Source: Utricularia gibba
Taxonomy: Eukaryota > Streptophyta > Magnoliopsida > Lamiales > Lentibulariaceae
Assembly: GCA_002189035.1 (NCBI GenBank)
Contig: CM007991.1
Coordinates: forward strand, 930,001-994,000
Reading direction: 5' to 3'
Length of the DNA stretch: 64,000 nt
The translations under genes and the position numbers were made by a program. Below, piece after piece: positions 1-64,000 of the stretch. Under the pieces are notes generated by a model that saw only the letters and a program-made list of their open reading frames with translations, made no database searches and was not told the origin of the DNA. Every line of letters starts with the position of its first letter. The stretch's first letter is position 1.

Positions 1-1398
1 ACAAGAAATCGTTAGAACAAGCAACTTGACCGGCAAATAATCATGACTACATATTTCTCTACTGCCATAAGCCCTTGCGGTGTGTAGCAGAACCCAGCTC
101 AAAAAGACGTGCTACCATACCTTAAATCTAGGAAAAGCGGAGAAACAACTAAACGAAAATCCAACACACGCGAATGGGATCGTAGAGAAGAGCGAAAAAT
201 GATGATGGAGAGATTGCATGACAAACGTTTGCCTTTTATAGGAAGAAATCAAAAGACTTCAAACACTAGGAGCGGTAGTGGTTTCGGCTTCGCAGGGTTG
301 AACCCCATAGGCGGTGGATTGCCGCGTCCGGATTTCATGGAAACCTCCTTTTGCCGCAGAAAGTATCACTTTTTTTGTTCAAATCCTCAGAGAAGCGCAG
401 AAGAATCAAGAAAAGCCCTCCTCTGGATATTTTCAAATCCTCCATTGCAAAACGAAGGTGAAAAATCTCTAGTAACAAAAATATCCCTAACGGCTGTTTG
501 TTCTTACATCATCCGTCGAAAATGACAGGAAAAGGGAAATAGAAATTAAAATAAAAAAAATCCATGAGACAAAAGTGAAATCAAATCAATATCTTGTATT
601 AATTTAATAAAAAAAAATCTCCTACGTCACTCAGATCATGGATTTTTATCTGGAGTTGGATGACGATTTCGCTTTGTTCGATTCAAATGAATTCCATTGG
701 TTGATGACGTACGGACAAATGAATTCCATTGCTTTGTATATTATTTACGCATGTGCCGCGCCGATCGCCGACTCTGAGATGTGATTCCGGTGCATTTCTG
801 TGTGCGCCGCCGCCTGGTTGCCTAATTGGGCCCACAGTTCCTCCTGTGGCCCACACCAAATGATGCTACCGGCCCAAAACACACACCAAATCCATGTACA
901 TGTAAATAAATACCGTATTTCGGTTTCTTTCCTACAAGCTGGCGAGGAAGGGTATACTCGTCATTTCATAACAAGAAACCCTAGTGGTTGACTAGTCAAC
1001 AGGCTTCCCCAGGTCAGGTGTATATAAATAAACGCTATTTATATACATGCATGACAAAATACAATACAACGTACGAAAGACAGTTCAATGGAAAATACAC
1101 TGCAGCAATGAGTTTTACCTTCGCCCCCCGCCCGCCTGCCTGCTAAACTACTACACGAAGCAGCAACATGCAAAGAGAAACAAAACAGTAACTGTAACAT
1201 GTAAATCTGTATTTACCCATGAGGCAACCTGCCGGTTGCTAGGTTGTATGACAGCTCTGGTTTAGATTTTTTGATCCTGGGCTCCAAGACCCATGCAAAG
1301 CAAAGCAAAGCAACAGCCTGCTTTGTCTCTCTCGCAGTGCCAAGCGTTGTGTTCTCATGGGTTGCTCGATGGCAGCTAAAAACAGCAGTGATGGATGA
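1..1398. other. Left-edge stretch without a supported gene
   Basis: Mixed-composition sequence upstream of nothing recognisable and downstream (3' side) of the SAC gene. Open frames here show no protein family I recognise. One 29-codon frame on the minus strand (249-338) begins with a proline-rich peptide, but it has no visible splice partner. TGACGTAC-type motifs near 705 could be bZIP sites of a gene outside the window; that is speculation. Confidence 0.5.
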
Positions 1399-4300
1399 TT
1401 AATAACTGAATGCTTCGCCGCAAGTCACCCACTGCACGAAACTCTCGGAGAATTCATCGATAGAGGTTAGGGATGCAGCTTCAGTTCCAGTCTTCTCCTT
1501 CATCTGCGCGCACAAGCAGGAAGTGTCGGGAGAGATGGAAATGATACCGGGGACCCGTGTGGAAATGTGGAAAGGCTACTCACCATTGAACGGGATACAT
1601 ATGATTCACTTGTGGATGCTGGCGTTATTTCCCCGGTCAGACCCGGCTCATAGATAACGCTTTCTGAAGACATTCCAGGCGTGGGAGAGATCCCCTGTGT
1701 TGACCTGCTTGTAATGGCAAAAGAGAAGAGCAGGGGTACTGAGTTCCACAGAACACTACAGCCTTCTTAACCCCAACTGAACACAACTATCTAGTTACCT
1801 TTCCAACAAGTCTTCCTCACACGAGGATGAGAGCCAGTCTAAGTCAACGAAATTCGAGTCAGATTCAACATCAGGGTATCTATCTCTTTGCATTTCAGCA
1901 AGGAGCATCTTTGCAGGCATTGACGAAGTGCACCTGTAGAAACAAATTGCGAATTAAACATGTGCAAGTTCATTACAATCAGGATTTGAAGTTTTTTAAG
2001 GGACGGGACACAAAATGAGCATCTCCAAACTGGTTAAGAGAATTCAAGAACCTGGAATATGCAAACTCGCATTTGGAAGATGAAGCTGTTGACTCAAAAG
2101 CATTCTCACTTCTTACAGACTCGTCCAATGAACCATTTTCAGGGAACTCTTTGTTGTTGCTAAGCGATGAGGAGGCTGACTGATCTTCATGAAGAATATT
2201 TCCATCCGACAATGATCTCTTGAAAAGGTGCCTACTGCATATGGGTGTCCAGAATTAAAACACAAGAAAGAGCAGACAGCAGAGTGTTCATAAAAACAGA
2301 ACCTATTTAACTAATATTCAAGTTGAAAACTAGTATTGAAACCAGCAAGCATCAAAAAGTGGCCCAAAGATCTGGTATGAGTCTGCAGCATTTGTTAAGA
2401 CATAAAACATAAGCAGAAAGACACAGATTTACAAAAACACTCACGAGCTTTTACTGCCATTTGAAAGCCTGTGCACTCCCAAGCCAGGATGCTGGTCTGA
2501 ACCAAGCTCCCATAGGTCCAGCTTATTTGGCACTGGATTGAAATTACCGAGAAACCTGCTCATATATAAAATTCCACCAATCAATAGAAAAAAAAGGAAA
2601 ATCCCACGTATACCCTACACAGGACCAGCACACTGTGCAGATCGATAGAGAAAGAAAAAAAATAATGATGCAGTGTCATCAATCTTCGATAGCTAGTTAA
2701 TGTTTCCCTGCCAAAATCGATTTATGAACTGAACTTACACATTAATGGCCCTTTGTTTCTCAGCATCCATGTAAGCATTGCTATAATATCTTTGCAGAGT
2801 TCGCAAAAACTCCTGAGACTGTATTGCTGCTTTCCACTGGCCTCTTCGCTCAGAGAAAATCTATCAGTAAAAGTAAATGTATCATGATGAGCAGAAAAAA
2901 AATAATTAAACCTGCAATGCAAACAAGATGTTCAGATTCAAGTTGAATCAAGCGAACTTGATTCCATCAAGGGTAACGTTTCTCAGGAAACAACCCTGAA
3001 TAAAGATGATAACTACGATAAACAATGCAACATAACAGCCACCTTGTTGTGAGCAGCAGATCCACCATATTGATGTGCAAGAGTATCACCCATCTTCTCA
3101 TAAAAAACCATCAGTTCTCTAGCCAAAGGATCTTCAAAGTCCAGCTTTGTTGAGGATGTTATGCCTAAGGCATGGAGCTGATGCCCCAAGGCAGCCAAAC
3201 CATATGCATATTGTGCTACATTTGTCCTATCCAAACAGTCTATGCAATTTGTCCGAAGCACACCTTTTTGGACCTTAACGGGAGGAATCACATCACCAGC
3301 ACTATTTGATCCACCAGATTTCTTGTCTGAGTTAACAGAATCATCAGTCTCATTATCAGTAGAAGGGTATCTTAAGCCTGACATACTGGGGGCCTCAACA
3401 TTCCTAAGACGCATTAAAGTCAATTCTAGTATCAGCATCAATCAATGACAATTAAAAACGCGCGTACTGTCTAAGCAAGAAAGAAAGTGGTTCTTTCTAG
3501 AAAGCTTTCTTCAGCAAAATAGCAACACCTGATATGAAACCGAATTATAATACAGAACTTGTTATTAAATGCGCCCAAGACAAAAGGATTTTCATGTACT
3601 TAATCAATGTTGTCTTCAAATAGGTTCTTCAGCCAAATCACAAAAAGTAGACAATTAGGCAACGGTATAATAATCACAATATTGGAAAACAAAAAAAATG
3701 AAAAAATGCCAAGTAGAAGCTTTATTGGAGATCATCATGGATAAATATGTGACTCACTCAACATCAGTCCATCTGAGATGCAGATTTGATAGCATTTCTC
3801 TTGTGGCTTCACAATAGAAAATACCAGTGAGCGTTAACGCATAGGTAGCCACCTTCCCTAAAATTAGTAAAGCATCGTTGGCTTTGCTACTGCAAAAAAA
3901 AAAAAAAAAAAAAGGAAAACAAACTGGCCTCAATTTTTGATGTATAAGGGTGAGATGATAGGGGTAATGCATTTAAGCACCTTCGCAAATATTTATGCAG
4001 ATCCCAGTGGAGGAATTTAAGTTGGCTCTCTCCTGGTAAATCTTTATTGATGAATTCAATGGCATTGGCAAACTCAGCCCGGAGGATAGACTCACGAGGC
4101 TTTTTCTCATTTGCCTGCAATTGAAAATGAATCATCTTTTATTAACATGTTGAAAATTATGGTCAAACCAAAGAAGGGATTGCACTTAAACCAGCATAAT
4201 ATCTTACCTTAATCAAATTGCAAATTATGATGGGGTTCCCGTATCTATTCATAAGACTTTCAAAATGAAGTCTAGTAGCTTCATACGTTCGGTCCTTCTT

Positions 4301-6402
4301 TGACACTGCAAGAAAGAGGGTATTTAATTTAATGTAAAAATTAACATCTAACATACAGATAAAACAGAGATATTATCAGCGCAAGCATACATATTATGTC
4401 AGGCTTAAGATTTAAATGGGAAGCTTCCTGCGACCAAAACAGTGGTATTGATCCACGATTTTGGACAACAGAACTAATTTGCACGGTCAGTCCCTCAGGA
4501 ACATCCTCCATCAAGATCTGCTCGGTCTCAACATCATTAGCCACACTGCCTTTTTCGTTGACACCACGTTTTAAATATCTGCATGAACAAGAAATCTGAA
4601 CTCAGCATAAATCAGGAAAATAGTAGATGCAAGCCACAGTGGTAAACTATAACACAAAACACCCATGGATATATTCAACACTTCAGTTCTGATGCAAACA
4701 ATGACTCATTTAAATGAAAATCATCACTTTCATTCCGCCAAAATAAAATAGACATTACAACTTTCCCACCATTTCATCTAGGATCAACTGTATCAAAATG
4801 CAGAAAAAGCATATCTATGACTCAGTAAGTCTGGTGAATTGTGCTCCCGATAGATATGCTAAATTATTTTGATTCCCTCGTCTATTTGGCCCTCCGGAGC
4901 GTGAATCTAGGATAACACAGTAAATGTACCATACACAGTCTTATTCCTATGGGCCTCTGTTGTGAAAATGATCTACACTATTACCTTGTGCCAGCATAAT
5001 GCCGTGATCGTCGAGCAATGAGCGTGAGTTTTACATCTCTTCCTGATATAGGAAGCGTAGCCTGTATTCATCATTACAATGCATTAAATAACAACGTACA
5101 GTGCACCCTTATGCACATATGGCAATTGAATGGCTAACTAAAAATGAATCAGTCACAAACTTAAGAAATGCAGCAGTTTATCTTCCGAGAAGAAACTTCA
5201 AGATACATCACCTGCTTAAAAAATCCATAGATCAATGCAACAGTCCATTTGGTATTCTGAAGAATATTCCGTATTCCACGAGTAAGAAACTCATTCCACA
5301 CAAATGTAGTTTCATACAAGGCTTTCCCAGTTTTGATGTCACAAATGTTCTTCTGAAAACTTCTCATCACATTGTATGAGTAACTAAAGTAGAAGTCCTT
5401 TGTAAGATCAAACATGCACAACAGCTTTTTGTATCTGTCCCATAAAAAATGTTTATCAATATCAATCATGAAAAAGAAAGATCATACAAAAAAGTTTCAG
5501 TAAAGATTCTACATAATACTTTCTCAAAACACATAAAATGAGATGAAAAAAAAAGGATATTCAATAACCTGTTCTCGCGTCGAGAGTTAACCTCGTTGGA
5601 TCCTACTGATGAATATGACAATTGAATCATTTCACTCTTTGATACAGCATAGACATCATGACCGCAAATTGCACCTACTTGCCTCCTTTTCGTGATAATT
5701 AGCATGTAATAAGGCCCAAGAAATTTTATGAACCCTGAAAGTAAAGGGAAAATAGAGATAAATACGGGGAGCGTGCAGAGGAACAGAGAAATGTTTAATG
5801 AAATGATGGGCTGACCAACGATGCCATAACACGTGGTAACAAATTTGAGTCCTCCGGTCATCTTATTTCCTTCATTTATCCTTCTCAGCAAATCAGAGCA
5901 CTCCCTTTCAGTATACGTCGTGGAATCTTCACGTATGCTAAGCTCAGTGGGCTCCGACCTATCAATTTTCAAAACTTTCCAGGATCTTCTGCTCTTCTCC
6001 CTGCCTAACATATAAAAATTCTGCAAGAAAAATTGCAAAATCTAAATAAAACCATCAAGCTTTATTTGAAGCGCCTACCTATGTGGCAAAAACATACAAA
6101 AAATGGCAGCAAGGTCTTCCCTTGCTTCAAGGAAATGAAATAGTACAGTAAAAGGAACGGAACAGGTGCTTTACGTGCCAGAATGTGCAGCTATGGAACC
6201 GACCAGCCGAAAAAAATCATGCTTCACCGACGATGAACTCTAATTAACATCAACTGGAAAGCATAGATTCGTACCGATCTAGTTTCGTAGAGTCTGAATT
6301 TCTGCAGAAACCCATCCGGTGGGGAACACCCACCGAAAACCGTGGACAATGAGGCGTCAATTGATGATTTTGCTGCTCAGCATTTTCTGATACACAAGCC
6401 AT
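1399..6402 (-). CDS. SAC-domain phosphoinositide phosphatase (plant SAC1-5 group)
   Basis: Phosphatase that removes phosphates from membrane phosphoinositides on endomembranes. I can follow 16 exons: 6275-6402, 5816-6020, 5569-5734, 5212-5434, 4985-5061, 4391-4578, 4208-4305, 3981-4114, 3758-3889, 3043-3403, 2739-2860, 2445-2555, 2052-2234, 1799-1933, 1584-1704, 1399-1503. All have GT-AG borders and matching phases. Exon 10 holds the catalytic CX5R motif ([17 protein letters not shown]). The N-terminal SAC fold begins in exon 1 ([12 protein letters not shown]), and the serine-rich C-terminal tail ends in GEAFSY. The start ATG at 6402 follows from homology-like continuity, but the T-run at 6368-6371 is one base too short to keep it in frame with the rest of exon 1; adding one base makes exon 1 exactly 43 codons. 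Family members such as Arabidopsis SAC1/FRA7 affect actin and secondary walls; which SAC this is cannot be told here. Confidence 0.93.
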
Positions 6403-8114
6403 CACTTTTAGTTATATTAACGATCCCCGAGCCGCCGGCTCGGGAATCAGTTACTCTTGCAGTCACCTACAATCATCATTTTTTTCCTTAGCCTTCTCCC
6501 CAACTCCTGACCTCATTCAGAACACCCATAGGTTGCTTCAAATACAGCATTCCCCGAGAACCCAAAACACAAAATTCCAAAAGACCCAAGCTTTCCTTCT
6601 CGATCTTGCCAAAGCCTGCTGTCCAACCCCCCGAAAACCGCAACTCACGAAATCTGACCCCGAATCGACCGCGACAGAACTTCAAGAACACGCCCCAAAT
6701 TCCGCATACACAATGAAATACCAAAATTAAAGAAAGGTTAAAACATGCCGTGATGCTCTAGAAAGGAACTCTTCTGAGAATAAAGAAATCAGGGACGCAA
6801 CAATAATAGAAATGGAAACAAGGATTAGTCAAAATGATGATGATTTCCGGCACCGAAAACAGGAAATCTTCTAGAGAAGATGAAGAAGAAACAAGAGAAG
6901 CAACAGCTAGGAATGGATCTGCCGGGCATAACGAAAACCACAAACCACTTCTCCCCCCCCCCATGTACATACCCCAATATACCCCTCGCACATAAATCGT
7001 TTATTTTCAGACTAAACTAAAAAAAAAATCCTGTCGAAATCAATAATTATAATCATTGAATATTTAATATATAAATCTCTTTAAGAATCATATTAATCCG
7101 ATAAACACAAGGATTTGTTTAAAGCTACGTTTTCAAATAACGGTTCGATTGGACGGGGTGAACCGATAACCGAAAAAAAAACGATTCAGATAATATACAA
7201 AATTATCAAATCATTTTTATTATTTTTTTTATTTGACTTTAATTCCATTTGATAAATTTTATTCCATATTCATTACTTTGGTAGGAAATTTTCTTGTATT
7301 CTGTTACGGGGACATATATATTTTACTAATCCGAATTCAACCCCGTTGACCGAGAATGAAGGTGACTTTGACCACGAGGAACAACTTATCGATAGTTTTT
7401 TTTTAAGCTTTTTATTTTTGAAATAGTAAATATAGGTGTCGGGTAAAGTTTTTAAATTTAATTATACAAAAAATATATTTTTAAATACACACGAATTTTC
7501 ACATTTTGACATAAAAAATATTACTGTCTCACCTATTTCTAATTCCCTATATATATACTCGGTCTAAGACTTGGATTAGGTTTTCAAGAAGTAGCTCATG
7601 GGCCAGGTCCATTCTAGAAGATAACCTAAACCCCTAAAGTTTTTAAAATTGATACAATTAGTCCCTAATATTTAATAAAATAATATAATTAATTCCTATT
7701 GACATATTTAGTTCTTAAATTTTGACGTAAGGCATATATTTAGTCCTTAACTTTTTATGTATCGGACATATTTAATCTTCATTTTTACTTTAATATTTTT
7801 TTATACTTATTATTTAAAAACATTTATAATTGATATTTCAATATTTAAAAATCAGATATATTTGATCTTCATTATTTAATTCTTTAGTAAAATTGGGTCC
7901 TATTTACTCCGACCACTTCCAAAATATGATTCATAATCATAAGTCCTGTTCTAAAAATTCATTTAAAAATTATAAAGTTTTTGCCGATTTTATTCCTATA
8001 TTCTTATTGTTCATTATATAATATGAGAATTTTGGAAGTGGCAAGCTGCTGAAAATTGTAGTTTTCAAAACATTGAGGATCATTTTGCAATTTTCACAAA
8101 ATATTTCAGGTGAA
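6403..8114. other. AT-rich intergenic region
   Basis: 1.7 kb between the SAC and pectinesterase genes. The first 600 bp probably include the SAC promoter and 5' leader. The rest is AT-rich. It holds a short patch at 7140-7190 with GGTTCGATTGG and CCGATAACCG elements resembling hAT-type subterminal repeats, and a degenerate periodic repeat listed separately. No coding signal was seen. Confidence 0.6.
7625..7895. repeat. Degenerate short-period repeat with TTAGTCCYTAA motif
   Basis: The phrase ATATTTAGTYCTTAA-TTTT recurs about every 45 bp (near 7660, 7705, 7740, 7770 and weaker at 7855), joined by AT-rich spacers containing GACATATTTA. This style of repeat is common in decayed plant transposable elements. 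No terminal repeats or coding remnants are visible, so I cannot assign a family. Confidence 0.45.
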
Positions 8115-9823
8115 TTAATTTAAAGATGAGAGATTATCATGATAAGGGACTGCAGTTGAATCCAGCCATTCTTCACCCGTGATGAACTCCGACACCGTGA
8201 AATTCGCCGCGTCGGAGTACTCCATCAGATGAAATCCCGGCCACGAAACACGGTGGTCGATGGCGGATCCAGGCCCGGAATTCTGATATTCGCCGTAGTA
8301 TAGCGTATCAAGACCCTGATCGCTGTCCCATTTTGTCCATCCCTCCGCCGTGAGGAAACCGTCAATGTACGACTCCATAATCACCGTCCTGGAATACTTC
8401 TTCCATGGCCGGCCGAGATAACTCTTCACCGTCGACGAATTTGAGTACAAATCATCCGTCGCCAAAATCGTGCAATTTTGTAGGGAAATACCTGTGTTCT
8501 CTTCTGGGCTATCGCGGCCCTGCGCGGTGACGACGGTGAATTGGTTCGCCATTGGCATCCGGGAGATTATGTTGCAGCCCTGGAAAACGACGGCGGCATT
8601 TCCGAAGATGTAATCGATGGTACCGTAAATGTCGCATTCGCGGAAGAATTGCCGGAATGAATGGGTGTAAAGGGTGTCTTGGTATCCGACGATTGCGCAG
8701 CGGTAGACAGCGGCGAAATCGCCGTTTATTCGGAGAGCGACCGCCTGATGATTCTCCGGCCCGGCGGTATTCTCGAATCTAATGTCACGTGCCAAGAATC
8801 CCTCACCGGAGACAGCTGCAATTCAAAATTTTTAAAACAACGAAATAGCAACGCCAATTATGGAAGATACACGGAGGCCGATTTTACCCAAAAATTCTCA
8901 AACTTACCGACGGTGGCAGATCGGAAAGTTGTCCATCCAGAGGCAACACTTCTATTTCCGGTAATAACCGTCGCATCTTTCCCATCTCCGACCAAAACAA
9001 TGTTAGTTTTCCAGCTCGGAATCTCCACATTCTCTTCATAAACCCCCTGTTTAACATATATAATCACTCTGCTTCCACTATTACTCGGCACAAAATCCAC
9101 AGCTTCCGAAACCGTCGTGAAGTTCCCCGTTCCGTCGGCCGCCACTGTCACCAGTGAACTATAATCGTACTCCTCGCCAGGATCCATCAAAATCCGCCGC
9201 GCAATTCTCGGCACCCATCTCGGAAAGCCCAGAAGCCGCCGCCTATTTCGCCGTCCCTTGTTCGCATTGACGTCAGATAACATGGACAACGAATTGCTCA
9301 CATGGGCATAAGTGGTGTCCAGTGATTCCACCACCACGGATTTCCCCTTTCCGGCAACAGAGTCCAATCCCTCCAAGCACGTGACCCTATTCGTCACGGC
9401 GGCGCTGAGAAAGCTTCTGAAATCAGCGAACTTCCGGGCAGCACCGGAAACATCTCCCATCCCAGAAAGTAATTTATTCAATACAGATAAAGTAATCTGA
9501 TGCAGCTCCTTGCAGTCCTCCACACCACCCCTCTGCCTCTCAACCAAATCCGCATTCGCAAGGAGACCCGAAAGCTTGTTCCCTTCAGAAATGGCGGTTT
9601 TGAGCGTTTGCAAGATGAAAGGAACGATTTTGGGGGCAATGCTGATGTTGACAGGGATGGAAGCTTTCAGGGAATCGAAACAGGAATCAGGGTACGGAGT
9701 CGTCTTGCAGACACTCCTGATATTCTCAAGATGAATTGCATAGGAGTTGAGTGTGGCAAAAGATGAAGGAATGCAGAAGAGAAAATACAGAACAAATAGC
9801 CACTTGACAAGACCGGAAGCCAT
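8115..9823 (-). CDS. Pectinesterase with pectinesterase-inhibitor prodomain (type I PME)
   Basis: Demethylesterifies cell-wall homogalacturonan after secretion. Two exons, 8908-9823 and 8115-8815 (joined codon GCT), give 538 aa. Residues 1-24 are a signal peptide (hydrophobic stretch after MASGLVKW). About residues 30-190 form the four-helix PMEI domain with cysteines typical of it. A basic processing site of the RRLL type sits in RRNRRRLLGFP, with a second RRIL site. The catalytic PME domain follows, with GYQDTLYTH, DYIFGNAAVVFQ and LGRPWKKYSRTV, which contain the expected catalytic Asp residues and Arg. The ATG at 9823 precedes the signal peptide directly. A (GAA)n tract lies just upstream in the probable 5' leader. 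Full length and intact. Processing at RRLL is family knowledge. Confidence 0.96.
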
Positions 9824-9840
9824 TAATGGTAAAAGAAAAT

Positions 9841-9876
9841 GAAGAAGAAGAAGAAGAAGAAGAAGAAGAAGAAGAA
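9841..9876. repeat. (GAA)12 microsatellite in PME 5' leader
   Basis: Twelve perfect GAA units (TTC on the PME sense strand), followed by four CAG units. It begins 18 bp upstream of the PME start codon, so it should be transcribed as a pyrimidine-rich leader. It should be length-polymorphic between individuals. Confidence 0.9.
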
Positions 9877-11755
9877 ACAGCAGCAGCAGAGCACCTGGCT
9901 TCTGCAGTGAGAATCCTTACAAAGAAACTTGTGGCAAGAAATGCCGCTGACTCTTCCAACCGTGTCGTTTCTTCTATGGGGTAGAAGAATCAGGACTCAA
10001 AAGTGGAACTATGCCAGCCATTTAATAGACCTGTGACCCCAAGCAACTTCCCTCCCTCAACACACACAAACACTCCTTCTGGTTCTGAGGTTGGAGTTGC
10101 GCCCCTGTTCCTCATTTGATCAAGTTATTAACCCAGTGCTCAAATGACCAGCAACTGGTTCACCTTATGAGGGAACAGCTGGGGTGAGATTTGCCAGGAG
10201 ACTCTGCCACATGTATCAAAAAATTTAGAGACAGTGATGAATGGGAACTGGTAAAATCAACAACTTCAATAATTTGTTAGGAATGGGTCTGGCAGGGCAC
10301 GACTCTAGTGATTCCCTCCTAATCCTAACAGGCCATAATTCAGCTTTAAGAGAACGAATGTACTAAATCTCACCGACCCTCATACTTGAAGAATAAAATA
10401 TAAGCTCGGGCTACTTGCATTGACCTCCATTCTGGTCTGGTGATAGAAAAAACACAGAATAAAAATGGAAAGGAGTTGGGGATGATATTCCCAAGGAGTG
10501 GCAAGGTTACATTTCATATTCAAAAAGTACGTAGTGTAGGGTGTGCGATGTCACCACATGGGTGGACCTACTTTATAAATCTAATCACTTTGTAATATGT
10601 ATGAAAAAATTTATCAGTGTAATTTTTTATTTTACATTTTCACTTAACTATAATATGATATTAATAGCTTATTATAATTTTTTATTAATAGAAAATTAAT
10701 TATGATTTATCTTTTGTTGGTCCTCCCATTTTACCGTTTCTAAAAAAGAGGTTCTCCAAGTTTCAAGCCTTTGATCGCGTGCACGTGACAGCGTCTGGTT
10801 CTTATCCATATTGCACGTGACATTCTCCTCTGGTAGCGGCCATTAGAGTCACCCGTCATGCCTACTATAAAGGCAAGTTCTCTGCTCTCACATAAGTGGG
10901 TTTTGTGATGCATTGATTTCTAGCCATGGGCAGAGTTGCCGTTTCCCGGCTATAGTTTAGAAAGGCTCAGGCCACTTATGCCCTACATTCAACAAGATGG
11001 CAAAACACAACAGAACAATGGTCCAGAGCACAGTACTGGTAGCATCTGTTTGCGGTGCAATCTGAAAAATAAAAAAACACTGTCTGCTTTCCCACAAGCT
11101 ATGAATTAAGATTTGTGTTATGGTGTGGTATTATGAATGCAGCCATGTGTGTGTTGTGATCATCACCATAATTCCTCCAAACACAGACTCGGACCCAACC
11201 CATTCTCCTCAACATGCAAATGGTGTAGCGAGGGGAAACCTTAGTTTGGTTAAACCCATCAGCCACTCCATAACGAGAAGTAATGAGAATCTACATTATC
11301 ACAACATAATAATTGCAAATCATAGATCAAATAAATACATTGCTACAAGTTGAAAACTGGTCCCCCTTGGGAGGAAATGAATGGGACACATCTTGTTACC
11401 ATCGGCCCCCAAAAAATGAAATAATTTTGCACTCATTATTATGCTTGGCGTTAAATGGGATGCAGGCGGGGGAGAAACATTATAAAATTCAAACAATTTT
11501 CATGTATGCTGTAGATATTAAGACATTAGTGACGGAGAGTAGCTTTTCACCTAAAAGAGATACAAAGAGGAGGAAGTATTTCAGCTTAGGAGAATACAGA
11601 GGGTTCGCTCATCACATGCACTAGGACTTAACTTGCTGAAATAATAGACGCAAGCATAGAGGATACCAATTATTCATTTGTTTATTGCTATTACGAATCT
11701 GTATCATTCAGTGAAACCTCACCAATGGGAATGGGGAAATGTCGTGCCCCCTGTA
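9877..11755. other. Intergenic region between PME and FYVE-ankyrin genes
   Basis: PME promoter side plus the 3' flank of the FYVE gene. It contains GCACGTGACA G-box-like elements near 10781 and 10814. I see no family-level coding match on either strand and no recognisable tRNA. Confidence 0.5.
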
Positions 11756-14064
11756 TCAGGGTCCCGATTTCACATCTTCTTCCATCCTCCTTTTGATCTT
11801 GTACTGCAATGCAGCAGGGGCACAATCTAGAGGTGTTTCACCTGAACAATAGAAGATCATAACAATGGTGTTTCATCTTCTTTCGTTCTCTTGTGAATTA
11901 TTACCAAAAAAAAACATCAGTGAGGCAACATTATGAATGCTTATCCATTTCCAGCATTAGGCTGCATGTTGTCTTTAAGGTGACCAACCTTTCAATGATG
12001 CCGGTTTTAATGGCTACTCCTCCCCCAAAAATAAAAGGGTAGGCTAAAAGAAAAGGATAATAGTTTACCTAGAGAATTCTTATGGCTCAGGCTTGCTCCA
12101 TGGTCAATTAGGGCAAATACAATATCGGTTTGATTAAAAACTGCTGCCTGGATAGTGACAAAAAATCACATTTACCTACAGTTAAGTAATGAAAAATGGA
12201 GGAGGCAAGGGAGAAGAGGGGCAACGTACTAAATGTAATAAGGATGAGCCCTGCCTGTCGCAATAATTCGCATCAACGCCCTAATATCCAACAATGCCAA
12301 GTTATATCAATAAAGAGATGCAACAAAAAAAAAAAGGCATTCAAACCAGAAGGAAAAAATAAGTACCTGGCAAAGAAGCTTTTTAGCAGCAGATACATCC
12401 CCATTTTTTATCGCTTCTCTTAAACCCTATAATTATGCACAAGTCAGAGATAAATTACCCCTAAAATAAAGCTTTCCAGCTGCACTGTTAAAGTGAAAGG
12501 GTAAAGGTTCAAACACCTCCCCAGTATTTTCATAATTTCCAGATGACAAATCTACAGCGCTGCTTATTGCTTGGCCTTGGTTGAAAACAGAGCTGCTGCA
12601 CATTTCAATGTTCAACATATACACGGGTCAAAATATACATTTTTTTAAAAAGCCTGCATCGCCATGATCAAATAAGCCACTACAATTTATAATGCTTACG
12701 TTGGTCGACCATTTGATGTTGAACCTCCACTTTTAGTTGATGGCCCCGGCTTTTTTATTTTTGTTGAAGGAAGTGATGGTTTCGGCCTGATATTTGATGA
12801 CTGCATGCACATTGCTATTCAGTGAGAAATGAAGAGACCGTGAAAAAGAAATTACAACTTAAGACAATCCCTACCTTAGCCAACACAGGATCCAACTGAG
12901 GTTCTGGTACTTCACAAATACATAAGGGCATTCCACATTTGCAATCTGAGATGCCTTGAGGAGATTGTGCAACAATAACATCAGGTTTCACATCTGGAAC
13001 TTTGCCAATATCTAGACTCGAAATGCTATCCACTACAGAATTAACAGCAATTGAAGTAGCAACACCAGCTGGAAGAGCATCTTTATTTAATCTAAGAAAA
13101 AAGAGAAATCCATTTCAGTACAATGTACTGAAAGCCAACAGAAAAGCAGTAAGGTGAAATGGAAGGAGAAATCGGCTACTATAAAAGAAGAGTATCAAGC
13201 CAATCAAATAAACGCTATCTAAGATATAGCTTGGAAGCCTATAATGCAACGTAAGGGGACATAGCAACTACAAAGTCAAAGCTCCATGCAATACAGATTA
13301 GAGAGCAACTGAAGCAAATGATACACCAATTGATTTTTTCGCACGACCGAACAACATCGTGAAAGTTGCATATTTATTACAAGGGAATGTAATAAGACAT
13401 TACCTAGAACCATCATTAAAACAATCCACACAAACTCGCACATTTGAATGAATGCCAAACTGGGGGAGCGCCTGTAAAACTGGGACTATATGAGCTAATC
13501 TTTCATTTGAAGAACTATAATTTCTTCTTCCAGAGGCATACCATTTGGTTTGAGGAGTGCTCAGCACACAATGTCCGGCCACAACATCTGCAGTGATGCT
13601 AGAAATGCAAACGGAGAAAAACATCCGAATGTATTAACCATATGCTGAACCAAATCTTGATTAGAAACATGAAACGTAAGTGAAGCACATGCATTTTGAA
13701 GACAATACATCAAGGCAAAGCTGTCAGCTTCGTGTGAGAAAGAGATTTGTAGCATGAGTTCCAATTAAACAAATGAACCGATCAAAAATATATATAAAAA
13801 AATATGACGGTAACAGTAAACAAAAAGAAAAAACCGAATGAAGTCCACTGCCCATATGGGTAACCTTAAAAATAAATCTTTAGCAATAAAAAATCAAACA
13901 CCACCAAACAGCCGCATAGCGGGTGTAGAACCGAAAGAAAATCAGGAAGTAACCCTAATTCAAATTCAGATCACACAAGGAAATATTACGCGACGGCGGA
14001 AGGTGGAGAAGCTGCATTTGCAGACATCACACCGAGATGCTTCCTGGAAGGGCGGCGGATCCAT
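11756..14064 (-). CDS. FYVE zinc finger and ankyrin-repeat protein
   Basis: Probable endosomal protein binding phosphatidylinositol 3-phosphate. Ten exons: 13990-14064, 13542-13598, 13404-13471, 12875-13091, 12700-12800, 12517-12595, 12367-12426, 12230-12280, 12069-12147, 11756-11841; all phases agree and give 290 aa. Residues 12-65 form the FYVE finger (CDVCKCSF, then the lipid-binding RRRHHCR stretch split over exons 1 and 2, then VRVCVDCF). The middle has a second Cys cluster, CKCGMPLCIC. The C-terminal third is two ankyrin repeats (LREAIKNGDVSAAKKLL; GVDANYCD; HLAAVFNQTDIVFALIDHGA). The layout matches the plant proteins I associate with Arabidopsis At3g43230, often labelled VPS27-like. 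It is transcribed divergently from the PP2C gene 1.2 kb away. No frame defects. Confidence 0.9.
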
Positions 14065-15284
14065 CGCCGTTTCCGTAAACGGAATCACCGTTTCATATAT
14101 CCGAATCAACACAGAAAAACATCAATGAAATTGACCTCAAAGTAACATGACAAAATTGTTCCTGTAAGCAAATATTAAAAACTGTAAAATCAGCCTCTAG
14201 GGAACACACGTTCTTCTTCTGACTTGCTTGCTTGAACTGTGGTTGAAGACATCACAGAGATCGTGGGCCAGAACCCGTAAGCCAGGCCTGGGCCGCGCGC
14301 ACCCCATTGCAGTTTATCCAAGCGCAGGCCTTGAATCCTACGGTCCAATTAGTTATACGTCACTATTCATGTTCATCTTTTATAATGTTATTCATTTAGG
14401 TTGTGTTTGATAGCTATAGATTATTTCGATATAAATTTCTCCTGACTGAAGGAATAAAAATAAAAAGGAATGTTGATGGGAACAATTTTATGTATTGTAG
14501 AAAATTAAAAAGTATTTTGATAAAATTTATTCATAATTACCAAACATATTATTATTATTCCGGATACTTGGATATCCCATGTTATTTTTATTAACAAACA
14601 CGTACTTAAAATATTTAATTATTATGATTTTATATTTTAAAAAAATATCATTGTAATGATCTCTCTATTTAAACATATAATCTCCCATCCGTAATTACTG
14701 TAACTTTACACATACCACACCTCCGAGACCCAAGGTTGATCGCATGGGGAGCATAAACCTAAAACGTTGTGAATAACACTGAAATTTGACACGTGTTTAT
14801 TGTGTAGGGTAGACAGAGAGTTTTGTGTATCCTTTCCGCGTATCTGATGATGCTGGAGTAGGCTTAGAACAGATGTAAGGTCAATTTGAATTCACCGACT
14901 TGATGTGTGTGCTTTGAATGGTAAACGTGTACCGTCTCTCCAACGAACCTTCTGCTACAATATCAGTTGGAGATTTTCATTTTCTTTTTAATTCCAAGTC
15001 TGGGAATGGATGCCAACTCCAAATTGCCGTCTGGAGTCGGACTCCATAGTTATACGGCAAGCAAACCGTGTTGGACAGAAGACCTGGTCCTTGAAAAATT
15101 CCAACCCCAACAAGCTTTTTCCATATAAATGTATTGTCTTTCTTCGAAGGGTATATGCTACCGGCATATCTTCAACTTATTCCCAAATCTGAACAACACC
15201 CATATCGTAATTTGAGCAATTTGAGTTGAACCCAACCGAAATCGGAGCAGGGGTTTCATCAGATTTCTGGTTGTGTGTTGGGAG
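14065..15284. promoter_or_regulatory. Shared upstream region of FYVE-ankyrin and PP2C genes
   Basis: 1.2 kb between two divergent start codons. An ACACGTGT element near 14790 is a palindromic G-box/ABRE core, a class bound by bZIP factors in ABA and stress responses. Whether it works for the PP2C gene is inference. Otherwise AT-rich with no coding signal. Confidence 0.45.
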
Positions 15285-16556
15285 ATGGACACCGGACGCG
15301 CCATGGAAGGATGCTGTTTTCTTAGTGCGATCAAGGTACTTATCTCTTTCCCATGGGTGCTGCTTTTGGTATCTGTTTACTGCTGTGGATAAAATATTGC
15401 GGATCGAATGGCTCCTTGATTGATATGATCGAAAGATCACACGGTTTAGCTGTAAATGTGTGATCTGGCTAATCTAGGCGTTGAAAATGTAACGAAGTGA
15501 ATGCTGGGTATCGCAGGAACTTGTTTGCGGAGTCAGAGATTTGCCAGAAACAGGGAAAGGGAAGATGGAGTTTAGGGCATCCTCAAGTACAAGGAAAATA
15601 ACTCATGGGTTTCAATTGGTGGAAGGAAAATCAGGACACGAAATGGAGGATTATCATGTAGCTGAATACAGGAGAAACAAGGATCATGTTCTTGGCTTAT
15701 TCGCCATATTCGATGGCCATTTCGGTGATCAAGTACCCAGCTATCTACGGGACAATCTCTTCAACAACATACTCAAAGAGGTCTCTGCACACTAAACTCT
15801 TCTCTATTGTGGAATAATGATCTGTGAGTCTGAACCCGTTGCCAATCTTCCACAGGAAAAATTCTTGGAGGACCCTGAGACAGCAATAAGAAACGCCTAT
15901 CTTTCAACCGACAAGTTCATCTTGGAGAACACAAGGGAACTGGGTCCTGGGGGATCGACTGCTGTAACAGCAATAGTGGTTGATGGAAAAGAATTATGGG
16001 TCGCCAATGTTGGAGACTCCAGAGCAGTTATCAGCAGGAATGGCGTAGCAGAGCAACTCACGGTGGATCATGAGCCACAAAGGGAAAGGAGAAGAATCAA
16101 AAAACAGGGTGGCTTCGTAGTAACTCTCCCCGGTAAGACCGACGATCAACTGACAAACTGCTACAGATTCCTTGATTTACAATATGGGATTTCCTAACAC
16201 AGGAGACGTGCCTCGGGTTAACGGCCAACTCGCCGTTTCACGAGCTTTTGGAGATCAAAACCTGAAGGCTCACCTGAGCTCGGAGCCCGATCTTCGCAGC
16301 TTACACATCGACTCCAGCACCGAGTTTCTGATACTGGCCAGCGACGGACTATGGAAGGTTAGTAGAAGGCAAAGTGTAACCGAGTTGATGTTTCTTGTGC
16401 TGATTTGGTCCACTTCAGGTGATGGAGAACCAAGAAGCAGTCAGTTTGGTAAAGAGAATCAGAGACCCGCAAGCTGCTGCTAAACGTTTGACAGCGGAAG
16501 CGGTGGCTAGAAAGAGCAAGGATGACATATCATGCGTTGTCATACGCTTTGGATGA
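15285..16556 (+). CDS. Protein phosphatase 2C (clade F-like)
   Basis: Mg/Mn-dependent Ser/Thr phosphatase. Five exons, 15285-15335, 15517-15780, 15856-16132, 16203-16357 and 16419-16556, give 294 aa, close to the usual length of small plant PP2Cs of this clade. Metal-binding and core motifs are in order: [66 protein letters not shown] and [11 protein letters not shown] at the end. The short first exon starts [12 protein letters not shown], with Cys residues resembling the N-terminus of related phosphatases. I chose this start because the exon joins in phase; a downstream Met (MEFRASS) is the alternative. Introns are 70-180 bp. Intact. Confidence 0.93.
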
Positions 16557-17367
16557 TGGAATTTGCGCCATTATTTTTTTTTAAATTAGTCGTAGAGCAC
16601 CCAGCTCGGGGATGGATAGAGGCATTTATGTATACGAATGTTTTTTTTATTTTAAAAAATAGGTGTGTAAAATATTATATGATTGTGGTGAAAATTTTTT
16701 GATAGCTTGATAATGACTTCGGCAAAAAATACATATTTAACGTTTTTTTAAAGTAGTAAAATAAAATTATTAATACTTGAAAATCAAAGCGGCATCCCTC
16801 AAAATAGTAAGAAGGCACCCCCAAATGCAAAGGAATAGAAGACAAAAAACACTATCTGGAAAAGAAATTTTGAGAAAATATATAAATTTTTATTTGGTAC
16901 CATATTTCGAAAAAAATATAAATTTGATTTCAATTTTGGATTTTTGTTTTTTTAAAGTAGAAATTAATTATATTTTTCTAAAAAAATAAAAGGAATTCCA
17001 ACCATAAATTAAGATGCCGTAAATGCACATGCGCATGACCTAAGGCAAACAAGTGCACTCAAGAAATGAAGGGGCACATTGGTAATCTTTATTTGTGGTA
17101 ACATATTTGTTCGGTAGTTCTATTTTTGGTAAGAAATCAAAAGAGTATAAATAATTTTTTAAAAAAAGAATGAGGGATCAAAAAAAAAAAAGGATGGGGG
17201 AGATGGTGAACAAATAATGTACGCTTGGATTGTACACGGCGAACTTCATCGGAAAAAACGAGGAGCAAACAAAAAAGAAAAAGAAAATAACATTGGAGTA
17301 AACGAATTGACAAATGCGCTCATATTTTCGAGGATTTGGCGGGAGTTAAGTTCCTCCGATGGTAGTA
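16557..17367. other. Intergenic, convergent PP2C / LRX interval
   Basis: AT-rich 3' flanks of two genes that face each other. Poly-T and poly-A runs only; no supported feature. Confidence 0.6.
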
Positions 17368-19424
17368 CTAGTAATATGGGATTACAGGCGGCGGTGGAGA
17401 TGCGTACGGGACCCCTGTGATGGGCGGCAGTGGTATTTTCTCGTGTGGAGGTGGTGGAAGTTCGGGCGCTGGTGGGGGCGGTGAGGGTGGTGGCGGCGAG
17501 GGTAGGTAGGTGTGCTTGGGCGGAGGTGACGGAATTGGAGGTGGAGGTGATGTATAGAGGTAAGGAGGATGTGCATGTGATGGTGGTGGGGAGAGCGGTT
17601 CAGGAGGGGGAGCCGGCGGAGATGCGTGTGGAAGGTGTGGCGAAGGAGGAGGGGATGACTGTAGATACGGCGGCGGAGGCGACTCCGATGGCTGGGAATG
17701 TGACGGGGGTGGAGAGGAAGGTGAAGGCGTTGGTGGGGAAGGAATTGGGTACGGTGAAGGAGATGGCGGGGATTCGGATTTTGTCGGGGGAGATGGAGAT
17801 GATTGCGGAGGTGACGGTGCTTTCGTCGGAGGATAAGTGTGATGCGGCGACGGGGATGAAGTTGGAGGCTCTGGTGGTGTGGGTTCTGGCGAAGGACTTA
17901 TCGGTGACGGTGAGGGTGGAAGAACTGTAATAGGAGGCGGTGGCGAATAAATGGAAGTGGGCGCCGGCGGAGGCGAATAGTGGGAACTGGGTGCCGGCGG
18001 TGGTGAGTATTTGGAGATGGGTGCCGGCGGGGGTGAGTATTTGATAGTGGGCGCCGGCGGGGGTGAGTATTTGATAGTGGGCGCCGGCGGTGGTGAGTAT
18101 TTGATAGTGGGCGCCGGCGGTGGCGAATGATTGGAAGACGGTGCCGGCCGTGGTGAATGGCTTGAAGACGGTGCCGGGGGTGGCGAGTAGTTGAAAGAAG
18201 GCGCCGGCGACGGGGCGGGTTGCAGGTTTGGCTTCTTGTGTCCACTCGGCCGCGATGGTGGACCAGAAGGATGTGGCTTCGACGGCGTTGTGCCGGTGCT
18301 GCCACCTCCATAACACGTAGATTTGCTACAATCATATGGCTTCGCCGCCGGGGAAGCACATTCCGCAACGGATCTCTGATCACTCCTGCCCGGAATACAA
18401 TTCTCCCGCCCATCGGAAATCACTCCGCCGCCAATGCTACTGCATTGCGGCGCCTCCTTAGTGAAATAATTATACGAGTAGGTCAAATTCTGCAGCCGCG
18501 GTAACCGGCAAATGCTCGCCGGCACCTCGCCGGTTAGGCGATTATGCGCTACGTCTAGTTGCTCCAAACTCCTCATTTGACTGATCTCCAGAGGCAGAGG
18601 CCCCTGAATATGGTTAAAACTCACATCAAACACCGTCAGTTTCTTCAGAGACCCAATCTCCGGCGGCAAGCATCCCGTCAAATTATCATTCAGCAAGATC
18701 AACTCATTCAAAGTCCTCCCCATTTTCCCCACACTCCGCGGTAAACAACCACCGATATCGTTGTTCGCCAGTACAAGAACACTCACCGGCGAGTTCCCAA
18801 GATTCTCCGGTATCCCAAAACGAAACCTATTATCATTCAAAAACAATGCATCTAATTCCTTGTCAAAAACTCCCGTGGGTAACCCCCTTCAAACTCGTTA
18901 AACCTCAAATCCAAATACTTCATCGACGGCAGCGATAAAACCACCGTCGGGAACCGCCCGACGAATCTGTTGTTACTGAGATCCAATTCATAAAGAAGCT
19001 TCAGTTTACCGAAACTCCTTGGAACCACCCCGCAAAACCGATTACTATTAATGTGAAACAGCGCCAGTTCCGTCAAATCCCCAAGCTCCTCCGGCAAATA
19101 ACCAGCGATATCCGCGTGATTCAAATCCACGCCAGCGACAACCCTCACCGATTCATTCCCCAACGACGGTGCGCAGAACACTCCCTCATAGGAGCACACA
19201 TCTGGACCATTCCAATTCGCAGTGAAGTTAAACGGATCTGAGAAAATCGCCCGCTTCCAAGCCTGCAACGCAATGTAGCTTCGGCGAAGACTAGGGTTCT
19301 CGAAGGCGAACCCGTTCGCAGATCTCTGAATACCGCTCAAATCAACGCAGCCTTCGTCGGAATACACAGCGACAGCCAGCAGCGCCACGACTAGGCACAA
19401 GAAGAGAGGACGGCGGCGCCACAT
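17368..19424 (-). CDS. Leucine-rich repeat extensin (LRX) with one-base frameshift
   Basis: Secreted cell-wall protein linking LRR sensing to an extensin domain. Single exon. Start at 19424 (MWRRRPLFLCLVVALLAV), a clear signal peptide; an upstream in-frame Met would add a polyproline leader that is probably 5' UTR. Residues about 80-370 are the N-terminal cap and LRRs (LYELDLSNNRFVG, LILLNDNLTGCLPPEIG), then a Cys-rich hinge, then an extensin-like tail rich in SPPP and PAP, partly built from a 30-nt array. The reading frame breaks at the A-run 18865-18869: upstream ends ...GGYPREFLTRN-stop, downstream continues LDALFLNDNRF. One extra base restores EFFDKELDALF, the family sequence, and gives 685 codons. 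Pollen versus vegetative LRX type cannot be told safely. Confidence 0.9.
17935..18205. repeat. 30-nt tandem array coding for PAPxxxYSPP units
   Basis: Nine units of 30 nt in the LRX extensin tail encode ten-residue repeats such as PAPTIKYSPP, PAPISKYSPP and PAPSSHYSPP. Two adjacent units are identical at the nucleotide level (GGTGAGTATTTGATAGTGGG), pointing to recent expansion. The YSPP and KYSPP context resembles tyrosine-containing extensin cross-link motifs. Confidence 0.9.
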
Positions 19425-22055
19425 TGTGGCGGTGTAGGCAGCCCTCGTTGTCGTGGGCGGAGGAGGAGGAGGAGGAGGAGGAGGCATTGAATGAAAGGGG
19501 GTCAGGGAACAGCAGAAGTCATGGGGTTAGCGAAACCTGACAAATATAATAATCGAGTGTTTTTTTATCTTATGATAATGAATGTGAATACCTACTCCCT
19601 TTTCGCTCCCATCTGCCTCAATTTATTCCCTCCCCTACGCCTACACACACACAATCAACCAATCACATTTTTTATTTCCCCAACATATAAAATAAAAACC
19701 TAAAATTCTTCATCCCCAATCACCTCGCGCCACGTAATTTCTTTGTTTTCACGTCAATAATAATCTGTTTTTTACTACAGTAAAAACCTAAATTTACTTT
19801 ATCAAGTCGTAAATTTCTTTTCAGATGTAGTAAAATGGCTAATAAAACAGTAAAAACGAGTACTTTTTGTTTAATTTACCATTAGTTAAAAGAAGTAAAA
19901 AAAAAAAAGAAATGTTTTATGTATATGATAATATGGGATGTACGACGCGGGGAGTGGACGCGTTATGGGTGCGTCACGTCGAGTGTCTAGTACCTTCCGG
20001 CAGGTTGCGCCAGCTGGGATGATGAGCGCGTGTTGTAGGAAAGTAGGCATAGGGCACGAGGTCTTCCAACTTTTACATTTGTACATGCTACCCATGTTAT
20101 TATTTGCTTTGTTTGATATTTTACAAAAATGCTATCTCCCCTTTTTTTAACATACACTAAGAATAAATTTTTATACACTTTTCTCACACACTTAAAATGC
20201 AGGATCCCGTATCAATTTAAATATTATTTTTGCATTTTTTAAATTAAAAATGAATTCAAGAAACTTTTAAAATAGATGGACCGGTGTAGTAAAAACGAAG
20301 ATGCTAATACTTTAGTTTGTTTTATTCGGTACTACGACTTTTATCAACCTTTTTTTATATATATTAAATGTTGGCATTTATTCAACGATTTGGGGGCGGC
20401 GGTTTGACCTAATCCGGAAGATTATACCGACCTTTAAAGCAGGGAGATCGGGCACGTGACGTGACTAATCGCGAGACAAGCCTGGGATCACGGGAAGAAG
20501 CATTGAAAGATGGGGAAAGTGGACCCCACTACCTGACCGCTTTAGGGTTTCCCCGCCTTTTTCCTGTCCTATTTGGATATGCGCGTGAGCCGATTGGAGA
20601 CCTATCACTTCTTCTTTTTGTTCCCTTTTTCCCCCATAAATTTTATTTTTATTCCAAAGTGCCCCATCCTTATGAATTTCGTTTTTTTTCAATATATTTT
20701 AATATTTTTGTGCGACATAAATAAATTAATGATTTAATTTTTTACGATAATTTTCTAAACCAAAAAACTCAAAATTAGGAATTTATTCTTCCGATTTTTA
20801 TTAATTAATAAATACGGCATCAGGAGGTTACCTGGAGATGCTGGTGACGAATATGAATAGCATTTAAGTAGTGTTGGGGGTACGGAATTCGATCAATTGC
20901 GGGTAGGGGCTGGGTGTTTTGCAGAATATTAATGGATGGGCAGTGGCCAATTGCTCTGGATCCACATTCAAAGGTTCCACAAGAAGGTAGCTGCAGCAAT
21001 TGATGATGATGCCCTGCTTTAATTTCATAAAGAAGGCAAGGAAAGCAATGCACCTCAAGGCAATGAGTTTGAGTTGGACTGCTCATGGAGGGATTCTGCC
21101 CGACCCGATTTAGAGGCGCCCACATAACCCGAATCCATGGCTTCAGCAAGGAGGTTAGTTGCACCTCGCATATTGTAGAGATAAAAGCACCCTTGGTTTG
21201 TCAGCACATGGGACTGGGCGTTGCACAATCAATAGGAAATTAACCAGAGCAAGTGGATTCAAAGCTCAGACTTCTTAGTAAGAGTCTTTGTGCTGAATCT
21301 AGTACAGTTGTTTGGAACCTTGGAACTAATCAAGGGAATCATCACCTAACCATGATAAACATTTTTATCTCTTTCAATAGCGATGGATGATACCATGTGA
21401 TGCATTTGGTCGAGAATGAGACCTGCAGATCCTGAAAAATAACAAAAGAAGTGCACAGCGATAAGACTTCAACTTGCTCAATCTCGCTGGGCAGCATGTT
21501 TCAGGAAAGCGGGCAGGGAACATAAAGGAGATGCATGGATCATTTATAAAGTGTCCAGTGAAGTGTAGATAACTTCCACATCAACAGCACGCTCCCTTAC
21601 CGAGATGTATAATCCCACCCATTCTGATATGAACCCATCTCATTCAATCCACATTATCTGACAATGCATTTCAGGAAAATTGACAGCCACACGATAAAAC
21701 AGACGCATGTATCATGTTTAACATTCCTAATGGAAACAAAGACAGACTGATTATATACTCAAACTGGTTGGAAGAGCATAAGAAAAATAGTGAAATGTAA
21801 ATAACTTCCATATTAAGGTCAATGCTCATTTAGCATGTTCCTTTTGTGATAATCAAGGCCAGTAATCTAAAACCCGATAAGCACATACAGTTCAACAGCA
21901 GCACAGGAGCAAATCCTCAAGAAGTCAATTTCTTGAAGTACGGAACATAGGAAATAAAATTTAACAAAACCCGGCATTCGCTGCTAATTCGTAAAATCGA
22001 CATAGGAAGGCTAACTGAAATTCACAAAGAATTCATAAAGTCTTCGATGATCACC
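19425..22055. other. Long intergenic region between LRX and RPS17-like genes
   Basis: 2.6 kb holding the LRX promoter and the 3' flank of the S17 gene. A 114-codon open frame on the minus strand (20820-21164) shows no recognisable domain and no coding-like residue pattern. The stretch 21180-22050 looks like noncoding, less AT-rich sequence and could be a long 3' UTR or a noncoding transcript. Nothing firmer can be said. Confidence 0.5.
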
Positions 22056-22440
22056 TCACGAGGTCTCGCGGTTGGGTTGGACAGCGGCAGTGTTTTTAGG
22101 CGGCGGCGTATATATCCTCGCCCTCTTAAGAATCTCAGCTACTACCCAATGCTTGCGTTTGCTTAGCGGCCGCGAAGGGTCCAATTTCACCTGCATCCAT
22201 TTAGGCGGAGAAACGCAATTCTCAACTCCATCCAATCACACGCATCAAAAGGGGGGGATGAGATCCAAAATTACGCACACGATCGCCAATGTTACACTGA
22301 TTTTGCTCATCGTGCGCCATGAACTTCGAGGTTCGCCTGACGTAACGGTTGTATAGTTTGTGGTGGAAAAGACGATCCACCGCTACGACCACCGATTTCT
22401 GCATTTTATTCGATACCACCATCCCCACCACCGGCTTCAT
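22056..22440 (-). CDS. RPS17: Bacterial-type ribosomal protein S17 (organellar, probably mitochondrial)
   Basis: Small-subunit rRNA-binding OB-fold protein. Two exons, 22279-22440 and 22056-22190, give 98 aa. The first exon ends at codon R of GDR and the second begins [15 protein letters not shown]; the donor GTGCGTAATT is used rather than a later GT because only it preserves the S17 motif. S17 signature: [20 protein letters not shown], then [13 protein letters not shown]. No N-terminal transit extension is obvious; nuclear-encoded mitochondrial S17 proteins of plants share this short form. Mitochondrial rather than plastid location is inference from that form. Confidence 0.9.
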
Positions 22441-22723
22441 CCTTCAGTTCACTCGTCTTCTGTCTCAGAAACCCTATTCAAAAACCCTCCCCACTACACA
22501 CGGCGTTAATTGCAGAGCCATTACGGCGTCGTTTTGCCCCAAGGCCACAATCCCACATTTCCCCAAGGCCCATTTCAAAATCCCAAGTAATTAAAAATAT
22601 GATAACATATATATTATATAAACATAAATAGAGGCGCGAAGGGTTAATTACATCGGTAATTAAACTTATTCTAAAAAAATCGATTAACTGAATTAAATAA
22701 AAATCTGATTTATTCAAAATTCA

Positions 22724-25700
22724 TTAGCCCCTCACTCTAACCGACTTGTAGACATCTGTGTAATCCCCACAAGCTCTACTCCAACCATGATCAATCTCCA
22801 TAACCTTCTTCACCAACTTGCTCCATTCTTCAGGTTCTGCAGACCAATTCAACGATTCCGGTGAATAATCGGGCGAAACACGGCTGCTTAACTACATGCT
22901 TACTCTCTCTGTAGTGATCAAATGCACGATCCACGGCCTGGTTTACTGATCCTTCATGTATTCCCTCGAAGACGAAGCTGCAAATACAAGAGTCATGTGA
23001 AAGTTCCGACCGGTTTGGGTTGTTGAAACAAATGGTGGCTGTTTACCCATTGGCTAGTTGGGGCTGAACATGATTGTGGATGTCGAAAACTGTGTCGGCA
23101 AGCCCACCGGTTTTGCAGACCACAGGGACCTGAACAGAAAGCTCGGTTTCATTTTGTGGGTTATGTAGCTACTTGCTAGATCATCGTGTGACTTACAGCT
23201 CCATAGCGCATTCCGATCATCTGGGCCAGGCCACAGGGCTCGTACAAGGATGGAACCAGGACAATGTCTGCAGCAGCGTAGAGCATGTGGGAGAGCTCCT
23301 CACTGCAAAATTAGTACGGTAGAAGGTGATCTGTGGAAAAGAGGATGCTGTCAATAGATAGCCATACCTGTAAATTTGAAGAATGCGAATGCTGGAGCCT
23401 TGGCTATGCTACAGAAGGAAGTGAAGTTAGCCCCTGATAGATTTCATGCATGTAGTGGTTCTACAACATTACTGCAATTACCAGTTGAGCTAAAGCTTCA
23501 AATTCTCGTTCAACCGAGCATCTGGTGCTTTCCCTAGAACAATCATCTGTCCACCCTGCAACAGAAATGGTGGTTTAAGAAGTCTCATTTATAGGGTTGA
23601 GGCACAGCATGCTCGAGTTTCTACTTGGGACAAGCTCCCACCAATTCATTCACTCGTTGAATTGCACTTTTGATCAAATGAAGACCCTTCTGAGCTGCTA
23701 ATCTGCTGACACAGATAACGAGTGGCACCGCATCAGGATGCTCTAGGTTACCCACTGAAGCTAAACCAAGGCCCTTTTGAACAAAAGCCTTGCAGATCTT
23801 CTTTCCCTTGGTATTGGTTGCTACCAAATCAACGATACATAATGCTTTTAGGAAGGGAGTCAAGCACAGTTGCTTGTGTTCTCCACTTGAGAAAGAAGGC
23901 TTACCATCAAATCTAGCTGGCAAGAATTGATCGGTTGCAGGGTTCCATACTTCAGTATCTATACCATTCAGAATTCCGAAGTACCTATCAAAAAAGGACA
24001 GGGAGGATTGAAATGAAATTAACAGAGAACAAGTCAGGATATAAGCATCGTTCACCGCAGACTGATATCATCCACACGGTTGATTAAAAAAATTTGGGAT
24101 GAACAGAACATTAGCAATATATGCTCACTTGTTTTGGTGCTGTAACAGGGTGGAAGAAAGCCATCCAGATCGGAGTGTTTCCTTGACATATGTAGGAGAA
24201 ACTGTACTGAAGATTACAAGAAAAATAAAAAGGTCCGCGAAATATGCAACAGCTAATATTTTCTTATTCTCAACATACATACAATTTCATTATATCTCAA
24301 CCTTCCTCAAATAGGATGAAGCTATATTTTTAGATAAAAATCTACTCACACTACTGCATTGCTGTAGACAATCCCTCCCTTCAGCAAACTCAACCGCTCA
24401 GGATTATGCCCAATGGTCCGATCATCCACAGCCTAATGGTTTCGAATGAAAAGTTACACTACACTCACAATAAGCGAAATGTCTGCATGCAGATGAATAA
24501 GACATCTTGATTTTTTCATGATGCAAATATCCAAAAGAAGTTGGCGGCTCACCTTCTCTCCAACAGCATATACCGACCCATCAAGACCACACTTTGTAAG
24601 CTGCTCTTGTCTTGTAGAGCCACGTCGAAAAGTTTAGTACAATTATGGCGTAGAAAAGAGACCAACTTATGTCAAAATAAGAGAGATGGCTAGTAATAGA
24701 CCTGCACTCTCCATAATGCTCCATGTTGTGGATTGTCAATACAATACGTGGTATCTGATGACATGTCAGAAAAAAAGTGTTCTTCTTCGCGATGTCTGAA
24801 AATGAATACACGACGTTGCAAAAGCAGGGCTTTCCATGTTACCTTAAGTGAAAGATGATGGTATATGTCCCAGTAAAGCAATGGCAAGCTACCAATTTGC
24901 CATTCATGGACATGAATAATGTCTGGCTGCAATGAAGTGACCTGAGACATGCAGTAAAAACTTTGTCAAATTTCTAAAAATTTTCAAGAAATTTTTGACA
25001 CGAAGACAAAGAGCTAATTACAAATGAATATTGCAATAATGTAAAACCAGTACTAAAAAGACCTGCATCCATTCAAGTGCAGCACGGCTGAAGAAAAGAT
25101 ATGCCTCAAGCTCATCATATGATCCTCCATAGATAGTTCGACCCTTAAAGAAATGATTGCATGGTTCAATAAATAAAACAGGTACATTCATAACTACCCC
25201 TTGGTATGCATTAGTGGGAACCCAATTTCCATCATTAAATGAATCAAATGTACGGATGAACTTCAAATCTTCAATCTGCTGTCTATCAATGCATTCGTAG
25301 AAAGGCAGGAAGATTTCTACTTCATGGCCACGTGCAAGAGAGGCACGAGCTAGCCCAGTCACCACATCACCAAGGCCTCCTACTTTAGCAATAGGAGCCA
25401 TTTCTGCAGCGACATGAACTATGTGCATAACATCTGAGTCCTTCTGGATATCATCCATTCCCCATCCGGAGGCAGTACCCCATGAAGGAAAATCTCTCTT
25501 CCAAAATGGGGTTTCATCACTCGGAGAAGGCCATGCAAGGCTCAAACTTTCTGAAAGCGTTCTTGAACCCCTACTGCCGCTTCTTTGTGCTGCAGCACTT
25601 GAAGCAACAAAAAGCAATGAAACATATGCAAAAATACATCGATTTCTCAGCCGATAGTGTTTCTGTCAAAAAAATAGTACGAAACTGTGCAACATTCGTG

Positions 25701-25930
25701 AATGACATTAAATAGGTGACGATCAAATCGAATTCCGGAAGATTAACCTGAACGGCATTAAATACAACTGCCCGATTCTTGACAATACTCCCGCACAACC
25801 ATAAAACATTGCAACCACCCTTCAATCTTGATCCCCTTTCGTTGAAACTATACAAACAACTCTCTTTCCCGTTCTTCTCCACCAAGAATGTGTTATAGGT
25901 GAGCTGCAGAGCGCAGCTCCGAAGCATCAT
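22724..25930 (-). CDS. SS5: Starch synthase 5-like glycosyltransferase with one-base frameshift
   Basis: GT5/GT1-fold protein of the plastid; the SS5 type is linked in Arabidopsis to starch granule initiation. Fifteen exons: 25748-25930, 25063-25662, 24843-24941, 24702-24754, 24553-24610, 24350-24432, 24129-24206, 23905-23984, 23642-23820, 23482-23555, 23368-23408, 23197-23302, 23047-23129, 22904-22977, 22724-22836. GT5 part: [19 protein letters not shown] (substrate KVGGL motif), [23 protein letters not shown]1 part: [62 protein letters not shown]. The C-terminal half is thus present. Exon 10 is one base short: CC at 23514-23515 should be CCC to keep [13 protein letters not shown] in frame, and both neighbours are phase 0. 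With that base the product is about 634 aa. The N-terminus is plausible as a transit peptide. Head-to-head with the pseudouridine synthase gene. Confidence 0.9.
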
Positions 25931-26126
25931 TGGGAAACACGATTTAGTGATAGAGACTACACCGTTGATTTGGTGACCAAAAGTTTAAAAAACCAATTCG
26001 ATGATGACAGATTGTGACTGGGGTTTGGGAATTGGAAAATGGACTAGGCTTGAAAGAGAAACCATAAAGCCCAATCTTTTCTCCAGCTGCCCTTTTGGGC
26101 CGAGGAATTTCCGGCGAAGGGCGATA
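25931..26126. promoter_or_regulatory. Compact divergent promoter, SS5-like / pseudouridine synthase
   Basis: Only 196 bp separate the two start codons, so the transcripts or their promoters must share this interval. No TATA box is evident on either side, which fits a broad bidirectional promoter. Co-regulation is inference. Confidence 0.6.
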
Positions 26127-29107
26127 ATGATAAAGCTGCCGCAGTTGACGCCGGGGCTGCGGCCGAGAAATCCGATGGAAACTGCAGCGATGTGTTCGTC
26201 GTTGCCATCTCACCCTGCCAAGGACTACGGTCACTATCAACACAATGATGCTTGCAGCGTAACCAGGTGGACTGCCAGGTTAACCAATTTAGGAAACCCT
26301 CATAAATGCATTCCAAGTACAGGTTGAAATGAGCCTTTGCTTTGCAGAAATTCTGTGATCTGGGCTTTTCGTATGGGGATTGTAATATCATCATCACATT
26401 GGTGTTGGTAGGTTTGTGAAGTTGATCAGTTACCTGAATGTCGCAGGGAATGCTATCAGTTCATGTATTCAAGACCGTGGGAAAAAATTAATACTTTCTA
26501 TTCAGATTTAGTAGAAGGCCGCCGAAGGCTCTCTGATATATTCAAGAAAGAGGTGAGTTGTTATCCTTCTCATTGGACAAAGTTTGTACGGGGCATCGAA
26601 AGAATGCGCAACTGCTTACAAAATGATTGAAAATACTATAATCTGTATGCAATTCATGCCAAAATATATGGATTTTAGATATTTCAAGAAAAGCTCATAC
26701 AAGCGTGATCCCTTAATCATAGTTGTCTTTTTACAGGTAAATATTGGACATGCTGTTAATGAAACTTTGGAGGTGTGTGGCAACTGTCAATCAACCAGTT
26801 CCCCAGATAAGGGTAGGACTGGCAGATGGGAAAGAGTCACATTCAAAATAGTTTTATCATACCATGGATATTCTTTTGATGGGTGGCAAAAGCAACCTGG
26901 TTTAAATACTGTTCAGGGGTAACATTCCTTTTCTCTCAGTTTGTTAACTAGTTGCAGTTTGCATTTCCATTAATTATAAGGTTGCTGTTATATAGTTTAC
27001 CTGCTTCTAGTTCACAGATTGATTGAAAAATCTCTTGGAGTATTCATCGATGATAAGAAAGCTCTTCAGCTTAAAGAAAAGAATTTGCCAAGAGAAGGCT
27101 GTGCAGTAGTTGCTGGACGTACGGACAAAGGAGTGACAGCTCTTGGACAAGTTTGTTCTTTTTGTATGTTGAATGTGCTTTCGAAATAATTGCATAATCT
27201 CTCAGTTCCATGAGTTCGGCAGTTGCTACCATTGAAACGTGTATAGATTTATAGAGGATGCTTTGGCGACCGGCATGAGAGCTATGGTTATGGTTTCAAA
27301 TACCATAATCCATAGATTGCAACTATAGTGTCAGGAAAGGGAAAAAAAATAATAATTGCTGCAGTGGATGTTGTCTCAAGGCCTGCTAAATAAGCAACCT
27401 GTCTTTAAGATCAATGCTTCTACTAGCCTTAAACAATTTGTAAAATTTCATTATTGTGTTCTTTTTTTAGATACATGGAGAAAGGACGTAAAAGCTGAAG
27501 CTATTATGAATGCCATGAACGATATTTCACCAGGAAAGCTTAGAGTTACTTCTGTCTCCCAGGTATAATTCAATGTGTGGTTGTTACATATGCAATAGAT
27601 GATGCCCTTATCATTTTATGGATATGCTGTTAAAGGAACTAAAATGTTTCAGGTCTCTCGTGAATTTCATCCAAATTTCTCTGCAAAATGGAGACGATAT
27701 TTGTATATATTTCCTCTAAATGATGAATTTGGGGCTGCTGAAGCTTTTCGATCAGATAAAAATGCTCAAATGGCAGATGTTTTCCAGGATGACCAACACT
27801 GTGAAGACTCAGGTGAGGAAATTTATCCCTTTGATATGATGTGGTATTGCTGTGAATCTAATGATATGCAAACAGGTAACAAGCCAGTGAAGTTTGAAGT
27901 GAGCCATGTTAACCAGTTATTGCTGCAAATGGAAGGAAAATCACTGTCCTTCAGGATGTTTGCGCGTGATACGAAGGCTTCACGAAGCGTGTAAGGCATT
28001 TGAAATTCAACTTTATAGTTTCCTCTGTTGTTGATCTTCAGGATTTCATGATTTTTCTCTAGTTACAGTTACAATCACATCTGCATCATTAGGTGGCTTT
28101 CAAACTATTTTTACCACTACCTCTGAAAGTGAACATTAGACTTTTTAAAAAAATAATCATTTGAGATTCCCTCTTATGTATCCCGCTAATCCTTGATGAT
28201 GCACTTGCAAATGTGTCCTTGGGGAGTACGTGGATTTTCTTCTTTGTTGTAATTGTTTCTAGAACTCAAATAATTCATTTCCACGCATTGCCTTATCCTG
28301 CTTCTGTTTCTTAGTTTTCCGCCTAAGATGACAACTAAAGTTCTTGGTTTTTCAGCTGAAGCTGAGATGATTATTATTGTTTGTGGAACCGATTTTATCC
28401 ATCAAGTGTACTCGCCTTTTTTTATCTGGGTCGAGTTAGCGGTTTTAATGTGACCTGACAAGCTGACATTGAATCGTATTTGCCTGATTTGTCCATGAAA
28501 CAAACCTTTTTCTGAATCCAATGTTTGAGATGCAGTGGTCCACCCACAATGTGCTTCATCTCTCACGCCCGAGCCGCAGAATTCTACTTGCCTTGCCCAA
28601 AGGTTGCTACATGATACAATCTTCCTTCCCCTTCTTTGTTTTCTTATTTCATATGTACAAAATACACCATATATATGATGTTAGTCACACTGATTCTTTT
28701 TTATTAATCAAGGATGGAACTAGCTTGAAGGTCATGTGCGTGGAGCTTGTTGCCGATCGCTTTCTGCGGAAGGTAGCCATCTTTCTCCACCTAGTGTTGA
28801 AAGTTAGGTCCCCCCCCCCCCCACCACAAAACTGAGTGTATTGATGAAAAACATGCTTTCCATTTGCTGAACCATTCTCAACCCTCCATAATGTCTTCAT
28901 TGTTGGCTGTTTTTCTGTTAGATGGTTCGAGTTTTGGTGGCAACTGCGATCAGAGAAGCAGCTGCTGGTGTAGATGAAGATGGGCTACTGCGGCTGATGG
29001 AGGCAACTTGCAGGCGTGCCACTGCGCCGCCCGCACCTCCAGATGGCCTTTGTCTTGTCGATGTGGGATACACTGACTTTGAAGCTAGCTATTCCTTGAT
29101 CCTCTGA
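26127..29107 (+). CDS. TruA-family tRNA pseudouridine synthase
   Basis: Isomerises uridine to pseudouridine in tRNA. Nine exons, 26127-26278, 26447-26552, 26737-26918, 27018-27163, 27471-27562, 27653-27990, 28536-28602, 28713-28772 and 28922-29107, give 442 aa with all phases matching. Catalytic motif VVAGRTDKGVTALGQV contains the nucleophilic Asp. Other TruA landmarks are SYHGYSFDGWQKQPGLNTVQ, FHPNFSAKWRRYLY, RMFARDTKASRSVGPPT and DRFLRKMVRVLVATAIREAA. Start: 26127 (MIKLPQL) or the in-frame Met at 26175; the exon 1-2 join (WTARECYQFMYSRPW) supports the frame. It resembles Arabidopsis At5g35400-type proteins. Intact. A C12 tract (28809-28820) lies in the last intron. Confidence 0.92.
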
Positions 29108-29695
29108 GGCTTTATACCCAATCCAGTTATTGAATCTTAAACTAATTTAAAAGAGAGACAACTCTTTCAGAAGATTATGGATTTAGTTTTCATGTACAAG
29201 ACCATGCATAGGATGACTCCACGAATGTCAAACATTTCATTTTGGACAGATGATCATTCTCTGACAGTTAAACATCTCAATCTCGACTGTCAAAGCATTT
29301 GTTTATCCAAATTTGAAAATGATAAGTAACTCATCAATTTCAACATAAAGGCAATGTTCTATTTTACTGTAAAACTTCAAACCAAAGAAGTGAATGGTTT
29401 AGAGAGGCCCCTAACTTTAAGGACATCCATGGGGTGAAAAAATGGCGATGTAAGAAGCCTTTCAAAGCATTCATGGCATGACAATGCACATATTTACCTC
29501 ATCCCCTTGTTAGAATACAAGGGCAAGAGACTAGTTTCCTCCAAGGAAGGGGAAGGAGATACTGGACCTCAAACAGAGGTCCAGGATCAATTGGCGTTGC
29601 CCTTCCACAGTTTTTCTGGGTTTCGTGCATTTCTGTAACATCGATTACAGAAACATCTGCAACGAAGAACAAACTCAATCCGTCTCCAGGAGAGG
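29108..29695. other. Intergenic between pseudouridine synthase and USP kinase
   Basis: Holds the 3' flank of one gene and the promoter and leader of the next, both on the plus strand. Nothing else seen. Confidence 0.6.
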
Positions 29696-32554
29696 ATGTT
29701 GAGCAAAAGGGGAGGAGGAATGAAGCTAGATATGGTTGCTGTAGCCATAGACAAAGACAAAGGCAGCCAAGCCTCTCTGAAATGGGCTGTTGAAAACCTC
29801 CTGTCCAAAGGAAAAACTGTCACCCTTCTCCATGTCAGGCAGAAGGCTGCTTCTCTTGCTGCAGGTGAGTTCATATCAGACTCGAAATCCAAGATCCAAG
29901 CGCGTTTTGTGGGGAATGAGTTCATTGCTTCTCAGCATTTGTTAGCATGGATTTCATTTCAAGTGCTATCATTTGAATGCGCAGGCAAGGTCCCGATTGA
30001 TGCTCAAGCCAAAGAGTTCTTCCTTCCTTTCCGTTGTTTCTGCACCCGCAAAGATGTAAGGCAATCAGCAGTGCTTTTACAGAAACCTCAATTGGAAAAT
30101 ATTGAAAAACTGTGTGAAAACAGATAAAAGTCATTGAAGTTCTGCTTGAGGATTCGGATATAGCCAAAGCTATTTGTGAGTACCTGAAAAACAACGCGAT
30201 TGAGACACTAGTGGTGGGCACCTCGGTCAAGAATGGATTCATAAGGTAATACATGCAACTGTTTGGTGAAATCTTTTAACCACAGAGCACTTACAAATCT
30301 CCTCACAGAACATTCAAGTCTGTTGATGTCCCTGGAACCATTTCAAGATTGGCACCCGACTTTTGCACTGTCTATGTCATTGCTAAAGGGAAAATGGCTT
30401 CCGTCAGGGCCGCCACATCTTCACTTTCAAAAGATGGTGCTCGTACGAGTGTAAGCGATTCACCTGTTGATGGCTCTATCCGAGGTGACTTCTTTGGTCT
30501 TACTCTTGCACCTCCATTCCGTAGGCACAAAATTTACAGTCCTAATTGCAGGAACATTTTCATCAGCTTTTGCACCCCGGGGCAGCATGCAAGAGGAATC
30601 AGATGCAATAAGGTGAGCCACGAGATGCATGCTAAAACTATAAATAAAAGGTAAGTTCACAAGTAAAAGAACATGTCTGATTTTGAAGGTCACCTTTTAA
30701 CTACGGCAGAGGTTTGAATCGATCGTATGGAGAACCCTCAACACCTGAAAGTGATATTTCTTTTGTGAGCTCCGGCCGGCCTAGCTATGAACGTTATTTT
30801 CAGTCACCAGATCATGATATGTTCATGGTTCCTCGTCTGTCAAGTAGTTCAGACACAGATAACAGATCAAGTTTTGGATCTTCGTTCTCCAATCCAAGGA
30901 TTTCGGATTCAAGTAATAGTTTTGGCATTTTCTCATCTAGCTCACAGGAAAGTGGAAACCTTTCATGGTCAGGATCCCAGAACCTGGTGAGCAACAGTCT
31001 CCAAATTTAGTGTATGGAAGAGCTGTTAATGTTATAAGGATATTTCATTATTCCCAATACGTTGCCTATCAATAACTGTTTCCATTTTATATGCCACATC
31101 CCAATTCAATGTGTAATGCAGGATGAAGTGGAGAATGAGATGAGAAGGCTCAAGCAGGAGCTCAAACAGACAATGGAGATGTATAGCACGGCGTGCAAGG
31201 AAGCGCTTTCTGCAAAACAGAAGGTACATTTCTTAGTTGTTTTAATCATCCATGCAAAGCATAATATGAGGATAGATACATATTAAAATATTCAAGAAAA
31301 CAATAGACAATGCATCTGGTTATACCTTCCAGGCCCTGGAACTCCATCGCTGGAAAATAGAGGAAAAGCAGAGACTTGAGGATGCACGGTTAGCTGAAGA
31401 AGCAGCACAAGCAATTGCAGAGACTGAAAAGGCTAGATGCAAGGCTGCACTTGAGAGAGCTGAAGCAGCTCAAAGAGTAGCCGAACTTGAAGCACAGAAA
31501 AGAATTAATGCTGAAAGAAGAGTTCTGAACGAAGCAGAAGCGAGAAATAAAATGCAGGATACGTTGTCAAGTACAGGTGTTAGATATCGGAGATACACCA
31601 TAGAGGAGATCGAAGCAGCCACAGAGTATTTCTCTACATCCCTGAAAATAGGGGAGGGGGATATGGTCCTGTCTACAAGTGCCACCTTGATCACACACCA
31701 GCTGCAGTAAAGGTTCTACGTCCAGATGCAGCCCAAGGGAGATCACAGTTTCAACAAGAGGTGAGAAACAAATCACTGAATGCATCCCTGAAAATTCACC
31801 CGACTTTACTCAGAATGAGTAGCATAATAATAGAATTTACATCATGACGCAGGTTGAAGTTTTGAGCTGTATTAGGCATCCAAACATGGTTCTCCTCTTA
31901 GGGGCATGCCCAGAGTATGGCTGCCTCGTTTATGAGTACATGGCCAATGGCAGCTTAGAGGACCGTTTGTTGAGACGAGGAAATACTCCAGTACTCTCTT
32001 GGCAAATCAGATTCAAAATAGCAGCAGAAATAGCAACTGGGCTTCTCTTCCTGCATCAAACTAAGCCAGAACCACTAGTGCATAGAGATTTAAAACCAGG
32101 AAACATTCTGCTGGATGGAAATTTCGTGAGCAAGATTAGTGATGTTGGGTTGGCAAGACTCGTTCCTCCTTCTGTGGCTGACACTGTGACACAGTATCGC
32201 ATGACCGTGACAGCTGGAACCTTCTGCTACATAGACCCTGAATATCAGCAAACTGGGATGCTAGGCGTTAAATCTGATGTATATTCATTTGGAGTAATGT
32301 TACTTCAAATCATAACAGCAAAACCTCCAATGGGTTTGACTCATCACGTTCAAAGAGCTATTGATCTTGGAACTTTTTCAGAGATGCTTGACCCTGCAGT
32401 TCCAGATTGGCCAATAGAAGATGCTTTTATTTTTGCAAAAATGGCTCTCAGTTGCACAGAATTAAGGCGAAAAGACAGGCCTGACCTTGCAACTGTTGTA
32501 CTGCCAGAGCTCAACAGATTGCGTGCTCTTGCTGAGAGGTCAATGCAAGCTTAA
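29696..32554 (+). CDS. USP-domain / coiled-coil / receptor-like cytoplasmic kinase with one-base frameshift
   Basis: Plant kinase of the USP plus kinase class related to the U-box PUB kinases. Exons: 29696-29864, 29985-30055, 30124-30245, 30309-30484, 30552-30612, 30710-30986, 31122-31223, 31333-31760, 31853-32554. Residues about 10-160 are a universal-stress-protein domain (MVAVAIDKDKGSQASLKWAV; IETLVVGTSVKNGFIR). A Ser-rich linker follows, then a long Ala/Glu/Arg coiled coil (AEEAAQAIAETEKARCKAAL). The kinase has VHRDLKPGNILL and the family form SDVGLARL in place of DFG, then CYIDPEYQQTGMLGVKSDVYSFG. In the Gly-rich loop the G-run 31656-31660 is one base short, turning GEGGYGPVYK into a stop; adding G makes exon 8 exactly 143 codons. 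No U-box is visible before the TAA at 32554. About 702 aa. Confidence 0.88.
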
Positions 32555-32920
32555 CATCAAACCCCGGTCGTACGAGATCATCTGTTCAAGACATTGTCCA
32601 TTCTCAAGTAAGTGTATTTCACTTATGATCATAGAACAGGATGTTGCTACTTCATTCCCCTCCTATTTAACTCAGGCCCTCGACCAACTCTTTGCAGGTC
32701 CAACACTCTAGGATCAAAACACAAGAGTTCAGTTACACCTGGATATGTTGCAGAAAGGAGTAACACAAATTCTTTGGTTTGATTCCTTTTTGAGAAACAT
32801 GAGTCTTTGATACAAATACTGTAAATGTACGAGTCCTTAGGCTTGGTTTTTCATACTCTAAAGAACAAGACGGACTAGTGTTATCTCTTATCCAGCTCAC
32901 ATGTACGGTTTTACATATGC

Positions 32921-32924
<4 letters not shown>

Positions 32925-32955
<31 letters not shown>
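32925..32955. repeat. (CT)n microsatellite
   Basis: About 15 perfect CT units followed by a T-run, in the short interval between the kinase and PPR genes. Confidence 0.95.
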
Positions 32956-32963
<8 letters not shown>

Positions 32964-33228
32964 GTTAACAATATGCAATCACTGTAGTAGAACATTTACA
33001 CAAGGTACCAACATGCAATCAACCTTAAAAACAACTACAAGGCTCATATTATGGAAACACAATTTACTACACTAATATTTCACATTGTTCTTCATAATAT
33101 TCATATGCTTGATAACGATCAAGTAGTTTAACACAAGCTATTTAATGTTTCCTCCAACGAATGTAGAGAGAAAATAAAGCACTTACCTGTAAGTGTCAAT
33201 GCCCTTTTCTTAAGCCAATTTTACAGTT

Positions 33229-34683
33229 TCAATTAGATTTCCAAAAAATTTGGCCACCCGATGACTTTTTCTTCATGTAAGTAGAAATCAACATTTTGTA
33301 AGTCCAAACTCTGTTTTTTGTAAATTCCATAACAGATTCGGAGCTCAAATGAAAGTCTCCTTTTCCCAATGCCTCGAAAATAATCGGATCTGTCAATAAT
33401 GAGACTGGATTATCCCATTCAAACTTACTCAAAGGGAAATCCAAATTTCTCGCAAGCTTTCTATCCATATAAGCATCAACCACGCAACCATATGTTACCA
33501 GATCAGGAACAACTGCTTCATGTTTCATGTGTTCAAGGCTCAGATGCAGATCCCACATCATAGACATTTTGGAGAACGCAAGAGCTCTAATATTAAACGT
33601 TTGCAGGTCTGGGCTAAATCCAGATTCCACCATTCTCACAAATTCTCTTTGCAAGCTTTTCATTTTGAACTTTGCTGCATATGATAGAAGCAGTAGGTTC
33701 CAGAGTAGATTGCCAACATTCCTCCTACCAAGACCAACATCAGAAACAAAGCGGCCTAAATCATAGAACTTATTCTCCTTGATATATGCAAGTGAAACAG
33801 CCCTAATGGCTTCTTCCTCGATGAGAATCCTAGATCTCTTCAGTCTACCATATGCATTTTCCATCTCGCTCAATGAACCAAATGCACTATAATACAACAA
33901 ATAAGCATTTCCAGTTGAAGAGTCTACAGAATAGCCCAAAGAAACCATTTCTTTAACCATATTTCTCATGCAATGGAGCTGTCCTCTCTTTCCAAAATAA
34001 GAGATAGCATGGGCAAAAATACCAGGTAACAAAAAAAAATCTTTCTGTTGCATATCACGCAGAATTCTGGAAACCATACCAAAATCTTCCATATTTCCAT
34101 AAATTATGATCAACTGAAATACTAAATTAACATCTGGGGTGATGGAACTGTTCATCAGACCATCCCAAATTTCCAGTACCTTAGACGATGAATCATTACG
34201 AGCATAATAAAGCAGTGAAGCTGACAACTTGGAATTGTCTTGTCCACTTGATACCACATTTTCTTTAAATGAAATATAAACACGAGCATCTCTCCTCCAG
34301 CCATGACCCACATTTTTGCCCTATTTATCATCAAACAAATAAAAGCAACATCAAGGTTCATATTTTAAAAGTAAGAAGCCGGAGTTAATGCCCAAAACGA
34401 CCGGTGCCAAATAAAAAGTCTTCCGGGTTTCCTATGTGATGACCAGAGTCATTCCAAGCCCTAAACTACGATAATCCAGACTTACTTATTTATTTTTATC
34501 TAAACACTGGAGCATATGCATTTCCAAGTAAAATAACTATTTGCGTCGCGCAATCGCCTCTTCAATCCTAATCAACTTCAGGGAAAGACAGCACTGCCCA
34601 AGTCAAAAGCAAGAAAAAATTACCATAGCATGCGAAGACGGGTATCTCACCCTTAGTGGATTCAGATGGCATGCCAGTAGCAT
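33229..34683 (-). CDS. Pentatricopeptide repeat protein (At3g42630-like)
   Basis: Organelle RNA-binding helical-repeat protein by family. The main exon 33229-34320 reads 363 codons with degenerate P-type PPR units: SSKVLEIWDGLMNSSITPDV, EDFGMVSRILRDMQQKDFF, MVKEMVSLGYSVD, REFVRMVESGFSPDLQTFN, HMKHEAVVPDLVTYGCVVDAY. An upstream exon is indicated at 34651-34683 or longer: ...LNPLR joins GKNVGHGW in phase 0 across a GTGAG/AATAG intron. The frame stays open further upstream (CARKHCVVPGRHTPEELEI), so the true start may lie around 34700-34770 or in another exon; 34683 is only the nearest Met. No signal or transit prediction is possible until the start is known. Similarity to At3g42630 is from memory of the family. 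Confidence 0.75.
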
Positions 34684-36680
34684 GATTTCCAGCTCTTCAG
34701 GAGTATGCCTGCCAGGGACAACGCAATGTTTTCTTGCGCATCCTCCAGCAAGTTTGCTTAAACAATCACTTAACAAAATTCAAGAAAAATAATGGTGGGC
34801 CGTCAGCATATTGGCCCAACCCACTGACATACATCTTCATAGTCCACCAGTCTGATATATAGCCCATATCACAAACCCAAATTCAAACTATAAAAATATT
34901 CTCGACACGAAATTTAAATTTATCTAAAATCAATTTTAAATTAAACGATCGAACTACATTATTCGATGCGCAAATAATGGATACGAAAGTATGTATGAAT
35001 ATGATTATAGAGATTTTGTTGGCACCATTCCAATGTTCAAATCATTTAAATAATTTGAATGTTACCATTAAAATAACACTACGGTTTTGTTCTGTAATTT
35101 AAAATTGCACTTCAAATTATATAAAATAAAATCAATTTTAAAATTATATGAATAAAATTGATTCGATATTATAAAATTGGTTTATGGTATAATATAAAAT
35201 TATATTATAAAATTTCATAAAACATAATAGATATTATAAAATTATATAATTTAATGTTATAGTATACATATATTTTTAATATAGATAAAAATAAATAATA
35301 TATATAATTTTTATTAATTAATCTCTTATTTAGTTATTGAAATTCAATAATTTTTGAATTTAATCTTTACTACAAAACGACTAAAGATTGAAATCTTTAA
35401 AAATTAAACAGAATCATTTCAATAAATAATGAAAATAAAACTTACCCTACATGTAGTAAAGTTGGATCTGATTTTCCAAAAGTCAGCTTCTTGTGTCCAA
35501 TTTTTTACTCATGGTCTTCCTCCAGGTACTTCAAGTTGAATCTCCTCATCAATTAAGTTCATTGCCTTCCAAGACAGTTGACCATTCTTAAATGACCTAG
35601 AAAATATTTATCCAACATTTTCCATGGTAAATTTATTGAAATTGAATTAATTAACTGGACCATGGTAAAGTTTGTCTGATGGTCGCCAACACGTGACTCT
35701 ATGTAATAATGTCGCGCACGTGCAGCCTTCCTTTTTACAATCGTGTTACATCCCAGGCACTCCCTTATCAAATTCGTTCCAATTCCTCTTCTGTTCCCTT
35801 AAATATTCTTGAAGCCTGCTTTTTTTTATTATTATTTGTTGTAGAGCAGAAAACCCAATGATTAAAAAAAAATTCTGTTGGGACGTGTTTGATAGGTAAT
35901 TTAATTAATAATATATTTGAGTTATTTATATTTAAATAAATACGTATCATGTGATTAAGATTAAAATTTGTTTAATAAATAGGTTTTGAACATCTATGTT
36001 TAAAATAATATTGTATAGATAAAAGGTGAGATTTGAAATGCTGAATTCAAAGTGTTTTACAGTTATTTTATAAAACATTCGTATATTTTTAAATTAATCT
36101 ACCAAACACACACTTACATGAATAACGAAACTCATGTATAAGTGTTTTGAACCACAAACCGTTCGTCACATGAAATAAGACTATAGTAAAAAAAAAAAAA
36201 AAAAAAAACCAACGTGGGATGCAAATCTGACTTTGGATGATTCATTATGGGATGGTGAATCTGTATCATGCCCCGACATCTCACATTGTTTAATTCTTAG
36301 CAGTTTGATTCTTTTCATGGAAATCTGCGTGTTGATTTATTTTTCGCTTTTTAGATGGAAGAAGTCTTGGCATTTAAACTATTTTTTTAATCAAATCATT
36401 CAAATAAAAATGAATAGCATTGAGGCACTAGTGGCCAATCGACCCCCTTGTCCATTTGATTAATGTTCCCAAATTCGGCCATTCATATACTTGTTAGTAT
36501 CAAACGTCAAAAAACCACACATCCAACTATACGTGTCGAAAATTACGTCTTTTTAATAATAATATTTTTTCAATACACGTATGATTTGTATAATAATTAT
36601 ATTATTATTTTAACCGTATTAATAATATATCAAATATAATATTATTTTAAATACGTTTGTAAAATATATTTTTCCGAAAA

Positions 36681-36734
<54 letters not shown>

Positions 36735-37015
36735 TTGAGTTTAATATTAAATTTTGTGTGAACATAATCTTTGGGAATATGCTACCAGTCTACCACACGG
36801 TATCGCGCTAGGGTTATGTTATCAAGCCCCTGATGTTAAGGGTTATTTTACCCCAATAATAATAACCGCTAGTGCTAAAATGGGTAATTCTCCGGTATCA
36901 AGTTGGTAAAATTGAAGGAAATAGTCAACCACAGCAATTAATTTTACCGTCAGTATATAGTGAACCTAGTGCAGTAAATTTTTGCAGCAACACGCAACAC
37001 AAGGCTTTGGCTTCA
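34684..37015. other. AT-rich intergenic region upstream of HKT-1
   Basis: 2.3 kb, strongly AT-rich at 34880-35450 and 35880-36180. It includes a poly-A run (36187-36208) and an AT dinucleotide array. No coding signal with family-level support. The last few hundred bases are the HKT-1 promoter. Confidence 0.6.
36682..36732. repeat. (AT)25 microsatellite
   Basis: Uninterrupted TA dinucleotides about 285 bp upstream of the HKT-1 start codon. Prone to length change and cruciform extrusion; a possible source of promoter variation. Confidence 0.95.
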
Positions 37016-38773
37016 ATGGCCGGATCTTCCCCATCACCGCGGCGGCTTGTCTCTTCACTCATACACGCTCTCTTCTTCCGCATCGATCCGTTCTTCTTGG
37101 AGCTAAGCTATTTTCTGCTCCTCTCCGTCGTCGGCATCCTCCCTTTCAAGATCTTCAAACTCCGAAATGACACGCCGTTTCCCGTGTCCAACTTAGACCT
37201 CTGGTTCACTTCCGTGTCCAGCGTCACGGTGTCGAGTATGGATGCGGTTGAAATGCAAGCATTTTCAAACATACAGCTTGTGTGTATGACGGTCATGATG
37301 TTCGTTGGAGGGGAAGTTTACTTCTCTTTTCTGCGTTTACGTCTTTACTTGATCAAGATAAAGATGGTTGAAGAAAAAATGACGGCACAGATTGAGGTTG
37401 CAGATCTGCCCGAAAGCGACCACAGTGTCGCCGGGGAAGTTGTCGGAGTAGGAAGGGAAACGATGGAAGAGGAGGAAGAAAGGTTTAAGGTGAAATGCTT
37501 AAGGGTTTTGTCGTGGCTGGTGTTGTGCTACTTGCTGGTCATTCATGTCTTGGGCTTCGTATTCGTCCTGCTCTACGTGAGACTCACCAAGAGTGCACAC
37601 GATGTGCTGAAAGTACGAGGTTTGGTGTCGGAAACTTTCTCGATTTTCACTGTGGTTTCAACATTCTCCAATTGCGGATTCATTCCGACCAACGAGAACA
37701 TGGTGGTTTTTAGTCAGAACTCGGGTCTGTTACTTCTTCTGATTGCTCAGGTCAGATTCTTTTCTTTTTTTTTTCTGTCGGCATCATTAAGACAAGCATT
37801 AATATCTATCTGGAACGAATTCCTCAGGTTCTAATGGGGAACACACTGTACCCTGTCTGTCTGCGATACTTCATCTGGGCTCTCGAGAAGCTATCACACA
37901 AACCCGAACTTACGTACTTGTTGAATAACCCTAAAAAAGTGGGATACGATCATCTCTTCTCACGCGTGCGCTGCTCCTATCTTGCCATCACCGTCATCTC
38001 CTTCATCGTTCTTCAGTTGGTCGTCTTCTTTTCGTTTAACTGGAACTACCAGAGTGGGCTTAACCCGTTTCAGAAGATAGTTGGAGCTCTGTTCCAAATT
38101 GTGAATGCACGACACACCGGAGAAAACATCGTCGATCTCACCTCGCTGTCGTTAGCTTTGGTGACCATTTTCGTCGTCATGATGTGAGTTTCTACCCTTT
38201 TCCCTTCTCATGGTTAACCAGAACTTCTAACCATTTCTATTCATTCAGGTATCTTCCACCTTATACGTCATTTCTACCTCCAGAGGTGGCTGAAGCAGAA
38301 ATCGAAGCGAGTTCAGAAAAGACTGTATCAGAGAAGAAGAAGCGCTTCCCAAATTGGAACAACATCTTTTTCTCCCCACTCACACATCTCACCATCTTCG
38401 TCGTTCTCATCAGCATGACCGAGAGGCATCACATCATAAACGATCCTCTTAACTTCAACCTTCTCTCCATCATCGTCGAAGTCGTAAGGTTAACCGCTGT
38501 TTCTTCTCCTGGTTCAATCTCTAAAAAACATTCCATTTGTTATTCGCTACAACAATCGCTTTTGGGTATTGCAGTGCATCTGGCAATGTAGGGTTTACAA
38601 TGGGATACAGCTGCGAGCTGCAGATCAAGCCTGAGAGCCACTGCATAGATCCATTTTATGGGTTTGTGGGAAGATGGACAAATGGTGGAAAATTCTTGCT
38701 GATCATGGTAATGTTTTACGGGAAGATCAAGAAGTTCAACTCAAGAGGAGGTAGCGCTTGGATACTGGCGTAG
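37016..38773 (+). CDS. HKT1: HKT-type sodium transporter, copy 1 (class I)
   Basis: Trk/HKT Na+ transporter of the plasma membrane; class I members retrieve Na+ from xylem. Four exons, 37016-37750, 37828-38183, 38249-38488 and 38575-38773, give 509 aa. Four membrane-pore-membrane units are visible. Pore 1 TVSSMDAVEM has Ser at the selectivity position, the class I hallmark; pore 2 STFSNCGFIPTNEN, pore 3 NARHTGENIVDL and pore 4 SASGNVGFTMGYSC have Gly. In pore 4 the usual Tyr before Gly is Ser. The exon 3 donor is taken as GTTAACC, because the earlier GTAAGG leaves the wrong phase. A 77-bp intron after LLLIAQ is absent from copy 2. An acidic loop (residues about 120-150) follows the first unit. 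Intact. Confidence 0.95.
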
Positions 38774-41636
38774 CTACGTTCTCCATGCAACAAACAGCAC
38801 TTTGATCCTGAGGGTTTTTGGGTCTAAAACAGGACAAAATCGAAACGATGACGATGAATCCTGTAATATTGTATATGAGGTAGTCTTGCAAAATGTGATG
38901 TAATAGTTGTACACCCAAAGTCAACAGGTGCTCTAATAGAATGCCCTAGTAATTTTAATTTTTTACTGTCTTCAATATTTTTTTATTACCACAAGTAAAT
39001 TTTCCATAGTCAAGTGACAATCAATAGAGTCAAAGTGCGTGTGAATATTCAAAAACAAAAAAAAAAAAAATTTTCACATAAATTAATATTTTATTTACAG
39101 TAAAAACATTTCTAAATAAATGTAATTTCTCGAATAGACAGTTTGTAGTTTTGAATTCTATTTGTTTGATGTCATTTAGAGTAAGTATAAAAAAATTAAA
39201 AAAACAATTTCCACACTTACAAAAAAGCACGATTTCTAGTGCAATTTTTTATTAATCTCGACGCCGCAAAAGGACTTGAGTATAATTTAGAGGCTCAATT
39301 TTCTTACTGTAGTTAAAGTTAATTCAACTGGGTGATTAAAATAGAACATTTACTCAGATGAATTAAGGGTCATTAAGCCTAATCACCCCCAAGGTCTCCG
39401 AGGTCCTCCTGTGTATTATTATTAGCTTCACACCTCAATAATCCCCTAAGGGGTCTTCCGCGTGAACTTAGCACAAAAAATTAGCAATTTTCTTAATTTC
39501 AACCTTACATTATACGCATGTAATTATTTTCATACGTGTCGCATGTCAACCTTGATCTGGTGCCATTTTTGCTACTAGGAAACCATTGATTCCACCTGAT
39601 GAGCACTATACCCATAACCCTACCATAATATTTGAATCTGGCTACGTACATGATTTTAAAAAATGATCGAAAACTTGATACGATACGCATAATCGATGCT
39701 CGTGATTCGACAAGACTCGGTCTTGTAAATATTTTTAACCTAATGTAGCCACTAAGAGTGACACTAGACACTCCCATATGTAGTAGAGGTGTTCCCCCCC
39801 GTGGTTTACTTAAAAGCGTATTGTTGAGTAATTTAGGAGGTGTTTCCTGTGTTAATAGTGTACGACTGCACGCCAACCCTACGTACTTAGTGGTGATTAG
39901 GGCATACAAGTTGTATAAAATAAGGTGGATTAGGGTTTGTGTACACGTACGGGAGAGATCGTGTGGTCGTGATAGCCTCCAATTTTATTCTTCTTTTGGA
40001 ACCAACTTTCCGATTTTATAATAAAAGATCGAATTTTTTGTATTTTTTTATATAAATATTTCGTTTTAGACAATATTCAGTAATACATAATTAGATACTC
40101 TGAAAATTCTATGTTGAAAATGTATGTACAAATCTTTTCTTCTAAATCTACTTAATATTTTTTTTAATCTATGCCAAAAATACATTAATAGTATCTTCCT
40201 TGGTTCAATACATTCAAACTCCACATTAATGATTTCAAAGAATGCATCGGGACAAGAGAATTCTATGGTGGGATTAGAAGTCAATGAGTATGGACGAATG
40301 CTAGGGGTTTGGAATTCCAAATTCTACTCCATGTGCGATTTGGATGCAACATTTGCATTTGAAGTGAATTTGAATTTAAGTAGTGTTTTGAAAAATTTTT
40401 GAAATTTATTTTTACGTTTCAAAATTATTTTTTAAAAAATATAAATAAGAATTAAAAGTAACTAATTTCTTATTTTTAAAAAAATAAATTTTGTAATATA
40501 ATTTTAAAAGTGTTTTTGATAGAATTATTTTTATAATTAAAATTGTTATGAAACAAAATTATTTTTATTTTTGAAAAAAAATAGTTTTTAAAAATTTTTT
40601 AGAACACTTTCTTAGTCAATTTGGTTTTCATTTTCGAAAACTAATTTTCAAAAGATGTTTTTAATAAAATAGAACAAGTTATCTATAACTTTTAAAATAT
40701 GTAAAATAATTTTAGATCTCTATTTTGTTAGGTTGAAACATTGATAATAAAACAGTTTTTGAATACTTAGGATTAAAAAATAGCTAGAGTTTTATAAAAA
40801 TAATGACAAATCCGTACGCCACAATACTGAAATTACTATTTTGAGCATGGCTCAATTGGGAAAACCAGTTGGGTAGATGTATGGATCACAATCTGCCAAG
40901 TCAAATTATACCACTTGAGGATCGCCGTTTTAAATGAAAGGCTACGTGCCGGGTAATTATTTGAAGTTACTGTTCAATTTTGTGTAATTATTTGGAAGTT
41001 ACTGTAAACAGAAAGTCAACAGCTGCTAATGCTAGAGGTTTACCGTGGTTCCCGTTCCGGTTCCGTTATAGGCCTTGGGTGTTCGTACACTTCCGATTTT
41101 GACATATTTGAAACTATTAGTTTGAAACCGCGAACAGTCGATTCAATTTAAAATATTCAATTATAGATATTCATAACTATTGTTACACCTAGGCAGCACA
41201 TCGTTTACAATTATGGATATTTCATATACTCATATTGATTTCTAAAGATGTTTAGAATTGAACACTCATAATGACTTGTTAAAAGTGTTTAGAAATTGTT
41301 TTGTAAATTAGAGATTCATTATCATGCATCCACAACGACATAGTGGATGTCTGAAAAACATATCATTCATGTAAACAATGGCCATCTGGTTCCGATTTTG
41401 GTTCCGGTTCAAAATCAAAACCATTGTATTCGATTTTGATTTCAATTTGGTTCAAGTTTTCGAAATCTGATTCCGAACCAAAACCGGAACCATCTTTTAC
41501 GGTGAACCACGATTTATGAATCGACAGTTCATTAAAACCGTGCGATTCCAAACCTAAACGGTTTCAGTTCCAATCAAGATTTCTAATACATCCATGGTGT
41601 TGATGGAAAAGTTGGTCGGTTCTATCCGTGGCATTC
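38774..41636. other. Intergenic region after HKT-1
   Basis: AT-rich, with short frames of no recognisable family. A G/C-richer patch at 39370-39480 and 39750-39990 is unexplained. Contains the GGTTCCGG repeat region listed separately. Confidence 0.5.
41040..41580. repeat. GGTTCCGGTTC / GAACCGGAACC repeat patch, hAT-like
   Basis: Direct and inverted copies of GGTTCCGGTT-like words cluster here: CCCGTTCCGGTTCCG near 41048, GGTTCCGATTTTGGTTCCGG near 41388, and ACCAAAACCGGAACC near 41477. Such words are typical of the subterminal regions of nonautonomous hAT-type elements in plants. No transposase remnant and no clear target-site duplication could be fixed. Confidence 0.4.
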
Positions 41637-41745
41637 AAACTACTCGTGTTTATTCGCCTGAGCAACTGTATCCCCTTAGTTCGGTATCCCCAATTGCATC
41701 ATATGATCATCCACATGTCCAAAACTTTTCACATCCATGATCAGA
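41637..41745 (-). pseudogene. Relic of an HKT last exon and its acceptor intron
   Basis: The plus-strand stretch ACTCGTGTTTATTCG... GAGCAACTGTATCCC matches the HKT-2 last exon at 45245-45285 nearly base for base, and the following TGATCATCCACATGTCC resembles the intron before that exon. On the minus strand it encodes the GYSC segment after pore 4. Only about 110 bp remain, so it is a dead fragment. It lies 1.1 kb upstream of FUT-A, as HKT-2 lies upstream of FUT-B. Confidence 0.75.
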
Positions 41746-42786
41746 CAGTGTACACGAGTGTTTTAAAAATTATAATTCAATTGCAATTAAATCATTTATG
41801 ACAACGATTGTGTTAAATTTGGATCGTTTTAAAATAAAAAATAAATCACGATTTAATTACGATTTAAATGAACCCGAGATTAGAAATTCAAATCTGATCT
41901 CATAGCATCAAACATAATCCATAGTAGATTGAGCCCCAAAAAAACTCGAACAGCCCATTTCAAAAACTGGTTCCTGTTAGTAGCCCCTCTCCATATTTAG
42001 TGAGCCCAAGTAACTGAAAGCCCAATCCAATTTCAACGCAATGAACGAAAAACCCTAGATAGCAAGAGGTGATAGTGAAAAGAAAACGAGAGCATTAAGT
42101 GTTATCATATTTCAATTGAATAAAAAAATTATGTTTAATCTTTTAAGGATTTTTTTAGTATTGAAAAAATTAAAATATTGTACCATGAAGCGTTTTTTGA
42201 ACATTTTAAAAATATTAGATATTTTGAAATAAGAAAAAAAAACGAATTCTCGAACTATATAACATACTTTTCAATCAGCTGCACTAATACGATAGTATGC
42301 TTTAATGTATATCGTATTATATTGAAGTATTATATATTCAATAAATATTTCAATATGAAAAATATTTGAGTACACATACGTGTATGAATTCATTTATAAG
42401 GCGGGGTACAGCGGAGTTAGATGTTTGACTCCACAATTTAAAAATGTTTTTAATAAATAAAAATCCATTTTCGAATATAAAATTCATCGCCCCATGCCCC
42501 GGTCACACCCCTAAAAAAACAAAGTCAACCCCTCGAGGCCATCATCACATCTATTCCATTGGAATGATACCTACACGTCTTTATTTGATTCCCTTAGCCA
42601 CCGTAGCCGCCCGTGGAATTATCCAACATTACGCGTCATTGACATAAAATAAAATAAAATAAAAAGATAAATAAAGTGAGGTTAATTATTTTAATCATCA
42701 AGATTAGGCCATACAGCAACCATGTAAGAAGAATGTTACCCTTAACATAGGTGCATTTCGGAGGTCAATTTAGGACATAATCCCCA

Positions 42787-42795
42787 TTATAAATA
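42787..42795 (+). promoter_or_regulatory. TATA box of FUT-A
   Basis: TTATAAATA about 70 bp before the ATG at 42860, conserved at the same place in FUT-B (49463-49472) and FUT-C (52142-52150). Confidence 0.7.
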
Positions 42796-42859
42796 CGCAT
42801 CTTCGGACACGACACCAACATATGTGAATAGAAAAAAGAAAACAAGTAGCGGAAGATTC

Positions 42860-44454
42860 ATGTACATGGACGTAAAGCAGGCATTCCACTGTAACACTGC
42901 ATCCAGGCTGGTACTTGCAGTAGCAGTTGGGCTTGTCCTCTTCGTGATGAGCCTGTCGTTCATCTTCAACGCCACGGGGGCGTGGAAGGGGGGCTCCCTC
43001 GCTCTGATTACAAGCGCATGCAAGAATCCGATGACGCCATTTTCTGGGGTGGATTAGATCAGAGTTCTTGTCATAGCAGGTATGACTCCATGCTGCATAA
43101 GCCGCTACTCGGGACGCGAAAACCGTCTTCGTATTTGGTTTCCAAGTTACGGGCGTACGAGGCTCGGCACAAGATGTGTGCTCCGTATACGGCTTCGTAT
43201 AACGTGTCGGTAGACGCGCTCAAGAGCAGCGTGTCTGGGAATGTGGAGTGCAAGTATGTGGTATGGCTTCCTAGTGATGGTTTGGGGAATAGAGTGATTA
43301 GCCTCGCGTCTACGTTTCTGTACGCTCTTCTCACGGATCGAGTGCTGCTGGTTCATCCGAAAGACGGCATCTCGAGTCTCTTCTGCGAACCCTTTCCGGC
43401 GGGATCGTGGCTGCTTCCCATGGAGTTCCCTTTGATGCATCGGATCCATAGGTTTAAAAAGGAATCGAAGGAGAGTTTCGGTCATTTGGTGAGGGACGGC
43501 GTACTCGGCGGTAATGCGACGTCCCCGGTGGCGCAGCCCTATGCATACATCTACTTGTATCCGAACTACGATGATCATGACAAGCGATTCTTCTGCGACG
43601 AGGATCATTCGGATGTCCAAGACGTGCCGTGGCTGTTCTTGATGTCCGATTTGTACTTCGCGCCGTCGTTCTTCTCCATATCGAGCTTTCGAGAAGAGCT
43701 ACACAAAATCTTCCCAGACAAAGAAACGGTGTTTTATTTGCTTGCACGGTACTTGTTCCATCCCACAAATGAGGTTTGGGGGCTTGTAAGGAGATTCTAC
43801 GATGCTTATTTGTCGGAGGCCGACGTGACCGTCGGAATCCAGATTCGGATCCTTCACTTTGAGAAGCCCCCATTTCAAGACGTCCTAAACGACATCATCT
43901 CATGCACCACAAATCAAAACTTACTCCCACCAGTTGATAAGCAAAAGCAGCAAAACAGGACCTTATCCAACACGAAGAAGAAAAGGAAAATCGTCGCACT
44001 TTTGACTTCTTTGAGCTCCGACTACTTCAAAGAGCTTCAAAAGATGTACTGGGAGTACGCTACTACGACCGGAGAAATCGTCGCGATCCACCAACCGAGC
44101 TTCGAAGGGCGCCAAGCTACCGGGAACCTAAATCATGATCAAAAGGCGTTGGCTGAGATGTATCTGCTTAGTCTGACGGATAGTTTGGTAACGAGCGCGA
44201 CATCAACTTTTGGGTATGTGGCTCAAGGTCTTGGCGGGCTAATGCCATGGATGATCCTCAAGTCCAAAGACGACTCCGGCCGTCCTCAACCGTGCCGGCG
44301 AGTTTTATCAATGGAGCCATGCTACCTTACACCTCCCAACTATGACTGTAAAACGAGACAGGCAAAGGATGCAAATGAGACTGAACCTCATCTCAGACGA
44401 TGTGTGGATGGGACTCTCATGGGCATTAAGTTGGTGAACAGTCAAACAAAGTAA
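42860..44454 (+). CDS. Xyloglucan-type galactoside 2-alpha-L-fucosyltransferase, copy A
   Basis: Golgi type II membrane enzyme of GT37 that adds fucose to cell-wall galactose side chains. Residues 1-45 give a short cytosolic tail and membrane anchor (LVLAVAVGLVLFVMSLSFIF). The catalytic domain follows with SSCHSRYDSML, WLPSDGLGNRVISLASTFLY, VLLVHPKDG, LFCEPFPAGSWLLP, ADVTVGIQIR and SATSTFGYVAQGLGGLMPWM. The anchor frame and catalytic frame do not connect: after AWKGG the anchor frame runs to a stop, while the catalytic frame enters at the G-run 42988-42993. Seven G instead of six would join them. Without that base an ATG-initiated catalytic frame would start at MQESDDAIFW, soluble. Copy A has one codon more than copy B after QIR. 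No intron. Confidence 0.9.
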
Positions 44455-45106
44455 TGTAAAGAATCTGTAGCTCAATGACCCTTAGATCTAAGAGTTGAAA
44501 ATATACTTTCACGAATCAATTTTGTAGAAAAAGTTGTATTGATATGTGTTTATAGAGTCAAAATTTGAGTCATTTTTAAAAAGTAATTATTCGTATATTT
44601 TTTTATCATATATTACGATCAATTTTTCACATATAACATGGTTATTTTTTAGGATAATTAATTTTCAAATTCATCCACGATTTGGCATACAATTGGTTGT
44701 GTAGGTTACCGTTGGGTATTGAATCCGCTGCTCTTGTCTTGGACTTCGTGGGCTTGACTACATTACTTCTTATTTGGGCCTGGTAGGTGGATGGGTATAA
44801 ACCCTTTTATTAATCTTCGGCCCAGCCTCTTGTCTAACCCTTAATTGTGGGAACCTTCCCTGTTCTTCTTCTTCCTCTTCCCTTCCCTTCGTGCGGGTAA
44901 TTCCAGCAATGTCGAGACAGCCATCCCAGGTTTAAGTAGATTGGACCAGAATTGCCTCATCAGTTTTTTTTATCAACAAGTAATTGGTTTTTGTTTTCTA
45001 CATTTTGGCAATGACAATCTTGAAGTTCTAACATTTTCATCTTGTTAAATACAAAAGGAATATAAGTGTGCAATTGAAATTGGGTGTGTGTTCTGTACAC
45101 AGGTAG

Positions 45107-46722
45107 CTAGTTCAATCTCCATGCTCTGCCGCTGTTGTACCCGTACTTCTTCATCTTCCCGAAGAACATCACAAGAATGAGTAGGAATTTTCCACCTTGA
45201 CTCCACTTTCCGGCCAGTCCGTACCATCCATCGACGCAGGGGCTGCTCGTGTTTATTCGGTTCGAGCAACTGTATCCCAAGCTTAGTCCCACATTCCCAT
45301 ATGCACTGCATGATCATTGATATGTTTGTCAATTTCACATCTACAGAATACATCAAGTTTGGATGTTGAATCTCACCTCACGACTTCAAACGTAATGGAG
45401 AGTAGGTTGAAGTTAATGGGGTCCTCTTTGATCTTCTCCCTCTCAGTTATGCAAATGAGCATGACAAAAATTGCTAGGTATGTGAGGTTTGAGAAGAGAA
45501 GGTTTTTCAGCCATGGCCGCCTCTCTTCTTCTTCTTTCATGGCTTCTTCTTGATCATCAATAGGCATGTATGAAGTATATGGTGGCAAGTACCTGCAAAA
45601 GATATTTAATTTTCAGTTGTGTTGGATTTGATTAAAAGGAAGCTGATTGATCCATCACAATGACTCACATCATGAAGATGGAAAGCACCAGAAAGGCTAC
45701 AGAAACCATGGAAAGATCAACCACGTTCTCCCCAGAGTGCCTTATGTTCATCACTTGAAACAATGAGGCCACAAACTTCTGATGATTATTGAGGCCGCTA
45801 AGGACATCGGAATGCCATTCAGACAATATGAACAGCAAGAGCTGCAACAGAATGAACCCCAGAACGGTGACTCCCAAGTAAAAACACTGGATGCTGGAAA
45901 GAAGATGATCGTATCCGAATTCCCTCGTATTCTTCAACAAGTACACGAATTCTGACTTTTTGGTCCTTTTCTCGAGAACCCATATGAGAAAACGAAGGCA
46001 CAGAGGGAACAACGTGTTTCCCATTAGAATCTGAGGGATCAGAAGAAGCTGCAGGCCTGAATTTTTGATGAAAACGGTCAAGTCTTCATTGATTGGAACG
46101 AATCCACAGTTGGTGAAAGTAGAGACGCTTGTGAAAAAAGCAAATGTTTCCATGTTCAAGTGTTTGCTCCTCAAAAGCTGACTCACACTTTGCTGCGCAT
46201 TCGCATAGATCAAGAGGCAGAGGAATCCCAAGAAGTTCACAACCAGAAGATACCCTGAAACCGTCCAAATCATTACTCGTAAGCACTTCCTCTTAATCCC
46301 CTGTTCTTCATCAGCCGATTTCACTACTTCCCTTGCTCAAAATCAGGAAAGACAGTACTTTTCCTAGCGTTACTCATCTTAACGTATTGTACACACATTC
46401 TAAGTAAGGAGACGAACAGTTCCCCTCCACCAAACATCATGATCGTCATGAAGACGAGTTGGATGTTCGAGAAAACCTCCATATTCACAGTCGACATGCT
46501 CGAAACGGTGACGGTCGAGACCGAGGTGAAGAAGAGATCCATGGTTGTTAATTTGAATCCATCTCTGAGCTTGAAGATCTTGAACGGGAGGACGCCAACC
46601 AAAGAGAGAATGATGAAGTACCCCAGTTCTTGAATGAACGGATTCGTGTAGAAGACCAAAATATGAACAATACAGACGAAGAAGCTACCCAGAGAGCGCA
46701 CACACGAAGCAAGACTCTTCAT
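45107..46722 (-). CDS. HKT1: HKT-type sodium transporter, copy 2 (class I), with one-base frameshift
   Basis: Second Na+ transporter of the cluster, convergent with copy 1. Three exons, 45669-46722, 45377-45592 and 45107-45305. Pore 1 TVSSMSTVNMEVFSN keeps the class I Ser; pore 2 STFTNCGFVPINED, pore 3 NIRHSGENVVDL and pore 4 SAYGNVGLSLGYSC are canonical. Intron 1 of copy 1 is missing; LLLIPQILMGNTLF reads through. The frame breaks in the cytosolic loop at about 46328-46336: one frame ends PDFEQGK-stop, the next continues REVVKSADEEQG. One added base makes exon 1 1055 nt with the required phase 2, giving 489 aa. The loop is variable in the family, so this could be a real lesion or a base-call error. 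Confidence 0.9.
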
Positions 46723-46781
46723 TTTCGGCTGTTTTCAGCTCTGTCCAATGAGATGGAGCAACAGAGCCAGTGGCACTCTGC

Positions 46782-46788
46782 TTATATA
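46782..46788 (-). promoter_or_regulatory. TATA box of HKT-2
   Basis: TATATAA on the minus strand 60 bp before the start codon at 46722. Confidence 0.65.
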
Positions 46789-48423
46789 GATGCAGCTCAG
46801 AGAGAGTGAAGTGTGCCTCCCTTTCGATGTTCATAAATGCACTGATTTGATCAAGTCAAACGAATCAAAAAATCCCCAGCAAACGTACGGAAGGCACACA
46901 AAGCACCAATCAGACACCCCAGCTGAGATCCTGGTCGTAGATGACGTGTTATGCTCAATTTGGGATCCTCGTGATAAAATCCAAAATTGTATTCCTCATC
47001 TCAAAAAAATTTACGGTTGTGATTCTCTGCATTTTGCAGCACATTAATTATTTTTATTTAATTTTTAATTGCAAAAAAATTCAAATATATTCTCAATACC
47101 TGAAATAAATATTATTTTTCATATTTGACATTTATCTAAATCTTATAAAAAAACATTCCCTAAAAAAATATTGCAACATAAATCTTAAAAAGACAAAAAA
47201 ACAGTGGTACTTATTCTGTACACGTGGCGATGATGATTGGGATGCTTCGCGGTCGTAACTGACGAATGAAGACAGTTGTAGAAAATAGAAAATTAATTAA
47301 ATGCCAAGATTTAGGCGTGAGAAGATCCTTTGAATCTCCTTCACTAACCCCTTTGACCTATTAATTGTACGTGGAGTTGAATTTAGTAAAAAAATATATA
47401 CAATTTATTATTATTATTATATATATATATATAAGTTGGTTTAATTTATTTTTCAGGTCATTACTAAAAATTAATTTATATCATAATCCAAAAAGGAAGA
47501 GGGCCAGAATGTAATTAATACGAGAATTGGGAGTAGTCACAGGTTTTTATATAAATATTATCAACGAAAATAAAAAAAGTTGTAAAGATCATACCATATG
47601 TCGTACTCTGTATGATTTGGAATCGAAGAAATAAAAAAACGTTTCAAATAAATTAGATGATTTTCAGCAAAATTATTCGACAAAGTACAATTTATACAAG
47701 CCATCAATAGATATGATTACGAAGAATCAATGTTTTTGATGAGCTAAGTTGGCATGAATGGAAAACTAATTCATTGCATACCTTAAGAAATTATATAAGA
47801 TAAGTTTTTTTCTCAAATTTTGTTAGTAAGATATATCCAATTTTATTTAAAAAGAATTATTAATCTAAAAAAAAGGAAGAGGGCCACGTGTGCATGGGCT
47901 TCCCTTGTTTGAATATAACACGTTTATTGTAAGTGTCCAACACAAGGAAGTGATGCCCATTTGCCAACCAATGGCATGCGTCTAATTCCGCATTTAATGA
48001 TCAAGGTGATGACTCATCCATCCAACTCAGCACGGCATGTGTACCATTTGCCTAAATCCTTATGTAGCATTGGCCTTTGCTTAGAGAACATGATCACACA
48101 TTTGATGCCTATGAGGAATAACATGTAGAATAGTGACTCCATTTTCCTCCAAAATCACTTTCACCAACTTAGAAGTTAAAAGTGTACACAAGTCATTTGT
48201 TTGGTAATAACATTATTAAAAATATATTTTCTACAGTAGAAGGTTTTGTTTGGTATGTTTTTATGAAAAAACACTTTTCGATAAATGATTTGAATAAAAG
48301 TTATTCATGTTTGGTACTTTAAATTACTAAACTTTGGTATATGTGAAGAATGTTGAATTGAAGAAAGAAAAAAAAAAAAGAAACTAGTTATAGGGGACGA
48401 TATTTGAAGACCATCAACTTAAT
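46789..48423. other. Intergenic region, HKT-2 to duplicated block
   Basis: AT-rich HKT-2 promoter side. (AT)n patches near 47420. CACGTG cores near 47222 and 47885 are possible bZIP/bHLH sites. No coding signal. Confidence 0.5.
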
Positions 48424-48645
48424 CATTTTTTAAGGTTAGTGATTGGTGGTGAGAGGCCCATTTTTGGTAGGGCACGGTCCTATTATATTGGGCCTATTTT
48501 TGCTTGTAATGGGTATGGCCCAATTGCTTATATTTGGTGACAGAGAGAGGCCCATTAAATGGATGAAACACCACACCGGGAGGTTGGATTGTTTATTGTG
48601 CAGAGAATATTCTTCTTCTATGAGGGGTTCATTCAGCATTATTTT
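48424..48645 (+). repeat. Mosaic duplicate: complex I gene promoter joined to SAUR tail
   Basis: Bases 48424-48581 match 53619-53777 (GGTTAGTGATT, TATTATATTGGGCC, AGAGGCCCATTAAATGGATG), the promoter of the small complex I gene. Bases 48579-48640 match 56825-56880 (AGGTTGGATTGTTTNTTGTG, CAGAGAATANTCTTCTTCT), the end of the SAUR coding region. The two parts meet at a GGGAG/GGAG microhomology. It encodes only a SAUR tail (RLDCLLCREYSSS) with no start, so it is a dead remnant of a larger duplicated segment. Confidence 0.85.
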
Positions 48646-49535
48646 GTATTAAATAACATATATTGAATCTTTATTTAATGAGAAATAATATTTAAGAATA
48701 ATGACTATTTATCAAGATAATATTTTTATTTATTTCTTGATACATGTTGAAATACAATTCTATGTTTCAAATGCATGTAACTAATGTTATGATGTTAAAA
48801 TACAATTCTATCCCTCAATTTATCTATTTTTTTATTAAAAAATTCATTTTTAATCTTAATATTTCATAAAAACTATCTAAGATTTTGTAATATTTTATAC
48901 AATATTAAAAATTTCCTCATATTTTATACTATTAAAATATGTGAAATATTTTGTAATATGTGCAGTATGGATGTGGAACAGTTAATTTATAAAGGCAAGG
49001 CACAGTTTAGATTCCACGATAATTCACATGTATAGATTCATCTTTTAGGCTAGGCACAATCCAGTTACATTTTAAACAAAAGATGACCTTCTTCATGTTA
49101 TCAGGATTTTAAAAAGATATTTTTTAAAAAAAATCAAAGTTACTAATTCAAAATGCCTTTTTTAATATAAAATTCATTGCACACGTGCCTCGTAACACCC
49201 CTAAGAAAACAAAGTCAACCCCTTTCGCCACGAAATCATATGTATTCTCTTGGAATTGTACACATGCATCATTATTTGATTCCCTTAGCCGCTGTAGCCG
49301 CCGAGTTTTCCCCCATTACACGTCATTGACATAAAATAAAATATTCTAAAAATGAGGTTAATTATTTTAGGCATCTAGATTTGGCCACATTTCAACCATA
49401 TACGAGGCATGCTACCCCTGCCACAGATGCATTTCAGAGGTCAAATTAGGACATAATCCCCAATATAAATATGCATCTTCGGACGTGACATCAACATATG
49501 TGAATACAAAAAAGAAAAGAAATAGCGGCGGATTC

Positions 49536-51091
49536 ATGAAGGCATTCCACTGTACCACTGCATCCAAGCTGATACTTGCAGTAGCGGTTGGGCTTGTCTT
49601 CTTCGTGATCAGCTTATCGTTCATCTTCAACCCCACGGGGGTGTGGCCGGGGGGCTCCTCCGCTCCGATGACAAGCGCATGCAAGAATCCGATGAGAGTT
49701 CTTGTCATAGCAGGTATGATTCCATGCTGCATAAGCCGCTCCTCACGACGCGAAAACCCTCGTCGTATTTTGTTTCCAAGTTACGGGAGTACGAGGCTCG
49801 ACACAAGATGTGTGCTCCGTATACGGCTTCGTATAACCTGTCGGTAGACGCCCTCAAGAGCAACATGTCCGGGAATGTGGAGTGCAAGTACGTGGTATGG
49901 CTTCCTAGGGATGGATTGGGGAATAGAGTGATTAGTATCGCGTCTACGTTTCTGTACGCTCTTCTCACGGATCGAGTGCTGCTGCTTCATCCCAGAGACG
50001 CCATTTCGAGTCTCTTCTGCGAACCCTTTCCGGCGGGATCTTGGCTGCTTCCCTCGGACTTCCCTTTGATGGGTCGGATCGATGGTTTGAACAAGGAATC
50101 GAAGGAGAGTTTCGGTTATTTGGTGAGGAACGGCATCTTCGGCGGTAATGAGACGTCGCCGGTGCCGCAGCCGCCGCCCTATGTATACATCCACTTGTAT
50201 CCCGGCTACGATGATTATGACAAACGGTTCTATTGCGACGAGGACCATGCGAATGTCCGAGACGTGCCGTGGCTGTTCTTGATGTCCGATTTGTACTTCG
50301 CGCCGTCGTTCTTCTCCATGTCGAGCTTTCGAGAAGAGCTACACAAAATCTTCCCAGACAAAGAAACGGTCTTCTATCTGCTTGCACGTTACTTGTTCCA
50401 TCCCACAAATGAGGTTTGGGGTCTTGTAAGGAGATTCTACGACGCTTATTTGTCGGAGGCCGACGTGACGGTCGGAATCCAGATTCGAGTTCACTTTGAG
50501 AACCCCCCATTTCAAGACGTGCTAAACGAGATCATTGCATGCACCACCAACCAAAGCTTACTCCCAACAGTTGGTAACCAAAAGCAGCAACAGTTTACGT
50601 TATCCAACACAAACAAGAAAAGGAAAATTGTTGCGCTTTTGACTTCGCTGAGCTCCGACTACTTCAAAGAGCTTAAAAAAATGTACTGGGAGTACGCTAC
50701 TACCACCGGAGAAACCGTTGCGATCCATCAACCGAGCTTCGAAGAGCACCAAGCCACCGGGAATCTAAATCATGATCAAAGGGCGTTGGCTGAGATATAT
50801 CTGCTTAGTTTGACGGATAGTTTGGTAACGAGTGCAACATCGACTTTTGGGTATGTGGCTCAGGGTCTTGGCGGGCTAACGCCATGGATGATCATCAAGA
50901 GGAAAGACCAGGCGGGCCGTCCTCAGCCGTGCCGGCGAGTTCTGTCGATGGAGCCATGCTACCTTACGCCTCCCAACTATGACTGTAAGACGAGACAGGC
51001 AAGGGATGCAAGTGAGACTGAACCTCATCTCAGACGATGTGTTGATGGAACTCTCATGGGCATTAAGTTGGTGAACAGTCAAACAAAATAA
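49536..51091 (+). CDS. Xyloglucan-type galactoside 2-alpha-L-fucosyltransferase, copy B
   Basis: Close paralogue of copy A (GT37, Golgi). The anchor begins MKAFHCTTASKLILAVAVGL; the MYMDVKQ start of copy A is lost through a small deletion. All catalytic landmarks are present (GLGNRVISIASTFLY, LFCEPFPAGSWLLP, ADVTVGIQIRVHF, STFGYVAQGLGG). An in-frame 27-nt deletion relative to copy A removes the FWGGLDQ region before SSCHSRYDS. As in copies A and C, the anchor and catalytic frames are split at a six-G run (49649-49654), with seven needed to join them. The enzyme is otherwise full length and ends LVNSQTK like copy A. Expression from its own conserved TATA promoter is likely. Confidence 0.9.
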
Positions 51092-51351
51092 TGTAATGAC
51101 TCTGTAGCCTGAGGTTTAACAGTTGAAAAGATATTTTAACGAATCAATTTTGCAGAATAATTGTATTGTTGAAATTATTGTGCATATATAGATATAATCT
51201 ATAAATAAAATTAATTAAAAAAATTATAAAAATACCATTTGACAAATAATTTTAAAACATGTGCTATTCAACTAATTGATTTTTAACAGAATTTTATTTG
51301 ATTTGGTAGTGTCACAGAAACATGTGCGGTCTTGCAGGTTACCGTTGGGTA

Positions 51352-51485
51352 TTGAATGGGCTTCTCTTGTCTTGGACTTCGTGGGCTTGACTACATTGCA
51401 TCTTATCTGGGCCTGATGAGTGAGCTTCTCTTGTTTTGGACTTCATGGGCTTGACTACATTGCCCTTATCTGGGCCTGATGGGTG
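51352..51485. repeat. Two-unit tandem repeat, period about 63 bp
   Basis: GCTTCTCTTGTCTTGGACTT...GGGCTTGACTACATTG...TTATCTGGGCCTGATG appears twice head to tail in the 3' flank of FUT-B, and only once at the matching place in unit A (44725-44795). It is a local duplication younger than the FUT duplication. Confidence 0.85.
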
Positions 51486-52213
51486 GATGGGTATAAACCC
51501 TTTTATTAATCTTCGGCCCAGCCTCTTGTCTAGCCATTTATTGCTGGAATCTTCCCTGTTCTTCTTCCTCTTCCCTTCGTGCGGGTAATTCCAGCAATGT
51601 CCCGACAGCCATCCGACGTAATATTTTTTAATATTAATTTCTCATAAAAATTACCTAACATTTGGTAATATTTTTTATAATATTACAAAATTTCTCATAT
51701 TTTATACTACTAAAAAATGTGAAATATTTGTAATATTTGTAACATTTTATCACAATGTAGATTCCACCATGATTCACATGCATGTGTAGATTCGTTTTTT
51801 AGGATTTTAAAAAGAGGTTTTTTTTAAATAATCAAAGTAAATAAATAAAAATGCATTTTTTAAAATAAAATTCAACAAAGTCCACCCTTTGGCCACGTAA
51901 TCATATGTATTCTATTGGAATGGTGCCGACACGTCTTTATTTTATTCCCTTAGCCACCGTAGCCGCCCGAGGAATTATCCCACATTACGCGTCATTGACA
52001 TAAAATAAAATAAAATAAATAGATAAATAAGTGAGGTTAATAATTTTAATCATCTAGATTTGGCCATACAGCAACCATGTAAGATGAATGTTACCCTTAC
52101 CATAGGTGCATTTCGGAGGTCAATTTAGGACATAATCCCCATTATAAATACGCATCTTCGGACACGACATCAACATATGTGAATAGAAAAAGAAAACAAG
52201 TAGCGGAGGATTC

Positions 52214-53446
52214 ATGTACATGGACGTAAAGCAGGCATTCCACTCTACCACTGCATCCAAGCTGATATTTGCAGTAGCAATTGGGCTTGTCCTCTTCGTG
52301 ATGAGCCTATCGTTCATCTTCAACGCCACGGGGGCGTGGAAGGGGGGCTCCTCCGCTCCGACGACAAGCGGATGCAAGAATCCGATGACGCCATTTTCTG
52401 GGGTGGATTCGATCAGAGTTCTTGTCGTAGCAGGTATGATTCCGTGCTGCATAAGCCGCTACTCAGGATACGAAAACCGTCTTCGTATTTGGTTTCCAAA
52501 TTAGGGGCGTATGAGGCTCGGCACAAGATGTGTGCTCCCAATACGGCTTCGTATTTGATTTATTATATATTTGATTATTTTATTTTTATTTTCTAATATG
52601 GGATTGTATATTCTAACACCTGACTTCAAGTCAAATTGGTCTTTGATCTGGTTAAAACTTGTTTTTTTTTGTGATTGTAGATAGTGTTTGGATCATAGAT
52701 CGATCTAATTTTTTGTCGTCTAAAGCCAATATATTTCCTTATTTTTTTTTGTTTTTTTTAAACCAGAACTCAAATTAGAACGAAACTCATCTTGGCCACC
52801 CAACCATGCCGCGAGGCAAACGTTTTTATACCATGTTGAAATTCAAGATCAAATGGATCGTGCGAGTGCACATATAAAGGTTAAGTACACAAGAAATCTG
52901 AATCATATTACAAAAGATTAGGTCCAATCGATTATTAGGTCAAATCATTCTAATTTCGTTTTTCAACGTGTAATTGTGTACAATGTAGGATTGTGTAATT
53001 GTGGTATGGCTTCCGAGTGATGGTTTGGGGAATAGAGTGATTAGTATCGCGTCTACGTTCCTGTACGCTCTTCTCACGGATCGAGTGCTGCTGGTTCATC
53101 CGAGAGACGCCATCTCCAGTCTCTTCTGCGAACCCTTTCCGGCGGGATCGTGGCTACTTCCCATGGATTTCCCTTTGATGGGTCGGATCGATGGTTTGAA
53201 CAAGGAATCGAAGGAGAGTTTCGGTTATTTGGTGAGGAACGGCATATTTGGATGATCCTCATGTCCAAAGACGACTCCGGCCGTCCTCGGCCGTGCCGGT
53301 GAGTTCTGTCGATGGAGCCATGCTACCATGCACCGGCCGACTACGATTGTAAGACGAGACAGGCAAAGGATGCAAGTGAGACTGAACCTCATCTGAGACG
53401 ATGTGTTGATGGGACTGTCAGAAGCATTAAGTTGGTGAACAGTTAA
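52214..53446 (+). pseudogene. Fucosyltransferase pseudogene, copy C
   Basis: The 5' part is nearly identical to copy A (MYMDVKQAFH, anchor, AWKGG, six-G run 52342-52347, FWGGFDQSSCRSRYDS). At 52555 about 57 bp of coding sequence are replaced by about 445 bp of unrelated AT-rich sequence that carries stops. Homology resumes at 53001 (WLPSDGLGNRVISIAST) and runs to NGIFG. About 0.74 kb holding the rest of the catalytic domain is then missing (junction near 53248), and the C-terminal tail (SMEPCY, CKTRQAKDASETEPHLRRC) follows. It cannot encode a working enzyme. Confidence 0.93.
52555..53000. other. Foreign insert in the FUT-C pseudogene
   Basis: About 445 bp, AT-rich, not present in copies A or B. 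Near the right border GTGTAATTGTG occurs twice (52968-52978 and 52993-53003). Phrases such as ACCATGTTGAAATTCAAGATC look like plant LTR or repeat sequence, but no terminal repeats or target duplication are clear. It could be a transposon fragment or filler DNA from break repair. Confidence 0.55.
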
Positions 53447-53849
53447 ACAAAGTAATTGGTTTTGTTTTCACTTTGTTTTATACATCTTGGCAAGGTTGAT
53501 CCACAGTGTATTCTTTAGTAATGAAGGATGTAATGAATTTAGATTGATTATGAATGAGATAAACTAATAATTTATATAGATAGATTTTTATTAATCTTAC
53601 ATAAGATCTTTTACTTAAATCACTTTTTAAGGTTAGTGATTTGTAGTGAGAGGTCCATCTGTTTTAGGGCACAAGCACAACTCTATTATATTGGGCCAAA
53701 TTTGGTTTATAATGGAAATGGCCCACTTGATGGTATCTGGTTACAGGGAGAGGCCCATTAAATGGATGAAATATCACGCCGGGAGCTCCTCTGGTTCCAG
53801 ACGAGCGATACAGAGCTCAGTAGGGTGATACGACGCGAGAAATCCAAAG

Positions 53850-54591
53850 ATGGGAGGAGGAATGGAGACCCACAAGAATCGATTCATTGAGGACTGGGCA
53901 ACGAATAGGGAGAATCTGGAGGCCAATTTCCGCTGGACGCGCCGTAATCTCGCACTCGTGGGGATTTTTGGGATCGTCGTTCCGATCATCGTTTATAAAG
54001 GCATCGTCAAGGAATTTGTGAGTTTTAGATTCTAATTTGTGGTTATCGATTGAATTCGTGTTGTAATTGTTCGGTTTCTTCTGTTACTGTGGTTAGGTCA
54101 TAGTTCGCTTCACTATATATCCATTAGTTTCAGGGTTTTTTTTTTTTTTTTTTTCTGTGAATACTGATGTTTTAACTCGAATGTTGCCTTTTTTGTGAAC
54201 AATTGTTCGAAATTGCTAGAAATCAAGTGAACCCTAATGCGTTTTGCGCCTTTCTACGATTCTGGTTGTGAAGCTGAGTTTTGCTTTTTTGGGAAGTAAT
54301 AGCAGGTCTCATTTACCATCCGGTGGATTTTTTGCATGCGTTCTTTCCTTGCTATTTCCTCCGTGACCTATGATAAATCTTGTGAACTTGAAGCTTAGGG
54401 GTATTGAGGCTTCTCTGTTGTTACAGATGATTGGTTTCTATGTCATGCATAAAAACATTGAAGTTGTGGTCTTTCAATGGATTCCAGTTCCGAAGATTTT
54501 TCTGTTCTAAAGTTTCACCATTCATATACTTTTTTTGCAGCACATGCAGGATGATGATGCAGGGAGACCTCGTCGGAAATTCTTCTTCTAG
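53850..54591 (+). CDS. Small mitochondrial complex I subunit (B15/NDUFB4-like)
   Basis: Accessory subunit of NADH dehydrogenase in the inner membrane. Two exons, 53850-54017 and 54541-54591, give 72 aa. MGGGMETHKNRFIEDWATNR is a hydrophilic N-terminus, LALVGIFGIVVPIIVYKGIV is a single membrane span, and HMQDDDAGRPRRKFFF is the matrix- or space-facing tail. Size and sequence match the plant protein I know from Arabidopsis At2g31490. The 523-bp intron holds a long T-run (54131-54153). A copy of its promoter sits at 48424-48581. Confidence 0.85.
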
Positions 54592-56493
54592 GAATCTTTC
54601 ATTTCGTTATCTCCATGTCCAAACGCGAAGCACCTTCTGAATGTGATTGTGGTAAAACCAACTTCTGCAGTGTTTTGATCATTCTAGACCTTGAGCTGTG
54701 CGTGTAAGAACTCAAGCAAATAATTCATACTCTGATGAAAGATACATGCCCTCTTGTTACAAGCATGGTTGCATTGTTGATCTACTGCACAGTTGATCTT
54801 TGATACCATTCCAAAAGAGATCCCATTTCAATAAAGATTTTTCGAAATATTACACACAGTGAGTTATCAGAGACAGGACAAGGTGGTGTCCAAATGCTCA
54901 GGCGCGCGCTTTATGCTCAAGAAATGCTGCACCTGGGAAGAAATGAGCTTCCTTTTTACAGTTATAAACACACCTCTTTTTGTTACCCAACTTGGGGTGT
55001 GTCAACCCAGTGTGTTACACTCCCTGAGGGAACAATGAAAAGGTGGGATGAATCATACCAAGGCTTAGCATTGCCACTTGGAACAAGATATGGTGTTTGC
55101 AATTCAGCCTTAGCTTCCGAATCTGATCCAAAAATGATGAATCCGAATCAAGCTTGGGTTTTTACTCATGCTTGAGTAACTATAATTTCACACACAAATT
55201 GACACTGCAACTGCGACAGCGTTCTGAATTCAATACCATTGAAACCCTCCCTATAAGCTACTGATGCTTGGTGTAAGGTTTTGAATGGATCGTAGAGATA
55301 TATGCTCGTCGTCTACAGTACAATCCAAATGGCGCAGCGGTTTTGTTCCAATTGGATGCCCCTCGAGAACTACAGCGAATCGGGATGAAGACGAATTAGA
55401 CACGTAAAATTCATCAGGCGAAGCCCAGTCTTCCCTCCGGACCATCCTACTCCTTCAAGTACAACACAGGACAATTAATATAATATGTATATGCATATTA
55501 TTTATTGATGGGTTTACTGGATTACGATTTAAAAAAGTTTACTTTATTGGAATTTAGATAAATATGGCGCAAGTAAATTAAATGTTTATATGGTATTTAG
55601 TTGATAGTCAAAAATCTGGAATTTAATAAAAGAACAGAGGTATATAGATTTAAATGAACATGTATCTATCCATTAAACAAAATCATCTCAATCTAGAACT
55701 TATTTAAACTCTAGAATTAAATACAATATAGTTTATAACTCTTATATCATATCAACTCTTTAATTCCATCAACGTATAATCGTAATTGAATTGTTTTATA
55801 TTATCCATTTTGAATACTTAATTATTGTAATTTTACGTTTTTTTGGATAAAAGATCTTGTATAAGATTAGAAAAAGTATATCTATGTAAATTCTACCTCT
55901 ACCTTATGTTTGAATTAAGATTTAATATTTTTTTGTAAAATTAAGAAAACCTTTACAATCTAGAACTTATTTAAACTCTAGAATTAAATACAATATAGTT
56001 TATAGCTATTATATCGACTCTTTTTAATTTTGATTGAATTATTTTGTATTATCTGTTTTATACACTCATTTTCACGATTTTACGTTTTTTCTCTTTTACG
56101 AAAATGTAAGATTATATAAGGTTTATCTATATAAATTCTTCTTATAGCCCATGTTTGAATTACGATTTACTATTTTTTTTATAAACATATGATTCAATCA
56201 CGATTTTAACACACGGTTAGATGCATGAATCTGTAGTCGTCACTCGGCTTCACCAAAGCTAGTCTACATTATTGACCAAATCTGGATTTGAGATTCTTAC
56301 GCTAATCTCACGTCAAACAGCATAATTTTTGGTGTACAGGCTTACAGACGACTACGTACGTGTCTCTTCCAAAAGTCAAGCGTCAAACGAGTAATTAGCA
56401 GCAGCCCACACGGCGGCTTTTGCTATAAATACAACCAACGGCGGTTGCATTCACCCAGACCCACACATACGTACGAGTTTCGCCGGCGCCACC
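54592..56493. other. Intergenic region before SAUR
   Basis: Two modest open frames (54894-55175 plus strand, 55251-55445 minus strand) have no recognised family. From 55450 on the sequence is AT-rich and includes a two-copy repeat. The SAUR promoter, with TATA (CTATAAATA, 56423-56431), is at the right end. Confidence 0.5.
55690..56205. repeat. Two-copy tandem repeat, period about 266 bp
   Basis: AATCTAGAACTTATTTAAAC followed by TCTAGAATTAAATACAATAT opens both copies (from 55690 and 55957). The two first 60 bp are almost identical, and the rest is recognisable but diverged (TTTTACGTTTTTT, TATGTTTGAATTA/CATGTTTGAATTA). A decayed tandem duplication of unknown origin. Confidence 0.8.
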
Positions 56494-56916
56494 ATGATGA
56501 TCAGCGGGATCGTACACCTCAAGCAGGCCGTTCAGCGGTGGAAGGCCCGCACCGGAATCCGGTCTGGTTCCGTGGCCATCTACGTCGGACCGGAGCGTAT
56601 TCGCTTCGTCATCCCCACCCGGTTTCTCAACTACCCGGTATTCGCGGGTTTGCTGGAGATGGCGAAGGAGGAGTACGGATTTTCCACGACCGGCGGGCTG
56701 GCGCTGCCATGCGAGCGGGCTGTTTTCGAGGGGATCCTGCGGCTGTTGGAGGCGGATGAGGAGAAATTTGGTCAGCTGAAGCTGCAGGAACTCATGGAGA
56801 TGATGGAAGATGCCTTGGGATTCAGGAGGTTGGATTGTTTCTTGTGCAGAGAATACTCTTCTTCTCATGGAGTGTTCAATCCCAGTCTCAGTCTCGCCCA
56901 AAACACTAGGGTTTGA
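56494..56916 (+). CDS. SAUR-family auxin-responsive protein
   Basis: Small intronless gene, 140 aa. The SAUR domain spans residues about 25-95 (SVAIYVGPERIRFVIPTRFL, NYPVFAGLLEMAKEEYGF, GGLALPCERAVFEGILRLLE). Family members are known to inhibit PP2C.D phosphatases and so promote cell expansion; this one's role is not known. Start at the first of two Met codons (MMISG), about 65 bp after a TATA box. The C-terminal extension (RRLDCFLCREYSSSHGVF) is longer than in short SAURs. Its last 60 bp are duplicated at 48579-48640. Confidence 0.93.
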   Translation: MMISGIVHLKQAVQRWKARTGIRSGSVAIYVGPERIRFVIPTRFLNYPVFAGLLEMAKEEYGFSTTGGLALPCERAVFEGILRLLEADEEKFGQLKLQELMEMMEDALGFRRLDCFLCREYSSSHGVFNPSLSLAQNTRV

Positions 56917-58378
56917 ACAGCAACCAAAAGCTTCATTCCTCCTTTCAGGTGTATTTTGAATATTTTAGGATAAATGAATGATTATTATCAAATATTTCTA
57001 CACTTTAATTTTCTTTGGAATAAGAAAGATACTGGTAAAACTTGAATGCATTTAATAAAATATGTTATTTAAATAAGAATAAATTTTTTGTAGAAAATTA
57101 TCAAAGCTTAATGCTTATGGAGTAGACTGGTAATTGTGTCTTTCAAAACATGGAAATGAAATTTCTATTTGATTCTATTTTTAACACATCTAATTTATAT
57201 GGTTAAATATACAATTTTTAATAAATTGATAATTAAAAGTTATTTAATATAAATTATTTTTTTGGACAACCCAAGATAGCCTGACTGTTAACTGCTAATT
57301 GGCGGTTAATATTTACTGAAATGGAAAAAATAATTGATTATTGTGCCCTAACACGTGACATATGCAATTAAGGAAAAATAATGAAATTTAATAAATCAAC
57401 TCTGTAATAGCAATGCATTTTTTTTTTCTATTGGCCTCGTCCTTTTCCTCGGCGGTCTGAATTCGGAGATGCGTCAAACTATGCGTATCTAGAAGTAAAC
57501 GCGCTCGCACGCGCCCCCTCCAAGAAATCGCAGAAGAAGCTTCTACTTTATTTCCGTTGTCAAGGATCCCAGCGACTTGTGAGATCCCCGGGTAAATTCA
57601 AGAACGGATTCCGGTTACGTGCGCGCCCACATTTTTTTTCTCTGTTTATCATAAATGACAGTAGTAGAAAAGGATTCCTGTTTTACGAGAATCTGGGACG
57701 AAACTTCACCAGAAGAATCGTATTTCAGTGAACTTTGATGGGCCTTCCAAGAATCTCAATATTTTTTTTCAAGATTCGTCTCAGAGAGAGAATCCGATTT
57801 GCTTAATGAGAGTTGATTTTATGTTCGTAGTCCAAGACCCAGAAACTTACGTGATATGTTTTTCCTCACCTTTGCTTGAATGAGAGTTGATTATATGTTG
57901 GTGATCTACTTTTCTAATAACAGTTTTGTTTCTGAAATTCGTGCATTATATACTGGTAAATAGTGCAACTTGTACCAATGTGAAGATGGAATTTTGATGA
58001 GAATGTTTGGGGGAAAGTTAATTGCGTTTGAGAACTTGCTGTGAACTCTAGGGAAACCAGCAAAACTTCTGTTTGTTTCAGATGGCTCTTTGGGCAAAGG
58101 ATAGACTTTTGTATTTTTACTAATCTATTCTACGTTTGAATTGAAGTTTTACTGTAGCAGTCATAATGTGCAACCAAGTTGAGGATGGTGAAGAGCAATG
58201 TACTCTTGTGTAACTGAACTTTGTTTATTTGTATCACTCCTGAAAATTTATGAGCATGTATACATTATAGATGATAATGGCCCTGTTCTTGTACAAGATT
58301 AAACCATCAAGCCGTGGAATTGCCTGCAGATTCCACTCTTCGTGATGGAAAATCTGGTAAAGAACCGAACTCAACTAA
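56917..58378. other. Intergenic region with a possible short spliced transcript
   Basis: AT-rich up to 57420. Then 57490-57590 looks like a 5' leader (AGAAGAAGCTTCTACTTT, ending CCCGG with GTAAATTC). A pyrimidine-rich acceptor TTTGTTTCAG ends at 58081 and is followed at once by an ATG with 13 codons (MALWAKDRLLYFY). This could be a small or noncoding RNA gene, plus strand, of about 0.75 kb. No other feature. Confidence 0.35.
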
Positions 58379-59402
58379 TCAAGCATTGTAGCACTCAGCA
58401 GGGGAGCCCTGTGGGAAGCGCTTGGGATCAGTGCAGTAGTTGTAAATCATATAATTCCGCTGCACCCATCTGAGCCTCTGCTGACCCCAACTGTCTAAGG
58501 ATTGTGAGAACCATGAATTCTGTGAGCACGAATTGGAATTTGTGCACGACAAGGCGTTGAAGTTCCTGAAGGAGGCTGTGAATGGTGCCTGGCTCCAGTC
58601 CGTCTTAATAAGTCCACCTCTCGTCGCCCAGTCCTCCGCGTTCCACAGGCTCGAGTAAATTCGCATTGGCTGGTTTGTTGGAAACTGCCCTCCCCTTGAT
58701 CGCAGGTTCTTGAACTGCCTGATTGGAGTCCCATCTACCAAGAATCTGTTTCATGCAAGTTAAGCTGTCAGCTCAAACATCTCATCGGAGTATGCTTACT
58801 TTCACGATTCCAACAGTGCGAGTTTCGTACATGATTTGCTGAGGATTCCATAAGATGGAGTAGCTGTGGAAGTCTGCAGTCGGATCAAACCAGAGGTGAA
58901 ACTGCTGCTCCCTTCCGCCTTTGCCTTGTGTAAATACATTTGTATGCAGAGTGTAAGGCTGCCCACTGAGATTCCCCAGGAATTCGAAGTCGATCTCGTC
59001 GTGATTCGCCCCCAACGATGAAAACTGCAGAGGAAAGCAAGCATGGTACGTTAATCAAGGAAGGCACAAGCTCAAGTAAATGTTATCAAGACCACTGAGC
59101 AGTTTTTTTACTTACGTAGTAAGCAGTAACCGTGCCTGCAGAGTTGCCAGGGACGAGCTTTATCTGCATGTCAATCTTCCCATACAAGTACTCATTCTTG
59201 GACTGGAATCCTGATCCTGATGCTCTGTCCAACGACAACGTTAGAAGGCTTCCGCTGTTGAGAATCTGCGCGCGCCCATTCCCCAAGTAATGTCGAAGTT
59301 TTGGTGGAAATCTGAGGCGAGAGCCGCCGGTGAAAAGCCCCACAGAATGAGAAGCAGAAAGACAGACAAACTGCGGCAAGACGCTGATGGTAGGAGAATC
59401 AT
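58379..59402 (-). CDS. Xyloglucan endotransglucosylase/hydrolase (XTH) with one-base frameshift
   Basis: Secreted GH16 enzyme that cuts and rejoins wall xyloglucan. Three exons, 59116-59402, 58831-59024 and 58379-58745. The signal peptide is [20 protein letters not shown]. The catalytic motif [14 protein letters not shown] is in exon 2. The C-terminal XET domain has [16 protein letters not shown] and paired Cys residues ([17 protein letters not shown]). The exon 2 donor is GTACGAAAC, giving [12 protein letters not shown]. The C-run 59281-59284 is one base short: [11 protein letters not shown] must continue [13 protein letters not shown], but the written frame runs to a stop. One more base makes exon 1 exactly 96 codons and the protein 282 aa. 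A TATA box lies about 100 bp upstream (59502-59511). Confidence 0.92.
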
Positions 59403-59501
59403 CGTCGATCTCCAAGAATTGACCACCGTGGTTGGGCAGGGAGGGTGGGGGAATGAAATGGGGTTTATTTGAATGATGGTCTCAAATATGAATGGACGCT
59501 G

Positions 59502-59511
59502 ATATTTATAG
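59502..59511 (-). promoter_or_regulatory. TATA box of XTH gene
   Basis: CTATAAATAT on the minus strand about 100 bp before the start codon. Confidence 0.6.
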
Positions 59512-62090
59512 AGGCAATAGACGGCAGCGCGTGCCGAACATTCAGGTGGCGCGTGCGAATCAAGCCAGTGGCGTACAGCTAATACAATGCCCAGGAGCTT
59601 TCCCATGCAGCCACGGCTTCATGGTCCAAGCCGACCCTAATCCGGTCAACGTAAATAAATCAAAATTAAAATAAAAAAGACGTGATTATTTTTTACCGTT
59701 TAAACCCAGGGTTATTTCTGAAATTTAAAATTATATTTTTTTCTGTATAAATTATTTCAAAGACAGGAGAATAATTGCGCATCAGAGGTATTTGTCGGTT
59801 TGATTTTTACTACAGCCCTGTCGGTCGACCCTCTTGTGTTTCTTTTGGAGGAAGATAGGCTTTTCTTCTGTCAAGTGTGCCAAATGCACTTCCCAATATC
59901 TACTAAAATGACAATTTTAGTTCCAAAAATAATATCTTAATATATCCATTAATACAATTCATTCTCACCCCCGAATATATTTAATCTCCAAAATTTGACG
60001 TATCGAATAAAATTAAATCATTTATTAAATTCTCACACATGATGCTCTATTTTCTATTTTCAAACAACTTATATTAATATCAAAAAATTCTATTTCAAAT
60101 CTCACCACTAAATCTCAATCTAGAATAAATTAGAAATCTAATCATTCATAATATAATTTTTTAAAATTAATGTATGATATAGTGTATGAGTGATCGTTTT
60201 TTAAATGGTACTTTTAATCCAAGAGCAACAAGGTGGATGAAATTAGGGGATATTATACCAATGTTTTCTGAAATTTCGGTTTTTTCTCGAAACAAAATAT
60301 TTTCAAAATTTTTCGAATTTGGAAGATTGGGTTTGGAGGGGTTGAGTGGCTCACTCGTACATAAAACAAGTGGTAAAGGCGCACGCAGCTGGGAGGATGC
60401 TGATAGATTGCGATTGAGTTAGATCTGCAAGACCTCAAGCTTGTGTATTCACAGCTGGACTTCATTATGATGCAATAATTAAATAAATAAAAACCATTTT
60501 TATATCCATATATTTGGCGACGTGGAGGTAGGTGCGCCATCGATGTAACTTTCCTTCATAATTTTTTGATTGTCTCGGATTGTCACATTTGGTCCCTCAA
60601 TGCTTTCATGTTCCCCATTCCCTCCCCCTCAGATCCACTGTATTCACTCATGCCCCCCTAAAATCACCCTTTTTTCAGATTCCGCAATATCCCTTCTGCT
60701 ATAAAATCAGATTAATCGTCGCTAATGACTGAATAATAAAAATGTTAATATAAGAGTGTGGGATATGATTCTTAACTTATGGTGCTTTGGGGGGTTATGA
60801 GATAATAAAGAGAAATGGGAGTACCGGATATGTAATTTTGGAATAGTTTAGGGCAAGTCATGAATGATTGTTATCGGAGGCCCCTGGTAGATTAGCCACG
60901 TGTCTACTATCCAATAATGGATTACGTGATTAAGTAGCGCTTTACTTGGGGATTTGTCCCTCTCGCGCTGGCTCGGACATCGACGTATTGGTGGCATCCT
61001 CATTAATCTTAATTAATTGTCTGTCTTAACACTTTAAACGTGATTATAAATACTAATACGGTCATGGCGCCACATAACCTATCGGAGCACATCACATGTG
61101 GATCGGGATCCTATTTTGGTATCGCATATTTGTGGAAATATATTATTTAAAAATATTCAATTCTACTAATTTTTCCATTTACATTTTTTAAATATTAATT
61201 TAAATTCACAAGAAAATGTACCGACGTGTCGGGTGCTGATTATCAAGTGCTGTAATCTCATTCAAGTAGCAATGTGGATCTGACTCGGACAACGCGCTTG
61301 TAAACAATTTTATTCTATTAAATTCAATTTCATTTTCGTATAAAGAATACTTGATTATCTCCTATAAAAATTAATTTTTAAAAATCAATCAAATTATCCT
61401 AAAGTATGAATGTGTAACTTATCTCGTCCAAATTGGTCGTTTAGGCTCGAGCCTTAGAATTCTCCCCTTGAAGATAATTGGTCGAAAATAATGCATGATT
61501 TGATCAGTAATCAAAGTTGTATTGTGTGTGATGAAGATGCGATCAAGTGGAATGACAAATGGAATATCTAACGGTGGAGGAGGTGCTGGCGGGTCGTAAT
61601 CAATGGATGCGATTGATCGGAGGCGTCCTGGGTGGTCAAGGTCAGGCTCCCTTCACTAATTCAAGGCCCGTCTCCTCCACGCATCGCATCTTCACTTTTT
61701 TCCCATCAAGTAATTACCATGTTATTATATTATAAAGTTTTAGATAATATAAAAAAATACGGATACCATGGTAAATAAGTTAATAGGAGTAAATAGGTAG
61801 TCCGTTGAATGATCTAAAAAATTATATAATATATGCATCATTGAAGTTTTATAATAATAATTGGGTGTGTGTCATGATTTTATTTTTAAAAATACAAAAT
61901 TTATTAATGATAAAAAATTAATTATTTAAAATGTTAAATCAAACTGCAAAACAAAATAGCAGATGGACGAGCCCAATAGCTAGTTTGAGGCCCAAACGGC
62001 CCAGGTATCGATAATCCGTAGCAGCGTGCTGTAATTCTCATTTGGGTTTCAGAAAAATCCGAGAGAAGGATCTGACGAAGGTTTCGGGAG
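59512..62090. other. Long intergenic region, XTH to RPL24
   Basis: 2.6 kb of AT-rich sequence. A minor GC-richer patch at 61550-61690 has no recognised product. No coding family, tRNA or clear transposon ends seen. Confidence 0.55.
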
Positions 62091-63054
62091 ATGGTTCTTA
62101 GGTTCGTTCCGGATCATGTTATTCTCGGTTATGATGTTGATTCGGGCTCTCGATTCCATGGTTTCTAGGGATGTGATTTTCATTGATTCATTTTAGTCGG
62201 TGTAAATGAAGTTCTTTGGTTTTGGGATTGTGAGATAGGGAATTAATGGAGTTCGTGATTCTTAGGACGGAGCTTTGCCGCTTCAGTGGCGCCAAGATAT
62301 ATCCTGGAAAGAGCATAAGATTTATACGTGCAGATCTCTCAGGTGGGCTGCAATGTGACGGCTGAAATTATTGATTTTTCGTGCAAAACTCCATTTCCTT
62401 TACCCGTTGGTGACTGATTTTATTCGGGGTCATGTAGGTTTTCCTGTTTGCGAACTCGAAATGCAAAAAGTATTTTCACAACAGTTTGAGACCTGCCAAC
62501 CTGCCGTGGACAGCTATGTACCGAAAAAAACACAAGAAGGCAAAATCCTTGTGTTCTCGTTTTTTTTTTTTTTTTTGACTCGTGTCAGAGATAGTGAATA
62601 AACTGGCTGAGTGTCATGGGGACTTTTCTAAATGACCGGTCATGAATCTGTGAACTGATACGTAGGATATTGCTGCTGAAGCGGTTAAGAAGAGGCGTAG
62701 AACTACCAAAAAGCCGTGTTCCAGGTCCATTGTTGGTGCCACCTTGGAAGTTATCCAGAAGCGAAGAGCTGAGAAGCCTGAGGTCCGTGATGCTGCTCGA
62801 GAAGCTGCCCCCCGGTATCTCCTGATATTCTGATCGCTGGAAGTATTTGCTCGTGAACCCCCTTACATGGTCTTGTGACTGTTTTCTGTCTCATTGAAAT
62901 CAAGGAGAGGATCAAGAAAACTAAAGACGAGAAGAAACCCAAGAAGGCTGAACTGATCTCCAAGCAGAAGATCACCAAGAGCAACGTCCCTAAAGGTGCA
63001 GCCCCAAAGGGCGGGCCAAAGCTTGGAGGTGGCGGTGGTAAACATTCATTTTTT
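62091..63054 (+). pseudogene. RPL24: 60S ribosomal protein L24 gene, apparently decayed
   Basis: Cytosolic large-subunit protein. Recognisable exons: 62091-62101 (MVLR), 62266-62342 ([20 protein letters not shown]), 62438-62539 ([20 protein letters not shown] and MYRKKHKK), 62666-62814 ([20 protein letters not shown]), 62895-63040 ([20 protein letters not shown]). Several defects coincide. Exon 2 has one base too many to join exon 3. Exon 3 is followed by GC rather than GT. Exon 4 reads AAPR for the usual AALR. The exon 5 acceptor reads CAT where CAG would give the right phase. The Gly-rich end (KLGGGGGK) runs on into HSFF instead of stopping. Introns are kept, so it is not a processed copy. 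Sequence errors cannot explain all of these equally well, but some may be errors. Confidence 0.65.
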
Positions 63055-63446
63055 TCTGCTCTCATTTGCTCTTTCATTCCTGGTTTCTGCTCTCATTTCC
63101 CACGTAGTACTTCTTCCTCTCCTCGTGTGCTGATGATGTCGGGATTGAGCCGCATGATTCTCGTGCGCATTTAAATATATTATTTGTAAACATTTGTATT
63201 CATACAATTATAGAAATAATATTACAGAATTGTAGGGTGGGAGTTGGCCAGAAATTTTGATATTTAGTTTAAATTATTTTTAAAATAAAAAACCTGTAAT
63301 ATGTATTTGCTAAATAATTTCAAAATCTAACATTTAATAATCAATTAATTGATTTTAGAGTTCAAAAATAATATAATTAAGACAAGGTGGATGTGGTCGG
63401 TTATATAACGGGTGGCCGTAGACTGCCTCCAGACACTGGAGCCCCA
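63055..63446. promoter_or_regulatory. Promoter region of P450 gene
   Basis: AT-rich spacer with TATATAA at 63402-63408, 39 bp before the P450 start codon. No other feature. Confidence 0.6.
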
Positions 63447-64000
63447 ATGGAGATTGTCACCGTCTTTCTCTTGCTCCTGGTTCCCCTGATCCTACTCCGG
63501 ATTCTCAAACCCCGAGCCGCCCCGGAAACTCCTCCGGGACCGGCGGCGCTTCCGCTCATCGGAAACCTCCACCAGATCGGTGACTACCCACATATGAAGT
63601 TCTGGGAAATGTCTAAAAAGTACGGTCCCCTTGTGTACCTCAAGATCGGCTCTAGGCCAGTGGTCGTAGCCAATTCTGCAGCGATGGCGGAAGTGATCTT
63701 GAAGCATCAGGATTTGGTTTTCTGCAGCCGTACACCTTTTCTCGCTTTCATGAAGCTTTCGTACGGCGGATTGGACTTGGCGTTCTCCCCTTATGACGAG
63801 GGCTGGAGAGAAATGAGGAAGGTCTGTATGACGCATTTGTTGAGCGCCGTCAGAGTTCGATCCTTCCGCCATATCCGCCAAGGTACCCTTCGCGCTGTGT
63901 GCTCTGTTTCTTACAGTATGAATTGGGGGGAAAACTTCACTTGGTCCAACAATTGGATTACTGAACAAAACCAATGTTATACATCCTCATTCATTCTTCA
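63447..64000 (+). CDS. Cytochrome P450, CYP71-clan, 5' part (cut by window edge)
   Basis: Haem monooxygenase anchored in the ER. The frame is open from the ATG at 63447. Residues 1-22 form the membrane anchor (MEIVTVFLLLLVPLILLRIL). The proline hinge TPPGPAALPLIGNLHQIG follows, then KYGPLVYLKIGSRPVVV, LKHQDLVFCSRTPFL, GLDLAFSPYDEGWREMRKVC (the WxxxR C-helix motif) and SFRHIRQ. After CAAG at 63882 a GTACCC donor follows and the continuing frame no longer looks like P450, so an intron probably starts at 63883. The haem-binding Cys lies beyond the window. Sequence is closest in feel to CYP71/CYP83 types; subfamily not assigned. Confidence 0.92.
   Translation, partial: MEIVTVFLLLLVPLILLRILKPRAAPETPPGPAALPLIGNLHQIGDYPHMKFWEMSKKYGPLVYLKIGSRPVVVANSAAMAEVILKHQDLVFCSRTPFLAFMKLSYGGLDLAFSPYDEGWREMRKVCMTHLLSAVRVRSFRHIRQGTLRAVCSVSYSMNWGENFTWSNNWITEQNQCYTSSFIL

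Follow-up and report, generated by a model that had tools for sequence, protein, structure and literature searches.

Interleaved HKT and fucosyltransferase genes in Utricularia gibba: an apparent compound tandem-duplication locus

In the bladderwort Utricularia gibba, genes of two unrelated families, HKT transporters and fucosyltransferases (FUTs), are interleaved at one locus. We consider it about 70% probable that this is an ordinary compound tandem-duplication locus, in which the families are linked by position rather than by common function. HKT-1 and HKT-2, class I HKT genes that form an old pair, would have been joined by a FUT gene from a lineage-specific FUT radiation, and a later segmental duplication, at a neutral divergence of about 0.2, would have copied this FUT together with an NDUFB4-like gene and a SAUR gene, and possibly HKT-2. 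The left copies of the latter two neighbours would then have been mostly deleted, leaving a scar at a 4-bp microhomology (48407-48634). A further local duplication, common with FUT-B, would have given rise to FUT-C, subsequently broken by a deletion and a repeat insertion, with gene conversion apparently mixing A-like and B-like stretches within it; the HKT relic would be a probable leftover of an older HKT duplication.

The window is the 64,000-nucleotide stretch C3:930001-994000, and genome searches covered the 100-Mb assembly (516 contigs). The order and strands given in the initial annotation, HKT-1(+), HKT relic(-), FUT-A(+), HKT-2(-), FUT-B(+) and FUT-C pseudogene(+), are confirmed, with Pfam TrkH and XG_FTase matches (Table 1). 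The HKT-1/HKT-2 pair is oriented tail-to-tail, with the FUT family interleaved. Three further wall-related genes lie within the window, namely, a pectinesterase-like gene (8115-9916), an LRX-type extensin (17368-19526) and a xyloglucan endotransglucosylase (58379-59618); their presence is probably a coincidence.

Table 1 Features of the interleaved HKT-FUT locus (positions within the window)
Feature	Position	Strand	Description
HKT-1	37016..38773	+	class I HKT; Pfam TrkH match
HKT relic	41615..41735	-	spans the border of the last intron and last exon; nearest to HKT-2
FUT-A	42860..44454	+	Pfam XG_FTase match
3' flank common to FUT-A and FUT-B, FUT-A copy	44720..44931		corresponds to 51417-51619 by FUT-B
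HKT-2	45107..46722	-	class I HKT, 3 exons; Pfam TrkH match
NDUFB4-like promoter scrap	48407..48582	+	corresponds to 53603-53785
SAUR 3' coding-end scrap	48579..48634	+	corresponds to 56825-56881
FUT-B	49536..51091	+	Pfam XG_FTase match
FUT-C pseudogene with 5' flank	51625..53456	+	A-like/B-like mosaic; large deletion; repeat insertion
Dispersed, locally tandem repeat inside FUT-C	52557..52997		unit of ~385 bp
NDUFB4-like small gene, intact	53603..54591	+	parent of the promoter scrap
SAUR (Auxin_inducible) ORF, intact	56395..56916	+	parent of the second scrap

Both HKT-1 and HKT-2 belong to class I: TrkH/HKT homology spans the whole protein, and the Ser-Gly-Gly-Gly filter, with Ser in the first pore loop and Gly in the other three, is present in each (TVSSM, STFSNCGF, ARHTGEN and ASGNVGF in HKT-1; TVSSM, STFTNCGF, IRHSGEN and AYGNVGL in HKT-2). 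In fold family, filter and the usual places of the last two introns, they resemble class I HKTs such as AtHKT1;1 and DmHKT1, from which HKT-1 differs by one extra intron and HKT-2 by a single frameshift near 46330, which is located inside the variable cytosolic linker and was overlooked in the initial annotation. The frame of HKT-1 is intact across its four exons (37016-37750, 37828-38183, 38249-38488 and 38575-38773), its nearest solved structure is AtHKT1 (8w9n; E = 4e-130), and its product is predicted, as for other class I HKTs, to carry Na+ over the plasma membrane. The two genes form their own clade (support 100/99). Their branches are long (0.54-0.61 per site), dN is 0.34 and dS is saturated at 3.4; they are an ancient pair, far older than the FUT array. 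Tandem growth is the rule for HKT families in multi-copy plants, and the locus resembles in this respect the tandem HKT clusters of eudicots such as grapevine, strawberry and Prunus (PMC12703196); in U. gibba, however, the two HKT genes are arranged tail-to-tail and are interspersed with genes of an unrelated family.

The extra intron of HKT-1 (37751..37827, + strand, 77 bp) is inserted at a Q/V junction and is flanked by the direct repeat CTCAGGT, the signature expected of intron gain at a repaired break. It is missing from the other five HKT genes compared (HKT-2 and those on C304, C4 and C480), and its sequence is unique genome-wide. Four-exon HKTs are already known, for example, VvHKT3a2 (PMC10773568). 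One of the HKT genes on C304 (~3435717-3437489) has TQSGM in the first pore loop, with Gly replacing the class I Ser, and nevertheless groups by sequence with the class I genes of the same genome; it also carries a stop-containing insertion, possibly a further new intron. Separately, the mitochondrial COX1 (C515) reads ...LLPPSLLLLCCSALVEVGSG..., with two contiguous cysteines, a change documented in Utricularia and in some Genlisea (PMC3141634), and its intron contains an open frame that continues from the first exon and resembles a LAGLIDADG homing endonuclease.

FUT-A and FUT-B match the XG_FTase profile over the catalytic length (545 bits, profile positions 34-475 of 475, and 513 bits, positions 56-475 of 475, respectively), as do the plant GT37 alpha-1,2-fucosyltransferases AtFUT1 (xyloglucan) and AtFUT4 (arabinogalactan protein). 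Both retain the catalytic Arg motif of these enzymes (GIQxR), as GIQIR aligned with GIQVR of AtFUT1; this Arg is changed to Lys in 5kx6. By score, FUT-A is closer to AtFUT1 (E = 3e-150) than to AtFUT4 (2e-126). In the tree, however, FUT-A and FUT-B (branches 0.07-0.09) are nested among the FUTs of C98 and C409, a radiation of this genome that is separate from both Arabidopsis enzymes, although support for their placement beside particular C98 genes is only 88/89. Falling with neither AtFUT1 nor AtFUT4, they cannot be assigned an acceptor; if the Golgi anchor is truly in frame, they should fucosylate a wall glycan. The large XG_FTase clusters are at C98:198-428 kb and C409:2148-2193 kb (L011-L028), and there are ~13 near-full frames genome-wide, in addition to fragments. 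Tandem duplicates of U. gibba include wall genes, among them expansins, XTHs, chitinases and beta-galactosidases (PMC9867145), and the FUT array is likewise a small-scale tandem expansion of wall genes, although the passage of that report that bears on these duplicates does not name fucosyltransferases.

The catalytic parts of FUT-A and FUT-B share 87.5% amino acid identity, and dN is low relative to dS (0.06-0.07 and 0.21-0.24, respectively; dN/dS about 0.28-0.32), so that purifying selection acted after the duplication. FUT-B carries a 27-nt deletion ahead of SSCHSRYD. The disruption of FUT-C noted in the initial annotation holds, but a frame problem is not limited to that copy: in all three FUTs, as assembled, the N-terminal membrane anchor is off-frame from the catalytic domain, a further difference from AtFUT1 and AtFUT4. 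In FUT-A, the catalytic frame is open from about 43018, whereas the anchor ATG at 42860 is in a different frame, across a run of six G residues. This run occupies the same place in each copy (42985-43000 in FUT-A, 49650-49665 in FUT-B and 52340-52355 in FUT-C), and a seventh G would restore the frame. Either the lesion is older than the duplications, or the assembly under-called the run three times.

These frame changes bear on the state of the genes under either duplication history considered below. The cluster could be largely decaying, with the FUT frame change and the HKT-2 frameshift as true lesions and HKT-1 alone fully working, a reading that we treat as tentative and hold less likely than its opposite. 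It accords with a G6 run that recurs in the same position in three genes, with the break in HKT-2 and with the in-frame anchors of other FUTs of the genome, such as C98_309 and C409_2148. However, the catalytic domains of FUT-A and FUT-B evolve under constraint and keep the Arg motif, and the lesions could be assembly errors, single-base homopolymer errors being common in long-read assemblies.

FUT-C is a dead copy. It has lost about 745 bp internally (positions 43503 and 44248 of FUT-A are joined as 53246/53249), is interrupted by a ~440-bp dispersed-repeat insertion and also contains stop codons. The repeat has tens of genome-wide matches; many of its copies show 70-81% identity, short tandem arrays are frequent, and one copy is located ~1 kb away from the HKT gene on C480. 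The further FUT duplication proposed earlier is borne out, FUT-B and FUT-C being local duplicates: the distal upstream region of FUT-B (48847-49049) recurs at 51625-51803 and is missing from FUT-A. Along FUT-C, the informative sites change in long runs, from a proximal promoter that is 95-97% A-like to a late middle part that is 94% B-like, and this mosaic is best read as gene conversion. Such conversion among the FUTs blurs dating and may have reset parts of these genes, concealing a common age with the HKT relic.

The HKT relic, placed at 41637-41745 in the initial annotation, is real: a self-alignment does show homology there. In a BLAST comparison, 41640-41718 matches 45243-45325 of HKT-2 at 75% identity (E = 5e-7), and the Smith-Waterman alignment of 41615-41735 with the last intron/last exon border of HKT-2 has z = 11.7; its local score is 42, whereas shuffles average 13.8 (s.d. 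2.4; best shuffle 26). Chance similarity was rejected, given that none of the 1000 dinucleotide shuffles reached the observed score. The match is specific to HKT-2, with z of 2.1 for HKT-1 and below 1 for the four HKT genes elsewhere. Because the homology spans an intron/exon border, the relic is a genomic copy, and a retro-copy origin was likewise rejected; it is therefore a genuine piece of a former HKT-2-like gene. Its divergence from HKT-2 (K = 0.33, 0.22-0.49) suggests that it probably goes back to an earlier HKT duplication, one that predates the FUT-A/FUT-B event.

A second trace of past rearrangement, missed in the initial annotation, is located between HKT-2 and FUT-B, where copied sequence from an NDUFB4-like promoter runs directly into copied sequence from the 3' coding end of a SAUR gene. 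The intact parent of the promoter, a small gene that now starts near 53850, downstream of FUT-C, and that we take to be NDUFB4-like, gave no match in a Pfam search. The two scraps meet at GGAG, a 4-bp microhomology common to both parents, as expected of a deletion via microhomology end joining. It follows from the scraps that a copy of the genes now 3' of FUT-C once lay between HKT-2 and FUT-B.

The neutral divergence of the promoter scrap from the intact promoter (K = 0.20, 0.13-0.29) equals that of the FUT-A/FUT-B 5' flanks (0.21, 0.16-0.27), and the SAUR scrap gives 0.12 (0.04-0.26) against the intact gene. With the relic more divergent, the FUT-A/FUT-B event more likely took the right-hand neighbours, although the interval for the relic overlaps that for FUT-A/FUT-B and conversion confounds the comparison. 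One segmental duplication of a FUT with its right-hand neighbours, the relic being older, is accordingly a reading that we hold with moderate confidence, as short alignments and conversion limit it. The 3' flanks of FUT-A and FUT-B are heterogeneous (distal K of 0.11, proximal K of 0.36). This common flank looks like the truncated promoter and start of another gene: it has the appearance of a housekeeping-type promoter, includes an ATG and a splice donor (ATGTCGAGACAGCCATCCCAG/GTTTAAG), and then breaks off; a DNA search for the parent gene with fragment 44690-45140 returned the FUT-A and FUT-B copies alone.

The order of the genes can be divided equally well as [HKT FUT][HKT FUT] or as HKT [FUT HKT][FUT ...]. 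The initial annotation took the first division: tandem duplication of a unit of a minus-strand HKT and a plus-strand FUT, with loss of one HKT copy, of which the relic is left, and a further FUT duplication, here from FUT-B to FUT-C. The homology and orientation parts of this proposal stand, as the relic is nearest to HKT-2 and has the same orientation ahead of the following FUT; FUT-A and FUT-B also share both flanks, and the proximal 3' flank divergence would suit the age of the relic. Continuity of the unit does not hold: the two HKT-to-FUT gaps (relic to FUT-A and HKT-2 to FUT-B) have nothing in common beyond the proximal FUT 5' flank, although decay of old non-coding sequence could conceal homology. 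The relic, by point estimate, predates the FUT-A/FUT-B split, and the [HKT FUT] unit, which accounts for the relic, can explain the intervening scrap only by supposing either a rearrangement or one more FUT that has since been lost. We therefore regard this history as unlikely, at perhaps one chance in a few. The second division, in which FUT-HKT-NDUFB4-SAUR is the repeated unit, puts the scrap after HKT-2 with no lost FUT and is weakly favoured; its cost is that the right-hand unit must have lost its HKT without trace. Intergenic gaps were searched for hidden FUT or HKT remains and yielded none; no HKT trace lies in the interval from FUT-B to the NDUFB4-like gene, so that HKT-2 is only a possible component of the duplicated block.

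The linked expansion of the two families suggested in the initial annotation is seen at this locus only. The genome has at least six HKT genes, and no FUT was found near the other HKT loci (C304, with two genes, C4 and C480), nor any HKT near the large FUT clusters on C98 and C409; a search of 20 kb around each other HKT locus for flanking genes in common, as a paralogous outgroup, also found none. Being confined to a single locus, with an HKT pair far older than the FUT array and one dead copy in each family, the linkage is probably incidental, and hitchhiking, offered earlier as the alternative, becomes the likelier reading. Adaptive co-expansion, in which extra HKT and FUT copies were retained jointly because Na+ handling and wall fucosylation serve the same organ, such as trap glands, seems to us highly improbable. 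Both families are indeed multi-copy and under evident purifying selection, wall genes are known among the tandem duplicates of U. gibba (PMC9867145), and in the Venus flytrap prey sodium is taken up through an HKT1-type channel (PMC9434158; PMC5797450); this is set against the restriction to one locus, the dead HKT and FUT copies, and the frame changes in HKT-2 and in all FUT N-termini. The narrower proposal, that a carnivorous rootless plant kept the interleaved copies for their common use in trap glands (in the uptake of prey Na+ and in a specialised wall), with linkage aiding joint regulation, is less credible still.

A salt framing of the cluster is ill-suited to a freshwater bladderwort; given the flytrap channel, carnivory fits better than salinity as a context for the HKT genes, and may be taken as a lead, not a result. 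No description of interleaved HKT and FUT genes was found in a literature search, and the positional coincidence requires no new principle. The locus is a clean small example of unrelated neighbours expanding jointly by segmental duplication, with a scar that can be dated, gene conversion and one copy killed by a repeat, all within a compact genome. Useful leads adjoin the cluster, in the form of the HKT genes and the large private FUT radiation of a rootless carnivorous plant.
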